A model generated the notes under the pieces. That model had not been told where the DNA came from. It did no database searches and saw only the letters and a program-made list of their open reading frames with translations. A DNA stretch of 64,000 nucleotides. Origin: Pseudodesulfovibrio aespoeensis Aspo-2 (lineage in GTDB: Bacteria > Desulfobacterota > Desulfovibrionia > Desulfovibrionales > Desulfovibrionaceae). Below, piece by piece: positions 1 through 64,000 of the stretch. A program made the translations under genes and the position numbers. The DNA is taken from assembly GCF_000176915.2 (NCBI RefSeq), contig NC_014844.1:1240001-1304000 (forward strand), read 5' to 3'. Positions within the stretch are counted from its first letter, which is position 1; each line of letters opens with the position of its first letter.

Positions 1-191
1 GTTCCGGCCAGAAGGAAGACCGCCAGGGCTCCCTTGGCCTCATGGGAGAGGACGAAATGCTGGCCAGTGGGGTCGATGGCGTCGGGCCAGGCCGGAGAAA
101 AATAGACCAACGTGAACAGGGCGACGCCGGTGAGCATGAACACCAGTCGGCTCCAGTCGAACTTTGATTGCGGGGCGTGTGCCGCTTCCAT
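1..191 (-). CDS. DASS/SLC13-type anion:sodium symporter, N-terminal fragment
   Basis: This is the first 63 codons of a gene cut by the left edge. The protein begins MEAAHAPQSKFDW, followed by a hydrophobic helix (about residues 15-30) and then the segment HFVLSHEAKGALAVFLLAG, which resembles the start of divalent anion:sodium symporters (SLC13/DASS: sulfate, dicarboxylates). A strong GAGGAGG ribosome site lies just upstream of the ATG. It is the third gene of a minus-strand operon after the degenerate receiver and CBS protein (32-base gap), so it is probably expressed from the sigma-54 promoter at 1209-1223. Family assignment rests on a short stretch; the substrate cannot be inferred. Confidence 0.6.
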   Translation of the reverse strand, partial: MEAAHAPQSKFDWSRLVFMLTGVALFTLVYFSPAWPDAIDPTGQHFVLSHEAKGALAVFLLAG

Positions 192-223
192 GGTAACCTC
201 CTCAGGTCAACCCGAAAATTGTG

Positions 224-739
224 TTAGCAGCCGCAGCTGGTGATTCTTTTCCTGATTTCCGCAAAGACATCGGCGAGGCGGAGCAGTCCGGTCACCTCGC
301 GCTTGCGGCGGACGATGAGTGGCTGGTGCACGCCGGTGATGTAGTGATGCACGCCGAATTCGAGGTTGTCTTCCTCGTCGAGGTACTCCACGTCAGCGGG
401 CACGTACATGACTTCGGACACCTTGATGTTTACACACTTGCGGCACAGTTCGTTCAGGGTGTCGGACCACAGGCCGAACTCCTTGAAGATATCGGCCACG
501 TATTTGTTGGTCAGGGTCTCGCCGTTGCGCTCGTGTTCCGTGAGCCGCTTGTAGCTGGGTTCAAGGGCCGCAAGGATGTCGGTCATGGTCAGGATCCCGG
601 CCAGGCTTCCCTGCTCGTTGATCACGAGGACATCGTTGTGCTTGCTCGTGGAGAGGGCGGCTGCGGCGTCGCCCAGCGTTGCCCCGGTGTCGAGCGTCGT
701 GTATTCGCCGACCGGAGTCATCAACTCTTTGACTTTCAT
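224..739 (-). CDS. Tandem CBS-domain protein
   Basis: A 171-residue protein made almost wholly of two CBS domains (about residues 1-60 and 105-165). Signature segments are KVKELMTP, LAGILTMTDIL, VSEVMYVP and VTGLLRLADVF. CBS pairs bind adenine nucleotides and commonly gate transporters or enzymes, so here it may modulate the adjacent anion symporter (inference). The ATG at 739 was chosen because AAGGAAG precedes it and the CBS fold starts immediately; a longer in-frame start exists at 832 but would overlap the upstream gene. The protein ends in Cys-Gly-Cys. It lies 25 bases after the receiver-like gene. Confidence 0.85.
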   Translation of the reverse strand: MKVKELMTPVGEYTTLDTGATLGDAAAALSTSKHNDVLVINEQGSLAGILTMTDILAALEPSYKRLTEHERNGETLTNKYVADIFKEFGLWSDTLNELCRKCVNIKVSEVMYVPADVEYLDEEDNLEFGVHHYITGVHQPLIVRRKREVTGLLRLADVFAEIRKRITSCGC

Positions 740-764
740 TATCTTCCTTCCTTGGGAAAAAGTT

Positions 765-1148
765 TCATACACCACCCCCGATGTCCTTGGCCCGTCTGGC
801 CGAAACCGCGTCGAGCTTTTGCAGCAGTTCATCGAGATCCACAGGTGCTGCCACCTCGTCGAGCGCGCCGTGCTTCATCGCCTCGATGGACAGGGGAACG
901 TTGCCCGAGTGGTTGATGAGGATCACTTCGCTGCCTGGGCAGTCCTGACGGATGCTCCGCAGAAAGGCCAGGAGCGTCTGCCTGGGGCTGGAGAGCCCGA
1001 CCAGCACCGCGCCTGTCCGTTCGCGGCAGGCCATGAGCCTTGCCTCGGCAGGGTCTCCGGTGGCCTGCACCGTCATTCCGCGCCTGACAAGCTGCCTTGC
1101 CAGGCTTTCCCGGAAGCGTTCGTCCGCATCAACTATCAACACATTCAT
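765..1148 (-). CDS. Single-domain receiver-like protein lacking the phosphoacceptor Asp
   Basis: A 127-residue protein with the alpha/beta plan of a CheY-type receiver (MNVLIVDADERF at the start, acidic D7 and D9). The position of the phosphorylated Asp is Gly51 (AVLVGLSS) and the conserved Lys near the end is replaced by Ala (DEVAAPVDLDEL instead of a KPVDLDEL-type end). It is therefore unlikely to be phosphorylated normally and may act as a constitutive binding module. There is no output domain. The start at 1148 gives the standard receiver N-terminus; the longer frame to 1205 runs almost to the sigma-54 promoter. First gene of the receiver-CBS-DASS operon. Confidence 0.8.
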   Translation of the reverse strand: MNVLIVDADERFRESLARQLVRRGMTVQATGDPAEARLMACRERTGAVLVGLSSPRQTLLAFLRSIRQDCPGSEVILINHSGNVPLSIEAMKHGALDEVAAPVDLDELLQKLDAVSARRAKDIGGGV

Positions 1149-1208
1149 CAGGGTCGGTCCATCCTCGTGTTCAGGCGCATGGTTTGCGACTTGTTTCACA
1201 AGCAATAG

Positions 1209-1223
1209 GCAAGGTGTGTGCCA
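1209..1223 (-). promoter_or_regulatory. Sigma-54 (-24/-12) promoter
   Basis: On the minus strand the sequence TGGCACACACCTTGC matches the sigma-54 consensus TGGCAC-N5-TTGC exactly. It lies about 60 bases upstream of the receiver-like gene's ATG (1148) and points into the receiver-CBS-DASS operon. A sigma-54 activator gene (1707-3152) lies just upstream, which fits local control. Confidence 0.8.
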
Positions 1224-1330
1224 CGATTTTTTTTACACGCTATAATAATGAGTTGTGAAATTTTAGCGATGTGGCTGGCGTGAGAATGAACCAAAATGAG
1301 ACAAAATAAAACATATAGTGCGGGTCAATA

Positions 1331-1347
1331 TGTTTCACTTTGAAACA
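1331..1347. promoter_or_regulatory. Inverted repeat, candidate activator (enhancer) site
   Basis: TGTTTCA-CTT-TGAAACA is a perfect 7-base inverted repeat about 110-135 bases upstream of the sigma-54 promoter, the usual distance for an enhancer-binding protein. Related sequences (CTTGT-TTC-ACAAG near 1190-1202, and TGAAATGTTACA and TGAAACA between 3170 and 3225 before the activator gene) suggest several sites. Binding by the 1707-3152 protein is inference. Confidence 0.5.
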
Positions 1348-1363
1348 CAATAAAGCGGCGTAG

Positions 1364-1702
1364 TCAGTATATGTATGTTCCTGGAACAAGCCGCTTGTCG
1401 TGGTAGGCGTCGAGCACGGCGTCCACCGGCCCGCAGACATCGTCGATGACCTTGGTGCCTTTCCACACGAGGAAATCGTGGTATTTGCCTTCGATTCCGG
1501 CGCAGATGACGGTGTTGACGTTCTCGCTGATGGCCAGTCGGCAGATGGATTCCGCCGAGGCATGGTCCAGGACCACGACCTTTTCCTCCAGGCTTTCCCT
1601 GCGGCTGGATTCGCGGGGGATGGTGACGATGAGCACGTCTGTGGCGAGGTCGAAGCGGGGGGCCACGTCGTTGTCCATGAGTGGGATGAGTATTTTTTCC
1701 AT
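1364..1702 (-). CDS. NifX/NifB-type (dinitrogenase FeMo-cofactor) domain protein
   Basis: A 112-residue single-domain protein of the dinitrogenase iron-molybdenum cofactor family (NifX, NafY, MTH1175-like). Typical features are the N-terminal KILIPLMDNDVAPRFDLA segment and the end of the fold with ENVNTVICAGI and a later GPVDAVLDAY helix. Such proteins carry metal clusters or are stand-alone relatives of unknown role. It starts 4 bases after the sigma-54 activator gene and must be co-transcribed with it, so a role linked to that regulator's signal is possible. No nitrogenase genes are in the window. Confidence 0.8.
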   Translation of the reverse strand: MEKILIPLMDNDVAPRFDLATDVLIVTIPRESSRRESLEEKVVVLDHASAESICRLAISENVNTVICAGIEGKYHDFLVWKGTKVIDDVCGPVDAVLDAYHDKRLVPGTYIY

Positions 1703-1706
1703 GGGG

Positions 1707-3152
1707 CTATCCGAGGTCGTGGTGTTTCATCTTGCGCCACAGGGTGGAGCGGCCCCAGCCGAGGAGTTCGGCGGCCTGGCTTTTTCTGCCGCCCGCCCTG
1801 CGCAGGGCGTCGAGGATTATGGCGCGCTCCATGTCGGTCCAGGTGGCGGACGGGGCCATGGGCGTCCGGGGCAGGGCATCGGCCCTGCCGGGCGTATCTG
1901 CGGGCGCGCCGGACTGCCCGGAGGCGTCGGGCCATGCCGTGGGCTCCAACTCTGCGGGCTGGGGCGGGTCTGCCGGGTGGAGTAGATAGCCGGGCAGGTG
2001 CCGGGTGAGGATGAGCTTGCCGTCGCAGAAGTTGACCGCGTATTCGATGAGGTTGCGCAGTTCGCGAACATTGCCCGGATAGGGGTACGCCTTGAGCAGG
2101 GTCTTGGCGTTGTCCGAGAACCCTTCGACCTTCTTGCCGAACCGGGTCTGGAGCTTTTTCAGGAAGTGGTCCTGGAGCAGGGGGATGTCGCCGCCGCGCT
2201 CGCGAAGGGGCGGCAGGTGCAGGCGGATGACGTTGAGCCGGTAGAGCAGGTCCTGGCGGAACAGCTTCTGGCGGACCATGGCCTCCAGGTCGCGATGGGT
2301 GGCGACCACGACCCGGACATCGGTATGAAAGCCCTTGGAACTGCCCAGGGGATAGACCACCTTGTCGTCGAGAAAGGAGAGCAGCTTGACCTGGAGCGCC
2401 AAGGGCAGGTCGCCGATCTCTGTCAGGAACAGGGTGCCGCCGTGGGCCATGCGGAAACGGCCCGGCTTGTTCTGGTCCGCGCCGGTGAAAGCGCCCTTGG
2501 TGTGGCCGAAGAGCTCGGATTCGAGCAGGGTGTCGGGCAGCGCGCCGCAGTTGACCTTGACAAAGGGGCCGTCGCTGCGGGCCGACGCGTTGTGGATCTC
2601 CTCGGCCAGCAGATCCTTGCCGGTGCCTGTCTCGCCGGTGATGAGCACCGACGAGTCGGTCTGGGCAATGGAGGGAACCATGGCGAAGATCTTCTCGATC
2701 TGGGGGCTGCGCCCCACCAGATCGCCCAGCCCGAAAACGCCCGTGGCCACGCTGTTGAGGGTGTGGGTGGTCCGCGAGGTGATGGTCTCCACCGCGCCGC
2801 GCAGGCTCCCCTCCTCGTCCAGCAGGGGGGCCACGGTCAGGCGCACCTGGATCTTGCTGCGCTCGCGGCTGACGAGGTTGGCCTCGACGCCGACCGCCCC
2901 CAGCTTTTTCCACCCGGTCATGACCGGACAGTCGCCCATGCAGTAGTCGCAGCGCAGGCTGTGCAGGCACTGGAGCCCCAGCACCCGGTTGCGGTCCACG
3001 CCCGTGAGGGTCTCGTAGGTCTTGTTGACCAGCAGCAGGATGCCCGCGGCATCCATCACGGCCACGCCAAGCGGCAGCTCGTCGAGCATGGCCGAGAGGC
3101 TGTCCGTGTCTGGCAGCAGGGCGGCGAGCTGTGTCGGGTCTAGGGTGGGCAT
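1707..3152 (-). CDS. PAS-containing sigma-54-dependent transcriptional activator
   Basis: A 481-residue enhancer-binding protein: PAS domain (about 18-125), AAA+ domain (about 146-375) and Fis-type helix-turn-helix (about 440-478, SQAAELLGWGRSTLWRK). Walker A is GETGTGKD (173-180) and the sigma-54-contact loop GAFTGA (220-225) is intact. The PAS domain has a cysteine cluster C62-x5-C68-x2-C71-x3-C75, which may bind a metal or Fe-S cluster or sense redox (inference). Walker B reads GGTLFLTEIG, with Thr244 where Asp is normal, which may weaken ATP hydrolysis. There is no receiver domain. It faces a sigma-54 promoter at 1209-1223. Confidence 0.92.
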   Translation of the reverse strand: MPTLDPTQLAALLPDTDSLSAMLDELPLGVAVMDAAGILLLVNKTYETLTGVDRNRVLGLQCLHSLRCDYCMGDCPVMTGWKKLGAVGVEANLVSRERSKIQVRLTVAPLLDEEGSLRGAVETITSRTTHTLNSVATGVFGLGDLVGRSPQIEKIFAMVPSIAQTDSSVLITGETGTGKDLLAEEIHNASARSDGPFVKVNCGALPDTLLESELFGHTKGAFTGADQNKPGRFRMAHGGTLFLTEIGDLPLALQVKLLSFLDDKVVYPLGSSKGFHTDVRVVVATHRDLEAMVRQKLFRQDLLYRLNVIRLHLPPLRERGGDIPLLQDHFLKKLQTRFGKKVEGFSDNAKTLLKAYPYPGNVRELRNLIEYAVNFCDGKLILTRHLPGYLLHPADPPQPAELEPTAWPDASGQSGAPADTPGRADALPRTPMAPSATWTDMERAIILDALRRAGGRKSQAAELLGWGRSTLWRKMKHHDLG

Positions 3153-3475
3153 GGGACACGCCTGTCGGGGTGAAATGTTACATCTCGGCGCGCAGGCGCG
3201 GATCAGATTGAATCATAATGAAACAAGCACCAAAAGACAAGGCGCGCACACGGAGCCGTGATGGCGTGGTCCTGACGGATCGACTTCCGCAATCTCTTGA
3301 CCATGGGGTCGTTGATGGTATTCTTGTCCTGCTTATGACTGAATAGGAACACCGTGTTCCCGCCCAGGCGAGGCAGGCGTGTCCGCACCCTGTCTGGTAT
3401 CGCCGATAGCCCCTGCATAAACTTGGCAGCAGGTGGGCAACTGGGCGCGTCGCGGAAGCGTCGCCGGTTTGTCAC

Positions 3476-3503
3476 TTGACGGTGGGGACCGGATCAGTAC
3501 ACT
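3476..3503 (+). promoter_or_regulatory. Candidate sigma-70 promoter for the P-type ATPase gene
   Basis: TTGACG (3476-3481), a 16-base spacer and TACACT (3498-3503) form a plausible sigma-70 promoter about 70 bases before the ATPase start. The rest of the 3153-3574 gap between the divergent genes has no ORF that I can support; its left part carries TGAAACA-like half-sites near the activator gene. Confidence 0.45.
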
Positions 3504-3574
3504 GGGCTCAATGAGATATCCCGCCATGCGCGCAGCGTGGCCGGGGCAAGGAGCCGCAACCCTTGGGAGATTGT

Positions 3575-6274
3575 ATGGCGAATCTGCTGGAGAAGCATTG
3601 GCATTATCGGGAAGGCGACGAAGTGGCTGCGTTGCTTTCGGTTGATCCGAAAACCGGCCTTGATCAGTTTGAAACCGAGCAGCGGCTCAAGCGTTTCGGC
3701 GAGAACGTCATCACGGGAAAGCGTTCCAAGACCGCCCTTGAGCGTTTTCTGCTCCAGTTCCACCAGCCTCTGGTCTATATCCTTATCGCGGCGGGCGTGG
3801 TCACCGCCCTCCTGGGCGAGTGGGTGGATTCCTTTGTCATCATGGGCGTGGTTCTCGTCAATGCCCTGGTCGGCTATTTTCAGGAGGCCAAGGCGATCAA
3901 GGCGCTCCAGTCCCTTTCGGCGAGCATGCGCGTGGAGGCGGTCGCCCTCCGCGCCGGGGAGCCGGTGCGTCTTGCCGCGTCCCAACTGGTGCCAGGGGAT
4001 ATCGTCCTACTCAGGTCCGGCGACAAGGTTGCGGCGGACCTGCGCATCCTTTCGGTCAAGGAACTCAGGGTGGACGAGTCCACCCTGACCGGCGAATCCG
4101 TGCCCGTGGAAAAGAACCCGGCTGCCAGTCCCATGGACGCGGTGCTGGCAGACCGACGCTGCATGGCCTATGCGGGCACGCTGGTCAGCTTCGGCCAGGG
4201 GCGCGGCGTGGTCGTGGCCACGGGCAACCTGACCGAGATCGGGCGCATATCGGGCCTCATCGATTCGGCGGACGAGCTGGAAACCCCGCTGACCCGCAAG
4301 ATCACCCGTTTCAGTCATCTCCTGCTCATCGCCATCCTGGCCCTGGCCGGTCTGGCCTTTCTCCTCGGCCTGATGCGTTCCGAGCCCTTGAGCGATATTT
4401 TCATGGCTGCCGTGGCCCTGGCCGTGGGTGCCATCCCCGAAGGACTGCCTGCGGCGGTGACCATCATCCTGGCCCTTGGCGTGTCGCGTATGGCCGAGCG
4501 CAAGGCGGTCATCCGCAGGCTGCCCGCCGTGGAAACCCTGGGCGGCACCACGGTCATTTGCTCGGACAAGACCGGCACCCTGACCGAAAACCAGATGACC
4601 GTGCAGAGCATCTTCAGCGGCGGGATGGGCTACGATGTTTCGGGCACAGGTTATGGCAGCGAGGGGGAGATCGTCGCCCAGGACGGCGGCGACGCCCGTG
4701 CCAGCAAGGCCCTGGAGGAGTGCCTGCGCGCAGGGTTGCTGTGCAACGACGCCAGGATACGGAGCAAGGACGGCCAACTATCCGTGGAGGGAGACCCCAC
4801 CGAGGGGGCCTTGCTTGTCTCGGCGGCCAAGCTCGGCCTTGAGCTCGGTGCCGAGATGTCGGCCCGGCCCAGGGTGGACGAACTGCCCTTCGAGTCCGAG
4901 TGGCAGTACATGGCCACCGTGCATGACCAGGGCGACCATGTGATCGTCTACATGAAGGGTGCGGTGGAGAGGATCGTCGAATGCAGCGCAGCGAGCATGA
5001 CCCCGTCCGGGGACGTGGCCGCGCTCAATGCCGATGTCATCCTGGAGGAGCAGCGGCGCATGGCGGCCAAAGGGCTCCGGGTGCTTGCCCTGGCCAGGAA
5101 GGTTCTGCCCGCAGGCAGCGGGATAGAGCGCGCGGACGCCTGCCTGGGCATGGATTTCCTCGGGTTGCAGGGGATGATCGACCCGCCGAGGGAGGAGGCT
5201 ATCAAGGCGGTCGCGGCCTGCCAGAAGGCGGGCGTCTCCGTCAAGATGATCACTGGCGACCACGCGCTCACCGCAGAGGCCATCGGGCTCCAGCTCGGCC
5301 TGAGCGGCCGTGACTGCACCCTTGGCCGCGACTGCCCGGTGCTGACCGGCAGGGAGATCGCCGCATTGAGCGACAAGGAGCTGATCGAGAAGGTCGGCGG
5401 TGTGCCGGTCTTTGCCAGGGTTTCGCCGGAGCAGAAGCTGCGTCTGGTCATGGCCCTTCAGGCCAGGGGCGAGATCTGCGCCATGACCGGCGATGGCGTC
5501 AACGACGCCCCGGCGCTCAAGCAGGCGGACATCGGCATCGCCATGGGCATCACCGGGACGGATGTGGCCAAGGATGCCGCCGACATGGTGCTCACGGACG
5601 ACAACTTCGCCACCATCACCGCAGCGGTGGAGGAAGGGCGGGGCGTCTACGCCAACCTGATCAAGTTCATCGCCTGGACCCTGCCCACCAACGCGGGCGA
5701 GGGGCTGGTCATCCTGTTCGCCATCCTCTTCAATACCGCACTGCCCATCCTTCCGGTGCAGATATTGTGGATCAACATGACCACCGCGGGCTGCCTGGGC
5801 ATGATGCTCGCCTTCGAGCCCAAGGAGCCGGGCATCATGGAGCGCCCGCCGCACAGGCCGGACAAGCCTATCCTGGACCGGGTCATCCTGCGCCGGATCG
5901 GGCTGGTCAGCCTGTTGCTGCTTGTCTGCGCCTTCGGCCTCTTCAAGTGGGAGATATTAAGCGGCTCCTCGCCCGAAAAGGCGCGCACCATTGCCGTGAA
6001 CGTTTTTGTCGTCATTGAGGGCTTCTACCTGTTCAACGCGCGCTCCTTCAAACGGTCGCCCTTTGCCCTGGGGCTTGGGACCAACCTGTGGGTCATCGGC
6101 GGCTTTGTCATCATGATGACCCTGCAACTGCTGTTCACCTATGCCCCGGTCATGAACACCCTGTTCTCCAGTACGCCCATCGGGCTGCTCGACTGGCTCA
6201 AGATCACCCTGTGCGGGGTGGCTGCCTTCCTGCTGGTGGAGGCAGACAAGAAACGCACCGCCTCGGACGTGTAA
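3575..6274 (+). CDS. Cation-transporting P-type ATPase (type II)
   Basis: An 899-residue P2-type ATPase. Visible landmarks are an N-terminal cation-ATPase domain, the actuator motif TGES (172-175), PEGL in M4 (288-291), the phosphorylation motif DKTGT with Asp331, and the hinge region MTGDGVNDAPALKQADIGIAMG. The C-terminal half has the expected remaining membrane helices. In M6 the motif is LWINMTTAG, so the acidic residue of Ca-ATPases (NxxTxxxD type) is Ala and the ion is uncertain (Ca, Mn, Na or other). The ATG at 3575 follows GGGAG; a TTG four codons earlier is less likely. It may be co-transcribed with the downstream phosphatase-like gene. Confidence 0.92.
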   Translation: MANLLEKHWHYREGDEVAALLSVDPKTGLDQFETEQRLKRFGENVITGKRSKTALERFLLQFHQPLVYILIAAGVVTALLGEWVDSFVIMGVVLVNALVGYFQEAKAIKALQSLSASMRVEAVALRAGEPVRLAASQLVPGDIVLLRSGDKVAADLRILSVKELRVDESTLTGESVPVEKNPAASPMDAVLADRRCMAYAGTLVSFGQGRGVVVATGNLTEIGRISGLIDSADELETPLTRKITRFSHLLLIAILALAGLAFLLGLMRSEPLSDIFMAAVALAVGAIPEGLPAAVTIILALGVSRMAERKAVIRRLPAVETLGGTTVICSDKTGTLTENQMTVQSIFSGGMGYDVSGTGYGSEGEIVAQDGGDARASKALEECLRAGLLCNDARIRSKDGQLSVEGDPTEGALLVSAAKLGLELGAEMSARPRVDELPFESEWQYMATVHDQGDHVIVYMKGAVERIVECSAASMTPSGDVAALNADVILEEQRRMAAKGLRVLALARKVLPAGSGIERADACLGMDFLGLQGMIDPPREEAIKAVAACQKAGVSVKMITGDHALTAEAIGLQLGLSGRDCTLGRDCPVLTGREIAALSDKELIEKVGGVPVFARVSPEQKLRLVMALQARGEICAMTGDGVNDAPALKQADIGIAMGITGTDVAKDAADMVLTDDNFATITAAVEEGRGVYANLIKFIAWTLPTNAGEGLVILFAILFNTALPILPVQILWINMTTAGCLGMMLAFEPKEPGIMERPPHRPDKPILDRVILRRIGLVSLLLLVCAFGLFKWEILSGSSPEKARTIAVNVFVVIEGFYLFNARSFKRSPFALGLGTNLWVIGGFVIMMTLQLLFTYAPVMNTLFSSTPIGLLDWLKITLCGVAAFLLVEADKKRTASDV

Positions 6275-6397
6275 ATCCGGGTCCAACGGGTCGTCACAGG
6301 CCCGCGATGCACTGGATGGCGCCCTCTGCCGTGTTGGCGGGAGGACGCAGAGTTGCCTGACAGGCCACACCTCAACAGACCGAATATGGAGAAGATC

Positions 6398-6859
6398 ATG
6401 GACAAGGTGCTTTTCATTTGTGTTCACAATAGCGCGCGCAGCCAGATGGCCGAGGCATACCTCGATCTTTTCGGCAACGGGGAGTTCGAGGCGCAGAGCG
6501 CGGGTTTTGAACCCACCAGCATCAATCCGCTGGTGGTTGAGGTCATGCGCGAGGAAGGGGTGGACCTGAGCAGCAAGGGTGTGCAGTCCGCCTTTGACCT
6601 CTTTAGGCAGGGCAGGGTATTTTCCTACGTGATCACCGTGTGCAGCGATGCTGACGAGGCGCAGTGTCCGATCTATCCGGGCCTGGTGCGCCGTCTCCAC
6701 ATCCCCTTTGCCGATCCGTCAAAACTGGAAGGAACGCGCGAGGAAAAGCTGGCCCAGCTCAGGGGTATCCGTGACCAGATCAGGGAGGCGGTCAAGGGGT
6801 TTGTCGCGTGGGTGCGGGCAGGCGGCGAGGGCGATCTGATGCACCACATCAGACAATGA
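6398..6859 (+). CDS. Arsenate reductase / low-molecular-weight protein tyrosine phosphatase family
   Basis: A 153-residue protein with the C-x5-R active-site loop (FICVHNSARSQMAEA) near its N-terminus, as in thioredoxin-coupled ArsC and LMW-PTPs. The spaced cysteines in VCSDADEAQCPIYPG match the second half of the ArsC redox relay, so arsenate reductase is more likely than a phosphatase. Start at 6398 is favoured because GGAG sits six bases upstream; an earlier ATG (6386) overlaps that site. It lies 123 bases after the P-type ATPase on the same strand. No arsenite pump is adjacent, although an ArsR-type regulator occurs at 9239. Confidence 0.82.
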   Translation: MDKVLFICVHNSARSQMAEAYLDLFGNGEFEAQSAGFEPTSINPLVVEVMREEGVDLSSKGVQSAFDLFRQGRVFSYVITVCSDADEAQCPIYPGLVRRLHIPFADPSKLEGTREEKLAQLRGIRDQIREAVKGFVAWVRAGGEGDLMHHIRQ

Positions 6860-6866
6860 CTTTTCG

Positions 6867-6886
6867 GGCCCGGACCATTCCGGGCC
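6867..6886. terminator. Hairpin between convergent genes
   Basis: GGCCCGGA-CCAT-TCCGGGCC is a perfect 8-bp stem between the stop codons of the convergent ArsC-like and SulP genes. Neither side has a good U-tract, so it is only a probable terminator or transcription-blocking structure. Confidence 0.4.
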
Positions 6887-6929
6887 GCAGGCGGTAGGGC
6901 GTGGCCCGAGGCAGAGGGCCGGGCGCGCC

Positions 6930-8561
6930 TCAGGCCGCGAGGGGTTTGTTGTCGTCTTCCTCCTCAAGCAGGTGCAGGGCTATCTGCAGGGCGCTGCCGT
7001 GACTCAGGCAGACGTTGTTCTTGCCCACCAGCCGGACCACGCCGAGGGTGGTCATGTCCTGGTGGATTTCTTCGTGCAGGGCGATGATGACCTTGATGCC
7101 GGTTGCCTGGAGCCTTTCGATCATCTCGGTCAGGGCGAAGACGGCGGAGATGTCGATGAAGGGTACTTGCATACAGTTGACGACCACGATGCGGGTGCCG
7201 AGCAGCCGTTCGACCTTGTCCGCCATCTGGGAGGCGGTGCCAAAGAAAAACGGTCCGTTGATGTTCATGACGCGAATCCGGAAGCTGCTGGCTTTCTGGA
7301 TGTCGCGCTCAAGGGTGGTGAGCTCGGCTGTGCTGTCGGTGCCGGAAATGCTGATCCTGGTCTGGCGCGAGATGCGCCAGGTGGTCATGACCGCAGCCAG
7401 GGTCACGCCGATGGCCACCGCCGCGATGAGATCGACAAACACGGTGATGCCGAAGACCGTCAGCATGACGGCCATGTCCTCGCGCGGAATCTGGCGAATG
7501 ATCTTGAGCAGCCGGTAGTCGAGGATGTCAACCCCGACCTTGATGAGAATGCCCGCCAGCACAGCCAGGGGGATGTGCGAGGCCAGGGGGCCTGCCCCCA
7601 GGATGACGGCCAGGAGCAGCAGGGAGTGGACCACGCCCGAAAGCCGGGTGCGTCCGCCCGCGTTGATGTTGACCACGGTGCGCATGGTCGCGCCCGCGCC
7701 GGGCAGGCCGCCCACCAGGCCGCAGACGGCATTGCCGATGCCCTGGCCTATGAGTTCGCGGTTGGAGTCGTGCCGCTCCTTGGTCAGGGAGTCGGCCACG
7801 ATGGAGGTGAGCAGAGAGTCTATGGTGCCGAGCAGGGCCAGCGCCAGGGCTGTTCCGGCTATGTGGCTCCACAGGGAGAGATCGATGGACGGCAGGTTGA
7901 ATTCGGGCAAGCCCATGGGTATTTCGCCGATGGTGCTGACCGGCAGGTCGAAGCCCCAGGCGACCAGGGTCATGCAGACCAGGGCGATGAGCGGCGAAGG
8001 CAGCACCAGGGAGATGCGCGGCGGCACCTTGAAGACGATGAGCATGGTGGCCGCGGCCAGCAGCAGGCTGGGCAGGGAGATGTCGGCCAGGGCCGCCGGC
8101 AGATTGACCACGGCCATGATCGGCGAGTTGGCACCCGGACTGCCCAGGATGGGACCGAGCTGGAGCAGGATGATGATCACGCCGATGCCGGTCATGAATC
8201 CGGATATGACGGGATAGGGGATGAACCGGACAAAGCCGCCCACGCGGCACAGGCCAAAGCCGATCTGCATGAGCCCGGCCAGGATGACAACCATGCACAC
8301 CGATTGGAAATCGCCGTGAAAGAGGACCACGGCGGAGGCCGTGACCACGGTCATGGGGCCTGTGGGGCCGGATATCTGGGTGCGGGTGCCGCCGAAGACC
8401 GCCGCGAAAAAGCCGAGCACCATGGCTCCGTAGAGTCCGGCTGCCGCTCCCGCGCCGCTTGCCACGCCAAAAGCCAGGGCCAGCGGCAGGGCTATTATGC
8501 CCGCCGTCAGCCCGCCGAATATATCGCCGCGCAGATGCGCTGGCGAAATGACCCTACGCAT
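6930..8561 (-). CDS. SulP-family anion permease with STAS domain
   Basis: A 543-residue SulP/SLC26 transporter. The first ~400 residues carry about ten hydrophobic segments with family motifs such as DIFGGLTAGIIALPLALAFG and the ISGPTGPMTVV loop. The last ~120 residues form a STAS domain (MADKVERLLGTRIVVVNCMQ, VPFIDISAVFALTEM). Substrates of the family include sulfate, bicarbonate and other anions; sulfate would suit a sulfate reducer, but specificity cannot be read. It begins 31 bases after a single-domain response regulator and is probably co-transcribed with it. Confidence 0.92.
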   Translation of the reverse strand: MRRVISPAHLRGDIFGGLTAGIIALPLALAFGVASGAGAAAGLYGAMVLGFFAAVFGGTRTQISGPTGPMTVVTASAVVLFHGDFQSVCMVVILAGLMQIGFGLCRVGGFVRFIPYPVISGFMTGIGVIIILLQLGPILGSPGANSPIMAVVNLPAALADISLPSLLLAAATMLIVFKVPPRISLVLPSPLIALVCMTLVAWGFDLPVSTIGEIPMGLPEFNLPSIDLSLWSHIAGTALALALLGTIDSLLTSIVADSLTKERHDSNRELIGQGIGNAVCGLVGGLPGAGATMRTVVNINAGGRTRLSGVVHSLLLLAVILGAGPLASHIPLAVLAGILIKVGVDILDYRLLKIIRQIPREDMAVMLTVFGITVFVDLIAAVAIGVTLAAVMTTWRISRQTRISISGTDSTAELTTLERDIQKASSFRIRVMNINGPFFFGTASQMADKVERLLGTRIVVVNCMQVPFIDISAVFALTEMIERLQATGIKVIIALHEEIHQDMTTLGVVRLVGKNNVCLSHGSALQIALHLLEEEDDNKPLAA

Positions 8562-8592
8562 GGGGGGGATTCCTTGTTATGCAGTCGGCCTG

Positions 8593-9000
8593 TCAGCGGT
8601 CGGCTTGGTGTGCTTTCTTTTCCCTTCGGGCCGAGGCGGCTTCAGCCGCTTCGTCGATGGCCTTGATCAGAGCGTCCAGCTCCACGGGTTTGTTCAGGAA
8701 AGCCCGTGCCCCCCAGCGGCGACACTCGGTGACGCACAGGGGGGTGCCATACGCGCTGAGCATGATCACCTCCACATCCGGGTGCGAGGTCTTGATCAGA
8801 TGCAGGGTTTCCAGCCCGTCGATGCCGGCCATGCGCACGTCGAGCACCACGACATCCATCTCCACGCCCTGGTTCAAGGCTTCGAGGGCCGTCCGTCCGC
8901 TGTGGGCCTGATGTATGGTGTAGCCGCGTTTATCCAGGCGGCGGGCAACGGCGTCGACAAACCCTTCTTCGTCATCCGTCAGCAATATGTTCACGGCCAT
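8593..9000 (-). CDS. Single-domain response regulator (CheY-like)
   Basis: A 135-residue receiver with all expected residues: acidic pair in LLTDDEE, phosphoacceptor Asp54 in VVVLDVRMAG, Ser in VIMLSAYG and Lys in AFLNKPVELDAL. There is no output domain. The start at 9000 follows GGAGG; the longer frame to 9048 is unlikely. It precedes a SulP transporter in one operon, echoing the receiver-CBS-DASS arrangement at 1-1148. Its cognate kinase is not obvious here. The C-terminal ~15 residues are charged and rich in Ala, Arg and Lys. Confidence 0.88.
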   Translation of the reverse strand: MAVNILLTDDEEGFVDAVARRLDKRGYTIHQAHSGRTALEALNQGVEMDVVVLDVRMAGIDGLETLHLIKTSHPDVEVIMLSAYGTPLCVTECRRWGARAFLNKPVELDALIKAIDEAAEAASARREKKAHQADR

Positions 9001-9118
9001 GCGTTCAACCTCCGGGAGTGAAAAAAAGACAATCCTGTGTCTGTTCATGCCCAGTATCTTAAATGCGATTCAAAGGGAATGGGTAACAGGTCCAGGAACG
9101 AGCTTTTCAGCATGTCTT

Positions 9119-9133
9119 GCAGGCATGGACCCA
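9119..9133 (-). promoter_or_regulatory. Weak sigma-54-like promoter candidate
   Basis: On the minus strand TGGGTCCATGCCTGC has the GG and GC dinucleotides at correct sigma-54 spacing but only a partial match otherwise. It would transcribe the receiver-SulP operon with a leader of about 105 bases. Confidence 0.3.
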
Positions 9134-9175
9134 TCGTCGATGCCTGCTCAGGGAGACGAGTCTGGATGACGTTAC

Positions 9176-9204
9176 TTGACACGGGATTGATCCTTGCTCA
9201 TTGT
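9176..9204 (+). promoter_or_regulatory. Candidate sigma-70 promoter of the ArsR gene
   Basis: A perfect TTGACA (9176-9181) is followed after 17 bases by CATTGT (9199-9204). The repeated element at 9211-9222 sits right at the expected transcription start, a typical repressor position. Confidence 0.45.
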
Positions 9205-9210
9205 ATCCGC

Positions 9211-9222
9211 GCAGTGACTTAA
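9211..9222 (+). promoter_or_regulatory. Repeated element, candidate ArsR operator (copy 1)
   Basis: GCAGTGACTTAA here and GCAGTAACTTAA at 9602-9613 differ at one base. One copy precedes the ArsR gene and the other precedes the ABC exporter genes, which is the pattern expected for an autoregulated repressor controlling its neighbour (inference). Confidence 0.45.
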
Positions 9223-9238
9223 ACAGATGGAGCGTGTC

Positions 9239-9562
9239 ATGGTGCAACCGGACAAGGCGGCGCGGGTTTTCAAGGTTCTTTCCGTGGAGTCGCGGGTGCG
9301 GCTCATCGAGCTGCTCAAGCAGCGGTCGCTGTGCGTCAATGCGCTGGCCCGGTCTCTGGCCATCACCCCTGCGGCGGTGTCGCAGCATCTCAGGGTGCTG
9401 CGCGACGCAGAGGTGGTCATCGCCGACAAGCAGGGCTACCATGTCCACTACCGGATCAATCCCGACACTTTGGCCCAATGGGCCCGCATCGCCGGGAGCG
9501 TTTTGCAGGCCGATGGCGTGCGCGAGCGCGTTGCCAGGAGTCTTGCCGGGACGGACGGGTAG
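9239..9562 (+). CDS. ArsR-family transcriptional repressor
   Basis: A 107-residue winged-helix protein with the ArsR layout: KVLSVESRVRLIELLKQ, then the recognition helix ITPAAVSQHLRVLRDAEVV and the wing DKQGYHVHYRIN. There is no ELCVC-type metal site in the recognition-helix region, and the single Cys (RSLCVNALA) does not form a classic As/Sb site. Start at 9239 is favoured by GGAG six bases upstream; the ATG at 9227 overlaps that site. It probably controls itself and the ABC exporter downstream through the shared element at 9211 and 9602. Confidence 0.88.
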   Translation: MVQPDKAARVFKVLSVESRVRLIELLKQRSLCVNALARSLAITPAAVSQHLRVLRDAEVVIADKQGYHVHYRINPDTLAQWARIAGSVLQADGVRERVARSLAGTDG

Positions 9563-9601
9563 TCGGCCTTCTCTTTTTTTGCCGATTTTCAAAGTCTGTG
9601 C

Positions 9602-9613
9602 GCAGTAACTTAA
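9602..9613 (+). promoter_or_regulatory. Repeated element, candidate ArsR operator (copy 2)
   Basis: GCAGTAACTTAA, followed at once by the palindrome TCAATTGA (9614-9621 region), lies about 20 bases before a small ORF and the ABC ATPase gene. It repeats the element at 9211-9222. Confidence 0.45.
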
Positions 9614-9634
9614 TCAATTGAGCCGGAGGTTGCC

Positions 9635-9718
9635 ATGAGCATGCATCATCGCCGCAAGGGCGTGGTTGACGCGGGACGTCCCTGTGGATGGAAGGAAGGG
9701 GGCGGCCATGTCCGCTGA
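9635..9718 (+). CDS. Small ORF (27 aa) overlapping the ABC ATPase start
   Basis: An ATG preceded by a strong CCGGAGG site opens a 27-codon frame (MSMHHRRKGVVDAG...), rich in His and Arg with one Cys. Its stop codon overlaps the first codons of the ABC ATPase gene in another frame, so its translation could be coupled to that gene. It has no recognisable family. It may be a real leader peptide or a chance frame. Confidence 0.35.
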   Translation: MSMHHRRKGVVDAGRPCGWKEGGGHVR

Positions 9719-10718
9719 AAACGGAGCCGCCATCGAGGTGCGCGGGCTGGCCAAGCGGTTTGGCGAGGTGCAGGCGGTCAGGCAGGTGGACTTCACGGTG
9801 TCGCCGGGCGAGTTGTTCGGCTTTCTCGGTCCCAACGGGGCGGGCAAGACCACGACCATCAACATGCTCACCGGGCTGGCCCGGCCCGATGCCGGGTCCA
9901 TCGTCATCGACGGCATTGATTGCGTCAGGCATCCCAGGGCGGCCCAGCACCTCATCGGCGTGGTCCCGGACGAGAGCAACCTGTACCCCGAGCTGAGCGG
10001 CTACGACAACCTGTGCTTCTGCGCCGCGCTCTATGGCATGGGCAAGGCCGAGCGCCGGGAGCGGGCGGACGAACTGCTGGAAGCCTTTGGCCTGACCCAG
10101 GCCGCCGGGCGCAAGTTCGCCGGATATTCCAAGGGCATGAAGCGCAAGCTGACCATCGCCGCCGGGATCATCCACAGGCCGAGGATTCTCTTTCTCGACG
10201 AGCCGACCACGGGCATCGACGTGGCCAGCGCCCGACATCTGCGCCAGCTCATCGCCGAACTGCACGAGGCCGGGACCACCGTGTTCCTGACCACCCATTA
10301 TATCGAGGAAGCGGAGCGGCTGTGCGACCGCATCGCCTTCATCCTGGCGGGCAGCATCGTCAGGGTGGATACCGTGGCCAATCTGGTGCAGCCAATCCTG
10401 GATCGGCATGTGGTCCAGATCGCGTGCGAAAACGGTTTCGACAAAGGCGCGGGTGGCGGGCATGACGCCATTTCGGCCCGGCTCAGGGCCGCGTTTCCTG
10501 ATCTCCATTTCGGCTCCTTCGAGTCCGGGGCGATCCGTGTGGAAGGCGACGGCCCGGTACGCGTCGGGCCGCTGGTGCGGTTTCTGGAGGAGCAGGAGCT
10601 TGAGGTGTCCGAGGCGCGCAGGATCAGGCCGAGTCTTGAGGATGTCTTTGTCTCCATCACCGGCATCGAGGCCGACGCCATGCGCGGCGAAAAGGAAAAA
10701 TCGGGAGGCCCGCGATGA
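9708..10718 (+). CDS. ABC-2-type exporter ATP-binding protein
   Basis: A 336-residue ABC ATPase of the CcmA/DrrA/NatA type. It shows Walker A GPNGAGKTT, the signature YSKGMKRKL, Walker B ILFLDEPTTG and the switch His in TTHYIEEAERLCD. The C-terminal ~100 residues form the extra domain typical of drug/sodium exporters. The start at 9708 has a G-rich ribosome site; an upstream in-frame start at 9666 is less likely. It overlaps the permease gene by four bases (ATGA), so the two are translationally coupled. The substrate is unknown. Confidence 0.9.
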   Translation: MSAENGAAIEVRGLAKRFGEVQAVRQVDFTVSPGELFGFLGPNGAGKTTTINMLTGLARPDAGSIVIDGIDCVRHPRAAQHLIGVVPDESNLYPELSGYDNLCFCAALYGMGKAERRERADELLEAFGLTQAAGRKFAGYSKGMKRKLTIAAGIIHRPRILFLDEPTTGIDVASARHLRQLIAELHEAGTTVFLTTHYIEEAERLCDRIAFILAGSIVRVDTVANLVQPILDRHVVQIACENGFDKGAGGGHDAISARLRAAFPDLHFGSFESGAIRVEGDGPVRVGPLVRFLEEQELEVSEARRIRPSLEDVFVSITGIEADAMRGEKEKSGGPR

Positions 10719-11452
10719 AACGCTGGATTGCGTTCTGGAACATATTGGTCAAGGACATGCGCACCTATTACATGAAGCCGCCCAACATCAGCTGGGGGCT
10801 GCTCTTTCCCCTGGCCTGGACCGGCATGTTCTTCATCCGCTCAGGCCAGGGGCTGGAGAGCGTGCCTTCGGTGCTGCCCGGCGTGGTGGCCGTGTCCATC
10901 CTGTTCGGCACCACCTCCATGCTGGCCGTGACCGTGACCTTCGAGAAGAAGAACCGCTCGTTCGAGCGGCTGCTCCTGGCGCCGCTCCCCTTTGAGCTGC
11001 TGATGCTGGCCAAGACGAGCGGGGCGATCCTCTTCGGCATTGCCAACGCCTTTGTGCCGGTGATCATGGCCGCCTTTCTCATGGATCTGTCCCATGTGGC
11101 GTGGTCCGTGTTCGTGCCCGCCGTGGTTTTGATCGCCGTGGCCTCGGCCTTTCTCGGCTTGTTCATCGCCGTGGCCGTGAGCGAGGTCTTCGAGGCCCAG
11201 ACCTTTTCCAACTTCTTCCGCTTTCCCATGATCTTCCTGTGCGGGCTTTTCTTCCCCATCAGCGGGCTGCCCGTGTTCCTCAAGCCGCTCTCCTTCGCGC
11301 TTCCGTTGACGTATGGGGCGGATGTGCTTCACGGGGCGGTCCACGGCGATCATCTGCTGCCGTATGCCGTTGATCTGGCCATTCTCGGCGTATTCTGTCT
11401 CGGCCTGTTCCTGCTCAGCCTGCGCAACATCAGGAAGCGCTGGATCGCCTGA
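10715..11452 (+). CDS. ABC-2-type exporter permease
   Basis: A 245-residue membrane protein with six predicted helices and the ABC-2 family pattern, including the FEKKNRSFERLLLAPLPF coupling segment after helix 2 and the FRFPMIFLCGLFFPISGLP motif before helix 5. It partners the preceding ATPase to form an efflux pump, probably under ArsR control. Its stop lies 57 bases from the convergent kinase gene, with no clear terminator between them. Confidence 0.88.
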   Translation: MKRWIAFWNILVKDMRTYYMKPPNISWGLLFPLAWTGMFFIRSGQGLESVPSVLPGVVAVSILFGTTSMLAVTVTFEKKNRSFERLLLAPLPFELLMLAKTSGAILFGIANAFVPVIMAAFLMDLSHVAWSVFVPAVVLIAVASAFLGLFIAVAVSEVFEAQTFSNFFRFPMIFLCGLFFPISGLPVFLKPLSFALPLTYGADVLHGAVHGDHLLPYAVDLAILGVFCLGLFLLSLRNIRKRWIA

Positions 11453-11509
11453 ACCGTACCCGGTCAGAGGCCTCTTTGGGGTGCCACCCGCGCCAGAGCG
11501 GCCCAGGCG

Positions 11510-13045
11510 TCAGCGCCGGGGCATGCCGGGGCCGGCGTCCCTGAAGACCACGGTCATCAGGGTTCCGGCCTGATCATCCGTGCGCATGACGATGTTGGCC
11601 CCGTGGGTACGGGCGATGAGTGCGGCAAAGTAGGTGCCAAGGCCGGTGCCGTTCTCCTTGCCGTGGGTGACGTATTTGTCGAAGACCCGGTGGCGGATCT
11701 CGGCTGGCACCGGGGTCTGGTTGTAGACCGAAACCCGCTTGCGCGGGCCGTTTTCCAGGCGCATGAGGACCAAGCCGCCCCGGTTGGACGCCTCGATGGC
11801 GTTCTGGATCAGGTTTCTGAGCATGGCTCGCAGCAGCGGCTCCTCGCCCCGGACGGCGAACTGCTCCACGCCGACCACCTCGGCCTCGTCCAGCTCGATG
11901 TTCAGCGACACGCCCAGGCTGGCGAGCAGGGGGGCGAATTCCTCCTCAAGGGCGCAGGCGGTTTCCACAAGGTCCACGGGCTTCTGGCGCAGGGAGTAGA
12001 TGCCGTGCTCCATCTTGAACATGTCGAGATGGTTGCGGATCATGTCGAGCATCCGGTAGCCAGCCGCGCGGATGCGCTTGACGCTCTTGACTTGCTGGTC
12101 GTTCAGCCCGCCCTCGGTCAAGAGCAGCTCCGGGTAGCCGATGACCAGGCTCAAGCTCGATTTCAGGTCGTGCCGGTTGATGCGCTCCACCTCGTCGCGG
12201 ACCATCTCGGCCTTGGTCCTGCGCCGTATCTCGGCCTCCAACATCAGGTTCTTGCGCTCCAGCTCCTGGCCGCTGATCTCCAACTGCCGAGTGCGTTCTT
12301 CCACCATCTGCTCCAGGTATTGGCGGTGGCCGCGCAGTTCGGCATCGCGCTGTCCGATCTTTTCGAGCATGGCGTTGAACCCGACCACGAGCATGCCGAT
12401 CTCGTCGTCGCTGCGATACTCCACCCGCCTTGCATAGTCCTCGTTCAGGGTGATGTCGGCCACGGCGCGGCCAAGCTCGGTCAGCGGGTCGGTCAGCCGC
12501 CGCCGGAAGCGGATCGCCACCCGGATGCAGACCGCGAAGACACCCGCCATGATGAGCAGGGCGATGAGCAGGGAGCGCCACATGGCCGCCCACTGGTCGG
12601 CCAGGGACACGGTCACCACCAGCCAGCTGCCGGGCGAGGCCGAGGCCACGGGCCGGATCACGGTCAGGCTCGACAGGTGCATCTCGACCACCGGCTCGCC
12701 ATTACGCAGAGCCTGGGCTTGGTCTGGGAGTGGGGGCGGCTCGCCATAGGCGGCGAACAGGACGTTCCCGTCCACATAGACCGCTGCCCCGGAAACCTCG
12801 GAGATCAGGGCCAGGGCGGCCAGATCCTCGGTGGCCGCGTCGGGATCGTCAAAGTCCGCTGCCGCAGCCAGGGATGAGGCCATGAGGCTTGTCAGCGAGC
12901 GCGCCCGCTGGGCCGCCTCGCGTTCATGGGAGTGGATGGCAAAGAGCAGGTTCAGGGCAAAGGCCAGCACCAGCGCCAGCAGCGACGTGCCGAGAATGGC
13001 GGCCACCAGCTTGCGGCCCAGGGGGGTGAAGCGGTCATCGTGCAT
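11510..13045 (-). CDS. Membrane sensor histidine kinase
   Basis: A 511-residue kinase. A first membrane helix (about 12-35) and second (about 158-180) enclose a periplasmic sensor region of ~120 residues; a HAMP linker follows (FRRRLTDPLTELGRAV), then a coiled coil. The phosphoacceptor box is INRHDLKSSLSLVIGYPELL, followed by N- and G-boxes (LIQNAIEAS, GTGLGTYFAALIA). It is the last gene of the response regulator-TonB receptor-YfiR operon, with its start overlapping the YfiR-like stop by 11 bases. The likely partner is the regulator at 15503-16213. Confidence 0.9.
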   Translation of the reverse strand: MHDDRFTPLGRKLVAAILGTSLLALVLAFALNLLFAIHSHEREAAQRARSLTSLMASSLAAAADFDDPDAATEDLAALALISEVSGAAVYVDGNVLFAAYGEPPPLPDQAQALRNGEPVVEMHLSSLTVIRPVASASPGSWLVVTVSLADQWAAMWRSLLIALLIMAGVFAVCIRVAIRFRRRLTDPLTELGRAVADITLNEDYARRVEYRSDDEIGMLVVGFNAMLEKIGQRDAELRGHRQYLEQMVEERTRQLEISGQELERKNLMLEAEIRRRTKAEMVRDEVERINRHDLKSSLSLVIGYPELLLTEGGLNDQQVKSVKRIRAAGYRMLDMIRNHLDMFKMEHGIYSLRQKPVDLVETACALEEEFAPLLASLGVSLNIELDEAEVVGVEQFAVRGEEPLLRAMLRNLIQNAIEASNRGGLVLMRLENGPRKRVSVYNQTPVPAEIRHRVFDKYVTHGKENGTGLGTYFAALIARTHGANIVMRTDDQAGTLMTVVFRDAGPGMPRR

Positions 13046-13577
13046 TGTCGCCCCCGTGGTATATCCTGGCCAGTCCCAGCAGCCGGGAGCTGATGTCCAG
13101 GCCCGCCCGCTCGGCGGCCTCCGGGTTGATCTCCAGCTTGAGCTTGCCGTCTGACAGGAAAAGATTGACCACCGCGCCCATGCGCAGGCTGGCCGGGCTT
13201 TGGCCGACAGTCAGAACCGGGCGCCTGGAGGCCCATTGCAGGATGGCCGCCGCGGACCGGTCCGGCGCGCCCGCCAGGACCAGAACATGACAGGTGTCCA
13301 CAGGCCACTGCACGAGCCTGAAGCCGCCGCTGTCCCCGGCATCGTCGAAGTAGGGGCGCAGACTCTCGGCGTCGGTGGCCGCCACGATGACCGGTTCGCC
13401 GTCGGCGGGAGCGGCATCCTCAGGCCAGGTGACGTACCTGACCAGCCGCTGGACGAACAGGGCTCGTAATTGGTCGCCCGTGGCCGTGCGCGGCGATGAG
13501 CCGGGCAGGGCCGGAATCGGGGTGAGCAGGAGTGCGGCGAGCAGTGCCGCCACGAACAGGCCCTTGCCCGTATCCAT
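13035..13577 (-). CDS. YfiR-family periplasmic protein
   Basis: A 180-residue protein with a signal peptide (hydrophobic residues ~7-25, ending near ALPG) and the YfiR/DUF4154 layout: LRALFVQRLVRYVTWPED at the start and VNLFLSDGKLKLEINPEAAERAGL near the end. YfiR proteins are periplasmic modulators of membrane signalling proteins. The start at 13577 overlaps the TonB receptor stop (TAATG), implying coupling; an alternative ATG at 13589 is preceded by AGGA. It probably links ligand status at the outer membrane or periplasm to the downstream kinase (inference). Confidence 0.85.
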   Translation of the reverse strand: MDTGKGLFVAALLAALLLTPIPALPGSSPRTATGDQLRALFVQRLVRYVTWPEDAAPADGEPVIVAATDAESLRPYFDDAGDSGGFRLVQWPVDTCHVLVLAGAPDRSAAAILQWASRRPVLTVGQSPASLRMGAVVNLFLSDGKLKLEINPEAAERAGLDISSRLLGLARIYHGGDNAR

Positions 13578-15502
13578 TAGAAATCCCATGTAATCCTCAG
13601 ATCGACACTGGGGCCGACCTTGAGCGGTGAAAACTGCGCATGCGGTTCGGTGAGGTTGCGGCCGATGAGCTCGATGAGCAGGGCGTCCGTGGCCCGCCAC
13701 GAGGTATGGGCGTCCAGGGTGAAGAAGCCTGGCACGCGGGGATTGGTCGGGCTGTCGATGTAGCCTGCCAGGAGATCGAAGCCGACGCCCTCCCACGGCG
13801 TGGTCAGGGCCTGGAGCTTGAGCTCGCCCTGGGTGCCGTTCTCCGGCATGGAGTCGCCCATGGGGGCCTTGTCCATGCCGTAGACGCGCTGGTCGATGAG
13901 GCTGATTGAGGGACGCAGCGTCAGCCAGTCCGCCGCGCGCCAGTTGAGCAGGGCCTCCATGCCGTAGGCCGTGCCGCGCAGGGTGTTGGCAAAGGTGGCC
14001 GTCATCGACGTGTCGTCGAATTCGAGCTTGGTCAGGTGGTCGTAGTCGTTGACGTACAGGGACAGGTCCAGGCTCAGGTCGCGCGAGGCGGTGTGGCGGT
14101 AGCCCGCTTCGTAGGAGATCATTTTTTCGGTACCCAGGTTTCCGGGGGCGACGACCGTGTATTCGACGCCGTGCTGTCTGATCCGGTAGCTGCCGTCGCG
14201 CTGCCAGCGCGAGTCGGCGCGCACGGCGCGCGAGATGGCCAGCCAGTATTCGTTGTCGGTGCGGGTGTAGAGCAGCCGGGCCGTGGGCTGCACCTCAAGC
14301 TGGCCCTGGCCGAAATAGTCGAACTTGGAGCCGAGGATCAGGAAGAACTGCCTGGGCGACAGGGTGATCTTGTCCTGCACAAAGGCGTTGACCTCGTAAT
14401 AATCCGGGTCCTTCATGTCGATGGACACGGCCCGCCCGTTGGTGAACTCGTCCCAGTTGTAGCGGGTGCCCGCGCCAAGGGTGAAGCGATGCGCTCCGGC
14501 CTGCTCCGCCGCGTACTGGACCTCGGCGTCCGCCGTGTTGAGCACCCCTTCGAGGTCGCCGATGGATGTCTGCTCGCGTGTGTACGAAGTGCGGAAGCTG
14601 ACGCTTGAGTCGAGGCCCAGGGCCCTGTCCCAGGAGAACTGGCCGTAGCCGGTGTAGGTGTTGGTGGATTTTGGGTCATGGATGTGGGGCGTGCTTGCCG
14701 CACTGTCGTCGATGCGCGCCCCGGTCAGCTCGCCCTGGAGGGAGAGGGCGTCGGTGAAGGCGTTGGTCCAGTCCGCCCTGAAGCCGGTGCGGCCCTGCTT
14801 CCAGTCGCTCGACCCCCGTTGGCCGGAGTTGCCGGAGAGCCAGCTGCCGGTGCGGTAGGCGCCGTTGGCGTACATCCTGTAGTGGCCTTCGTCGCCCAGG
14901 GTGTCGCCGGTGCGCAGCGTTTGCTCGAAGCCGGTGGTGCCGAGCATGGTCACACTCTGGTTGCCCTGAGTCTCGGCAGCCGTTTTGGTGATGACGTTGA
15001 TGACCCCGGTGAAGGAATCCGCCCCCCACAGGCTTGTCCACGGCCCCCGGACCACCTCGATGCGCTTGACCGTGCTGAGAGGGACGCCGCTGCCGCCCCA
15101 GTACACCCCGGCTGCTGCGGACGAGGTGACGGGCCGTCCGTCGATGAGCACAAGGTGCTTGTTGTCGAGCATGCCGTTGAAACCCCGGATGCCCACGGCC
15201 CATTTGTCGGTGTCGGTCTGGGCCACATGGACACCCGGCACCAGCTTGAGCGCCTCCTGGATGGTGGTGGCCCCGGAGCGGAATATATCCTCCTCGGAGA
15301 GCACGGTGACTGCCCCAGCCACCTGGCTCAGGGGTTCGGCCCGGCGTGACGCCGTGACCACCTCGACCTCCATCAGTTCCTTGAGGTCGAGGTCCTCCAG
15401 CCGCTGGTCGTCCGCTGCAGCAGAGGTGACGGACATGGCCACAAGGAGCAGCAGTCCAAGGAGCAGAAGCCCAGCCAGAAGTCCCCTGCCCCGGCCCGGC
15501 AT
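13577..15502 (-). CDS. TonB-dependent outer-membrane receptor
   Basis: A 641-residue receptor with signal peptide (residues ~8-30), a plug domain containing EVVTASRRAEPLSQV, GATTIQEALKLVPGV, IRGFNGMLDNKHLVLIDGRP and IEVVRGPWTSLWGADSF, and a beta-barrel ending in aromatic Phe (LRITWDF). The subset resembles catecholate/cobalamin-type or colicin-I-type receptors, but the ligand is unknown. It sits directly after the response regulator gene (stop and start adjacent) and overlaps the YfiR-like gene, an arrangement that suggests signalling rather than only uptake. Confidence 0.92.
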   Translation of the reverse strand: MPGRGRGLLAGLLLLGLLLLVAMSVTSAAADDQRLEDLDLKELMEVEVVTASRRAEPLSQVAGAVTVLSEEDIFRSGATTIQEALKLVPGVHVAQTDTDKWAVGIRGFNGMLDNKHLVLIDGRPVTSSAAAGVYWGGSGVPLSTVKRIEVVRGPWTSLWGADSFTGVINVITKTAAETQGNQSVTMLGTTGFEQTLRTGDTLGDEGHYRMYANGAYRTGSWLSGNSGQRGSSDWKQGRTGFRADWTNAFTDALSLQGELTGARIDDSAASTPHIHDPKSTNTYTGYGQFSWDRALGLDSSVSFRTSYTREQTSIGDLEGVLNTADAEVQYAAEQAGAHRFTLGAGTRYNWDEFTNGRAVSIDMKDPDYYEVNAFVQDKITLSPRQFFLILGSKFDYFGQGQLEVQPTARLLYTRTDNEYWLAISRAVRADSRWQRDGSYRIRQHGVEYTVVAPGNLGTEKMISYEAGYRHTASRDLSLDLSLYVNDYDHLTKLEFDDTSMTATFANTLRGTAYGMEALLNWRAADWLTLRPSISLIDQRVYGMDKAPMGDSMPENGTQGELKLQALTTPWEGVGFDLLAGYIDSPTNPRVPGFFTLDAHTSWRATDALLIELIGRNLTEPHAQFSPLKVGPSVDLRITWDF

Positions 15503-16213
15503 CTAGACCGCTCCGGCCTGTGGCACGGCGAGCAGGTAGCCGCGTCCGCGAATGGTCTTGATGCTGGCGTGGCCGCCCAGTTTCCGGCGCAGGTTGCTCA
15601 TGTGCACATTGAGCACATAGTCGTCGAAATCCGTGTCGCGCCCCAGCGCCTTTTCCATGAGATCCTCGCGCTGCACGATGTTGCCCAGGTTCAGGGCGAG
15701 CTGCTCTATCAGGCCGAATTCAGTTGAGGTCAGATGCACCGGCGCGTCGGACAGGGTCACCTGCTGCGCCCCCCGGTTGATGAGAATCTCGCCCACCTTG
15801 ATGTCCCCCTGTGGTCGGGGGGGCTGCTGGGGGTCGCCATCGCCTCGCTCCGGGCCGACGCGGCGCAGCACGGCGCGCATCCGGGCCAGCAGCTCGCGCA
15901 GGGGGAACGGCTTGGACACATAGTCGTCCGCGCCCATCTCAAGCCCCACCACGCGGTCGATCTCCTCGCCGCGCCCGGTCAGCATGATCACGGGTACAGC
16001 CGAATCCCCCCGGAGCCTCGACAGGACGTTGAAGCCGCTGGTGTCCGGCAGCATGACATCGAGAATGATCAGGCAGTATTCGTTCGATCTGGCCTGGGCC
16101 AGGCCGGATTCCCCGTTGTAGGTGGCGTCCAGGGCAAAGCCTTCACCTTCCAGGTAGCGGCCCAGGAGTTCTGCCAGTTCCGGGTCGTCGTCAATCAATA
16201 GAACCTTATTCAT
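15503..16213 (-). CDS. OmpR/CpxR-type response regulator
   Basis: A 236-residue regulator: receiver with phosphoacceptor Asp52 (IILDVMLPDTSG) and Lys in DDYVSKPFPLRELLARM, a proline-rich linker (~125-140), then a winged helix with VHLTSTEFGLIEQLALN and VLNVHMSNLRRKLGG...IKTIRGRGYLL. It heads the TonB receptor-YfiR-kinase operon. The gap up to flagellin is AT-rich and contains several GTAAA half-sites (16236-16305), consistent with autoregulation by a CpxR-like protein. Confidence 0.92.
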   Translation of the reverse strand: MNKVLLIDDDPELAELLGRYLEGEGFALDATYNGESGLAQARSNEYCLIILDVMLPDTSGFNVLSRLRGDSAVPVIMLTGRGEEIDRVVGLEMGADDYVSKPFPLRELLARMRAVLRRVGPERGDGDPQQPPRPQGDIKVGEILINRGAQQVTLSDAPVHLTSTEFGLIEQLALNLGNIVQREDLMEKALGRDTDFDDYVLNVHMSNLRRKLGGHASIKTIRGRGYLLAVPQAGAV

Positions 16214-16235
16214 AACGGACTCCTTTGAATGAATG

Positions 16236-16305
16236 GTAAAGATTCATCATCAATAATTGAACTGTTATATTGTTAAGAAATGTAAAGATTGTTGTGAAAT
16301 GTAAA
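16236..16305. promoter_or_regulatory. AT-rich divergent region with GTAAA half-sites
   Basis: GTAAA occurs at 16236, 16282 and 16301, with GTGAA at 16294, just upstream of the OmpR/CpxR-type regulator gene. AGATTCAT (16240-16247) and ATGAATCT (16312-16319) form an 8-base inverted repeat around them. The spacing is not the canonical GTAAA-N5-GTAAA, so the site is only suggestive. Confidence 0.35.
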
Positions 16306-16406
16306 TTTTGTATGAATCTATTAAGCATTGGTTAATTTTTTGATGCAGGAAAAATTTGCCCTGCGTAAACGGTACATGTGATTCGCTCCGTATAAATGGT
16401 CATAAA

Positions 16407-16460
16407 GCCTCACTCGCGGTGGGTGAGGCAAATGCATGGATGCAGAACCATTCAAGGAGG
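16407..16460 (+). promoter_or_regulatory. Flagellin mRNA leader with hairpins, possible CsrA target
   Basis: The leader holds one hairpin (GCCTCAC at 16407-16413 pairing with GTGAGGC at 16423-16429). A second short hairpin, TGCA-TGGA-TGCA (16433-16444), presents GGA in its loop. The ribosome site AAGGAGG (to 16460) supplies a second GGA nearby. A GGA-loop hairpin plus a GGA in the Shine-Dalgarno is the pattern of CsrA-repressed flagellin mRNAs. A weak sigma-28-like TAAA element lies near 16366. Confidence 0.4.
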
Positions 16461-16465
16461 AACAC

Positions 16466-17323
16466 ATGTCTTTAGTCGTCAACAACAACATGATGGCAGC
16501 CAATGCGGCCCGCAACCTGAACACCTCTTACAGCGCGCTGAGCACGTCTACGGAGCGTCTGTCTTCCGGCCTTCGCATCAACTCGTCCTCAGACGATGCG
16601 GCCGGGCTGGCAGTTCGCGAACTGATGCGCTCGGACGTCGCGACCATCAACCAGGGTGTGCGCAACGCCAATGACGGCATCTCCATGATCCAGACCGCTG
16701 ACGGCGCCTTGAGCGTGGTCGACGAGAAGCTCATTCGGATGAAGGAACTGGCCGAGCAGGCGTCCACCGGTACCTACACAGACAGCCAGCGGCAGATCAT
16801 CGACGACGAGTATCAGGCCATGGCCTCGGAAATCACCCGTATCGCCAGCGCCACGGACTTCAACGGCATCCACCTGCTCAATGGCAACCTGGGCGGGACG
16901 GGCATGACCATCCACTTCGGCACCGGTAACGACGAGGCCGAGGACAAGTATGCCGTGACCATCGACGATTGCAGCGCCGAGGCGCTGGGCGTCGGCATCG
17001 GCGTCGGCGAGAATGTGGCTGGCGCCACGGTTTCCACCCAGGCATCTGCCCAGGCAGCACTGGAGGCGCTCGACAACGCCATCACCTCCAAGGACAAGGT
17101 CCGCGCCAACCTGGGCGCCATGGAGAACCGGCTGTCAGCCACCATCTCCAACCTGGAAATCCAGGCCGAGAACCTCCAGGCCGCCGAATCCCGCATCTCG
17201 GACGTGGATGTGGCCACCGAGATGACCGAGTACACCAAGCAGCAGATCATCACCCAGATGGCTGTTTCCATGCTCTCCCAAGCCAACTCGCTGCCGCAGA
17301 TGGCCCTGTCCCTCATCGGCTAG
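16466..17323 (+). CDS. Flagellin
   Basis: A 285-residue flagellin with conserved N-terminal D0/D1 (NTSYSALSTSTERLSSGLRINSSSDDAAGLAV) and C-terminal D1/D0 (ENLQAAESRISDVDVATEM, then QMAVSMLSQANSLPQ). The short central region (about 150-200) means little surface domain, as in compact flagellins. The start at 16466 follows AAGGAGG; an upstream in-frame ATG at 16436 lies within the leader hairpin. It is the filament subunit exported through the flagellar type III apparatus and the first gene of the flagellar block. Confidence 0.96.
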   Translation: MSLVVNNNMMAANAARNLNTSYSALSTSTERLSSGLRINSSSDDAAGLAVRELMRSDVATINQGVRNANDGISMIQTADGALSVVDEKLIRMKELAEQASTGTYTDSQRQIIDDEYQAMASEITRIASATDFNGIHLLNGNLGGTGMTIHFGTGNDEAEDKYAVTIDDCSAEALGVGIGVGENVAGATVSTQASAQAALEALDNAITSKDKVRANLGAMENRLSATISNLEIQAENLQAAESRISDVDVATEMTEYTKQQIITQMAVSMLSQANSLPQMALSLIG

Positions 17324-17336
17324 CCCTCCAACACAT

Positions 17337-17365
17337 GGCCAGGTCCGGTTTCGCCGGGCCTGGCC
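17337..17365 (+). terminator. Hairpin after flagellin
   Basis: A 12-bp stem with one G-U pair (17337-17348 with 17354-17365, loop TTTCG) begins 13 bases after the flagellin stop. No U-tract follows, so termination or 3'-end protection is probable rather than certain. From 17366 to 17636 I see no gene; composition falls from GC-rich to AT-rich across this stretch. Confidence 0.55.
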
Positions 17366-17636
17366 TCCCTGATTACAATAGCGCTCCAGGCGTGGAAAAG
17401 GTTGCAGGTCGCGCCTGGGAAAATCCTGCCCGCCGCTTGCTCAGCCCGCCGCCCGGCATTGCCCGCCGCCCCCGCAGTTGGTCCCACGCCCGCACAGCAT
17501 CCTGAAATGCCGACTTTTTTCATGAAGTTTTCTCAAGGACGTCTCTGCGTCCTGAATAAATTCGAAAGATTCATGGTCATTCATTTCTTTCGTCTGAATG
17601 CAAGTAGACAAATATTGATTCAAAACCAATGTTGCA

Positions 17637-17651
17637 CGGCATGCTGGTTGC
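17637..17651 (+). promoter_or_regulatory. Sigma-54-like promoter before the sigma-factor/flgD genes
   Basis: CGGCATGCTGGTTGC matches the sigma-54 consensus TGGCACG-N4-TTGC at all but two fixed positions, with correct GG/GC spacing. Class-II flagellar genes are often sigma-54 dependent. The predicted transcript would start almost at the annotated ATG of the sigma-factor gene, which is odd. Confidence 0.5.
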
Positions 17652-17663
17652 TCAATTCAGGGC

Positions 17664-18269
17664 ATGAAGACGCTTACTTGTTCAACAACACTCCATACAC
17701 AGGCTAACATTATTGATCTTTCGTATGCAGATTTTTTTGAAAAATATTCTCGTGTAATATTTAAATTCATACATGCATTCTCTTCAGCCAAGCATTTGAA
17801 AGTCAATCGTGACGATATTGATGACATATATCAAGAAATTGCGATGAAGATCATCAGGAATGACTACATTTATAAGTACAACAACGAGAAGAGTTCGTTT
17901 TTGACATGGCTCAATATTATCTGCCGGACCATGACAATTGACTACTACAGAAGGAAGCTGCGCTGGGAGACTGGCGAGTGGAGTGACGAGCCGGAAGAGT
18001 CCACGGACCTGGGCGCGGAGCAGCCCGTGTTCATTCTGCCAGCCGGAGTGCTCACGGACAGGCAGGAGGAAGTGATCGCCCTGTTTTTCAAGGACGACAT
18101 GGAAGCGGGCGAGATCGCGGCAAAGCTCGGCATATCGCCCATGACCGCCAGGAGCATCAAGTTCCAGGCTTTGGAGAGACTGCGCAGACATTTCAAAACC
18201 GCCGCGCGGGCCAGCACGGATCAGGGCGTGGACCAAGGCGCGAAAGAGACACGGAGGAAAGTGTCATGA
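17664..18269 (+). CDS. ECF-like RNA polymerase sigma factor
   Basis: A 201-residue sigma-70-family protein. Region 2 is visible in DDIDDIYQEIAMKII and SSFLTWLNIICRTMTIDYYRRK; region 4 is LTDRQEEVIALFFKDDMEAGEIAAKLGISPMTARSIK (split here only by description), a normal helix-turn-helix. It lacks regions 1 and 3 and is not FliA. The first ~100 codons are AT-rich, unlike the GC-rich second half and neighbours. The ATG has a poor ribosome site. Its stop overlaps the flgD start (ATGA), so the two are coupled; a role in hook or filament gene timing is inference. Confidence 0.78.
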   Translation: MKTLTCSTTLHTQANIIDLSYADFFEKYSRVIFKFIHAFSSAKHLKVNRDDIDDIYQEIAMKIIRNDYIYKYNNEKSSFLTWLNIICRTMTIDYYRRKLRWETGEWSDEPEESTDLGAEQPVFILPAGVLTDRQEEVIALFFKDDMEAGEIAAKLGISPMTARSIKFQALERLRRHFKTAARASTDQGVDQGAKETRRKVS

Positions 18270-18943
18270 CCGTTGAAACGACCAGCTATTACGAGTCCCT
18301 GCTGACAGCGTCCTCGGAGACGGCGGACACGAGTACGGCCAGCACCTCATTGGGATCAATGGATTTTCTGAATCTGCTCATCACCCAGTTGCAGTACCAG
18401 GATCCGACCGAGCCGGTGGACAACACGGAAATGGTCAACCAGATGACCCAGTTCTCCCAGCTTGAGTCGCTAACCAGCATCGAAGACAAGCTCGACGAGT
18501 TGACATCGAGTCTGAGCGCGTCCTCGACCACCAGCGCCATCAGCTACCTGGGCAAGGAAGTGGAGGCCTCGGGCTACTCCCTAAGCAAGTCAGGCGACGA
18601 CATCTCCGACCTCTACCTCACCCTCGACGACGCCGCCGAGTCAGTGACCGTCAACATCTACAACTCAAGCGGCACTATCGTCGACACCGAGACCCTGAGC
18701 GCCCTTGAAGCGGGTAGCTATTCCTTTACCTGGGACGGGCTCGATTCCGACGGTTCGGAGGTGGCCGACGGCACCTATTACGTCGCGATCTCTGCCGAGG
18801 ACAGCAACGGCGACTCGGTGGATGTCAGCACCACCACCACGGGCACCGTGGCGGGCATCAGCACCACCAGCGACGGCGTAGTTCTCATCCTGGACGATGG
18901 TCGCACCGTGAATCTGAGCGACGTGACCCTCGTCACCACATAA
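18266..18943 (+). CDS. flgD: Flagellar hook-capping scaffold protein FlgD
   Basis: A 225-residue FlgD. The N-terminal signature is LGSMDFLNLLITQLQYQDPT followed by NTEMVNQMTQFSQLESL, the classic export and capping region. The C-terminal part contains the FlgD Ig-like/tudor segment (SYSFTWDGLDSDGSEVADGTYY, given in part). It caps the growing hook during FlgE assembly. The gene overlaps the upstream sigma-factor gene by four bases and is followed by flgE after 37 bases. Confidence 0.93.
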   Translation: MTVETTSYYESLLTASSETADTSTASTSLGSMDFLNLLITQLQYQDPTEPVDNTEMVNQMTQFSQLESLTSIEDKLDELTSSLSASSTTSAISYLGKEVEASGYSLSKSGDDISDLYLTLDDAAESVTVNIYNSSGTIVDTETLSALEAGSYSFTWDGLDSDGSEVADGTYYVAISAEDSNGDSVDVSTTTTGTVAGISTTSDGVVLILDDGRTVNLSDVTLVTT

Positions 18944-18980
18944 CGCGTCAACATTTGTCTGCAATACAAGGAGGTTTGAT

Positions 18981-20528
18981 ATGAGTATCACAGGATCAAT
19001 GTACACCGGCATCTCCGGACTCAAGGCCCAGAGCCAGGCCACCTCGGTGGTCAGCAACAATCTGGCCAACTCCACCACCACTGCCTACAAGAGTTCGTCC
19101 ATCACCTTTGAGGACGTGTTCTACAGCACGGTCTACGCCGGCGGTAGCGTCGGCCAGGTGGGCAACGGCGTGACCGTGGCCTCGGTCAATACTGACTATT
19201 CCCAGGGATCTTACGAGTCCACCAATTCGGCCACGGACGTGGCCATCAACGGCAACGGATTCTACGTGGTGATCGACCCGGACACGGGCAACACCTATTA
19301 CACCAGGGCAGGCAACTTCACCTTCAACACTGAAGGCTATCTGGAGGATGCCCACGGCAACAAGGTCCAGGGTTGGGCCATGAACGACGGCTCCATTGAG
19401 GGCACCCTGACGGACATCGTCATCGATCAGTCCCAGTCCCCGCCCAACGCGACATCTGAGGTCGGCTTTTCGCTCAACCTTGATTCCACCGAGACCGATC
19501 ACACGACCTCGGCTACCAATCCCTACGCGGCCCTGTTCGAGGCCTACGACGGCACCGCCGACCCTGCCCTTGGCGACTCCGCCTATGCCTATTCCACCAC
19601 GATCAGCGTCTTTGACGAGAACGGCTCGGCCCATGATGTGACCGTCTACTTCGACCCGGTCGAGACCGACGACGGGACCATTGTCTGGGAATACGTAGTC
19701 ACCTGCAACGGCAGCGAGGACAACCGCGATTTCAACGGGACCGAGATGAACGCCACCAGCGGCGCGGGCATGCTCATGACCGGCACCGTCACCTTCAGTT
19801 CGTCGGGCGACATCGTGTCCATGACGGCCTTCACCCTTTCGGACACGCCGACCAATCTGACCGACCCGCTGGCCGCTGAAAACTGGGTTCTGGCCGACTT
19901 CGACGCGGACGGCTTCCCGGTCTTTTCCGCCAACTTCACGGGGGCGGACGAGGATCAGCCCATAGCCCTCAATCTCGGCATGGCCAACACCAACACCACA
20001 GGCACGGGCTGGGACACCTCGGGCGGCATCTCCTCGCTGGCCGATTTCACCCCGACCACGGCGGTCGGCGATCTGCCCGCTTTCAACAACGGCGTAGTGC
20101 AAACCACCACGACCACCAGCACCTCGCTGAGTTCGGCCACCTACAGCCTGTCCCAGGACGGCTACGCTCCGGGCGTGCTCATCAACGTGGCTATTGACGA
20201 AAACGGCGTGCTCTCCGGCGAATACACCAACGGCCAGACCCAGGAACTCTACACCATCGCCCTGGCTAACTTCACCAACACCCAGGGATTGAGCTCTCAG
20301 GGCAGCAATCTCTACTCGGCCACCACCGAATCGGGGCAGGCGTTCATCGGCACGCCCGGTTCCGCCGGGTTCGGCACCATCGCCTCCAACTCTCTGGAGC
20401 AGTCCAACGTGGACACCGCCACCGAGCTGACCAAGCTGATCATCCTCCAGGCAGCCTACCAGGCCAACGCCAAGGTCATCACCACGGCTGACACCCTGCT
20501 CTCCGCCGCCATCAGTATGAAGCGGTAA
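18981..20528 (+). CDS. flgE: Flagellar hook protein FlgE
   Basis: A 515-residue hook protein. The N-terminus carries the rod/hook motif (MYTGISGLKAQSQATSVVSN, then NLANSTTTAYKSS) and the FlgE segments FYVVIDPDTGNTYYTRAGNF and GYLEDAHGNKVQGW. The C-terminus ends in the rod/hook motif with SLEQSNVDTATELTKLIILQ and YQANAKVITTADTLL. The middle is a Thr/Ser-rich variable domain. AAGGAGG precedes the ATG. It polymerises into the hook under the FlgD cap. Confidence 0.96.
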   Translation: MSITGSMYTGISGLKAQSQATSVVSNNLANSTTTAYKSSSITFEDVFYSTVYAGGSVGQVGNGVTVASVNTDYSQGSYESTNSATDVAINGNGFYVVIDPDTGNTYYTRAGNFTFNTEGYLEDAHGNKVQGWAMNDGSIEGTLTDIVIDQSQSPPNATSEVGFSLNLDSTETDHTTSATNPYAALFEAYDGTADPALGDSAYAYSTTISVFDENGSAHDVTVYFDPVETDDGTIVWEYVVTCNGSEDNRDFNGTEMNATSGAGMLMTGTVTFSSSGDIVSMTAFTLSDTPTNLTDPLAAENWVLADFDADGFPVFSANFTGADEDQPIALNLGMANTNTTGTGWDTSGGISSLADFTPTTAVGDLPAFNNGVVQTTTTTSTSLSSATYSLSQDGYAPGVLINVAIDENGVLSGEYTNGQTQELYTIALANFTNTQGLSSQGSNLYSATTESGQAFIGTPGSAGFGTIASNSLEQSNVDTATELTKLIILQAAYQANAKVITTADTLLSAAISMKR

Positions 20529-20554
20529 TTGGTCGGATTTGAAGGAGGTCATTC

Positions 20555-22567
20555 ATGCTCACCAGCCTGTACAACCTGGCGTCAAGCGCCCTGAAAAACG
20601 CCCAGGTGTCCATCAACAACGCGTCGAACAACATCGCCAACGCGGACACCGAAGGTTACCAGCGCACCGAGGCCGCCTACGAGACCAGTTACTCGATCTC
20701 GATATACGGCCTGTCCGTGGGGACCGGGGCGAACATCACCTCCATCATCTCGCTCAAAGATCAGTTCGTCGAGGCCCAGTACCTCGACGCCTCGGCGGAC
20801 CTGAACCGGGAGAGCGCGGCCCTGACCTATCTGAACCAGCTCGATTCGCTGCTCAACCAGGCAGAGGGCGGTCTGAGCGAGACCCTGACCGACTTCTTCG
20901 ACGCCTGGAATGCCCTGACCACCGATCCGGATTCGCTCTCGGCCCGCGAGGATCTGCTCGGCATCGCCGAGACCCTTGTCTATGCGCTCAACTCGACGGC
21001 GGATGGACTTGAGACCATGGAAGCGGCCATCAACACCGAGATCGAGGACGCGGTCAGTTCGGCCAACCAGCTCATCGCGGATATAGCCGTAGCCAACGCA
21101 TCCATCGCGGCGAGTCCCGACAACAACCAGCTCATATCGGATCGCGACCAGATGATCCGGGAACTTAACGCCATCATCGGCGTGCAGACCATCGAACAGG
21201 AGAACGGCATGGTCACCATCCTCACGGACGAAGGCTACAGCCTCGTGGACGGGACCGAGACCCACTCCCTCGTCTACGGCGACGCCACTGCCACCTCGGC
21301 CCTGGTGCGCGCCTCGGACTACGACGGGGAGCTGGCCTACTCGGGCACGTCGAGCGAGGAGGTGCTCCTCAAGTTCGTCAGCTCGGGCGCGGACGGTACC
21401 GCCCAGTTCAAGGCGTCGCTCGACGGCGGCAAGACCTGGATCACGGACGAGAACGGCGAAACCATGCTCTACATCGCCGGGGACGAGGCCGCCCCGGTCG
21501 AGATCGCGGGCATCGAGATATGGTTTGAGGGCGGCAGCGCGGACCACGCCGTGGGCGACACCTACACCATCGTGCCCAAGTCCGGCCTCTACTGGGAGAA
21601 GAGCGACGGCTCTCTGGTGAACATCACGCCCATGACCGATTCGAGCGGCACGGCTGTCAACGGTCGGACCTCCGGCGGCTCCCTGGCCGGGCTGTTCAAC
21701 GTGCGCGATGACGTGGTCACGCCGACCCTCGACTCTCTGAACGACCTGTCCGAGTCCATCATCTGGGAGGTCAACGCTGTCCATTCCACGGGCGCGGGCC
21801 TCGACCACCACGAGACCCTGACCGGCAGCTACACGGTGGAGGATTCGGGCGCGCTCCTGTCCAACAGCGGCCTGCACTTTGCCGACAACGTCACGGCGGG
21901 GGATTTTTCGCTGGTCACCTACGATTCGGACGGCAATGTCTCCACCTCGGCCATCATCAGCTTTGATCCGGCCACGGACTCGCTGGACGATCTCATGGCC
22001 GAGATCAACACCGCCTTTGGCGGCGAGCTGACCGCAAGCATCAACGCAAGTGGGCAGTTCGTTCTGAGCGCGGGCTCGGACACGGGCTTCGAGATTGCGT
22101 CGGACTCCACCGGGCTCATGGCTGCACTTGGGGTGAACACCTTCTTCAGCGGCATCGACGCCGACACCATCGCCATAGCCAGCGCCGTTGCCGAGGACAC
22201 CTCGCGCATCAACGCGGGCGCGGTGGGCAGCGACGGGCTGGTCTCCTCGGGCAACAACGACATAGCCACGCTCCTGGCGGCCCTCTCCGACTCCAAGGTG
22301 GGCGTGGGGGACAAGAACACGAGCCTGACCAGCTATCTGGCCAGCCTTGTGGCCGGGGTGGGCGCCGCAGCGTCCTCGGCAGAGCTCAAGCTGACCTACG
22401 CCCAGACCTCCGTCGACTACTACTACCAGCAGCAGGCCTCGGCCAGCGAGGTCAATGTGGACGAGGAGCTGATCAATCTCCTCAAGTACCAGCAGGCGTT
22501 CAAGGCCGCCGCCGAGATCATGACCGTCACCCGCACCATGATGGATACGGTTCTGGACATTGTCTAG
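20555..22567 (+). CDS. flgK: Flagellar hook-filament junction protein FlgK (HAP1)
   Basis: A 670-residue hook-associated protein 1. It has the hook-like N-terminus (LYNLASSALKNAQVSINNAS, NIANADTEGYQRTEA) and C-terminus (NVDEELINLLKYQQAFKAAAE, then MTVTRTMMDTVLDIV). GAAGGAGG lies before the ATG. The body is larger than the enteric protein, with an inserted, acidic beta-rich central region. It forms the first junction zone between hook and filament and is followed by flgL in the usual order. Confidence 0.95.
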   Translation: MLTSLYNLASSALKNAQVSINNASNNIANADTEGYQRTEAAYETSYSISIYGLSVGTGANITSIISLKDQFVEAQYLDASADLNRESAALTYLNQLDSLLNQAEGGLSETLTDFFDAWNALTTDPDSLSAREDLLGIAETLVYALNSTADGLETMEAAINTEIEDAVSSANQLIADIAVANASIAASPDNNQLISDRDQMIRELNAIIGVQTIEQENGMVTILTDEGYSLVDGTETHSLVYGDATATSALVRASDYDGELAYSGTSSEEVLLKFVSSGADGTAQFKASLDGGKTWITDENGETMLYIAGDEAAPVEIAGIEIWFEGGSADHAVGDTYTIVPKSGLYWEKSDGSLVNITPMTDSSGTAVNGRTSGGSLAGLFNVRDDVVTPTLDSLNDLSESIIWEVNAVHSTGAGLDHHETLTGSYTVEDSGALLSNSGLHFADNVTAGDFSLVTYDSDGNVSTSAIISFDPATDSLDDLMAEINTAFGGELTASINASGQFVLSAGSDTGFEIASDSTGLMAALGVNTFFSGIDADTIAIASAVAEDTSRINAGAVGSDGLVSSGNNDIATLLAALSDSKVGVGDKNTSLTSYLASLVAGVGAAASSAELKLTYAQTSVDYYYQQQASASEVNVDEELINLLKYQQAFKAAAEIMTVTRTMMDTVLDIV

Positions 22568-22611
22568 CCGGTCGGCATTGGCCGCAACGAATCAAAAAGG
22601 CAGGCATTGCA

Positions 22612-23805
22612 ATGCGCATCAGCACCCCGCAGATATTTTCACAGTCCCTCAACCAGATCAATTCCTCCCTGATCGACGTTGCCAAGCTCAACTCCATCAA
22701 CAGCTCCCAGAAAAAGCTCAACTCGCCGTCGGACGACCCCTTTGGCATGGGCACGGTCATCGAGCTGCGCGGCTATGACAAGACCTTGAGCGGGTACGTC
22801 AACAACTGCAAGACAGCGGCAGAATCGCTCAGCCTTGCGGACGACATCCTGCTTCAGGCCAGCGAGATCATCACCGCCGCGCGCGAGCAGGCCGAGCAGG
22901 CGGCGAGCGAGACCTACACCGCAGCCCAGTTGCAGATGATGGCCGACGAAATGGCGAGTTACCTCGACAGCCTGATGACCATGGCCAACACGCAGATGGG
23001 GACGGATTCCATCTTTGGCGGGGATTCGCTCGATTCTACGGCCTACGAGATGGGGCTTGGCGTGACCATGACCAACGACTCGCTCTCAAACGCCAGCTTC
23101 GTCTCCATTGAGGGCGAGCTGGACTCGGCCGTGGTCAGTGTCCGCCTGGGCACGGACGGCGTGATCGGCACGGACGAGATAGAGTACAGCTATTCCACGG
23201 ACGGCGGCGAAACCTGGACCTCGGCCACCCTGGCCGCAGGCGACACGGTCCTCGACCTCGGCTCCTGCCAGGTGGAACTGGCCGCGGGCACAGCGGTCAC
23301 CGAGGCGGACGGCGACGGCGAAGGCACGGAGTTCATTGTCCGCAAAGCCGCCGTGTACACCGGCAGCGACACGGCCATGACCGTAGCCATCTCCGGCAGC
23401 AGCACCGTGGCCATGACCACCGTGGGCAGCTCGGTCTTCGGCGGGGTGGATCAGTCCGGCGCGGGCTACGGCGAGCCCAATCTGTTCGAGACCATCTCCA
23501 ACTGCATCGCCTTCATGGAGACCGGCAACCATGCGGGCGTGGCCGCCTGTCTCGACGAGTTGCGCAGCGCCCAGGAATCGCTCGAAGCCGCCAACGCCAA
23601 CATCGGGGCCAGGGAAAACAAGGTCACCTACACCAGCGAGGCCATCTCGCAGGTGCGCACCATCACCGGCAACAGCATCAGCCGGGTGGAGGACGCAGAC
23701 GCGGCGCAGATCCTGGTGGAACTGGAACAGGCCAACTATGTGTACGAGGCGGTCCTGACCTCCTCGGCGAGCATCATGAGAATGAGCCTGCTTGACTACA
23801 TCTAG
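22612..23805 (+). CDS. flgL: Flagellar hook-filament junction protein FlgL (HAP3)
   Basis: A 397-residue flagellin-related protein. The N-terminus (MRISTPQIFSQSLNQINSS, then SSQKKLNSPSDDPFGMGTVI) and the C-terminal part (AQILVELEQANYVYEAVLTSS) match FlgL. The central insert (about 170-280) is acidic and contains a DGGETWTSATL-type segment also seen in FlgK here (DGGKTWITDEN), suggesting shared surface domains in the two junction proteins. It forms the second junction layer next to FlgK. Confidence 0.93.
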   Translation: MRISTPQIFSQSLNQINSSLIDVAKLNSINSSQKKLNSPSDDPFGMGTVIELRGYDKTLSGYVNNCKTAAESLSLADDILLQASEIITAAREQAEQAASETYTAAQLQMMADEMASYLDSLMTMANTQMGTDSIFGGDSLDSTAYEMGLGVTMTNDSLSNASFVSIEGELDSAVVSVRLGTDGVIGTDEIEYSYSTDGGETWTSATLAAGDTVLDLGSCQVELAAGTAVTEADGDGEGTEFIVRKAAVYTGSDTAMTVAISGSSTVAMTTVGSSVFGGVDQSGAGYGEPNLFETISNCIAFMETGNHAGVAACLDELRSAQESLEAANANIGARENKVTYTSEAISQVRTITGNSISRVEDADAAQILVELEQANYVYEAVLTSSASIMRMSLLDYI

Positions 23806-23820
23806 AAAAAGGAGCGCGCC

Positions 23821-25530
23821 ATGGGATACGTTTCATCACTGTCGTCCGATGTTATCTCGTACCAGACAGTTTCCCTGTCCGGCGAGGTCACTTTTGCCGG
23901 ACTGGGCAACGGCACGGACTTCGAGGAGATCATCGAAGCCACCATTTCAGGTGAGAGCTACAGGAAGGAAGCCTACGAGGCGGACAAGGAGGAGACCGAG
24001 TACATCATCGACCTCCTGGAGCAGCTCGACACCGAATTGCAGACCCTGAGCGAGACCCTTGAGGACATGGGCAGCTTTTTGGTCCAGGACGCCGTGTGCA
24101 GCGGCGACGGCGTTGAGGCAACCATAACCGGCGAGGCCGCCACAGGCTCGCACACGGTGATCGTTGGCCAGGTCGCCCAGGGCGATGTCTGGGCGTTCAC
24201 CGACCTGGGCTATGCCTCTTCGGACGAGACTGTCACAACCACGGCCACCACCCTGGAGCTGACCTACGCGGGCGAGACCATCTCTATCGATATCGCCGCT
24301 GGCACTACCTTGGATGGGCTCGTCAGCACGGTCAACTCCAGTGCCTCGGCGCGCGACAAGGTCACGGCCAGTCTGGTCAACGACGGCTCCAACTATTATT
24401 TCGTGCTCACGGGGGCGGACACCGGCGCGGACAACGCCGTGACCGTGGCCGACACCGGAGATCTCACCGGCTGGGACGCCTCGGGATTCACCAACACCCA
24501 GACGGCCTGCAACGCACGTCTGAAGGTGGACGGCTTTCCCACCGGTGCGGACAGCTGGATCCAACGCTCCACCAATACTATCGACGATGTGATCACGGGC
24601 ATGACCCTCGAACTCACGGACACCACCGGGGACGACGGGCTGCGCATCACCGTGGGTGTGGACACGGACGCCATCGTCGAGCAGGTCGAGGACTTTGTCA
24701 CCGCCATGAACGAGATCATCTACACCATGCAGGTGCTCACCGGGCGGGTCGAGGGCGACGACGAGGACTCGTACACCGTGGACAACTACGCCATGGACCT
24801 GATGTACAGCCAGATCAAGAACACCCTCTCGTCCGGCGTGCTCGGATTCGCCCGGTATACAGAAGAAGACGGCGGCGACGTGTACAACGCCCTCTCGCAG
24901 ATAGGCATCTCGACCAATGACGACGAGGGGTCGGATTCCTTTGGCCAGCTGTTGCTCGACACGGACGAGTTGAGCGAGGCCCTGGCCAACGATCCCAAAG
25001 CCGTGGCCAGCCTCTTCTCCACCAGCTTTACGGGCGAGTCGGACAGTGACGACTTCATCGTCAACTCGGTCATCAAGGGCATGACCCCGGCGGGCGAGCA
25101 CACCGTGGAATACACCGTGGAGAACGGGGTGCTGGTCTCGGCGTCCATCGACGGCCAGGAGGCGAGCATCGACGGGGAGTGGAGCATTGTGGGCACCGGA
25201 TCGAAATCCGTCGGCCTGAGCATCACCGTCACGAACCAGACCGATGGGACGCACTCCGGGACCGCGCGGGTCAAGCAGGGCAAGATCGACCAACTCATCG
25301 ACGACCTCGCAGCCATGACCAGCGCGGATAGCGGCACCCTGACCATCCTCATCGAGAACTACAAGGAGCGGCTGACCAGCCTCGACAATCAGATATACAA
25401 CGAGGAAAAGCGGCTTGATCAGCTTGGAATATCGCTGACCCGCAAATACGCGGCTCTGGACGCCATCCTGAGCGAGTATTCGTCCTTGGCGACCACGTTG
25501 GAGAGCCTGCTGGAGTCCCTCAGCTCGTAA
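23821..25530 (+). CDS. fliD: Flagellar filament cap protein FliD
   Basis: A 569-residue FliD (HAP2). It shows the FliD_N segment FAGLGNGTDFEEIIEATISG, mid-protein features such as LKVDGFPTGADSWIQRSTNT, and the FliD_C region ending in a coiled-coil helix (NYKERLTSLDNQIYNEEKRL) and LTRKYAALDAILSEY. It caps the filament and promotes flagellin folding. The gene follows flgL by 15 bases with AAAGGAG before the ATG and ends the flagellar run; the next gene is convergent. Confidence 0.95.
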   Translation: MGYVSSLSSDVISYQTVSLSGEVTFAGLGNGTDFEEIIEATISGESYRKEAYEADKEETEYIIDLLEQLDTELQTLSETLEDMGSFLVQDAVCSGDGVEATITGEAATGSHTVIVGQVAQGDVWAFTDLGYASSDETVTTTATTLELTYAGETISIDIAAGTTLDGLVSTVNSSASARDKVTASLVNDGSNYYFVLTGADTGADNAVTVADTGDLTGWDASGFTNTQTACNARLKVDGFPTGADSWIQRSTNTIDDVITGMTLELTDTTGDDGLRITVGVDTDAIVEQVEDFVTAMNEIIYTMQVLTGRVEGDDEDSYTVDNYAMDLMYSQIKNTLSSGVLGFARYTEEDGGDVYNALSQIGISTNDDEGSDSFGQLLLDTDELSEALANDPKAVASLFSTSFTGESDSDDFIVNSVIKGMTPAGEHTVEYTVENGVLVSASIDGQEASIDGEWSIVGTGSKSVGLSITVTNQTDGTHSGTARVKQGKIDQLIDDLAAMTSADSGTLTILIENYKERLTSLDNQIYNEEKRLDQLGISLTRKYAALDAILSEYSSLATTLESLLESLSS

Positions 25531-25555
25531 TAGGGCGGACCAGGGACGGGGCTGG

Positions 25556-26950
25556 CTAGGACAGAGGCAAGGTTATGGTGATGGTCAGGCACTCCCCGCC
25601 GTCCGGGAGGTGGCCGTTGGACGCCTCGATGCTCCCGTCGTGCATGGTCACGATGCGCTGGGCCGTGGCCAGTCCCAGGCCGGAACCGGTCTCGCTGCCG
25701 CGACCCAGGCGGTGGAAGGGGATGAACATGGCCGTCAGTTCCTCCTCGGAAAGGGGAGCGTGCGAGTTGCTGATGCGCACCAGCAGGGTAGTCCCCTCAA
25801 GGCGCAGCCAGAGGGCGACCATGCCCTGGTCGCCGGTGTACTTGATGGCGTTGCCGAGCACGTTGTCCATGAGGCTCCTGAGGTTGATGGCCTGACACAG
25901 GAGCCGGGGCGCTTCGGCCAGGTCCGCCTCGATGTGGATGCTGCGCCGGTCGATCATCGGCCTGTAGTGGCCCAGAAGCTCACGCAGCAGCCCGGCCACA
26001 TCCACGGAGTCCGTGCGCGGCGGCGGCTCGCGCAGGTCGAGCTTGGAGAGGTCGAGCATCCTGCCGATGAGCTCGTCCATGTGCTCTATCTCGTCGCGCA
26101 TGCCGGTCAGGAGCTTGGTGTTGTCCGCGCCCTGACCGCTCTCGGCCCGCTCCATGATCATCTGCAGCGAGATGCGCATCCGCGCCAGGGGGCTGCGCAG
26201 TTCGTGGGAGAGCTGGGCGGTCAGCTCCCTGCCGCTCAGGACCATTTTTTCCAGGCGGCCCGCCATGCGGTTGAACTTGCGCGCCAGCACGGCCACCTCG
26301 TCGTGTCCCTTTTCCTCCACCCGGCGCGAGAAATCCCCCTGGCCGAGCCGCTCGGCGGTTTCGGCCAGCTTGAGGATGGGCCGGGTGATGCGCTGCGACA
26401 CCGGGATGATGAACAGCGCGCCCAGACAGGTGAGCAGGATCAGTCCCTTGAGGAACCATTCCTCCTCGCGCGGCGGGCGCTTGGCATAGAGGACATGGAC
26501 GGTCATGGCCGTGCCGTCGTGCAGGGATATCTCCGAGTCCAGGTAGACCGAGCGGAACTCCCGGTTCTCCACCAGGAAGAAGCGCACGCCCTCAGGAGCC
26601 TTGAGGTTGACGGAAACGAGGTCGTCCTCGACGTCCGGTGGCGGGCCGTCAAAGGAGGCGCTGACCGGTGCGCCACGGTCGTCTGTCAGCCAGATGTCGC
26701 CGTGAAAGCCTGCGGCCAGCACGTCCAGCAGCGGTTTGATCCGCGAGTTGACGGCGTCTGGCGTGGTCGGCGCATCCGCAAGTTCGCGCTCCACCAGCAT
26801 GTCGATGACCATGACCCGTTCCAGGGAGTCGCGAAAAAAGGGCGGGTGCATCTTCATGGAGAGCACAAACCCGAAGACCACGGCCTCGGCAGCCACCAGC
26901 ACGGCCACGAAGGCGAAGAATATCTTGAGGTAGAGGCGTGTTATCTTCAC
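25556..26950 (-). CDS. CpxA-like sensor histidine kinase
   Basis: A 464-residue membrane kinase: helix 1 (about 8-30), a periplasmic sensor domain, helix 2 (about 170-190), HAMP (RITRPILKLAETAERLGQG), DHp with QLSHELRSPLARMRISLQM, and catalytic domain with NVLGNAIKYT and GRGSETGSGLGLATAQRIV. The layout and H-box are those of CpxA-type kinases. The GTG start at 26950 overlaps the regulator stop by four bases (GTGA), which decides the start; the longer frame is artefactual. It is the partner of the 26947-27666 regulator and probably senses envelope stress. Confidence 0.88.
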   Translation of the reverse strand: MKITRLYLKIFFAFVAVLVAAEAVVFGFVLSMKMHPPFFRDSLERVMVIDMLVERELADAPTTPDAVNSRIKPLLDVLAAGFHGDIWLTDDRGAPVSASFDGPPPDVEDDLVSVNLKAPEGVRFFLVENREFRSVYLDSEISLHDGTAMTVHVLYAKRPPREEEWFLKGLILLTCLGALFIIPVSQRITRPILKLAETAERLGQGDFSRRVEEKGHDEVAVLARKFNRMAGRLEKMVLSGRELTAQLSHELRSPLARMRISLQMIMERAESGQGADNTKLLTGMRDEIEHMDELIGRMLDLSKLDLREPPPRTDSVDVAGLLRELLGHYRPMIDRRSIHIEADLAEAPRLLCQAINLRSLMDNVLGNAIKYTGDQGMVALWLRLEGTTLLVRISNSHAPLSEEELTAMFIPFHRLGRGSETGSGLGLATAQRIVTMHDGSIEASNGHLPDGGECLTITITLPLS

Positions 26951-27666
26951 GGCGTCCCCACGAACATGTAGCCGGTGCCCCACACGGTCCTGATGCGTTT
27001 GTCGTGCCCCGCATAGGGCCGCAGCAGCGAGCGCAGCTTACTGACGTGCACGTCAATGCTCCGGTCATAGGCCGAGAAATCACGGCCCCAGGCCAGGCTC
27101 ATGAGTTCGTCGCGGGTCAGGGCCGTGTCGGGATTCTCCATGAGCGCCCGGAGCAGGCGGAACTCGGTGGCCGAGAGCTCCAACTCGTCTTCGTCCACCA
27201 GCAGCACATGGCGGGAGACGTTGAGGGCCAGCCCGCCCGCCTCGACCAGGACGGCCCGCTGGGCGGCGGAGGGAGCTCCCCCGGATGTGCCGACCGTCTC
27301 GGCCCGTCGGAGCACGGCCTTGATCCTGGCCAGCAGCTCGCGGGGGTTGAAGGGCTTTGGCATGTAATCGTCTGCGCCAAGCTCAAGGCCCACTATGCGG
27401 TCGGTGTCCTCGCCTTTGGCCGTGAGCATGATCACCGGCACCTTTGATCCGGCCCGGATGTCGCGCAGCACGTCAAGCCCGTTGCGGCCTGGCATCATCA
27501 CGTCGAGAATGACCAGGCTTGGCGTGTCCCGGCCCACGGCCTCGACCGCTCCGTCGCCCGAGGGCAGGGTCCGCACCTTGAACCCGTATCCTTCCAGATA
27601 CTCGGTCAGGAGTGCGCAAAGCTTGTCATCGTCGTCGATGATCAGGATGTCGCCATTGTCTGCCAT
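26947..27666 (-). CDS. CpxR-like response regulator
   Basis: A 239-residue OmpR-family regulator: receiver with acidic cluster DDDD, Asp55 (LVILDVMMPGRNG) and Lys in DDYMPKPFNPRELLARI, then a winged helix (LELSATEFRLLRALMENPD, DVHVSKLRSLLRPY, IRTVWGTGYMFV). It diverges from an RND efflux operon. A perfect GTAAA-N5-GTAAA CpxR-type box lies in the shared promoter region at 27718-27732, supporting control of both itself and the pump. The start at 27666 gives the normal receiver N-terminus. Confidence 0.9.
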   Translation of the reverse strand: MADNGDILIIDDDDKLCALLTEYLEGYGFKVRTLPSGDGAVEAVGRDTPSLVILDVMMPGRNGLDVLRDIRAGSKVPVIMLTAKGEDTDRIVGLELGADDYMPKPFNPRELLARIKAVLRRAETVGTSGGAPSAAQRAVLVEAGGLALNVSRHVLLVDEDELELSATEFRLLRALMENPDTALTRDELMSLAWGRDFSAYDRSIDVHVSKLRSLLRPYAGHDKRIRTVWGTGYMFVGTP

Positions 27667-27717
27667 GGATGCCCAATAGCCCTCGCGGCTGGAACAGGAA
27701 AGGGTTGCGGCCTTTCT

Positions 27718-27732
27718 TTTACACAAATTTAC
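27718..27732 (-). promoter_or_regulatory. CpxR-type binding box
   Basis: Plus-strand TTTACACAAATTTAC reads on the minus strand as GTAAA-TTTGT-GTAAA, a perfect match to the CpxR consensus GTAAA-N5-GTAAA. It is in the 147-base divergent region between the CpxR-like regulator gene and the efflux operon, so it could control both. Confidence 0.7.
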
Positions 27733-27813
27733 ATCTTTTAGCATCGTCAAAAAACTTTGCCAACATTGTGCGCCTAGACAGAGGGGGACCAAAACAAAAA
27801 CGGAGACACTCCC

Positions 27814-29337
27814 TTGCAACATTCATTGTCCAAGTCCGAGCCGGTCACGGCGAGCCTGCCTGCCTTTCTGGTCGCCTCCCCGATGCTCGTCATTCTGGTG
27901 CTCGCCATTCTGGTGCTCACCACCCTGACCGCCGGGTGTACGCTGTTCCGGCCAGATCCGCGCGACGCTATGGAACCTGTCCTGCCGCAAGGCTACGCCC
28001 TGTATTCGGACGAACCGCAGGCCACGGCCCGGTGGTGGCGGGAGTTCGGCAACAAGGAGCTTGACGCGCTGGTGGAGGAGGGGCTGAACGCCAACCTCGA
28101 CATCGGCGCGGCCTGGGGCCGGTTGCGTCAGGCCCGGGCCTCGGCGGTGCAGTCCGGGGCGGACGCCTATCCCAGCCTGGACGGCACAGCGGACTACTCC
28201 CACACCCACAGCGGCGGGAGCAGCAAGCGCGACGCCACCAGCGAGAGCCATTCGGTGGGGTTGAGCGCCGGATACGAGGTGGATTTCTGGGGTCGGGTCG
28301 AGGCCGTGGCCACGTCCGGGCAGCTCGACAGCGAGGCCAGCCGGGAAGACTTGAACACTGCAGCCATGACCGTGGCCGGGGAGATCGTCTCCAGGTGGAT
28401 GCGGATACAGAGCAACCGGCAGAAAAAACACATACTACACGAGCAGATCGAGGCCAACCAGACCTATCTCGAACTCGTAGAGCTTCGGTTCAGGAACTCT
28501 CTGGCCACGGCTCTTGACGTGTACCAGCAGCGGGAGAATGTCGAGCGGGTCAAGGCGGAGCTGCCGCCGGTCGAATCCGAGGAGCAACTCCTGCTGCACG
28601 AGTTGGCCCTGCTGCTTGGACGGCCCGCCGGGTCGATCCGGGTGGCGGACGCCCCGCTGCCAGGGCTGGCGTCGCTGCCGGGGCTCGGCCTGCCAGCCGA
28701 TCTTCTGGCCAGCCGGCCCGACATCCGCTCGGCAGGGCTTGATCTGCGGTCCGCCGACTGGGCCGTAGCCGCGGCCAGGGCCGACCGGCTGCCCGCGGTA
28801 ACTCTGGGTGGCACGGCCGCCTACTCCGGGGCACAGCTCGCCACCCTCTTCAACAACTGGATGTTCTCCCTGGCCGCCTCGGTGGTGGGGCCGATCTTTG
28901 ACGGCGGCTACCGCGTGGCGGAAGTGGAAAAGGCTCGCGGCGTGGTGGACGAGCGGCTGGCCGTCTACAAGGGCGCGGTCTTGACCGCCTTCAAGGAGGT
29001 GGAGGACGCCCTGGCCCAGGAAAAATGGCAGCAGCGGTACATTGAGGCCCGACAGTCCCAGATCGCAGCCGCCCGCGTCAACCTGAGCGAGGCTCTTTCG
29101 CGCTACAGGCAGGGGCTGGACGACTACTTGCCCGTGCTCACCGCGCTGTTCACCGTGCAGGAGCTTGAGGTGTCCGAAGTGGACGATCAAGCGGACCTGC
29201 TCCTTTACCGGGTGGCCCTGCACCGCGCCCTGGGCGGTACCTGGACCGACGATCTCGTGCAGCCTGCGGGCAGCGAATCGGGGAGCGCCGTGGAATCTGG
29301 TGCCGACCAGGCCGGACAACGTCAAACCAACGGATAA
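27814..29337 (+). CDS. Outer-membrane efflux lipoprotein (NodT/OprM type)
   Basis: A 507-residue TolC-fold protein with a lipobox (LTAGC, Cys42 from the TTG start) after a long hydrophobic segment. NodT-family features include EPQATARWWREFGNKELDALV near the N-terminus, NLDIGAAWGRLRQARA, and VSAGYEVDFWGRVEA-like and RPDIRSAGLDL segments in both repeats. The TTG at 27814 is preceded by GGAG; ATG 27883 would leave an almost uncharged signal, so TTG is preferred with some doubt. First gene of the efflux operon downstream of the CpxR-type box. Confidence 0.88.
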   Translation: MQHSLSKSEPVTASLPAFLVASPMLVILVLAILVLTTLTAGCTLFRPDPRDAMEPVLPQGYALYSDEPQATARWWREFGNKELDALVEEGLNANLDIGAAWGRLRQARASAVQSGADAYPSLDGTADYSHTHSGGSSKRDATSESHSVGLSAGYEVDFWGRVEAVATSGQLDSEASREDLNTAAMTVAGEIVSRWMRIQSNRQKKHILHEQIEANQTYLELVELRFRNSLATALDVYQQRENVERVKAELPPVESEEQLLLHELALLLGRPAGSIRVADAPLPGLASLPGLGLPADLLASRPDIRSAGLDLRSADWAVAAARADRLPAVTLGGTAAYSGAQLATLFNNWMFSLAASVVGPIFDGGYRVAEVEKARGVVDERLAVYKGAVLTAFKEVEDALAQEKWQQRYIEARQSQIAAARVNLSEALSRYRQGLDDYLPVLTALFTVQELEVSEVDDQADLLLYRVALHRALGGTWTDDLVQPAGSESGSAVESGADQAGQRQTNG

Positions 29338-29341
29338 TGCC

Positions 29342-30625
29342 ATGAACACTGTATCTTCCAGAATCAAACGCTCCTTCCGCCTCAAGGCGGTCATACCCGC
29401 TATTATCGTGATCCTGGCCGCTGCCGGGGGCTTCTCCATGATCGCCACCGCGCCGCGTGCAGCCAAGGCGCCGCCGGAAACCGCGGCCCCGGCGGTCACC
29501 ACCGGGGTTTTTGGCAGGGGGGTGCAGCAGGTCACGGTGTCGGTCATGGGCACAGTCAAGGCCGCCCGCGAGGTCAGCCTCAAGTCGCGCGTGTCAGGCG
29601 AGATCGTGTCCGTGAGCAACGCCTATGTGCCGGGCGGCATGTTCGCCAGTGGCGAGGAGATGCTGCGCATCGATCCCCAGGATTACGAGCTGAACCTGCG
29701 CGAGATCAGGGCCGGGGTGACCGAGGCCGAATATGACCTCAAGGTGGAGCAGGGCTACCAGAACGTGGCCGGGCGCGAGTGGAGCCTGCTTAAGGAATCG
29801 TCCAACGGCTCCGAGGAAGAGGCCGAACTGGCGTTGCGCAAGCCGCATCTCGAAAAGGCCGTGGCCGATCTCGAAGCGGCCAGGGCCAAGCTCGATCAGG
29901 CCCGGCTCGATCTGGCGCGGACGAGCATCACCGCCCCGTTCCCCGCCGTGGTCAAGGATAAAAGCGCGGACCTCGGGGCCATGGTCGCCGAGCAGGAGGC
30001 CCTGGCCACCATCGCCTGCACCGATGAATTCTGGGTCGAGGCGTCCATCCCGGTGGACCGGCTTGGTTGGATCACGCTCCCTGCCGGAGATGCGCCGGGT
30101 TCGGCGGCCACGGTCATCGGCGGCGGCGTGGACAGCGCGGCGCGGCGCGAGGGGCGGGTCATCCGGCTGCTGCCCGCCCTGGAGGACGAGGGGCGCATGG
30201 CGCGCATCCTCATCTCCATCCCCGACCCGCTTAACCTGGCGGGTACGCCGGGCGTCACGCCGTTGCTGCTCGGTTCCTACGTCACGGTGCTGGTGGACGG
30301 CGGCCAGCTCGATGATGCCATAGCCATTCCCCGGACAGCCTTCAGGGACAACGGCAGGATATGGGTGATGGCCGAGGACGGCACCCTGGATATCCGCACC
30401 GTGACCACGGCATGGCGCGACACGCAGTCGGTCATTCTGACCCAGGGCCTGGAAGAGGGCGAGCAAGTGGTCCTTTCCTCCTTGTCCGCCCCGGTCCAGG
30501 GCATGCGGCTGAGCGCGGTGGAAACCGTGCGGCCCGCAGACCCGATGGACAGCGGCGCGGACACCGACGCGAACACCGATGCGGGCATGAATGGGCAACC
30601 AAAGGACGGTGAAAGACATGAATAG
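29342..30625 (+). CDS. RND efflux membrane fusion protein
   Basis: A 427-residue periplasmic adaptor with one N-terminal membrane helix (about 15-35). It shows the barrel-sandwich halves (VMGTVKAAREVSLKSRVSGE and ARTSITAPFPAVVKDKSADL), a helical hairpin (about 125-185) and the beta-barrel/MP domain (DEFWVEASIPVDRLGWI, and GSYVTVLVDGGQLDDAIAIP). It bridges the RND pump and the outer-membrane lipoprotein. The ATG at 29342 is four bases after the previous stop; the larger frame from 29165 overlaps that gene and is rejected. The Asp-rich C-terminal tail is unremarkable. Confidence 0.9.
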   Translation: MNTVSSRIKRSFRLKAVIPAIIVILAAAGGFSMIATAPRAAKAPPETAAPAVTTGVFGRGVQQVTVSVMGTVKAAREVSLKSRVSGEIVSVSNAYVPGGMFASGEEMLRIDPQDYELNLREIRAGVTEAEYDLKVEQGYQNVAGREWSLLKESSNGSEEEAELALRKPHLEKAVADLEAARAKLDQARLDLARTSITAPFPAVVKDKSADLGAMVAEQEALATIACTDEFWVEASIPVDRLGWITLPAGDAPGSAATVIGGGVDSAARREGRVIRLLPALEDEGRMARILISIPDPLNLAGTPGVTPLLLGSYVTVLVDGGQLDDAIAIPRTAFRDNGRIWVMAEDGTLDIRTVTTAWRDTQSVILTQGLEEGEQVVLSSLSAPVQGMRLSAVETVRPADPMDSGADTDANTDAGMNGQPKDGERHE

Positions 30626-33600
30626 CCAGGAACAACCCCAGCGCGGCCCTCTGGCCTGGATGGCTGGCAATTCCGTGGCCGCCAACCTGTTCATGGTGGT
30701 CCTGCTGGTGGGCGGTCTGATTCTCGCTTTGCAGATCCGCCAAGAGGTCTTTCCGGAATTCAGCGAGGATCAGGTCACCATATCCGTGTCCTATCCTGGC
30801 GCGAGTCCCGAGGAGGTGGAGCAGGGCGTCACCCTGGCCATCGAGCAGGCCGTGCAGGGGATCGACGGCGTCAAGGAGGTCACCTCCACGTCCAGTGAGG
30901 GGGCGTCGAACGTCGTTGTCGAGGCCTTGGAGGGCGCGAATCTGCACACTCTCTCCCAGGATGTGAAGAGCGAGGTGGACCGCATCTCGTCCTTTCCCGA
31001 CGAGGCCGAGGACCCGGTCATCGCAGCGTCCTCCCACAAGCACAGCGTGCTCTCGATCATGGTCTATGGCGATCAGGACCAGTTGGTGCTGCGCGAACTG
31101 GCCGACCAGTTGCGCGACGAGTTGATCAGCGACACGCGCATTACCCAGACCGAACTCTCCGAGGTGAGCGGCCTGCAGATCACGGTGGAGGTGTCCCAGG
31201 CCAGGCTGCGCGCCCACGGCCTGACGCTGGACAATGTGGCCGACAGGCTGCGCGACGCCTCGGTGGACATGCCCGGCGGGGGCGTCAAGACCGAATCGGG
31301 CGAGGTGCTCGTCAGGATGAAGGAACGGCGGAGCTATGCGCGTGATTTCGCCCTCACACCCGTGGTCACGGGCAGCGACGGGACCACGGTGCTGCTCGAG
31401 GACATTGCCGAGGTGGTCGAGGGGGTCGAGGATACCGACATCATCACCACCTACAACGGCATGCCCGCCGTGCGCGTGGATGTCTACCGGGTGGGTGATC
31501 AGACGCCGATCACGGTTTCGGAGGCCGCCCGCGAGCGGCTGGCTTCCTTTGTTCTGGGGTTGCCCCGCGGCGTGCATGCGGATGTGCTCGACGACAATTC
31601 CGAGGTCTTCACCCAGCGCATGGAACTGCTTCTGAACAACGGCTATCTGGGGCTGGCCCTGGTCTTTGTCCTGCTCGCACTGTTTCTTGAGCCAAGGATC
31701 GCCTTTTGGGTGGCCATGGGCATTCCCGTGTCCTTCCTTGGCTCGTTCCTCATCCTGTCCAGTCTCGGTGTCAGTGTGAACATGATCAGCATGTTCGCCT
31801 TCCTCATCGCACTGGGCATTGTGGTGGACGACGCCATCGTGGTGGGCGAGAACATCCATACCCTGCGCCAGAGCGGCATGCCGCCTCTCAAGGCGTCCAT
31901 CGAGGGAGTCAGGCAGATCGCCATGCCCGTGGTCTTCAGCGTGCTGACCAACATTGTGGCCTTCATGCCCCTGCTCTTCATCCCCGGCACCATGGGCAAG
32001 ATCATGTACTGCATCCCGGTGGTGGTCATCGCGGTGTTCGCGATCTCGCTCATCGAGAGTCTGTTCATTCTCCCGGCCCACCTGGCGCACCTAAAGGCGG
32101 GCCGTCCCTCGCGGGCCATGGCCTGGGTCGCCGTCCGCCAGCAGCGCATCAGCGCCGGGCTGCTCGACTTCATCCAGAATGTCTACCGTCCTCTTCTGGA
32201 CTGGTGCGTGACCTGGCGGTACGCCACCATCGCCGTTGGTGTCGCTCTGCTGCTGTTGTGCGGGGCCTATGTCGCCAGTGGTCGCATCGGGATGATCCTG
32301 ATGCCCAAGGCTGAATCCGACTACGCCTACGTCACGGCGGAGCTGCCCTATGGCTCGGCTGTGGCCAGCTCCATCGCTGTGCGCGACACGCTCCTGGCCG
32401 CAGCCGATCAAGTGATCGCCGAGTACGGCGGCGAGCATCTGGCCAAGGGCATCTTCTCCAAGATCGGCGGCGAGGGGCGCGATTTCTCCGGCAGTCATGT
32501 GGTCAAGGCGCAGATATACCTGACCGGGGCGGATGTGCGGCCCATCACCACCGAAGAGTTCGTGAGCAAGTGGCGCGAGGTCGTGGGCGTGATCCCCGGC
32601 CTGCAATCCATCACCTTCGAATCTGACCGGGGCGGACCGGGCGCTGGCAGCTCCCTTGAGCTGCAACTGAGCCACAGCGACGTGACCACTCTGGAGACCG
32701 CTGCCGACGAACTGGCCGAGGCCCTGAGTTTCTTCCCCAACGCCAAGGACATCGACACCGGCTACACGCCCGGCAAGCCGCAACTCGACTTCACCATCCG
32801 GGCCGAGGGCCAGAGCCTGGGGCTGACCGCCCAGGAGGTGGCGTCCCAGGTGCGCGCGGCCTATTACGGCACCGAGGTGCTGCGCCAGCAACGGGGCCGC
32901 AACGAGATCAAGGTGGTGGTGCGCAGGCCCGAGAGCGAGCGGGTGTCCGAGTTCGACCTGGAGGAGTTCATGATCCGCACCCCCGATGGGACTGAAGTGC
33001 CCTTGCGCGAGGTGGTGAACATTGAGCGGGGCCGAGCCTACACGGCGGTAAAGCATGTCAACGGGCGCAGGGCGCTGACTGTTGCGGCGGACATCACCCC
33101 GCGTGAGGACAGTAACAAGGTTCTGGCCGAGGTGCTGGCCGAGACCATGCCCGCCCTCAAGGCGGCCCATCCCGGACTGACCCATGCCCTGGACGGGCGC
33201 CAGCAGGACATGAGCGAAGGCACGGCGAGCCTCATGTCCGGCCTGATGCTGGCCATGCTCGCCATCTACGCGCTGCTTGCCATCCCGTTCAAGAGCTATA
33301 TCCAGCCGGTGGTGATCATGATCTGCATCCCGTTCGGCGCTGTGGGGGCCATTATCGGGCACATCGCCATGGGCTGCCCCATCAGCCTGAACAGCCTGCT
33401 CGGCATCGTCGCCCTGTCGGGCGTGGTGGTCAACGACTCCTTGGTCTTCATCAACCACGCCAACGAGCAGCGCAGGCTGGGCCGCTGCGCCCACGACGCT
33501 GTGCTCGACGCGGGCACGTCCCGGTTCAGGCCCATCATGCTGACCACCCTGACCACCTTCGGCGGGCTGGCCCCCATGATTCTGGAGACATCCATGCAGG

Positions 33601-33800
33601 CCGCCTTCCTGATTCCCATGGCCATCTCCCTTGGTTTTGGCATCCTCTTCGCCACCGTGATCACCTTGGTGCTGGTGCCATCCCTGTACATGATCCTTGA
33701 AGACGTTCACGACGCGGCCCTGCGTCTGTGGAGGCGCGCCGTTCCCTCGAAGGAGAGCGCGGCACCTGCGGGCGGGGCTTCCCTCAACACTCAACAATGA
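30618..33800 (+). CDS. RND-family inner-membrane efflux pump
   Basis: A 1060-residue resistance-nodulation-division transporter with the standard plan: one helix (about 18-38), a large periplasmic loop (VFPEFSEDQVTISVSYPGAS, then EEVEQGVTLAIEQAVQGI), five helices including GIVVDDAIVVGENI in TM4, a second loop, then five more helices ending with VTLVLVPSLYMI. The intramembrane acidic pair (DD in TM4) for proton relay is present. It belongs to the HAE-type, so organic compounds rather than metals are likely. The gene overlaps the adaptor stop by eight bases. Confidence 0.93.
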   Translation: MNSQEQPQRGPLAWMAGNSVAANLFMVVLLVGGLILALQIRQEVFPEFSEDQVTISVSYPGASPEEVEQGVTLAIEQAVQGIDGVKEVTSTSSEGASNVVVEALEGANLHTLSQDVKSEVDRISSFPDEAEDPVIAASSHKHSVLSIMVYGDQDQLVLRELADQLRDELISDTRITQTELSEVSGLQITVEVSQARLRAHGLTLDNVADRLRDASVDMPGGGVKTESGEVLVRMKERRSYARDFALTPVVTGSDGTTVLLEDIAEVVEGVEDTDIITTYNGMPAVRVDVYRVGDQTPITVSEAARERLASFVLGLPRGVHADVLDDNSEVFTQRMELLLNNGYLGLALVFVLLALFLEPRIAFWVAMGIPVSFLGSFLILSSLGVSVNMISMFAFLIALGIVVDDAIVVGENIHTLRQSGMPPLKASIEGVRQIAMPVVFSVLTNIVAFMPLLFIPGTMGKIMYCIPVVVIAVFAISLIESLFILPAHLAHLKAGRPSRAMAWVAVRQQRISAGLLDFIQNVYRPLLDWCVTWRYATIAVGVALLLLCGAYVASGRIGMILMPKAESDYAYVTAELPYGSAVASSIAVRDTLLAAADQVIAEYGGEHLAKGIFSKIGGEGRDFSGSHVVKAQIYLTGADVRPITTEEFVSKWREVVGVIPGLQSITFESDRGGPGAGSSLELQLSHSDVTTLETAADELAEALSFFPNAKDIDTGYTPGKPQLDFTIRAEGQSLGLTAQEVASQVRAAYYGTEVLRQQRGRNEIKVVVRRPESERVSEFDLEEFMIRTPDGTEVPLREVVNIERGRAYTAVKHVNGRRALTVAADITPREDSNKVLAEVLAETMPALKAAHPGLTHALDGRQQDMSEGTASLMSGLMLAMLAIYALLAIPFKSYIQPVVIMICIPFGAVGAIIGHIAMGCPISLNSLLGIVALSGVVVNDSLVFINHANEQRRLGRCAHDAVLDAGTSRFRPIMLTTLTTFGGLAPMILETSMQAAFLIPMAISLGFGILFATVITLVLVPSLYMILEDVHDAALRLWRRAVPSKESAAPAGGASLNTQQ

Positions 33801-33808
33801 GGTTCCTC

Positions 33809-34294
33809 ATGCGGACAAAACATCTGATGCCGACCATGGTCACCCTGGCGACCCTGTTTGCCGTGGTGGCCCTGGCCGCGGCCATGACGCTCCTTGCGGC
33901 CTGCTCCACCCATCGGGAGCAGGGGAGACTCGGTCCAGGACAGGACGCGCGTCCGGAAAAACAGCCCGACCCGGAGGCCCGGTTCCTGGAGCTCCGCCAG
34001 CGCCTCTCCCTGACCGACGAACAGGCTCCGAAGGTTCGGGAAATCCTGGATGCCGAGCGCACGGCCAGGGATGCACTCATGGAATCCATGGGCGGCAAGG
34101 GCAGGGAGGAATCGACCGAACTGCGCACAAAGACGGAAGACCTGGAATGGAAAAGCCTGACCGGGCTCTCCAAGGTGCTCACGCGCGAACAGATGGACAC
34201 CTACCTGAAGTACCTTGACGAGGAAAAGACCAAGATGCGGGAGAACAGCCCCGGCACCCCCGGCAAGCGGGGCGGTCCGCCTCCCAGACGCTAG
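33809..34294 (+). CDS. CpxP/Spy-like LTxxQ lipoprotein
   Basis: A 161-residue lipoprotein (lipobox LAAC, Cys32). The mature part is helical and highly charged, with two LTxxQ-type motifs, RLSLTDEQAPKVREIL and KVLTREQMDTYLKYL, as in CpxP/Spy periplasmic chaperones or metal-sensor relatives. The start at 33809 follows GAGG by six bases; the ATG at 33797 overlaps the pump stop. As the last gene of a pump operon beside CpxA/CpxR-like genes, it may give feedback to the kinase as CpxP does (inference). The tail is Pro/Gly/Arg-rich. Confidence 0.8.
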   Translation: MRTKHLMPTMVTLATLFAVVALAAAMTLLAACSTHREQGRLGPGQDARPEKQPDPEARFLELRQRLSLTDEQAPKVREILDAERTARDALMESMGGKGREESTELRTKTEDLEWKSLTGLSKVLTREQMDTYLKYLDEEKTKMRENSPGTPGKRGGPPPRR

Positions 34295-34321
34295 AGGCCT
34301 CCAATGTCGCGAAGCTAAACG

Positions 34322-34353
34322 AAAGGGTTGCAGCCAAGTGGCTGCAACCCTTT
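34322..34353. terminator. Rho-independent terminator, probably bidirectional
   Basis: AAAGGGTTGCAGCC (34322-34335) pairs perfectly with GGCTGCAACCCTTT (34340-34353) around an AAGT loop and is followed by TTTTGTTT. It ends the efflux operon and, read backwards, could also end the chemoreceptor gene. Confidence 0.88.
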
Positions 34354-34440
34354 TGTTTGCGCTGTTGTGTTCTTGCGCTGTCATGGGCAATGCGGGTCCG
34401 GCCTTGTCCATGGTGCCCTGAAGGCGTTTTGAACCTGGAA

Positions 34441-36453
34441 TCAGAAGCGCTCGAACTCGTCAGCTACGTCCGCTTGGTCGGCCTTGAGCCTGGACTCGTC
34501 AGCCCTCGACAGCGGCTTGGGCCGGACGGCATTACCCGTCTGGCCGCAGGCGCGGATGGCGTTGGCCAGTCTGAAGAAGCTGATGCTCGTTTCCAGATCC
34601 TGCGAGCGCGAGAAGAGGTGCGTCGCAGTGGACGCCATCTGCTCTGATGTCGAGGCGTTCTGCTGGATCTGGGAGTCAGAGTCCTGGAGGGCCTTGGTCA
34701 CCTGGGCGACCCCGGCGTTCTGCTCGCTGGTGGCCGCTGATATTTCGTGGATGAGCTCAGCCGTGTTCTGGATGTCGGGCACCATCTTTCTGAGCAGTTC
34801 GGCCGCTTCCTCGGCCACGGTCACGCTGGAGGAGGAGAGCTCGCTGATGCCCGAGGCCGCGACACCGCTGCGTTCGGCCAGCTTGCGCACTTCGGCGGCC
34901 ACCACGGCGAAACCCTTGCCGGCCTCTCCGGCCCGGGCGGCTTCGATGGCGGCATTGAGCGCCAGCAGGTTGGTTTGTCGCGCGATTTCTTCGATGATGC
35001 TGATCTCTGCGGCGATCTTTCGCATCGCGTCCAGGGTGCGGGCCACGGCCTTGCCGCCGGTATCGGCGTTCCGCGCTGCCGTGGTGGCGACGTTCTCGGT
35101 CTTGTGGGCGATCTCCGCAGTCTGCTGGATGCTCGACGATATTTCCTCCATGCTGGCGGATATCTCCTCGATGCCCGCCGCCTGTTCCGTGGCCCCTTGG
35201 GAAACAGTGTCGCTCGCCGCGGCGAACTGGCGGCAGCCTTCGGCCACGTCGGTGGTGATCTCCTGGATGTCGCGAATGGTGTCGGTCAGCTTCCCGCGCA
35301 TTTCCTTCATGGCCGAGAGGATGATGCCCATCTCGTCGCGCCGGTCGTGACAATCTATCTCGCCGAGGTCGCCCCGGGCGATCCGGGAGGCGATGCCCGC
35401 GCATTCCCGGATGGGTACCATGACAGACTTCTGCAGTACCCACAGGATGATGAGGATGGGCGAAGCGATCACCACGAGCAGGATGGCACCGATGACCCAT
35501 ATGACGTTTGCGACCATCGCCTGCTGGTTGGCGATGTCCATGGCCAGGACGATGGTGCCGATCACTTCGCCCCGGTAGTCTTGCACCGGGAATGCGCCCA
35601 GTGCCCTGTCGCCTTGCACGGTGACGATGGTCGAGGATGACCCCCTGGCGAGCAGGTCGCTGGTCACCAGTCCCTGGGTTTCGGTGTTGTCCTGACCGTA
35701 GATGAGCACGAACCGGTTGTCCCGAACGGGATTCTTGGCCGGGTCGCGCAACATGGTGGTGATGGTCAGCAGGTCGGACTCCATATACAGCAGGGTGCGC
35801 ATGTTGCCCGAGGATTCCATGCCCTTGAGGATGCCGTCGAAGTCGATGAGAACCTCAACGGACCCAAGGTGCGTGTCGTCCGGCCCGGTAACCGGGGCCA
35901 GACCGCGGATGGTGAACCCGCCGCTGCCTGGCTCGATGCCCTGCACCGCCTTGCGGTTGCGGTTCACGTCGATGACCGTGCTGCGGAAGCCCGAAAGGTC
36001 GTCGGAGACGTCCACCCACTGGCCGTCGCGTCTGATCTGTTTCTCGCGCCACATGCGGGCGAGGCTGCGGTTGGTGGGCAGGTGGAAATGAAGCTGGAAC
36101 TTGCTTCCTAAGATGGCCTCGTATCCCTCCATGGTCGAGGCCAGCGCCCGGCGCAGCATCTCCCGGGCCTCCTGGCCCAAGGGATCATTTTCGGCGTTCA
36201 TATCGCCCTGGTTGGCCACGGTGTATGCGTCAACCACCGCCTGCATGCGGCTGAACAGGGCCGCCTGTTCCAGAGCGCTTCCCGACATCAGCCGGATCGA
36301 CTGCCGGGTCTCCTCCACCTTGGCCTGGATGATCAGCGAGACAAAGGACTCCTCCAGCTTGGCGAACTGGGAATTGAGGGTCAGAAGCCCGCCGATGACC
36401 ATGATCAGTGCGACCACAAACAATGGAACCAGGATTTTTGATCGGATACCCAT
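34441..36453 (-). CDS. Methyl-accepting chemotaxis protein
   Basis: A 670-residue chemoreceptor. Helix 1 (about 7-28) and helix 2 (about 315-340) enclose a ~285-residue periplasmic sensor of the double-Cache-like class. HAMP follows, then the signalling domain with the hairpin tip [20 protein letters not shown] and [18 protein letters not shown]. The C-terminus has no NWETF-type CheR-binding pentapeptide. AAGGAG precedes the ATG. It is flanked by two similar hairpin terminators. The ligand cannot be predicted. Confidence 0.93.
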
Positions 36454-36667
36454 TGATTGCTCCTTGATTTTTCCCTTGATCTACGATTGCCGAAATTTGC
36501 TGGCTATTAGAATATTCACAACTGCACAGGCTGACCGCGTTGTGTCTGCACCTGGAAGCTCTCCGGGTCGATCCGGATGGAGCGATGATTCAAAACCATG
36601 ACCCTGGATACACGACCAGAGGAACGTTGCAGGAAAGATCTGCCCACGCAGTCGGACCAGCAGCATG

Positions 36668-36698
36668 AAAAAAAGGTTGCAGCTTGTGAGCCGCAACC
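36668..36698 (-). terminator. Minus-strand terminator next to the tRNA relic
   Basis: GGTTGCGGC and GCTGCAACC on the minus strand form a 9-bp stem with one mismatch and a six-base loop, followed by seven U residues. No gene now ends here from the right; it sits just 3' of a tRNA 3'-end relic, as if it once terminated that tRNA. Confidence 0.7.
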
Positions 36699-36709
36699 CT
36701 TGATCATTC

Positions 36710-36731
36710 TGGTGCCGAAGAGAAGACTCGG
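36710..36731 (-). other. tRNA 3'-end relic, probable att site of a genomic island
   Basis: TGGTGCCGAAGAGAAGACTC plus two more bases is, on the minus strand, the end of a tRNA: T-loop remnant CCGAGT, the 3' T-stem strand, acceptor strand CTTCGGC, discriminator A and CCA. The GCCGAAG/CTTCGGC acceptor is typical of tRNA-Leu. No 5' half follows, so it is only a fragment of the kind left by tyrosine-integrase insertion. Base composition drops to its right. Confidence 0.6.
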
Positions 36732-36737
36732 AACGTC

Positions 36738-37238
36738 TTGCTTTTCGGCAGAGCGGCAATGCTTTGATTTTATTTGTCTATTTTGTTTCAGCGTGTCCTT
36801 TGTGTATTGGGAATGACCTAGCATTTTGACCCGGCTTCAGCAAGGGGGGCTGTTTTGATTTGGCATTACCCTCAGATGTCTCAAGCTGTGTTGAGGACGG
36901 CATTTAGAACCCCTGTTGACGGGGTGAGAGTGTAAACAAATGACAGGATGTCTGGGTAGTTACATTATTCCGACAGGTTGAAATCGCCGCATTTGATACC
37001 TGTGGTGTATTTGCCGCTGAAATGATCTAGGGGGAACGTTGGAAATAGGGGCCGTTTGATACAAAGGATATCCAGGGGGGAGTCAGAGAGTTTAGCCCTT
37101 CCGGGAAGGGCAACGGGGTTCTGACTATGTGAAGTTCATTTGTCCCACAGTGCTGTGGGCCACCTCCCGCACGGCCGCTTCTCTTGACAATCCAACCAGT
37201 ACTCTTGCAGGAACAAGATACTGGCCATTGACTTCGAT
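36738..37238. other. Gene-free stretch with inverted repeats, possible mobile-element remnant
   Basis: No convincing gene is seen. A 41-codon minus-strand frame (36778-36903, ATG to TAG) has no ribosome site worth noting. Structures include ACCCC/GGGGT near 36908-36925, an outer repeat AGTCAGA/TCTGACT (37081-37126) around GCCCTT-CCGGG-AAGGGC, and CCCACA-GTGC-TGTGGG (37144-37159). The stretch looks like the non-coding end of a decayed insertion element, but no transposase is left to prove it. Confidence 0.35.
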
Positions 37239-38327
37239 TTACTGCGTCGGAACAGTCAGTTGAAGTTGTGACTCTTGTCCGCCTTTATCCATCAGAGTAA
37301 AGGCGAGCATGATGAATGAGAACACTTTTTTTGTCATAATGTCATGATCGTCAATCCAAAACCAATTGCCCCGATATTGAACCATTGCAAAGGCATCTTC
37401 AGGTTTAGCCTTCGAATAACGCACCATCCCTTCGCGGAAGAGCCCGTCATCGTCGGGCGTGGGCATCCCCGGGAGCGCCTTGTGTGACGAGACATCGCCT
37501 TCGGGCATATCAACACGGCCGGAAACCGAAGCAAGAACCTGTGCAAGCGAATATGTTTGCAGCATTATGACCTGGTCGCTGAACGAAGTTGCCCCAAATC
37601 CCAGAACATAACTGTCCCTGGACTGATCCAGACCCAGCAAGCCTTTAAGTTCTTGCACTTGAGCGACTTCCACAGGCCCCATATTGTGTCCGCCAAATCG
37701 CAATCGAAGGGGTGATGGCTCTCCGAGGGTATGGGTGCCTCTTTCCAAATGCAATGCGTTGGATGTTTGCAGGCTGGCAATAAGCTTCACAGCCTGAACA
37801 AATTGAGGATCAACCGGCCGATACCCTTTTGAAGTCAAGGTTTCATTGCGCAATCCATTGATGCTTCGAACTCCCAAACGGAGAAAGAACTCGGCGGAAG
37901 CGCCGGACTCAATGCTCATCAGCATGTTTTGCAACGGCATGGGAGACATTATCCCCCTGAAAAAAGCCATTCCTGTCAACGGACGGTATGTAATGGTCGG
38001 CCTGTCGGTGTATTTGGACATTGCTCCCAGTTCGAACAAGGCGGAATCATTGCCCGCTCGATCAAACAGGGAGAATGTTCCTCTGGCATCAGCCCCGGTC
38101 TCCAGAGAGTATGCTGCGACAATCTCCCCAACATCAATAAAAGAAAGAGGCTCAACGTACCGGATCTTTACGACGTTCAAGAGAATCTGTCGTTTCCAGG
38201 AGTCGGTGAGAGACATATTGTATTCAATGCGATCTCTTTCCACATGTTTCGGACCTATGGCGGCACAGCCAGCCACAAGAGTCGACAGCAGCAAAAGAAG
38301 TGCGGCAATACAAACGATATGTCTCAT
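37239..38327 (-). CDS. Conserved-looking lipoprotein of unknown function
   Basis: A 362-residue protein with a clear lipoprotein signal (MRHIVCIAALLLLLSTLVAGC; Cys at about 21). The mature part begins with IGPKHVERDRIEYNMSLTDS and has no enzyme motif that I recognise; it has alternating beta-rich and short helical segments and no further membrane helix except a weak hydrophobic patch near VFSFIMLAFTLMDKG. It is the last gene of a three-gene run with the two alpha/beta hydrolases (19-base gap). The ATG at 38327 is chosen over a GTG one codon earlier. The function is unknown; a surface or periplasmic partner of the hydrolases is possible. Confidence 0.75.
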   Translation of the reverse strand: MRHIVCIAALLLLLSTLVAGCAAIGPKHVERDRIEYNMSLTDSWKRQILLNVVKIRYVEPLSFIDVGEIVAAYSLETGADARGTFSLFDRAGNDSALFELGAMSKYTDRPTITYRPLTGMAFFRGIMSPMPLQNMLMSIESGASAEFFLRLGVRSINGLRNETLTSKGYRPVDPQFVQAVKLIASLQTSNALHLERGTHTLGEPSPLRLRFGGHNMGPVEVAQVQELKGLLGLDQSRDSYVLGFGATSFSDQVIMLQTYSLAQVLASVSGRVDMPEGDVSSHKALPGMPTPDDDGLFREGMVRYSKAKPEDAFAMVQYRGNWFWIDDHDIMTKKVFSFIMLAFTLMDKGGQESQLQLTVPTQ

Positions 38328-38349
38328 CACCCAACCCCCTGCTCAACTG

Positions 38350-39606
38350 CTATTTCAAAACCTCATCAAGCCAATCAAAAAGAACGGCACCAACCAGACT
38401 GCGATTTTCCATGAGGCAGTGATTCGTGGCCCCTTCATCGGATGGCGTGATAACCATCTTGCTGCGAGAATCCGTGAAGCCGTCCAATGCAATTTTCTGC
38501 TGCCGCTGAACTTCCTTGCTGCGGTATTCACCTTCACCCATCAGCAGCAAGGCTGGCACATGAATCTTCGTGGAATCAAAAGTGTTGCCTCGATTTGCCT
38601 CAATGAGCTGCGACGGCTTATCCACCCCGTATCGCCAGCAGATGGCGTCAACAACGGCCGCATGGAATGGAGTCCATGACTTCATATCTTTTTCCGTAGC
38701 AAAGGCCGCAGGCATGGTGGCAAACAGCGCATACGCATCAACAACCCCGGAACTCATGGCTATGGCCTTTATGCGCGGATCATGCATGGCAGCCTGCGGA
38801 ACAAACAAACCGCCACCGCTGATGCCGTAAGCAGCGAGCATGGCAGGATCTACGTCAGGACGACTGAGAGCGTAATCCACAACGGCCTTCATCGGGACAT
38901 TTGTATCGGTCCGGAATACGTGGCCGTAATGCGGCAACATGCCCTGGCCCGGCAGGTCGATGGTCATGAAGTTATATCCGCGATCATGAGACTGCCGAGC
39001 GATGTAGAAGAAGAGATCTTCTATGTATGTTTCACCGCCGCCAATCATCAGAAGCGTCTTGGCAGGTTTGCCGGAGTTGTCCGCTTTGCGGAAAAAACCG
39101 GGAAGCACCGTGTCCTCAAACGGTACCTCAAAATATTCAAGAGGCGGATCAAACAGTTGCCCGGCCTGTTTCATGAGGCTGCGGCATTTCTTTCCACGCT
39201 TCTCCAGTTCGGGGTTATCCCCTGGCATTGCCATCAATGAAATACGGTAATAGTACGCGGCACGAAGCAATTGCTCACGCGCACTGACTCTGTGTCCGGC
39301 TTTCAGGGCTTTGTCGCCCCGAGCTTCTACGCGTTTCGCAAGTGCGTACCACTCTGAATGCCAGCTTGCTGTATCGCCGTCCTTTATCCGCGAAGCGGCA
39401 TAGAAGGCTTCACCGACCTCGGCTCCTCCATTTGTGACTGCGCCAAGAATGATGTTGCCGAAATGGAAGTCCATGTCAGAATCATTGAAGAAATAACTGA
39501 ACGTGGTCGCATGTGCGTCAAATGCATTTCCATCCTCGGCATGCACATTGCTCAGCGGCAGAAGAAGAACAGCAAAACTCACGAGAAACGATACATAATT
39601 TTTCAT
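38350..39606 (-). CDS. Exported alpha/beta hydrolase (FrsA/DUF1100-like)
   Basis: A 418-residue protein with a signal peptide (cleavage near NVHA-EDG). After a helical N-terminal region (about 45-150, including SAREQLLRAAYYYRIS), the hydrolase core shows the oxyanion region LLMIGGGETYIEDL, the nucleophile elbow AAYGISGGGLFVP, an acid in LLLMGEGEYRS and a late His in GATNHCLMENRS. This organisation matches FrsA-like esterases. It is paralogous to the next gene upstream (both share the AREAYLRA-type helix and DNSGK segment). Substrate unknown. Confidence 0.85.
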   Translation of the reverse strand: MKNYVSFLVSFAVLLLPLSNVHAEDGNAFDAHATTFSYFFNDSDMDFHFGNIILGAVTNGGAEVGEAFYAASRIKDGDTASWHSEWYALAKRVEARGDKALKAGHRVSAREQLLRAAYYYRISLMAMPGDNPELEKRGKKCRSLMKQAGQLFDPPLEYFEVPFEDTVLPGFFRKADNSGKPAKTLLMIGGGETYIEDLFFYIARQSHDRGYNFMTIDLPGQGMLPHYGHVFRTDTNVPMKAVVDYALSRPDVDPAMLAAYGISGGGLFVPQAAMHDPRIKAIAMSSGVVDAYALFATMPAAFATEKDMKSWTPFHAAVVDAICWRYGVDKPSQLIEANRGNTFDSTKIHVPALLLMGEGEYRSKEVQRQQKIALDGFTDSRSKMVITPSDEGATNHCLMENRSLVGAVLFDWLDEVLK

Positions 39607-39615
39607 GATTCCACC

Positions 39616-41334
39616 TTACTGCATAGGCTTGGCTCGTTCATCAAGCCAGTTAAGGATACGTTCGCTCGAAACAAGAGGGGCACCCGCCTGACAATGAAAT
39701 TGCGCCCCCTGGTCACTGGTAAACTCATAATAAGACTTATTTGTCTGCAAACCGTTATAAAACTTCTTGGCCTGTTCGTAAGATCCAGCAATCTGGTCAC
39801 CACTGGAATTGAGCACGAGCATTTCTGTTTCAATTTTTTCAAGAACATCTTCCATGCTGTATTTCTTCAGCTTGGAGAACAGCTCAAACGGTGAACCCGC
39901 ATCAAAGGTCCACAGCATCTGGTTGATGAATTGATTCAGGTCAGGATGCTTTTTCATTTCCGCATAGGCCAACGCATTCACCTTCTCCTTGCGGCTTGAT
40001 TTGCCCACACCCTCCCTCACCTCGGCAGGGAACTTGGTCATGGTGCCGTCAAAAACACTGTATACACCGCCATTCACAATGCCCCAGCGTATACGCTTCT
40101 CAAAGGCCAAAGCACGCGGCACAAGATAGCCACCCATGGAATACCCCATGATGGCGAGACGATCGGCATCGACCTCGGAACGGGTCAGCGCATAATCAAC
40201 TATCGGACTGACGACCTTTTCCCAGTCGTGGCGGAACGGCAATTTCTGGCTGCCTATGACCTCGCCCTGTCCCGGACCTTCATAAATCAGGCAGTTGTAT
40301 CCTCGTTTGGCGGCAGGTACGCCAAGAAAGAAGTAGAGGTCTTCGGCAGTGCCATCGAGCCCTGTCTGGATGAGCAGCAGGGGACGCTTCTTCCCGCTAT
40401 TATCTGCTTTGATGAAATATCCGGGAAGTGTGGTTTTCTCGTAAGGGATTCGGACAGGCTCGATCAAACCGCCCGACAGTCTTGCCGCCTTGAGAAAAGT
40501 GTTTCGCCCCTTTTCCCAAGCCGCATGTTTGCGTGGATCCGTTGCCGGGAGATAGACCTCGCTGGCGCGATAATAGTTGGTCGCCCGCAAATACGCTTCC
40601 CTGGCACTGCGTCCATGCAGAGAAGAAGCAAATTCATCTCCCACCGCTCGCACTTTGTCCGCCATGGAGGTCCATGAGGTGTACCAGCTTTCCTTGTTGA
40701 AGTCTTCGATGCGGCTCGTAACGGTCAGAACCTCGCCAAGATCGGACCCCCCCGAAGCGATGACGCCGAAACGCCAAAGACTATGAAAGACAAAGGAGGA
40801 ATCATTGAACTGGAACTTGTTCAACGCGCGCTCTTCAATATCCCGCGGATTGTTGTTGGGTTTGCCGCGATACGTGTCCCAACTCGTGATGGCGCCGCCA
40901 ATGTAGACCTGTTGCGGAAGGGGGAAATGCGTATGGATAAACACCCAGTTCCTTTCGGCGCCGGCATGCTTCACAAGGGCATCCGCTATGGCATTGAGCA
41001 TGCCGTGGACATCGTCATCACTAAAGAATCCTGGGACATACAAATCGACAAACGTCGGTGAGCCATTCTCTTTTCCTTCGTACACGGCATGATCGAACGT
41101 CTGCCAATAGTACGTAATGAAAGACTCTTTTATGCCTGTTTCCTTGCTCACATCCTTGCTGACCAGGGCCAACACCTTGTTGACATCCAGGTCACGGGGC
41201 GGCGAAGTGATCTTCACCATGGGATCGGCAGGATCAATGCCTCCGGAAGCCACGGCAGCCGTCTGAAACAAAACAACTGAGGCAATCAGCACAAATGGAA
41301 CAAGCCATTTCTCAGAAACACTCAAATGACGCAT
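39616..41334 (-). CDS. Exported alpha/beta hydrolase with N-terminal tautomerase-like domain
   Basis: A 572-residue protein with a signal peptide (about residues 1-28). Residues ~35-150 read like a fused 4-oxalocrotonate-tautomerase-type unit: SPTFVDLYVPG, a helix DDDVHGMLNAIADALVKHAG, then NWVFIHTHFPLPQQVYIGG. The Pro is internal, so N-terminal proline catalysis is not possible as drawn. The rest is an FrsA-like hydrolase with nucleophile elbow IMGYSMGGYLVP and a late His in GAQFHCQAGAPL. AGGAGAGG precedes the ATG. It starts the hydrolase-lipoprotein run and has the TTCACGT repeat 125 bases upstream. Confidence 0.85.
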   Translation of the reverse strand: MRHLSVSEKWLVPFVLIASVVLFQTAAVASGGIDPADPMVKITSPPRDLDVNKVLALVSKDVSKETGIKESFITYYWQTFDHAVYEGKENGSPTFVDLYVPGFFSDDDVHGMLNAIADALVKHAGAERNWVFIHTHFPLPQQVYIGGAITSWDTYRGKPNNNPRDIEERALNKFQFNDSSFVFHSLWRFGVIASGGSDLGEVLTVTSRIEDFNKESWYTSWTSMADKVRAVGDEFASSLHGRSAREAYLRATNYYRASEVYLPATDPRKHAAWEKGRNTFLKAARLSGGLIEPVRIPYEKTTLPGYFIKADNSGKKRPLLLIQTGLDGTAEDLYFFLGVPAAKRGYNCLIYEGPGQGEVIGSQKLPFRHDWEKVVSPIVDYALTRSEVDADRLAIMGYSMGGYLVPRALAFEKRIRWGIVNGGVYSVFDGTMTKFPAEVREGVGKSSRKEKVNALAYAEMKKHPDLNQFINQMLWTFDAGSPFELFSKLKKYSMEDVLEKIETEMLVLNSSGDQIAGSYEQAKKFYNGLQTNKSYYEFTSDQGAQFHCQAGAPLVSSERILNWLDERAKPMQ

Positions 41335-41458
41335 TGGTACCTCTCCTGCTTGGGCATGCCTTTGGGACAGCGCCAATTCCCATTCGAATTGGCTGACTCC
41401 GCATGAATTGCCGACATGATCAACCCACTGTGTCGGAAAACACGCACAAGTCACGACC

Positions 41459-41482
41459 ATTTCACGTGAAATGACGTGAAAT
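41459..41482 (-). promoter_or_regulatory. ACGTGAA direct-repeat site A
   Basis: The palindrome ATTTCACGTGAAAT (41459-41472) is followed by a second ACGTGAAAT, giving ACGTGAA at 41464 and 41474, exactly one helical turn apart. It lies about 125 bases upstream of the hydrolase gene start (41334). The same arrangement occurs at 47025 and a near-copy at 49169. Confidence 0.55.
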
Positions 41483-41512
41483 GATTCATTAACAGCTTGA
41501 AATGATGACTTA

Positions 41513-42694
41513 TTATGCCCGAAGGGCGTCAATGGGATTCATGCGGGATGCCTGCCGGGCCGGGTAATACCCGAAGAACATGCCGACAGCCGCTGAAACA
41601 CCGACTCCGAGGATTGCGGCAATCTGGGAAACAAAAAATTCCCATCCGGTAAAACGGCAGATAATGGCCACAGTGCCAACCCCGAGACCCAACCCGACAA
41701 CACCGCCGATGAATGACAACAGCACGGATTCGACCAAGAATTGCAGCTGAATGTCACTCTGTTCCGCCCCGATGGCCCGGCGAATGCCGATCTCCTTGCG
41801 CCGCTCGGAAACCGAAACCAACATGACGTTCATGACACCCACACCACCGACAATGAGCGAGATCGATCCGATGGCGCCCAGCAACAACGTGAACATCCGC
41901 ATTTGCCGATCCATCTGGGCCACCAGTTCCTCGGCGCTGGTCATGCGCACATTCTGCCGGGAAGCGTATTGGAAATACTCCTTCAGCTGGGTCTCGGCCT
42001 GACTGCTGATCCCATTGCCGACCATTCGAGCGCCGAACACATTGATTTGAGGTCGATCCGAATGACGCATGGCAGCACTGATGGGCACCATGACGCCTTC
42101 GTTGATCTCATAGGGACTGAACGTCCCCGATGGGACCGCTCCGGCAACACCGATCACGGTAAACACTCTGTCGGCAAACACGACCTCACTGCCGACAGGA
42201 TCTTGCACGCCCATCTCTGCCAGCCAGCGGGCCTTGGTGCTGCCCAGGACACAAAAATTCGCATATCCATCAAGGTTCGAGATAAACCGCCCAGCCACAA
42301 TGGGCACCTTGAATATGTCCATGAATTCACCGGTCACCCCCAGCCCTGGAGAGGAAACCCTTTGGCCGCCATGGGTGAGTCTGGAATACAGGGAAACATA
42401 GGGGGCAACCGACTTGATGGTCGAGCATTGCCCGGGGATGCGATGAATCACTTCGAGGTCCATCCCCTTGTTCCGGGAACGCGCCTCTCCCTGCCCGGCC
42501 AAACGAACCAGACAGATATCCGTGCCCATCTCACGAAACTGACGGACAGCTTCATTTTCGACGATCTGCCCGACCGTCACCATGGCAATGACAGAACCGA
42601 TGCCGATGACAATGCCGATCAAGGCAAGGAGCGAGCGTTGCTTGGCGCTCCACAACGAACGCACTGATTCCACTATGTTTTCAGTGAGAATCAT
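41513..42694 (-). CDS. MacB-like ABC transporter permease
   Basis: A 393-residue permease of the FtsX/MacB type: one N-terminal helix after NIVESVRSLWSAKQRSLLALIGI, a large periplasmic domain (about 45-265) and three C-terminal helices with VGGVGVMNVMLVSVSERRKEIGIRRAIGA before them. The protein ends DALRA, as MacB does. The ATPase is a separate gene, overlapping by four bases (ATGA). It works with the PAS-linked fusion protein and the TolC-like protein upstream as a tripartite exporter. Confidence 0.9.
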   Translation of the reverse strand: MILTENIVESVRSLWSAKQRSLLALIGIVIGIGSVIAMVTVGQIVENEAVRQFREMGTDICLVRLAGQGEARSRNKGMDLEVIHRIPGQCSTIKSVAPYVSLYSRLTHGGQRVSSPGLGVTGEFMDIFKVPIVAGRFISNLDGYANFCVLGSTKARWLAEMGVQDPVGSEVVFADRVFTVIGVAGAVPSGTFSPYEINEGVMVPISAAMRHSDRPQINVFGARMVGNGISSQAETQLKEYFQYASRQNVRMTSAEELVAQMDRQMRMFTLLLGAIGSISLIVGGVGVMNVMLVSVSERRKEIGIRRAIGAEQSDIQLQFLVESVLLSFIGGVVGLGLGVGTVAIICRFTGWEFFVSQIAAILGVGVSAAVGMFFGYYPARQASRMNPIDALRA

Positions 42695-43359
42695 TGCGGC
42701 TCCACCAATCCATCCAACATGCGGACAGACCGCCCGCACAATCTGGCGCGTCCCGGATCATGGGTAATGATGATGACGGTAATGCCTTCATTGCCGTTCA
42801 ATGAAAGGAATAAATCCATGATCTCGGAACTGGTAACAGAGTCCAGCGCCCCGGTGGGTTCATCCGCCAGAATAAGCGAAGGGCTGCCGCACAAGGCTCG
42901 GGCTATGGCAACCCGCTGCTGCTGCCCGCCGGACAACTCGCCGGGCCGGTGGCTCTCCCTGTCACTCATCCCCACCTTGGAAAGCATCTCCCGCCCCTGC
43001 TCCTTCCGCTCCTTCGTCGGGATTCCCCTGTACAGCAAAGGGAGGCAGACGTTATTGAGGGCCGTCAGCTTTGGCAGCAGATTGAACTGCTGGAAGACAA
43101 ACCCGATCCGTCTGTTTCGAATGCGCGACAGCTCATTGTCTGAAAGTCCCTCAGCCGAACGCCCCTCAAAGTAATAGGCTCCGGAAGTGGGTTGATCCAA
43201 AAATCCAAGGATGTTCATGAGAGTGCTCTTGCCACATCCGGATGCCCCGACAACGGCGAGCATCTCTCCCTGGTCCACGCGCAAGTCCACCCCTTTCAAG
43301 ATTTCGACATTCATTGCCCCAAGGCGATACGATTTGTGAATATCCCTCAGATCTATCAC
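42691..43359 (-). CDS. MacB/LolD-type ABC transporter ATPase
   Basis: A 222-residue stand-alone ATPase with Walker A GASGCGKST, Q-loop FVFQQFNLLP, signature LSGGQQQRVAIARAL, Walker B LILADEPTGALD and switch His in IIITHDPGRA. It belongs to the MacB/LolD group that powers export from the inner membrane or periplasm. It overlaps both neighbours by four bases (fusion protein upstream, permease downstream), so the three are made together. Confidence 0.93.
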   Translation of the reverse strand: MIDLRDIHKSYRLGAMNVEILKGVDLRVDQGEMLAVVGASGCGKSTLMNILGFLDQPTSGAYYFEGRSAEGLSDNELSRIRNRRIGFVFQQFNLLPKLTALNNVCLPLLYRGIPTKERKEQGREMLSKVGMSDRESHRPGELSGGQQQRVAIARALCGSPSLILADEPTGALDSVTSSEIMDLFLSLNGNEGITVIIITHDPGRARLCGRSVRMLDGLVEPQ

Positions 43360-45107
43360 GGCTGACCCGAGATTGTCGGACCAATGAGGATGGTCGCACC
43401 TGGTTTGAGGCCGGAAACGATTTCAACCTCGGTCAAGGTCGTATCCCCGGTTTCCACCATTGTTTCCCTGACCGATCCGTCTGCCTCCACCACATGAACG
43501 CTGATGCCCTCCCCGGATCGATGCACAGCCGTCAAGGGCACAAGCAGCGCCTCCGGATTGGAGTAGGTCTGAACCTGCATGTTGGCAGTCATGCCCAGGC
43601 GCACCTGCTTCCCGACATCGTCAGGGAGGTCGCGCAGCCGTATGGTCGTGGTAAAGGTCGGAACCTGTCCCTCGTTGGCTTGCGAGGATATCTGCGCAAT
43701 AAGCCCTTTGAGCTGAATATCAGGAAAGGCATCGCCTGACACGAGCACAGGCTGCCCTTTTTCAAGGCTGTTGATATCCAGTTCGTCTACTTCGGTAGTG
43801 ATGGAAAGCCCTTCGAGGCTGCCAATGGAGAGAAGGGCCTGTCCCTCAGCCACAGACATCCCGGTCTCGACATTCTTCGCGTCCTTGTCCTTTGCGCTTG
43901 GCCGGATGGCTATCCCTGAAACCGGAGCCTTGATTTCCGCCTGTTCCAGTTTCTCCTCGGCGGCCTTCATCTTTGCCTCGGCATTGTCCAGTTCCATGCG
44001 GGCGATTTCAAGGTACTCGGCATCCCCTTTGCCCAGGGTCGACTGAAGGCTTTCAAGGCTTGAAAAGTATTGCATTTTCTTGTCGCCGACATCCTGCACG
44101 GAAGAGTCATACTCACTTTTGGGTATGATCCCCTGTTCATACAACGTCTTGTCTTCGGAAGCCTTGTTCTCTGCCTGTCTGAGCAGCCCTTTGGCCTGAT
44201 TCAAAGAGCGTTTCGCCTTGGAAACGTCGGGAGTTTTCTCCCACCCCTCAAGCTCAAGAGTCTTTTTCTTGGCCTTGATGTATTCAGCGCGCGCCTCCCG
44301 GACCTTGGCGACCATCTCGGCGGTATCCAGGACAAGCAAGGTCTGCCCTCGCTCAACGCTGTCGCCATAGAAGAACTGCTTGCTCTGAATCTTGCCCTGG
44401 AACGGAGCCGCCAAGGTGACCTCCTCCAATGGCGCCACAATCCCGGAAAGAGAGATGGTTCGCGTCACGGGCCGCGCGTTGACAACCATGGAATTCTGCG
44501 GCTCGCTCTCGCCACTTCGTCCTGCAATCGACGCCCCTTGAACCTCCATGAGCGAACTGCCGAACCAGTGAAAACTCCCGAGGCCGAGGAACAGGATGAG
44601 AATGGCGGCAGACAGCCAGTTGCGTATTCTCAGCCCCTGATGCAGAGCCGCTTCCAACGCTCTCCCATTTTCATCGGCCTGCCGCAGGGCGGCTTTCAGC
44701 TCCTCATTGAGCGAACGTTCGTTCGCCTTGAGTTCCTCCATCTCCGTTGCATCACGCAGGACCAGGAATGCTCCCTCGATTTTTCCGGACTCATTGCGCA
44801 AATGGGATGCTGTCACAGCAAGGGGAAGAGCGGTGCCATCCGGGCGGACATAGTCGACGAGTCTGTTATGAATAGCGGTTCTTTCGTAGACAGAGTCCAA
44901 CAGGACTTGCAAAAAGGCATCGTTGCCTTCTCGCTCAAGGGTGATTCTGGCAAGAGTCAGATTGCCATCGTCCATATTGATCGCCATCATGGAAGAAGCT
45001 GCCGGATTTCCACCGACAATCACCCCTTCGGCATTGAGGACCACGACCCCGTCGTTCATGTGTCGCAGGATACTGTCAGTAAAAATTCTTTCCCACTGTA
45101 TTGCCAT
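43356..45107 (-). CDS. PAS domain fused to a MacA/HlyD-type membrane fusion protein
   Basis: A 583-residue protein with an unusual order: cytoplasmic PAS domain (about 1-125; DGVVVLNAEGVIVGGNPAAS and an ALPLAVTASHLRNESGKIEG-like core ending in the TEMEEL linker), a coiled coil (about 125-160), one membrane helix (NWLSAAILILFLGLG, about 165-185), then a MacA-type adaptor. That part has the sandwich half IVAPLEEVTLAAPFQGKIQS, a long helical hairpin (about 255-385), then APVSGIAIRPSAKD and barrel segments. The start follows GGTGG, two bases after the upstream stop. Sensing from inside could gate export. Confidence 0.9.
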   Translation of the reverse strand: MAIQWERIFTDSILRHMNDGVVVLNAEGVIVGGNPAASSMMAINMDDGNLTLARITLEREGNDAFLQVLLDSVYERTAIHNRLVDYVRPDGTALPLAVTASHLRNESGKIEGAFLVLRDATEMEELKANERSLNEELKAALRQADENGRALEAALHQGLRIRNWLSAAILILFLGLGSFHWFGSSLMEVQGASIAGRSGESEPQNSMVVNARPVTRTISLSGIVAPLEEVTLAAPFQGKIQSKQFFYGDSVERGQTLLVLDTAEMVAKVREARAEYIKAKKKTLELEGWEKTPDVSKAKRSLNQAKGLLRQAENKASEDKTLYEQGIIPKSEYDSSVQDVGDKKMQYFSSLESLQSTLGKGDAEYLEIARMELDNAEAKMKAAEEKLEQAEIKAPVSGIAIRPSAKDKDAKNVETGMSVAEGQALLSIGSLEGLSITTEVDELDINSLEKGQPVLVSGDAFPDIQLKGLIAQISSQANEGQVPTFTTTIRLRDLPDDVGKQVRLGMTANMQVQTYSNPEALLVPLTAVHRSGEGISVHVVEADGSVRETMVETGDTTLTEVEIVSGLKPGATILIGPTISGQP

Positions 45108-45109
45108 GC

Positions 45110-46717
45110 TTACCACCATGTCCATATGAGCGGTCTGACCTCGTCATTCAACTCTTTTTCCAACGCGGCATCGTTCTGTTTGAACTCGATTTTCCACGTG
45201 TCCATGGTAGTGCCGAGCAATTGATCCAACTCCAAAAGGGACTGAAGATAGGCGATGGAGCTGGCAACTTCATCCTGTTGCGCCTGGACCAACTGGTCCT
45301 GATAGGTGACCACCTGGAAATTGGTGGAACGCCCTGTCATGAGTTTGGTGTTTTCATTCTGCAACTGCAAAGCCTTGAGTTCGGTATTGCGTTTCGCCAG
45401 CGAGATGAACTTGAGCCGCATATTCACATTGCGAACCGTATTTGCGACCGTGGTTTGCAGATCTGTTTCAGCCTTTTCCAAATCAATTTTCGCGCGCCGC
45501 TTATCTGCAACAGCCTGCAGGAGCACCTGTTTTCTATCCAGGTAGTCCGCGCCCCATAAGTTGATGGGGGCGCTGAGCTCTATGCCGGCTTTGAACTCGG
45601 TATCGGTATGGTTGTAACCGGGGTTGTCATTGGAATACGCCTCGCCGTATCCACTTTTGAGCGACAGATCCCACATGCGCTCGTTCTCAGTCATCATGAA
45701 GCGCGTTTCCGCTTCGGTTACAGCAAAAACCTTATCCAGATAAGACTGATTGTTCTTCACGGCGACAACCATGCAGGCGTCCAAATCCGGTGTGATTATC
45801 GGATAATCCTCTTTCACCGGCTCAATGACTATATTCGGATCAAGGTTCAGAAAGTTGAGTAGGTTACGTCTGGCATCGTCATAACTGTTTCGAGTTTGCT
45901 CCAAGGACAGTTCCTGCGACGCTTCGTCGGCTTCGGCCTGAATTACGTCACTCTGCGACATGCGCCCCAACGTCATCTTGAGACGATTGGTCTCCAGCAG
46001 CCGTTTGGATCGACCGAGCGCCTGTTCCTGAATCGCCAGATTTTCCTTTGCCTGAACAAAGGTGAAAAAATAGTTCACGCCTTCATTGATCAAAGCGCTC
46101 AATGTGTCGCGCAGATTCAATATGTTCCGCTGCTCCTGGATACGGGCAAGTCGGACGGAGGCCATGTTGTAGTCGATACCCCCACCCTTGAGGAGCGGCT
46201 GGGTGAGATCTATGCCCCAGGAAGACGTGTGCCCGCCAGACTTGCTGTTGCTGCGATCGACACTCCCGGAAGCGCTGTTGTAGGAAAGGGAACCATCGCT
46301 ATTGTCCTTATACGTATTGTCCCAAGTGAATGTCAGGGTTGCGCCTGTCGGCACCTTCTGGTCCACCGTTGCCTTGGCTCCGGCCTCCTTGGTGGTCGAG
46401 GACGCTTTTTGGGCATCCCCCCGCATTCGCTTGTTCCTCTCAATGGTTTCAAGATTGACCGTTCCGTCGATGTTGACATTGGGTTCAAACTTGGCTTCTG
46501 CCTGCTCAATGCCGAATTTTTCAAGAACCCGGCTCAAATAGGTGGTCTGCACATTCAGATTGTTCCGCAAAGTCAGCCCGACAACTTCACCCATGCTCAG
46601 TTGAAGCACCGTCGGTTCCGCGTTGTCCGGGACGCTTGCAGCCTGAGATTGCCCCCCATACGCCACCATGAACATGCAGCCGACAATGATCCACACTGAC
46701 CGCTGATATTCTCTCAA
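45110..46717 (-). CDS. TolC-family outer-membrane efflux protein
   Basis: A 535-residue TolC-like protein with signal peptide (ending near SQA-ASVP). TolC features are LSMGEVVGLTLRNNLNVQ at the N-terminus and paired long helices in both repeats, for example AKENLAIQEQALGRSKRLLE and KFISLAKRNTELKALQLQN. A TTG start at 46717 is chosen because GAGGAG lies six bases upstream; the longer frame to 46762 lacks a site. It heads the exporter operon (outer-membrane channel, PAS adaptor, ATPase, permease). Confidence 0.87.
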   Translation of the reverse strand: MREYQRSVWIIVGCMFMVAYGGQSQAASVPDNAEPTVLQLSMGEVVGLTLRNNLNVQTTYLSRVLEKFGIEQAEAKFEPNVNIDGTVNLETIERNKRMRGDAQKASSTTKEAGAKATVDQKVPTGATLTFTWDNTYKDNSDGSLSYNSASGSVDRSNSKSGGHTSSWGIDLTQPLLKGGGIDYNMASVRLARIQEQRNILNLRDTLSALINEGVNYFFTFVQAKENLAIQEQALGRSKRLLETNRLKMTLGRMSQSDVIQAEADEASQELSLEQTRNSYDDARRNLLNFLNLDPNIVIEPVKEDYPIITPDLDACMVVAVKNNQSYLDKVFAVTEAETRFMMTENERMWDLSLKSGYGEAYSNDNPGYNHTDTEFKAGIELSAPINLWGADYLDRKQVLLQAVADKRRAKIDLEKAETDLQTTVANTVRNVNMRLKFISLAKRNTELKALQLQNENTKLMTGRSTNFQVVTYQDQLVQAQQDEVASSIAYLQSLLELDQLLGTTMDTWKIEFKQNDAALEKELNDEVRPLIWTWW

Positions 46718-46770
46718 AGGCTTCTCCTCAAACACATCAGGAACACAGGGGGGTTGCCGCACCGGCCTAA

Positions 46771-46894
46771 CAGGCTGTTGAAAAACGGCGATCTGCGTCG
46801 TTGCTTCAAAAAGTTCAAACCCTCTCGTACAGGAAGTACGCTTCGGCCTTGAACTTTTTTCGCGCCTAGCATCTCACCATTTTTGAACAGCCTG
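46771..46894. repeat. Palindromic MITE/REP-like element
   Basis: A 124-base imperfect palindrome bounded by CAGGCTGTTGAAAAACGG and, inverted, CAGGCTGTTCAAAAATGG. Inner arms (CAAAAAGTTCAA and TTGAACTTTTTTCG) also pair and the centre is CGTAC-AGGAA-GTACG. It has no coding capacity and lies between the exporter operon start and the TTCACGT site at 47025. Such end sequences are typical of short mobile repeats spread by a transposase in trans. Confidence 0.75.
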
Positions 46895-47024
46895 CGCGTT
46901 CCGACTATTTCAACGACCTGCTAAGACCAAGACTTGCCGGTTCAGACTAATTTTCTTCAGAGAGACAAACATTTCAGATAGATACCAAACTCTGCAACAC
47001 GCATGGAATTGTCAATTCCATTCA

Positions 47025-47041
47025 ACGTGAATTCACGTGAA
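47025..47041 (-). promoter_or_regulatory. ACGTGAA direct-repeat site B
   Basis: ACGTGAA at 47025 and 47035 (ten-base period), overlapping the palindrome TTCACGTGAA. It is about 310 bases upstream of the TolC-like gene, of which 124 bases are the palindromic element at 46771-46894. The organisation equals site A at 41459-41482. Confidence 0.55.
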
Positions 47042-47160
47042 CTGTGTGGCAATGTTTTAAATTTGTTCACAATAGTCAGTATCTGGACAAGCGGCGAGTA
47101 GGGAGAGACGAAACGGAAAGATGCGAATGAACCTATGCAAAACAGACAATCTTCCACAGA

Positions 47161-47199
47161 CAAAAGGAGTTCCCGGACACCATTCGTCCGGGAACTCCC
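47161..47199 (-). terminator. Rho-independent terminator after the small-protein genes
   Basis: A perfect 13-bp stem (GGAGTTCCCGGAC at 47166-47178 with GTCCGGGAACTCC at 47186-47198, seven-base loop) followed on the minus strand by TTTTG. It lies 22 bases after the stop of the 47221-47622 gene. Confidence 0.88.
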
Positions 47200-47220
47200 A
47201 AAGCCACGTAACCATCCAGT

Positions 47221-47622
47221 CTACTGCGAAGGGCATCCCTTGGCGGTCATGGCCGAAGGGGACCAGCTAAAATGCTCGGCATTTTTTGTGTAGACAACAC
47301 AGTACTGGTAATTACTCATTCCGATTGACTTGTAACAGGGCTCAAGCCCCAGTCGGTTTTCCCATATGGCATACCCCACAAGGGAAGCCATCTCGACTCC
47401 GCAGATGAGCTCGACGAGCCCAGGGCTGGAGGCTGCATTTTGCAAGCCAGCCTCTTTGATTTTGTTGGCTTTCTGGTCCGAAGCAGGCGCATTCGAGAGA
47501 TAATCCTCGATGACACTCCTTAATCTGCTTCCGGCAGGATCTGTGTCACCCGCCCACGCTGGAACAGAGATCAACACCCCTGCCAGAGCTACAACTGCCA
47601 AAAATGACGCTATTCCTTTCAT
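47221..47622 (-). CDS. Small exported protein of unknown function
   Basis: A 133-residue protein with a clear signal peptide (hydrophobic core FLAVVALAGVLISV, cleavage near AWA-GDTD). The mature chain has four Cys (ELICGVE, EPCYKS, YQYCVVY, KGCPSQ), suggesting disulfides outside the cytoplasm. The core SSPGLVELICGVEMASLVGYAIWEN (quoted in part: LICGVEMASLVGY) is not a motif I know. GAGGAGG precedes the ATG. It is the last of three secreted-protein genes on this strand and is followed by a strong terminator. Confidence 0.72.
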   Translation of the reverse strand: MKGIASFLAVVALAGVLISVPAWAGDTDPAGSRLRSVIEDYLSNAPASDQKANKIKEAGLQNAASSPGLVELICGVEMASLVGYAIWENRLGLEPCYKSIGMSNYQYCVVYTKNAEHFSWSPSAMTAKGCPSQ

Positions 47623-47666
47623 GGTGATCCTCCTCGAAATGTAGAATGAACAAGTATGATAAGCCC

Positions 47667-48050
47667 TTACTCTACTACGACAAATCGAAGCGAGCAGGAG
47701 TCCCCCTCCTCCGAGATTGAAGCGCAACTGGACTTCCCGACCTGAACAGGACATTGCCCATTGTTTGACAGAATGATGTACTCGCATGTGTCATGAAACG
47801 TTATCTCCCACTTAGGAACCAAAGCGCCTTCCTTGTGCGTGGTCTCACTTTTGGAAAAACGTACTGTCCCGTCTTTCGCCACAACTCGGCTGATTTCCCG
47901 TTTCCCATCCCAGGAACTCGTTGAGAGCCGAACGGTCAGCTCCTTGCCTGTCTTGTTGACCACTTCGATGGCAACCCCGTCATCAGCATGGGCCGTCACA
48001 GCACCAAGAAAGAGCAGACACACAATGATAAGACATCGTATTCCATTCAT
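47667..48050 (-). CDS. Small exported protein of unknown function
   Basis: A 127-residue protein with signal peptide (CLIIVCLLFLGAVTAHA, then DDG). The mature part looks like a single beta-sandwich (VAIEVVNKTGKELTVRLS at the start) with three Cys (DTCEYI, GQCPVQ, SSCASI and a fourth in DSCSLRF), likely disulfide-bonded. No family is recognised. GAGGTG precedes the ATG, and it lies between two other secreted-protein genes (44- and 120-base gaps). Confidence 0.7.
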   Translation of the reverse strand: MNGIRCLIIVCLLFLGAVTAHADDGVAIEVVNKTGKELTVRLSTSSWDGKREISRVVAKDGTVRFSKSETTHKEGALVPKWEITFHDTCEYIILSNNGQCPVQVGKSSCASISEEGDSCSLRFVVVE

Positions 48051-48170
48051 AATACACCTCGAAAAGCATTTTGCACTCTTTCCCAACTGCCAATTCGAGC
48101 AACCGTGGACTTTTTGGACGGAGTTCAGCAATTGGACACGTACGACTGAAACCACGGATAGGGATACAAC

Positions 48171-48653
48171 CTAATTCGCGTTACGCACCGGCCATATATA
48201 GGAGTACGTGCCTTCACGGGCATATGTTTTCACTTCCCCGGTCTTCATATACACTGTGTAGTTGCGATAGTACTCCTTCCACGGATCATATTGCGAAACA
48301 GTGCTCGACCAATGAGGGATGGTATCAGGGTATCGCATGTCAAATGGATGGCTGCCGCTGCCCATATGGGAATAAAGCTCCACAAGCTCATCTTTTGTTG
48401 GAAGCCGCCATCCGCCTTTGCCGCCCAAGCTGCAGGAGGATACAGCCGCCAGAGCTTGATCCCACTTCATATACTCGTATGGGGTTGCCTTTTGGGACCA
48501 CATCAATCCTGACATCGTATCCGTGACCGTGCCGTCCTTGTTGTCGACAAAAGTCTCTGCATGCAAATTACCTACACAAGCAAAAAACAACACGCCGCAC
48601 GCGAGTATGACTTGAGCAAAACACCTTATGCTCTTCAAATTTGAACTACGCAT
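48171..48653 (-). CDS. Exported DUF1566-domain protein
   Basis: A 160-residue protein with signal peptide (about 1-31, ending NLHA). The mature part matches DUF1566 (Lcl C-terminal domain): FVDNKDGTVTDTMSGLMWSQ, GGWRLPTKDELVELY and a final YIWPVRN segment. These domains occur in surface or secreted proteins and are usually followed by a strand-rich fold; biochemical function is unknown. GGAGG precedes the ATG. It is the first of the three secreted-protein genes. Confidence 0.82.
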   Translation of the reverse strand: MRSSNLKSIRCFAQVILACGVLFFACVGNLHAETFVDNKDGTVTDTMSGLMWSQKATPYEYMKWDQALAAVSSCSLGGKGGWRLPTKDELVELYSHMGSGSHPFDMRYPDTIPHWSSTVSQYDPWKEYYRNYTVYMKTGEVKTYAREGTYSYIWPVRNAN

Positions 48654-49168
48654 TTTCCCTCCGGTTAATTCGCTGTGTAATACGGTTGCCGGGCTGCAAA
48701 AAATTACCATACAACGCCCCGAGGCAAGGGGATTCAGTCCCACACATGAACTAGACGGCTTTATGATTCCTTCGTCAATTTTATTCCGTGTGAATCCAAG
48801 TGAAGATACGCACCGAGCCGACAACACACTATTTTTTCCAAATCCACGTGTCGAGCCATGGTCGGGTTGTTCAGAGAGGTGGTCTCGGAAAGCTTGACTC
48901 TGCCCTCCATGCCTCTTTCGGCATAGGCGAACTCTTCACCAAGAATTCCACAGCCGTTGCGCTTGCGCTCCTCTGGAAAAAGTGTCGTCATGCTCTTATG
49001 TGCAACGCTGCGTCGCCAGATGTAGTCGGCGATCGCAGTCGGCTGTCCAAATCGGCGGTTCGGGGTGGTTAAGCCCAACTGGAAACATATCGAGTCTCCG
49101 GCAATTTTTCTTACTTCATGAAAAAACAGGAGAAGTTACTTCGTCTCCGCAGGCCGCTCTTCCTTAAG
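48654..49168. other. Intergenic stretch without a supported gene
   Basis: About 500 bases between divergent genes. Open frames exist on both strands (about 90-105 codons) but start at TTG or weak ATG codons, have no ribosome sites and show no recognisable motif. Nothing else is seen before the TTCACGT repeat at 49169. Confidence 0.5.
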
Positions 49169-49223
49169 TTCACGTTTTTCACGTCAACATTTCTTGACAG
49201 CATTTGCGCGCTGGTGCTTAGTT
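49169..49223 (+). promoter_or_regulatory. TTCACGT direct-repeat site C and TTGACA promoter element
   Basis: TTCACGT at 49169 and 49178 (nine-base period) resembles sites A and B, read on the other strand. It is followed ten bases later by TTGACA (49194-49199) and, about 18 bases on, TTAGTT (49218-49223). The repeat lies about 120 bases upstream of the esterase start, the same distance as site A from its gene. Confidence 0.5.
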
Positions 49224-49302
49224 AATAAAATCAATAATTAAAATGTGTTGTAGTGGGACTGCTGCGCTTTCAAGTGCGAAAAATTATGATTGGATCAAAG
49301 CA

Positions 49303-50367
49303 ATGCAGATCAAGAGAGCCTTATATGCACTGATACTCCTCACGGCAGGGCTTTTTCTGTTTTGGTGGGTCCAGGGAGCGCTCGGCCCTGACGAACCACG
49401 GGGGGCGCTAGCAAGTCCATCCACCAGCATGCTATCCAATGATGCAATGGATCACATCAGCCCTCAAGCCAGAGCATTCATTGCCGCCAACCGCCCTCTG
49501 ACTCTGGATGGACCGCTGACTCCAGAACGAGCACGGCAAATGCGAAAACAGCAGGCCGTAGCAGAAGAAGAATCCTTGAACGCCCTCCAGAACTCTCTGG
49601 GGTTTTTCACGCAGGAACGAGTCATTCACGGGGTGAGGGTGCTCGTCATCACACCCAGGGGATATGCCAAATCCAATGACGGAAAAATGGCCATGTATAT
49701 TCACGGAGGCGGCTATGCTCTGAAGTCGGCGCTTGATGCCTCTGCCGTCCTCATGAGCAGTGCCTTGGGACTCCGTGTCTTTTCCATTGAATACCGATTG
49801 GCGCCGGAACACCCCTTCCCGGAAGCCTTGCGCCAATGTCTGGCCGTCTATGAAGAGCTGGTGCAGGAGTTCGACCCGCAAGACACGGTCATGTTGGGCG
49901 GCTCCGCAGGAGGCGGCCTCGTTCTCGCCACGCTACTCAGCGCGCGTGACAACGGGTTGCCCCTTCCCAAAGCCGTAGGATTGTTTTCTCCCTGGTCCGA
50001 CCTCACGCGGACCGGCGACAGTTATTACGCCAACGAAGGGCGCGACCCGATCCTGAAGTGGGAAGGGAATATTGAGTATTTCGCGGCAAGTTATGCTGGC
50101 GGGAATGACCCCAGGCAGCCCCTCTTGTCGCCCGTATATGGCGACTACACAGGCTTTCCTTCGACAATGATCATCTCTGGAACCCGCGACCTTTTCCTGA
50201 GCAACAGCGTGCGTCTCAGTCGAGTGATGCAACGGGCCGGGGTTGTAGTTGAGCTTCAGATTTGGGACGAAATGTTCCACGGCTTCGACCTGATGCCTGA
50301 CCTGCCGGAAGGCAAAGAGGCCCGGCAAACGATGTCTACGTTCCTGCTTGATGCCCTTGCACAATAA
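49303..50367 (+). CDS. Membrane-anchored HSL-family alpha/beta hydrolase (esterase)
   Basis: A 354-residue protein with one N-terminal membrane helix (about 6-25) as an uncleaved anchor, so the enzyme likely faces the periplasm. The hormone-sensitive-lipase family motifs are HGGGYAL (oxyanion hole) and GGSAGGG (nucleophile Ser; usually GDSAGG), with Asp in SGTRDLFL and His in EMFHGFD completing the triad. EYRLAPEHPFPEAL is also typical. The ATG at 49303 is preceded by GGATCAAAGCA; an ATG at 49243 lacks a site. It carries the shared TTCACGT repeat upstream. Confidence 0.87.
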   Translation: MQIKRALYALILLTAGLFLFWWVQGALGPDEPRGALASPSTSMLSNDAMDHISPQARAFIAANRPLTLDGPLTPERARQMRKQQAVAEEESLNALQNSLGFFTQERVIHGVRVLVITPRGYAKSNDGKMAMYIHGGGYALKSALDASAVLMSSALGLRVFSIEYRLAPEHPFPEALRQCLAVYEELVQEFDPQDTVMLGGSAGGGLVLATLLSARDNGLPLPKAVGLFSPWSDLTRTGDSYYANEGRDPILKWEGNIEYFAASYAGGNDPRQPLLSPVYGDYTGFPSTMIISGTRDLFLSNSVRLSRVMQRAGVVVELQIWDEMFHGFDLMPDLPEGKEARQTMSTFLLDALAQ

Positions 50368-50641
50368 CAATCAGCCGTCATTGACAACGTAAATGCCATA
50401 ACTGTCAATAACCAAGCAGTCCAAGAGAGGAACAACTCTTTTTTTCTTCATTTTTCATAGTCAAAGAAAACTACTTTGCCTCGCCTCCAAGTATGGAGCA
50501 TTTTTCAACTGCCCAGTCGCGCGTTCACCGTGTTCAGCGCTGCTTCCACGGCCACGTGTTAAATGGATGGACTTTATTGTGTTTGAATGTCACCTAATCA
50601 TACAATAGAGAAACAACAACTGATTATCCCAGAGACAATTC

Positions 50642-53600
50642 ATGATGCTGCCTGCAATGAACTCGCGCCTGCGCTCAATGTACTTTCTCCTGTTCTTCAT
50701 GAGCATGGCACTTACACTTGCCGGGTGCTCTTCTGAAAATCAGACCCCGAAGGTTGTGGATGGTGTCATTGATTTGTCTTCGTGGGATTTCAATGCCAGC
50801 GGACCGGTGCGGCTTTTCGGTGACTGGGAATTTGGGTGGACAGACGCTGACCCAGTGAGTTTTGCGAACAACACCGGAAAAAAAGATTATTTCTCCGTTC
50901 CGCACCTGTGGCATGGGCGAACCGCCGCGGGGGTGGAATTGTCTCCCACGGGGAGTGCGGTTTACCGTCTGCAGATTCGCATGCCGAACAACCATCCTGA
51001 ACAGATGGCTGTGTTGGTGGCTGGGAGCATGTCAGTCTGTGAGATTTGGATCAATGGTTCAAGAATGGCGGCCAGTGGGGTGGTCGGTTCTGATGCACAG
51101 ACTGAAGAGCCCAGAGCACACTATGTAATTGCAGAGTCGCCGAAGCCCACGCGGCTTATGGAAATCATGCTTCTGGTTTCCAATCACCACAATGTGCAGG
51201 GCGGGTTGAACGGCGACGTATTGCTTGGTTCGTCTCAACAAATTGACGAATTTTACAGCACACCCAGACTGCTTGGGGCGAGCATGGCCGGAGCTTTGTT
51301 TTGCCTGAGCATTCTCCACATCGTCCTTTTCTATATGCGCCGTTCGAGCAAGGAAAATCTGTATTTCGGGCTGTTCAGCCTGTTCTGGTGCATGGCGATC
51401 CTCTTCAGCCCGTCTTCCGGTTTTTTGATGACGGTTTTCGCCCCGTCAATTCCATGGGGGTGGTACATAAACCTTTCCCTCTTGCCCTATGGGGTGACAA
51501 TCCCGTTGATGCTGCTGTTTTACCACAGTTTGTTTCCCAAAAAATACGGAAAGGCCGTAGAGCGGGTGTATTTGGGCATCGCCTTGGCATACATGATCTA
51601 TATTCTTCTGACTCCGCCCAATGCGTATGATGTAGTCCTTCTCATCTATTGCATCATGAGCGGGATTGCTCTTTTGTACATGTTTGTATGTTACTCTATA
51701 GACTTGCTGCACAAGGAGAAGGGTGTTTCCATACTTTTGTTAGGGTATCTGGCCCTTGGGCTCGCGGAACTGGATGACATGTTTTTTGACCTGAATATTA
51801 TTGATGTCGCATCTCTCCGTCCAGTGGGAGTGCTTTTCTTCATTTTCTCATATGCGTTTTACCTCGCATTCCGTTTTTCCACCGCACTCACCAAGACGGA
51901 AATTCTTTCCAAAGAGTTGGAGCAGAAGAACATTCGCCTTCTACAACTTGACAAGCTGAAAGATGAATTCCTGGCCAACACCACACACGAGCTGAAGACG
52001 CCTCTTGCCGGCATGGTCGGCATTGCGGAATCCCTGGTTGCCGGAACCGCAGGCGGAGTGTCCAGGACCGTCGCTGCCCATCTGAATGTCATCGCGCATA
52101 GCGGGAAACGCCTTTCCAAGCTTATCAATGATGTGTTGGATTTGTCTCGATTGAAGAATCAGGACATTGCCCTGAGATTGGAGGTAGTGAATCTCTACGC
52201 TTCGGCGCAACGCGTTTTGGCTTTGGCCCAGGCATTGAACCGAGGAGGAAAAACAATACTTGCCAATGATGTCCCGGCAGATTTTCCAGATGTCGTGGCT
52301 GACCCTGATCGTCTTGAGCAAGTGTTGTTCAATTTGATCGGAAACAGTCTCAAGTCAACGGCGAGTGGGCGCATTTCGATTGCAGCGACCAATTTGGGTG
52401 ACCGGGTCGAAATCGCTGTCACAGACACAGGATGTGGAATAGCCGCTGAGGATCAGGCAAGAATCTTCAATGCCTATGAGCAAGGGTCGTATTCCAGCGC
52501 CGGCGGTACCGGGCTGGGACTCTCCATTTCCCGCTATCTTGTTGAACTGCACGGTGGCGTGCTTGATGTTAAGTCAGAAATGGGGGTGGGGAGCAGCTTT
52601 TATTTCACGCTTCCCCTGGCAGTAGGTTGTGCGTTGGATCTGGTTGAGCACTCCGTCCATTCAAGCACCCCTTCCACACCTTCTCTGATCCCAAGAGGAA
52701 CACCTTTGACCGAGGACTTGCCTCCTGTCATTCCCGCTGATCTCTTGCTGCGCGATACGGGGGTTGCCGGCGGAAAATATCAAGTGCTGGTGGTGGACGA
52801 CGAACCGGTTAATTTGCAGGTTGTTGCAGCTATATTGAATATTGAAGGGATCTCCTTCCGCACTGCCGCAAATGGTGCAATGGCCTTGCGCATGCTTGAG
52901 GACGGCGATCAACCGGACATGGTTTTGCTTGATGTGATGATGCCTGACATGAGCGGCTATGCCGTCTGCCGGGAGTTGCGCAAGACATATCAGGCTTCAG
53001 TCCTGCCCATAGTCCTGCTGACAGTGAAGAACCGTGTTGAAGATATTGTGGAAGGGTTTTCTGCCGGAGCCAATGACTATCTCACCAAGCCATTTGCCAG
53101 GGAAGAACTCGGGGCTCGTGTGGCACTTCAGATCAAACTGAAGGCGGCATACGAGATTTTGGAAGAGAATCTTGAACTCAAACGCGAATTGGATCTGCGC
53201 AGGAAAACAGAGAGTGGCCTTCGCTTCATGCAGGCGCGTTTGGCCAAGATTCTCGATTCTCTGGACGATGCAATTGTTGGCGTGAATGTGAGCAGTGAAA
53301 TCGCCTTTTGCAATCAATCGTTCAGAACTCTTGTCGGAGGAGACGGTGATTCCCTCCTCGGACATCCTTTGACATCCATCATGGTTGCCCCTGAAGAACA
53401 GTGTGCAGCAGAGCTTCTGGGTTTCGTAGCAGGCGCGTCCGACAGAGACGGAAGTCCGGTACTGTTTGACACGGTTTCTCTTGTTTCCGGTGGTGAGAGT
53501 TTCGATACCTCCATTTGGTGCAACGTGGTTGAGCTTGAGGAAGAGACACTGTGTTTGTTGTCTGTGTACTCTGCAAAAGCATGGAATACAGATGGTGGTG

Positions 53601-54094
53601 GGGTTCTTTCTTCGAAATTGATCCGCGAGTTGAGCGAAGACCGACAGCGGTTTCTGCGTTTGGAAGAGACGATGCTCTCGCTGGATTCGAGTGATTTCGA
53701 AAGTCGGCAGCAAGTGTTGGAGAATGTGAAGGCAATCGATGAACTTTTGACAGGTCTTTGTTCACGGCTTGGCTCTCACACCAATATGCAGACTAAACGT
53801 TCCATGTCTGTCACTGTCGTGAAGCTGGCCGTGGACTGTTGGACAGCTTCGACCGGCACTGCCAAGGCAGACATGGCTGAACAGTCCGGCTTGTGGAATG
53901 TGTATATGGAACGGGATGGATATTTCAGAACTCAAACGCTGGACAAGTATCTTGACCCAGAGCTGCTCCCCCAAAAACCCCGTTGGCAGAAAGTGCTGGC
54001 TACTGCTGATTTTGTCCTCGCCAACTGCGAGGAAGACTCACCATGTCGGCGCGAGCTTGAAGAGGCCACAGCAGATTTCCGGGCTCTTTTCTGA
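50642..54094 (+). CDS. Lipobox-bearing 7TMR-DISM hybrid histidine kinase
   Basis: An 1150-residue sensor. The N-terminus has a signal with lipobox LAGC (Cys29). A periplasmic 7TMR-DISM extracellular domain (about 40-190; LFGDWEFGW and YRLQIRMPNN) is followed by seven membrane helices (about 210-415), a coiled coil and a kinase core with H-box FLANTTHELKTPLAGMVGI, N-box NLIGNSLKS and G-box GGTGLGLSIS. A receiver (VLVVDDEPVN, Asp in MVLLDVMMPDMSG, Lys in LTKPF) and a PAS-like region follow, then a ~160-residue tail ending DFRALF that I do not recognise. No partner regulator is adjacent. Confidence 0.9.
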   Translation: MMLPAMNSRLRSMYFLLFFMSMALTLAGCSSENQTPKVVDGVIDLSSWDFNASGPVRLFGDWEFGWTDADPVSFANNTGKKDYFSVPHLWHGRTAAGVELSPTGSAVYRLQIRMPNNHPEQMAVLVAGSMSVCEIWINGSRMAASGVVGSDAQTEEPRAHYVIAESPKPTRLMEIMLLVSNHHNVQGGLNGDVLLGSSQQIDEFYSTPRLLGASMAGALFCLSILHIVLFYMRRSSKENLYFGLFSLFWCMAILFSPSSGFLMTVFAPSIPWGWYINLSLLPYGVTIPLMLLFYHSLFPKKYGKAVERVYLGIALAYMIYILLTPPNAYDVVLLIYCIMSGIALLYMFVCYSIDLLHKEKGVSILLLGYLALGLAELDDMFFDLNIIDVASLRPVGVLFFIFSYAFYLAFRFSTALTKTEILSKELEQKNIRLLQLDKLKDEFLANTTHELKTPLAGMVGIAESLVAGTAGGVSRTVAAHLNVIAHSGKRLSKLINDVLDLSRLKNQDIALRLEVVNLYASAQRVLALAQALNRGGKTILANDVPADFPDVVADPDRLEQVLFNLIGNSLKSTASGRISIAATNLGDRVEIAVTDTGCGIAAEDQARIFNAYEQGSYSSAGGTGLGLSISRYLVELHGGVLDVKSEMGVGSSFYFTLPLAVGCALDLVEHSVHSSTPSTPSLIPRGTPLTEDLPPVIPADLLLRDTGVAGGKYQVLVVDDEPVNLQVVAAILNIEGISFRTAANGAMALRMLEDGDQPDMVLLDVMMPDMSGYAVCRELRKTYQASVLPIVLLTVKNRVEDIVEGFSAGANDYLTKPFAREELGARVALQIKLKAAYEILEENLELKRELDLRRKTESGLRFMQARLAKILDSLDDAIVGVNVSSEIAFCNQSFRTLVGGDGDSLLGHPLTSIMVAPEEQCAAELLGFVAGASDRDGSPVLFDTVSLVSGGESFDTSIWCNVVELEEETLCLLSVYSAKAWNTDGGGVLSSKLIRELSEDRQRFLRLEETMLSLDSSDFESRQQVLENVKAIDELLTGLCSRLGSHTNMQTKRSMSVTVVKLAVDCWTASTGTAKADMAEQSGLWNVYMERDGYFRTQTLDKYLDPELLPQKPRWQKVLATADFVLANCEEDSPCRRELEEATADFRALF

Positions 54095-54327
54095 TAGTCT
54101 TGATGTATAGAGAGTCTTCAAACTGATTGAGCGAGAGCCAGAGGGGCCAGATGTTGGCCGCAGTGGCGGAGAAGTTGGTCATGTGCACTGCCCTTTGGTG
54201 GAATGTCTGCTATCAATACCGGTTGGCTGATTGTGTCCCCTCCATGCGAGGTCCGGGGCAAGGGTTTATTCCCTTGAATGAAGCCAAGCCGCGCATAAGA
54301 AACGCGGGAGCGTCAACCCGGCTGTGT

Positions 54328-54366
54328 GTGGCCAACTGGCCACATGGGCCCACTGGTTTGTGGGCC
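54328..54366. terminator. Tandem hairpins between convergent genes
   Basis: GTGGCC-AACT-GGCCAC (54328-54343) and GGCCCAC-TGGTTT-GTGGGCC (54347-54366) lie between the 7TMR kinase (plus) and the NtrC-type regulator (minus). No U-tract follows on either side, so they are only probable terminators. Confidence 0.4.
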
Positions 54367-54371
54367 GGACA

Positions 54372-55769
54372 TCAGCCCTGTCCCCTGCTCCTGGTGGCTA
54401 TTCCTGCCAGTCCGAGATGACGGTAGATGCTCGGCACACTTAGGCCAGAGAGCTGGCTGGCTCTGGTCACGTCGTGATCGCAGACCTCCATTAGGTGCCG
54501 GAAGTAGGCTTGGTCGCGCACGGCCTTGTATGTCGCATAGGCGAGAACGGGACCGTCCTCCTTGGGGGCGGGTGTCTTGACAACGGGCTTGCGTCTGCCT
54601 CGGTCCAGGGAGGACATGCGGACATGGCTGGGCAGGTGTTTGGGGTACAGTGCGGGGTCCTGGTCGGCCTCGATCACCGCCGCCTCCATGACATTGCCGA
54701 GTTCGCGCACGTTCCCCGGCCAGGGGTACGCGGTTAGGATGGAGGTCAGTTGTTTGGAGAGCTTCTTGGGTGGCAGGGCGTAGCGGTGGCATGAACGCTT
54801 GGCGAAATAGGCCGCGAGGTGGATCAGATCGTTGCCGCGCTCGCGAAGGGGGGGCAGAGAGATTTCCACCGTGCGTAGCCGGAAGAGCAGATCGTTGCGG
54901 AAGGTTCCTGCCCTGGTCATGGCCTCCAGGTCGCGATTGGTAGCGGCTACGAGGCGAAAATCGCTCTCTTGTTCCCGCCCGGACCCCACTGAGCGGAAAC
55001 GGCGCTCCTGAAGCACACGCAGGAAGGATTTCTGCAACGAGGCGGGCAGCTCGCCGACCTCGTCCAGGAAGAGCGTGCCGCCGTCAGCCTCGGCCACAAG
55101 GCCCTTGTGGTTGATGTGAGCGCCAGTGAAGGCACCTTTGACGTGGCCGTAGAGGATGCTTTCAAGCAGGCTCTCGGTCAGGTTCGAGCAGTCCACCACC
55201 ACAAAGGGCGCACCCTTGCGCTGGCTGTTGGCGTGGATGGCGTGAGCGGCCAGTTCCTTGCCTACTCCGGTTTCGCCAAGAAGAAGGACGCTGGCTTCAC
55301 TGCCCGCCGCTCGGGCGAGGAGTTGCTTGGCCCGCTGCATGGCTGGATCGTCGCCGATGATGCCGCAGGCGTCGAAGGCTGGCCGGGGCGCGGCAGTGGC
55401 GCACCGGTCCTCCCGATAGCCCAGAGCGCTGGTCAGCGAAGCTCGTATGCTGGACGGGGATGCGGGTTTTCTGATGTAGTCCCAGGCTCCGCTGGCCAGA
55501 GTCTCCTGCGCCCCAAAGCTGTCGAGCTGTCCCGTGAGCACGATGATCTCCGGCTGGCCCGGGGTGGCCGTCAGATCGTTGATGGCCTTGTGGCCGTCCC
55601 CGTCGGGCAGGTGAAGGTCGAGGTAGATGACATCGACTCCGGTTTGCGCCAGGGCGATGCCTGATGCCAGGTTTTCGGCCATGGCGACCTCGTGGCCCAT
55701 GTCGTCGAAGCACCGGAAGAGGCTGCTGCGGATGAGTTCGTCGTCGTCGATTACGAGTATTCTGGCCAT
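54372..55769 (-). CDS. NtrC-family sigma-54-dependent response regulator
   Basis: A 465-residue regulator: receiver (Asp51 in VIYLDLHLPDGDG, Lys in YIRKPASPSS), AAA+ domain with Walker A GETGVGKE, GAFTGA loop (HVKGAFTGAHINHKG) and normal Walker B LFLDEVGEL, and a Fis-type helix-turn-helix (DVTRASQLSGLSVPSIYRHL). It is intact in contrast to the 1707-3152 activator. It lies eight bases after a PAS kinase and opposite a sigma-54-like promoter (57934) for the ligase/transport operon, its likely target. Confidence 0.92.
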   Translation of the reverse strand: MARILVIDDDELIRSSLFRCFDDMGHEVAMAENLASGIALAQTGVDVIYLDLHLPDGDGHKAINDLTATPGQPEIIVLTGQLDSFGAQETLASGAWDYIRKPASPSSIRASLTSALGYREDRCATAAPRPAFDACGIIGDDPAMQRAKQLLARAAGSEASVLLLGETGVGKELAAHAIHANSQRKGAPFVVVDCSNLTESLLESILYGHVKGAFTGAHINHKGLVAEADGGTLFLDEVGELPASLQKSFLRVLQERRFRSVGSGREQESDFRLVAATNRDLEAMTRAGTFRNDLLFRLRTVEISLPPLRERGNDLIHLAAYFAKRSCHRYALPPKKLSKQLTSILTAYPWPGNVRELGNVMEAAVIEADQDPALYPKHLPSHVRMSSLDRGRRKPVVKTPAPKEDGPVLAYATYKAVRDQAYFRHLMEVCDHDVTRASQLSGLSVPSIYRHLGLAGIATRSRGQG

Positions 55770-55777
55770 GGAGTTCC

Positions 55778-57694
<1,917 letters not shown>

Positions 57695-57877
57695 GCACCG
57701 TAATATTAGGCCCATATTCGCTGATTTTCAATAGCAAAATACAACCAATCAATAGGCTGTTTTTAAAGAGCATTTTACTATAACCCTGCCTGTGTGTCAT
57801 TCTATTTTTTAATAAAATGATTCTCGAATATTATAAACGAGAGGCCTGCGTCGGGAGCCCGCGAAGTGGCGTCCATC

Positions 57878-57925
57878 GACAATATTGTCACAAATGATTG
57901 TATTTAAACGACTTTTTATAAAAAG
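57878..57925. promoter_or_regulatory. Palindromes, candidate NtrC-type activator sites
   Basis: GACAATATTGTC (57878-57889) and CTTTTTATAAAAAG (57912-57925) are perfect palindromes just upstream of the sigma-54-like promoter; TCTCG/CGAGA (57822-57842) is a third inverted repeat. Together with the promoter they fill the 322-base divergent gap. Confidence 0.4.
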
Positions 57926-57933
57926 GCCAAAGG

Positions 57934-57948
57934 TGGCACGACAATTGA
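57934..57948 (+). promoter_or_regulatory. Sigma-54-like promoter of the ligase/transport operon
   Basis: TGGCACGACAATTGA matches TGGCACG-N4-TTGC perfectly except the last base (A instead of C at -12). It lies 90 bases before the ligase start. The mismatch at -12 could lower basal binding. Confidence 0.55.
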
Positions 57949-58037
57949 TAGTGATGATAAAATTGCGATTATGATAATTTCCAATAAAAGACCATGGCAA
58001 AAAGTTCTGATATTGCCAAAAAAAGGAAGATTCGCCC

Positions 58038-59414
58038 ATGAGCCTGCCAAAAACCCAGTCCATTGACAGCATCGAAAAGCAAATCAGGGATCATGACATT
58101 CATTTTGTCCGTTTCGAACAGTCCGACCTGCACGGGGTATCCCGCAGCAAGACCGTCCCGGTCGGCTTTTTCATGGATTATATGAAGAACGGACTGAATT
58201 TCTACGGCGGTCTGTTGGGCCTGGACATCCAGTCCATGGTCCCCAAGGGCACGGGGTATGCCGAGGAAGTGGCCTTTGAGGACCACTGCACCGTGCCGGA
58301 CCTGTCCACCTTCACCGTGCTGCCCTGGGTGCCCAACACGGCCAACATCACGGTGGACCCCTACTGGTACGACGGCAGGCCCGCCATGGCCTCGCCCCGG
58401 CTGCTGCTCAGGAAGATCATCGATGCCTTTGACGCCATGGGCTACATCTGCCGCCTGGGCTACGAGTTCGAGTTCTATGTGCTCGACCGAGAGACGCGCA
58501 AGCCCGTGTACGGCGGCCAGCCCATCTTCGTGACCCTCAAGAACAACTTCGACATCAACTACACCTATGACCTGATGCGCAAGATGGATCAGGCTGGTGT
58601 GCGCATCATCACCCAGAATTCGGAGCACGGGCCGGGCCAGCAGGAGATCAACCTGCACTACCAGGACGGCCTGGCCGCGGCGGACACCGCTTTCCTCTAC
58701 AAAATGGGGGCCAAGGAAATTTCGCTCCAGCACGGGTACATCGCCACCTGGCTGACCAAGCCTTTCATCGATTCCAGCGCGTCAGGCTCGCACTTTCACA
58801 TCAGCCTCATCGACAAGAAGACCGGGAAGAACGCCTTCAACGACCCTGAGGGCGAGTTCGGCCTGTCGCCACTGGCCCGGAACTTTCTGGCCGGCATGCT
58901 CAAGCATGCCCGCGCCAACTCGGTGTTCACCGCGCCGACCATCAACTGCTACAAGCGCTACCGCGTCAACTCCTTTGCCCCGCACAGCGCCACCTGGGGC
59001 ATGGAAAACCGCACCGTGGGCATCCGGCTCAAGGGATGTCGGGGCGAGAGCACCCATTTCGAAAACCGCCTGGCCTGCGGCGGCACTAATCCGTATCTGC
59101 TGGCCCTGAGCACCCTGGCCTCCGGGCTCGAGGGCATCCGCTCGGCCCCGGAGCTGCCCGCCCCGGTCACGGGCATCGCCTACGAGCGCGACGACCTGCC
59201 AAGGCTGCCCTTCACCCTGGACGAGGCCATCGAGGCCTTTGAGCAGGACACCGAGCTGCACTCGGTCCTGGACCCGGAATTCATCAAGCTGGTCCTGGCA
59301 GTGAAGAAATTCGAGGTGGAGACAGCCAAGGCGCAGTTCGAGGACTACGGAACCCCGGAATTCAACAACCGGGTCGACCCCTGGGAATGGGACTACTTCC
59401 TGGAACTGATCTAG
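58038..59414 (+). CDS. Glutamine-synthetase-family gamma-glutamyl ligase
   Basis: A 458-residue GS-fold ligase. Visible landmarks are LHGVSRSKTVPV in the N-terminal beta-grasp part, the metal-ligand strand YEFEFYVLD, EHGPGQQEINLHY, the SASGSHFHISL metal and ammonia-site region, and ENRTVGIRLKG near the ATP/Arg loop. The C-terminal end (WEWDYFLELI) is that of GlnA-like ligases that make gamma-glutamyl amides (PuuA, IpuC types) rather than of GSI, and the Tyr-adenylylation segment is absent. AGGAAG precedes the ATG. Beside a transporter and an amidohydrolase-like gene, the amine acceptor is likely imported; its identity is unknown. Confidence 0.88.
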   Translation: MSLPKTQSIDSIEKQIRDHDIHFVRFEQSDLHGVSRSKTVPVGFFMDYMKNGLNFYGGLLGLDIQSMVPKGTGYAEEVAFEDHCTVPDLSTFTVLPWVPNTANITVDPYWYDGRPAMASPRLLLRKIIDAFDAMGYICRLGYEFEFYVLDRETRKPVYGGQPIFVTLKNNFDINYTYDLMRKMDQAGVRIITQNSEHGPGQQEINLHYQDGLAAADTAFLYKMGAKEISLQHGYIATWLTKPFIDSSASGSHFHISLIDKKTGKNAFNDPEGEFGLSPLARNFLAGMLKHARANSVFTAPTINCYKRYRVNSFAPHSATWGMENRTVGIRLKGCRGESTHFENRLACGGTNPYLLALSTLASGLEGIRSAPELPAPVTGIAYERDDLPRLPFTLDEAIEAFEQDTELHSVLDPEFIKLVLAVKKFEVETAKAQFEDYGTPEFNNRVDPWEWDYFLELI

Positions 59415-59460
59415 GCGCGGTCTCCTCCCGAATAACAGCGTCCAACCGACAGGAGAAAAC

Positions 59461-60594
59461 ATGTCCGTCGCAATCCCGGTCGTCGAGCTGGCCGGATCAC
59501 CATACGAGGTCGGCCTGGGCCATGGCCGGGCCATGAAGGACCGGATCGTGTCGCTGGCCGCCTCCATCACCGGGGTGCACCAGGAGAACAACGCCCTGCT
59601 CAAGGTCGAGCGTGAGTCCCTGGTGGCCTTCTCCATGAAGAACCTGGGGTTTATGGAAAAATTCTCACCCGATCTGGTCCTTGAGATGCGCGGCATCGCC
59701 GACGGCGCGGGCATCCCCTTTGAGGACGTGGTCTACCTGAACAGCTTTCTCGAACTTGAGGAGCTTCGCGCCCCTGGGCTGGGCGCGCGCCTGCTGCCCG
59801 ATTCCCTGTGGGGATGCACCACCTTCAACGTCATGCAGGACGCGGGCCTTGGTGGTCGCGCCTTCATCGGCCAGACCTATGACATGGAGAAATACTACGG
59901 CCAGTATCTCTGCCTGCTGCGGATCACTCCACAGAACGGCCCGGCCATGCTGGTGATCACCTTCAGCGGCCTGCTCGGGGTCTGCGGCATGAACGCGCGT
60001 GGGATCGGCGCGGTCATTAACAAGGTGGCGGCCACGGATGCTCGCCACGGCGTGATCTATCCCTTTGTCATGCGCAAGGCCCTGGCAGCCGAGCGGGTGG
60101 GGGACGCCCTGGGGGCCATGATCTTTTCCCCGCGCGCCTCGGGCATCAACTACCAGCTGGCCGGGCAGGGGGTGGCTTTTTGCGCCGAGACCTCGGCCAC
60201 CCGCTACCAGCTGCTCCCCATCGACGGGGCCATGGCTCACACCAACCACTTCGTGGGCGACGAGATGCGCCGCTTCGAGACCCCCAACTGGCTCAGCCAC
60301 GGCGGTTCCATGGTCCGCAAGCAGGTGGCCGACGCCTTCCTGTCGCGAAACCGGGGGAGCCTGGATCTTGAAAAGCTCAAGGAGCTGACCAGGGACCACA
60401 CCAATCACCCGCGCTGCGTCTGCGCCCACGGCTTTCCGGGTGAGCCGGATACCACGGCCTTTCAGACGGTGTTCGGCGTGGTCATGGACCCCGAGGCAGG
60501 CGTCATGGAGCTGTGTCCCGGCAATCCTTGTGAAAACGGCTATGAACGCCACTTTTTGGAGCGGCGGCCATGTTCTGACGGTGTCAGCTTTTGA
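59461..60594 (+). CDS. C45-type peptidase / acyl-CoA:6-APA acyltransferase-like Ntn hydrolase
   Basis: A 377-residue protein of the C45 family (acyl-CoA:6-aminopenicillanate acyltransferase relatives). The family's N-terminal VELAGSPYEVGLGHGRAMKD is present and the likely catalytic Cys is Cys119 in LWGCTTFNV, which is exposed as the new N-terminus after self-cleavage in this family. Other matches are GLLGVCGMNARGIGAVINKV and MAHTNHFVG. There is no signal peptide, so it is cytoplasmic. It probably forms or cleaves an amide bond, which complements the ligase upstream (47-base gap). Substrate unknown. Confidence 0.87.
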   Translation: MSVAIPVVELAGSPYEVGLGHGRAMKDRIVSLAASITGVHQENNALLKVERESLVAFSMKNLGFMEKFSPDLVLEMRGIADGAGIPFEDVVYLNSFLELEELRAPGLGARLLPDSLWGCTTFNVMQDAGLGGRAFIGQTYDMEKYYGQYLCLLRITPQNGPAMLVITFSGLLGVCGMNARGIGAVINKVAATDARHGVIYPFVMRKALAAERVGDALGAMIFSPRASGINYQLAGQGVAFCAETSATRYQLLPIDGAMAHTNHFVGDEMRRFETPNWLSHGGSMVRKQVADAFLSRNRGSLDLEKLKELTRDHTNHPRCVCAHGFPGEPDTTAFQTVFGVVMDPEAGVMELCPGNPCENGYERHFLERRPCSDGVSF

Positions 60595-60631
60595 ATATAT
60601 TTGGATAACTGTCTACCAAATGAGGTGTTTT

Positions 60632-62200
60632 ATGGAAATCAGGAATGGTAATGTTGAAAGTGCGTTGAAGGAGTATGACGCCGGTGGCATGTCCCGCCGG
60701 GATTTTCTCAGGAAGATGTCGATCCTGGGCATCTCGGCCGTGGTGGCCAACGCCGTGGCCGTGTCCCCGCTGGGCGCGCTCAATGCGTTCGCGTCCATGA
60801 AAGGGGCCGAGGACCGCGCCTGGGAACTGGCCAAGGTCGCCGCCGCCAAGGCAAAGAAAAAGACCCTGACCCTGCTCATCCCCACCGGGTCCATCGGCAA
60901 CATGACCCCCTATGTGGACAAGTGGAAGAACGAGCTTGGCATCACCCTGGAATTCATCGAGGAGCCCGACGAGGTCATCCACACCAAGGGCATGCAGGAG
61001 GCGGTGGCCAAGACGGGCCGCTACGACGTGATGATGCCGACAGCCATGTCGTACCCGGACTGGATCGACTCCGGCGTCATCTACGACCTGACCGAGTGGA
61101 CCGAGAAGTACGACCCGGAGCTCTTCAACAAGGAATATGGCGTGGTCTTCCCGGCCAGCCACCATGCCCAGCTCTACAATGGCCGCGTAGCCGGCCTGCT
61201 CAACGACGGCGACCAGATCACGCTTTTGTGCCGGGACGACAAGCTCAAGGACGCGGCCAAGGTCAAGGCGTTCGAGGACAAGTTTGGCCGCAAGCTCGCC
61301 GTGCCCGACACCTGGGCCGAGTACCGCGACCTGGCCGAGTTCATGCACGACCCGGCCAACGGGTTTTACGGCAGCCTCGAATACCGCTCGCCGTACTATG
61401 TCAAGTGGATGTTCATGCAGCGTCTCGTCTCAAAGGGCGTGCTCTATTTCGACGGCGACATGAACCCCACTTTCAACTCCGACGAAGGTGTCCAGGTGCT
61501 CGAAGAGATGCTGGCAATGAACGAGTTCCTGCATCCCGATGCCTTCAGCTTCACCTGGTCCTCCAACTACAACGCCTTTGGCCGGGGCGAAGGCTTCATG
61601 AACATCGTCTGGCCCTCTGGCTTCAAGTACTCCAAGGCCCCGTCCACCGGTCCGGCCACCACCGGCAAGATCGCGGCCACGGTCATGCCCGCCGACTTCA
61701 CCAAGGACGGCACCAAGGTCTACGCGGGCCTGTTCTGTTGGGGCTACGGCTACGCGGTCTCCAAATACTCCGAAAACCCGGAGCTGGCCTACGCCTATTC
61801 CCAGTGGATGACCTCGCCCACCATCTCGGCCGACGCCATCCCGTACCTGGGCGGCTATTCCGACCCCTACCGCGTCAATCACATGCTCGCGCCCACGCAG
61901 CGGTTGATCGACACCTACTCCCCGGAATACCTCAAGACCCTGTACGACAACATGGTCAACACCGTGCCCGATTTCTGCCTGCCCGGCGGATTCGAGTATC
62001 AGGACGCCCTGGACAAGCAGGTGCACGCCTGCATGACCGGCGCCAAAAAGCCCAAGGACGCCCTGGCCGCAGCGGCCCACTCCTTTGAGCGCATCACCCG
62101 CCGCATCGGCAAGGACAAGGTCCGCAGCGCCTGGATATCCCTGGCCAAGAACCTGGCCGAGCCCATCAGGAAGGCCAGCGGCGCGGACAAGTGGAGCTGA
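60632..62200 (+). CDS. ABC transporter substrate-binding protein (Tat-exported)
   Basis: A 522-residue extracellular solute-binding protein. After a ~20-residue lead it has a twin-arginine signal (MSRRDFLRKMSILGISAVVA). The mature part is of the sugar/spermidine-type family 1 fold (GSIGNMTPYVDKWKNELGI, RYDVMMPTAMSYPDWIDSG, YGYAVSKYSENPELAYAYSQ). Start at 60632 has GAGGTG just upstream; the ATG at 60620 lacks one, and the longer frame overlaps the previous gene. It supplies the two permeases downstream. The family alone does not tell sugar, polyamine or other amine. Confidence 0.9.
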   Translation: MEIRNGNVESALKEYDAGGMSRRDFLRKMSILGISAVVANAVAVSPLGALNAFASMKGAEDRAWELAKVAAAKAKKKTLTLLIPTGSIGNMTPYVDKWKNELGITLEFIEEPDEVIHTKGMQEAVAKTGRYDVMMPTAMSYPDWIDSGVIYDLTEWTEKYDPELFNKEYGVVFPASHHAQLYNGRVAGLLNDGDQITLLCRDDKLKDAAKVKAFEDKFGRKLAVPDTWAEYRDLAEFMHDPANGFYGSLEYRSPYYVKWMFMQRLVSKGVLYFDGDMNPTFNSDEGVQVLEEMLAMNEFLHPDAFSFTWSSNYNAFGRGEGFMNIVWPSGFKYSKAPSTGPATTGKIAATVMPADFTKDGTKVYAGLFCWGYGYAVSKYSENPELAYAYSQWMTSPTISADAIPYLGGYSDPYRVNHMLAPTQRLIDTYSPEYLKTLYDNMVNTVPDFCLPGGFEYQDALDKQVHACMTGAKKPKDALAAAAHSFERITRRIGKDKVRSAWISLAKNLAEPIRKASGADKWS

Positions 62201-62276
62201 ACCGACTGACAATCCACCGCCGCACCGGGCGCACCGCGCGCCCGGTGACGGCGGCATGAACCCCGTAAAGGATCAC

Positions 62277-63212
62277 ATGAACGATACGCCAACCCCAAAA
62301 AAGCCCCGGAACGCGCCGGGTGCACTCAGCAACGCTGCCATTGGCCGGATATTCACCCTGCCCGGGCAGGCGGTGTCCGTGCTGGTGCTCGTGGTGCCGC
62401 TGCTGGTGGCCCTGTACATGAGCTTCACGGACTGGTCCCCAACGCGAGGGGCGCTCTTCGACGCCGGGTTCGTCGGGTTCGAGAATTACAGCGAGCTGCT
62501 CATCTGGGACACGCGTTTTCTCTTCGCGGTGCTGCGCACCTTTCTCCTCTCCGTGGTCTGTCTCAGTCTCGAATTCGTCTTCGGCCTCGGGCTGGCCGTG
62601 CTTTTCCTTCGCAGGTTCCGGGGAACATCTCTGCTGTTTTCGGCCTTTCTCACGCCCATGATGATCCTGCCGGTGGTCGTGGGGTACATTTTCTGGATGC
62701 TCTTCCAGTCCAACGGCCCCATCAACCAGATGATCGAGTTCGTGTTCGGGGCCGAGGCCACCGTGGAGTGGTTCCGCAGCTCAACCACGGCCATCATCGC
62801 GGTGATCGTCACCGAGGTCTGGCACTGGACGCCGCTGTTCTTCCTGATCCTGCTCTCGGGCCTCAACGCCGTGCCCGAGAACCCGGTCAGGGCGGCGGTC
62901 ATTCTGGGGGCCAGCCCGCGCCAGGTCTTCTGGCGGGTGGTCATGCCCACCCTCAAGCCGGTGATCATCGTGGCTTTTGTCATCCGCTCCATGGAGATCA
63001 TCAAGCTCTTTGACGAGGTCTTCATGCTCACCCGGGGCGGGCCGGGGTCTGCCACCGAAACGATCAGCCTCTATATCTACAAGCTGGCTTTCAACGATTT
63101 CCAACTGGCCTACGGGGCCGCCGCCGCGTTTCTCGTGCTCGTCGGCTCCCTGCTGCTGGTTCATCTTCTGCTCGCCCCGGTGCGGGACCAGCTCCTGGAG
63201 GTGGAGCGCTGA
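62277..63212 (+). CDS. ABC transporter permease (MalF/UgpA type)
   Basis: A 311-residue permease with six helices and the EAA loop (ENPVRAAVILGASPRQVFWRV in part: AAVILGASPRQVFW). MalF/UgpA-like features include the segment LYMSFTDWSPTRGALFD after helix 1 and the SLYIYKLAFNDF end. Start at 62277 follows AAAGGA; the ATG at 62256 is less likely. Its stop overlaps the next gene's ATG (TGATG). Confidence 0.92.
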   Translation: MNDTPTPKKPRNAPGALSNAAIGRIFTLPGQAVSVLVLVVPLLVALYMSFTDWSPTRGALFDAGFVGFENYSELLIWDTRFLFAVLRTFLLSVVCLSLEFVFGLGLAVLFLRRFRGTSLLFSAFLTPMMILPVVVGYIFWMLFQSNGPINQMIEFVFGAEATVEWFRSSTTAIIAVIVTEVWHWTPLFFLILLSGLNAVPENPVRAAVILGASPRQVFWRVVMPTLKPVIIVAFVIRSMEIIKLFDEVFMLTRGGPGSATETISLYIYKLAFNDFQLAYGAAAAFLVLVGSLLLVHLLLAPVRDQLLEVER

Positions 63213-64000
63213 TGCATGACAAGAAACTCTCCCCGCTGCAAACGGTCATCTTGATGCTGGCCCTGGCTATCGTCCTCTTCCCGGTCTTCTGGATTCTGAT
63301 GACGGCCATCAAGCCGCCCACGGACTGGAACGCCTCGCCCGCCATCTGGATTCCGTCCGAGCCGACCCTGGTCAACTTCCAGACCCTGTTCGACCCCGAC
63401 GCCCTGGGCAAGTATGGTGTCGGCGGGGTCAGCCAGCCCGCCACCAAGGCCGTGCTCGGCTCGCTCTTGGCGACCATCGTTGCCACGACCCTGTCGGTGG
63501 TCATCGGTCTGTTCTCGGCCATCGGCATCTCGCGATACGGCAACGGCGGCAAGGCCACGCCCCTGATCATCCTCTCGGGCCGGATGTTTCCGCCAGCGGC
63601 CATCGCGGTGCCGTTCGTCATTATCTTCTCCAACGTCGGACTCATCGACAGCTATGTCGGGCTCATCGCCATCTATGTGGCCGTGACCCTGCCGTTCTCC
63701 ACCTGGATGCTCAAGAGCTTCGTGGACGACTTGCCGCGCGAGATCGAGGAAGCGGCCATGATCGACGGTCGCTCCAAGCTCATGGCGCACCTGACCGTGA
63801 CCATCCCCCTGATCAAGGGCGGGCTGTTCGCCACGACCATGTTCATCTTCATCCTCAACTGGTCGGAATTCATGTTCGCCCTGGTCCTCTCCTATACCGA
63901 TGTCAGCACCATCCCGGTGCAACTCGCCAAGTACGTGACCGCAACGGCCGGCACCCTCTACGGCGTCCAGGCCGCCCTGGCCGTCCTGGCCATGGTTCCG
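63212..64000 (+). CDS. ABC transporter permease (MalG/UgpE type), 3' end outside window
   Basis: The first 263 codons are present; the gene runs off the right edge. Hydrophobic helices and the MalG-type EAA loop (EIEEAAMIDGRSKLMAHLTV, quoted to 20) are clear, as is FPVFWILMTAIKPP near the start. It overlaps the previous permease stop by two bases and completes the importer's membrane part. The matching ATPase is expected beyond 64000. Confidence 0.92.
   Translation, partial: MHDKKLSPLQTVILMLALAIVLFPVFWILMTAIKPPTDWNASPAIWIPSEPTLVNFQTLFDPDALGKYGVGGVSQPATKAVLGSLLATIVATTLSVVIGLFSAIGISRYGNGGKATPLIILSGRMFPPAAIAVPFVIIFSNVGLIDSYVGLIAIYVAVTLPFSTWMLKSFVDDLPREIEEAAMIDGRSKLMAHLTVTIPLIKGGLFATTMFIFILNWSEFMFALVLSYTDVSTIPVQLAKYVTATAGTLYGVQAALAVLAMVP

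What the first reader, a model, noticed from the sequence alone, without database searches (positions are those of the whole stretch)
37239..46717. Candidate new system: PAS-gated exporter with exported hydrolases and a lipoprotein
A TolC-like channel, PAS-adaptor, ATPase and permease are followed on the same strand by two paralogous exported hydrolases and a lipoprotein of unknown function, with matching operator repeats before each operon. Together they could export a lipid-like or acylated product and process it outside, or protect the envelope from such a compound.
Basis: inference. Interest (0 to 1): 0.7.

Follow-up and report, generated by a model that had tools for sequence, protein, structure and literature searches.

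The report
Receptor-controlled exporter and envelope hydrolase cluster
A bacterial exporter whose adaptor carries its own sensor domain sits beside a set of exported enzymes under one shared genetic switch, and that switch is most likely a membrane receptor that binds DNA directly, like the chitin sensor ChiS of Vibrio.

Summary
The seven genes and both operators are real, but they are two separable modules. The exporter (TolC, PAS-fused adaptor, ATPase, MacB-type permease) keeps its gene order in 16 of 16 class loci read; the hydrolase pair plus lipoprotein mostly lives without it. They adjoin in 3 of those 16 loci, all one genus; in one they form a single run of genes.

Regulation joins them. 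TTCACGT-N3-TTCACGT-N9-TTGAC precedes tolC, hyd1 and (3 mismatches) an Lcl-domain gene; a 9-bp-period form precedes an esterase. The whole 3.63-Mb genome holds three sites at up to 3 mismatches, all here. Of 247 class genomes, 19 hold the element at up to 1 mismatch, and all 19 encode one C-terminal domain found in 23. In the window this domain ends the 7TM hybrid kinase at 50642-54094, outside the given coordinates. It matches the ChiS DNA-binding domain (PDB 7kpo, E 8.8e-25; model TM-score 0.84). A ChiS-type membrane receptor is therefore the probable switch.

PAS gating of the exporter is plausible (conserved DxT motif, fixed linker) but unproven; cargo and enzyme substrates are unknown. Verdict: new variant of known kinds.

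The parts
45110..46717 (-). tolC-like outer-membrane channel (TTG start at 46717 after GAGGAGA; the ORF is open to 46762)
   Evidence: Pfam OEP 104.5 bits; start region read
43356..45125 (-). PAS-MFP: cytosolic PAS (aa 17-133), coiled coil, one membrane helix (~aa 171-190, by eye), HlyD/MacA-type periplasmic adaptor
   Evidence: Pfam PAS 35 bits, HlyD_D23 57 bits; NCBIfam RND_mfp 143.5 bits over cut-off 94.9; alignment of 16; linker check
42691..43359 (-). ABC ATPase of the MacB/LolD type
   Evidence: Pfam ABC_tran; NCBIfam LolD 241 and MacB 242 bits, both under their cut-offs
41513..42694 (-). MacB-type permease without fused ATPase; its ATG overlaps the ATPase stop (ATGA)
   Evidence: Pfam MacB_PCD 102.6 and FtsX 76.0 bits; start region
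39616..41334 (-). hyd1: exported alpha/beta hydrolase (GYSMG nucleophile motif) with an extra N-terminal region of ~150 aa
   Evidence: PDB 3fnb E 4.8e-25
38350..39606 (-). hyd2: exported alpha/beta hydrolase (GISGG motif)
   Evidence: Pfam FrsA-like 31.4 bits over cut-off 22; PDB 3fnb E 8.4e-46
37239..38330 (-). lipoprotein of unknown family, core partner of hyd2 (GTG 38330 or ATG 38327)
   Evidence: model pLDDT 72.8
47011..47041 (-). operator/promoter element before tolC, 0 mismatches
41450..41480 (-). operator/promoter element before hyd1, 1 mismatch (GTGAC for TTGAC)
48774..48804 (-). weaker element (3 mismatches) before the Lcl_C-domain gene
   Evidence: sites of the same kind before the homologous gene in G087 and G193
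49169..49198 (+). element with 9-bp repeat period before the esterase gene, 0 mismatches to that variant
   Evidence: expected 0.00 in shuffles
48171..48653 (-). exported Lcl_C (DUF1566-type) protein
   Evidence: Pfam Lcl_C 70 bits; start region; homologues before tolC in G087 and G193
47667..48050 (-). small exported protein sm1, no Pfam family
   Evidence: homologues beside the cluster in G087 and G193
47221..47622 (-). small exported protein sm2, no Pfam family
   Evidence: two homologues in G087, one of them behind an exact element
49243..50367 (+). est3: HSL-type esterase (Abhydrolase_3) with a hydrophobic N-terminus
   Evidence: Pfam 160.8 bits; directly after lipo or hyd2 in G158, G173, G184, G162
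50642..54094 (+). 7TMR-DISM hybrid histidine kinase with C-terminal ChiS-family DNA-binding domain (aa ~1051-1150): probable transmembrane transcriptional regulator of the cluster
   Evidence: Pfam 7TMR-DISM_7TM, HisKA, HATPase_c, Response_reg; 7kpo E 8.8e-25; fold match TM 0.84/0.90, rmsd 1.6; co-occurrence with the element

Best explanation
The region is a receptor-controlled envelope cluster made of two modules. A membrane receptor (window 50642-54094: extracellular domain, 7TM, histidine kinase, receiver, PAS, ChiS-family DNA-binding domain) senses an unidentified outside or periplasmic ligand and, while staying in the membrane, binds 10-bp direct repeats TTCACGTN3TTCACGT placed 9 bp before a TTGAC block, switching on (a) an ancestral hydrolase-lipoprotein module that acts outside the inner membrane on an ester- or amide-type substrate and (b), in this genus only, a recruited tripartite ABC exporter. 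The exporter is a split MacAB-type pump with its own TolC, whose adaptor begins with a cytosolic PAS domain joined by a fixed-length coiled coil to its membrane helix; the PAS domain most likely adjusts pump assembly or ATPase coupling to an inside signal, as the cytosolic N-terminus of HlyD does. Shown by computation: anatomy, separability of the modules, the shared element, its association with the ChiS-type domain, the fold of that domain. Inferred: DNA binding by this receptor, activation rather than repression, PAS gating. Unknown: ligand, cargo, enzyme substrates.
For: Element: in the window's genome the repeat pattern without TTGAC has exactly two perfect sites, before tolC and before hyd1; with TTGAC and up to 3 mismatches three sites, all in this cluster, control 0. 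TTGAC was not part of the first search, yet stands 9 bp after the repeat in 10 of 11 sites (GTGAC in the other). Where the hydrolase module is alone it keeps the element: G041, G158 exact, G124 and G207 1 mismatch, G093 2 mismatches. Where both modules adjoin, the exporter has it too: G000, G087, G193; in G087 hyd1 follows the permease after 54 bp with no element between, one run of seven genes. No half-site TTCACGT within 450 bp before tolC in the 13 exporter loci L047-L059. Regulator: of 247 class genomes 23 have the C-terminal domain and 23 have the element at up to 2 mismatches; 20 have both (Fisher 2e-23); at up to 1 mismatch 19 of 19 have the domain; in the 235 genomes not used to find the motif 12 have both, 3 the domain only, 2 the element only, 218 neither (9e-16); with genus held fixed 6e-11; in genus g13 9 of 9 against 0 of 7. 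The domain matches 7kpo, the ChiS DNA-binding domain, which binds DNA by gel shift (PMC8092284, passages read). In G207 a receptor of 549 aa has 7TM plus this domain and no kinase, so the domain is the constant output. PAS: the D of the DxT motif is invariant and T present in 15 of 16 adaptors; no gap between aa 125 and 192 in 14 of 16, and in the other two a gap begins at 192, past the membrane helix. [quoted passage not shown]
Against: Three genomes have the domain without an element at up to 2 mismatches (G128, G154, G094) and three have a 2-mismatch element without the domain (G065, G204, G173). Two of the five residues needed for DNA binding in ChiS (R1074, R1092) align with Q in the window protein; three are kept (R1068, K1078, R1090) (alignment; numbering offset inferred by me). 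Fourteen of 17 PAS-exporter genomes show no sign that the exporter belongs to this regulon, G144 has exporter and hyd2 but neither domain nor element, and hyd2 occurs in 19 genomes without the domain. No conserved -10 box was seen after TTGAC. No Cys, His or Trp is conserved in the PAS domain, so no cofactor can be named. Two related adaptors outside the class lack PAS altogether.
Confidence: 0.72

Rival explanations
1. The two operons are chance neighbours: an ordinary MacAB-like drug exporter next to unrelated esterases.
For: Adjacency in only 3 of 16 exporter loci read, one genus; co-occurrence with hyd2 not significant with genus held fixed (p 0.096); exporter-only loci have varied neighbours.
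Against: The same rare element before both operons in G000 and G193 and a single seven-gene run in G087; exporter genomes carry the ChiS-type domain more often than others, 9 of 17 against 14 of 230, p 1.6e-6, and 0.0013 with genus held fixed.
Confidence: 0.12
2. The element is read by another regulator, for example an OmpR/PhoB-type response regulator (10-bp direct repeats would suit it), and the 7TM receptor merely travels along or feeds it.
For: Direct repeats at about one helical turn fit OmpR/PhoB boxes (recalled, no call); an OmpR-type regulator lies beside the module in G041.
Against: Of the 12 genomes searched that regulator has a clear relative only in G158 (64%); the rest have none at E 1e-20 or only 28-33% paralogues, and the window's genome has none. 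The kinase-less receptors of G158, G124 and G207 still keep the C-terminal domain, which matches a DNA-binding domain with solved structure. Element and receptor go together also where targets differ.
Confidence: 0.12
3. The exporter handles envelope lipids or lipoproteins (LolCDE- or DevBCA-like), and hydrolases plus lipoprotein process the acylated product outside.
For: The ATPase scores 241 bits to LolD; esterases, an HGSNAT-type acyltransferase and a carboxylesterase join the hyd2-lipoprotein pair in other lineages.
Against: LolD, LolCE, DevA, DevB and DevC models all stay below their cut-offs; the permease is MacB_PCD type; those acyl enzymes occur in loci without the exporter.
Confidence: 0.2
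4. The TTCACGTGAA cores are ParB (parS) sites rather than operators.
For: The only other two TTCACGTGAA in the genome lie at bases 78-120 in the sequence TGTTTCACGTGAAACA just before a ParA-like ORF, which I recall as parS-like.
Against: The element is a direct repeat and most copies elsewhere do not contain the palindrome; none of the four window sites has the flanks TGT...ACA.
Confidence: 0.02

Closest known systems
ChiS of Vibrio cholerae (transmembrane transcriptional regulator; ChiS-family DNA-binding domain, PDB 7kpo)
   Same: Membrane hybrid kinase with receiver, PAS and C-terminal ChiS-type domain; sequence E 8.8e-25 and fold TM 0.84. ChiS binds two sites in the chb promoter (PMC8092284, passages). 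The ChiS-domain paper's Fig. 5 legend lists 7TMR-DISM among partner domains.
   Different: 7TMR-DISM sensor; direct-repeat operator described here by comparison; kinase-less versions in G158, G124, G207; target is an exporter plus hydrolases instead of chitin genes.
MacAB-TolC (MacB-type ABC exporters)
   Same: MacA-type adaptor (best PDB matches are MacA), MacB_PCD + FtsX permease, TolC-type channel.
   Different: ATPase and permease are separate genes; adaptor carries an N-terminal PAS domain and coiled coil; dedicated TolC gene.
HlyD of the haemolysin type I system
   Same: Adaptor with a cytosolic N-terminal part needed for TolC recruitment and ATPase activation (PMC4446572, passage).
   Different: There a short helix, here a whole sensor domain; different ABC class.
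SMU_737 (PDB 3fnb), FrsA, Ayg1, AntI and 2,6-dihydroxypseudooxynicotine hydrolase family
   Same: hyd1 and hyd2 match these by sequence.
   Different: Exported (signal-peptide-like N-termini), paired, tied to a lipoprotein; substrate unknown.

Membership tests
ChiS-family transmembrane transcriptional regulators | C-terminal ChiS-type DNA-binding domain (helix-sheet-helix) | tested here: met
   hmmsearch of 9 aligned domains: 7kpo E 8.8e-25, the only PDB hit at E up to 10; model pLDDT 87.9; Foldseek rank 1 7kpo, TM 0.84/0.90, rmsd 1.6, the only hit with E under 0.001
[quoted passage not shown]
   three kept, R1074 and R1092 aligned to Q (numbering offset inferred). The paper calls R1068 poorly and R1074 and R1092 somewhat conserved in the family
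ChiS-family transmembrane transcriptional regulators | binds DNA while in the membrane | not testable with these tools
   only the co-occurrence of domain and element was tested: 19 of 19 genomes at up to 1 mismatch
MacAB-TolC exporters | permease with MacB periplasmic core domain | tested here: met
   MacB_PCD 102.6 bits over cut-off 27
MacAB-TolC exporters | ATPase fused to the permease in one chain (MacB) | tested here: not met
   two genes, 42691-43359 and 41513-42694; filed here as MacB-type, split
MacAB-TolC exporters | MacA-type periplasmic adaptor | tested here: met
   RND_mfp 143.5 bits over 94.9; profile of 16 adaptors: best PDB hit MacA 9qgy E 2.4e-19. The equivalog MacA model NF008606 is not reached (48.3 of 342 bits)
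LolCDE / DevBCA | curated NCBIfam models above cut-off | tested here: not met
   LolD 241 of 307.75, LolCE 32 of 362, DevA 191 of 296, DevB 46 of 129, DevC 15 of 290 bits
FrsA-like / S9-type alpha/beta hydrolases | G-x-S-x-G nucleophile and catalytic His conserved | tested here: met
   hyd1 Ser399 and His547 invariant in 13 sequences (numbers plus 8 for the ATG start); hyd2 Ser263 and His396 invariant in 18; the acid is uncertain in hyd2
FrsA-like / S9-type alpha/beta hydrolases | hydrolase activity | not testable with these tools
   no assay

The most novel reading that the evidence does not exclude
A directly gated tripartite exporter: a cytosolic PAS sensor built into the periplasmic adaptor passes an inside signal through a fixed-length coiled coil and membrane helix to the pump and TolC, while a 7TM receptor with a built-in DNA-binding domain sets, from the outside signal, how many pumps and envelope hydrolases are made. 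Export would be controlled twice, by the outside at transcription and by the inside at the machine.
Probability: 0.3. Interest if true: 0.72.

Novelty: new variant of a known kind. Interest (0 to 1): 0.58.

Why it matters
It turns an anonymous gene row into a testable circuit. Receptors with 7TMR-DISM plus ChiS-type domains were known as an architecture (PMC8092284, Fig. 5 legend); here one such group receives a predicted operator, target genes and a gel-shift test that needs no knowledge of the ligand. Kinase-less versions suggest that the kinase is dispensable for output. The PAS-adaptor family asks whether efflux pumps can be gated by a sensor inside the adaptor; I saw no paper describing it in the listings.

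Tried and rejected
Seven genes as one conserved system: rejected by separate distributions.

OmpR-type regulator of G041 as reader of the element: rejected because it is not conserved.

parS reading of the TTCACGTGAA cores: rejected.

The NtrC-type regulator at 54372-55769 as reader: not tested directly; set aside because the element precedes a TTGAC block rather than a recognised -24/-12 promoter (no sigma-54 scan was run) and because the ChiS-type domain explains the distribution.

Lipoprotein fold: model pLDDT 72.8, pTM 0.67; no Foldseek match with E under 0.001 (best 0.067) and VIA best Z 3.5, so no function inferred. Two long strands (65-85, 98-117) suggest a hairpin but stand in a stretch of pLDDT under 50.

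PAS cofactor: no conserved Cys, His or Trp. Promoter -10: none conserved. Pfam for the receptor's outer domain: nothing for the window protein; a sub-threshold Glyco_hydro_2_N hit (18.5 of 28 bits, E 0.002) in the G207 protein.

Limits: in the adaptor class search only 5 candidates per genome were scored, and 3 in the phylum search, so counts may be low; all 12 genome-search runs are used; G226's exporter surroundings, and the receptor loci of G154 and G094, were not read.


Full report
Observation. The seven genes lie at 37239-46717 on the minus strand: TolC-type channel, PAS-fused adaptor, ABC ATPase, MacB-type permease, two alpha/beta hydrolases and a lipoprotein without Pfam or NCBIfam family. 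ATPase and permease overlap by ATGA; channel and adaptor ORFs overlap too, so the exporter is tightly packed. The hydrolases are 31% identical over 401 columns. G+C is 0.50-0.57 over 36-54 kb against mostly 0.59-0.67 elsewhere in the window, with one other dip at 16-18 kb.

Organism. These are a Desulfovibrionales and a Desulfonatronum assembly, so the window is most likely from the order Desulfovibrionales; this is inference, no name was given.

Two modules. In 247 class genomes a full-length PAS-adaptor was found in 17. The order tolC, PAS-adaptor, ATPase, permease holds in the window and in 15 of 15 relatives read. Outside the class 10 of 379 genomes added by the phylum search match (11 of 395 in that draw including the window's genome and 16 class genomes shown by it); 8 of these 10 have the PAS part, in 9 loci, and G463 and G522 lack it. 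Ten of the 11 loci read there keep the order; L110 has tolC last. In three of them (L100, L101, L102) small STAS and HATPase_c_2 genes stand directly upstream, Pfam-confirmed for L100 and L101. The lipoprotein has strong matches (E below 1e-90) in 11 of 247 genomes and weaker ones in 8, hyd2 in 32 at E up to 1e-60. In 12 named loci from 84,980 species hyd2 stands directly before the lipoprotein in 9, once in pieces; L081 starts at the lipoprotein, L085 and L087 have no hyd2. None of these 12 has the exporter within the DNA held. Other lineages add a carboxylesterase, an HGSNAT-type acyltransferase, an amidohydrolase or a metallo-beta-lactamase-fold protein beside the pair. Exporter and hydrolase module adjoin in G000, G087 and G193 only, of 16 exporter loci read; G193 lacks the lipoprotein. 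Both occur, apart, in G144, G041, G158, G207 and G184.

Shared element. Perfect copies of TTCACGTN3TTCACGT in the genome: two, before tolC and before hyd1. Aligning promoters from nine genomes showed TTGAC 9 bp downstream in 10 of 11 sites, GTGAC in the eleventh (the window's hyd1 site); G087 has no site before hyd1, where hyd1 follows the permease after 54 bp. With TTGAC included and up to 3 mismatches the genome has three sites, all in this cluster, reversed control 0; the window has 3 against 0.00 in shuffles, plus one perfect site of the 9-bp-period form before est3. The third, weaker site precedes the Lcl_C gene; the homologous genes of G087 and G193 have such a site too. The 32 distinct sites held at up to 2 mismatches read TTTCACGTGAATTCACGTGGAATnnnTTTGACA.

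Regulator. A 7TMR-DISM protein stands within about 12 kb of the hydrolase module in 6 of 13 class loci read (window, L045, L060, L061, L063, L065). In the window it is a hybrid kinase. Its last ~100 aa are the best conserved part of its C-terminal region and persist in relatives without kinase: 7TM-PAS-domain in G158 and G124, 7TM-domain in G207. The domain profile hits one PDB sequence, 7kpo (E 8.8e-25), the DNA-binding domain of ChiS (PMC8092284; passages read). The model of the window domain (pLDDT 87.9) superposes on 7kpo with TM 0.84/0.90 and rmsd 1.6.

Association test. In the same 247 genomes the domain was found in 23 and the element at up to 2 mismatches in 23. Table: both 20, domain only 3 (G128, G154, G094), element only 3 (G065, G204, G173, each 2 mismatches), neither 221; p 2e-23. 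At up to 1 mismatch: 19, 4, 0, 224. Leaving out the 12 genomes used to find the motif: 12, 3, 2, 218; p 9e-16. With genus fixed p 6e-11. Reversed-pattern controls matched in two genomes (G075, G222). Of 21 domain loci read, 20 have the 7TM sensor; G244 does not. G065 fits decay: hydrolases intact, only a remnant of the lipoprotein, a 2-mismatch element, no receptor.

Targets elsewhere. Behind the elements of other genomes stand large exported proteins: an autotransporter in G115, FG-GAP proteins in G119 and G072, a tail-collar protein in G023 (Pfam), and by resemblance of their N-termini similar ones in G131, G037, G042, G191, G161, G235 (not Pfam-scanned); a 2-mismatch site precedes hyd2 in G023. 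In G060 no gene was called close behind the element, and the G244 site was not followed. So the receptor group governs surface and secreted proteins in general, and the exporter is a late addition in one genus.

PAS-adaptor. In 16 aligned adaptors (33-78% identity to the window's) the PAS domain ends in DxT (D 16 of 16, T 15 of 16), known to me from memory as the usual exit motif of signalling PAS domains. The stretch from there to the membrane helix has no gap in 14 of 16, and in two a gap begins at aa 192, past the helix. A signal path is therefore likely conserved. No Cys, His or Trp is conserved in the PAS domain. HlyD gives a precedent for a cytosolic adaptor part that controls TolC recruitment and ATPase activity (PMC4446572, passage). 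Reviews of adaptors do not help: 'PAS' is absent from PMC4446572 and from the first 300,000 characters of PMC8277102.

Hydrolases and lipoprotein. hyd1 and hyd2 belong with SMU_737, FrsA, Ayg1, AntI and a C-C hydrolase; nucleophile and His are invariant in 13 and 18 sequences. Substrates cannot be read from this. The lipoprotein fold remains unknown.

Literature. Searches (PAS with adaptor terms; ChiS, 7TMR-DISM, operator terms) listed no paper on this adaptor family or on this operator; I saw listings and, for five papers (PMC8092284, PMC10208484, PMC11856585, PMC13316777, PMC4446572), passages only. PMC8277102 was searched with no passage found.

Judgement. Known kinds combined in a new way, with one strong new result (receptor domain and operator) and one open, more novel question (sensor-gated adaptor).

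Noticed in passing
window 36000-54000: G+C of 0.50-0.57 against mostly 0.59-0.67 around it: the cluster may have been acquired as an island.
   Followed up: no
window ~46730-46870: Inverted repeat (CAGGCTGTTCAAAAATGG ... CCGTTTTTCAACAGCCTG) between the tolC operator and the tolC start, seen by eye; it may be a mobile palindromic repeat.
   Followed up: no
L100 5661-6424, L101 94-847, L102 5764-6517: STAS and anti-sigma-type HATPase_c_2 genes directly before the PAS-adaptor exporter in three genomes outside the class: possible partner-switch control of the same pump.
   Followed up: partly
L065 5931-7577 (= L078): Receptor of 549 aa with 7TM joined to a ChiS-type DNA-binding domain and no kinase or receiver.
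   Followed up: partly
L069 (G065): Hydrolase pair intact but lipoprotein reduced to a remnant, element at 2 mismatches and no receptor domain in the genome: stepwise decay of the regulon.
   Followed up: partly
L208, L213, L220, L205: Autotransporter, FG-GAP and tail-collar proteins stand behind the same element in other genomes: the receptor group seems to govern surface proteins.
   Followed up: partly
lipoprotein 37239-38330, aa 65-117: Model shows two long antiparallel strands of about 20 residues each, at low confidence; could be a membrane-inserting hairpin.
   Followed up: no
G000:C1:78-120: Two TGTTTCACGTGAAACA sites, parS-like from memory, before a ParA-like ORF at the contig start.
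   Followed up: no
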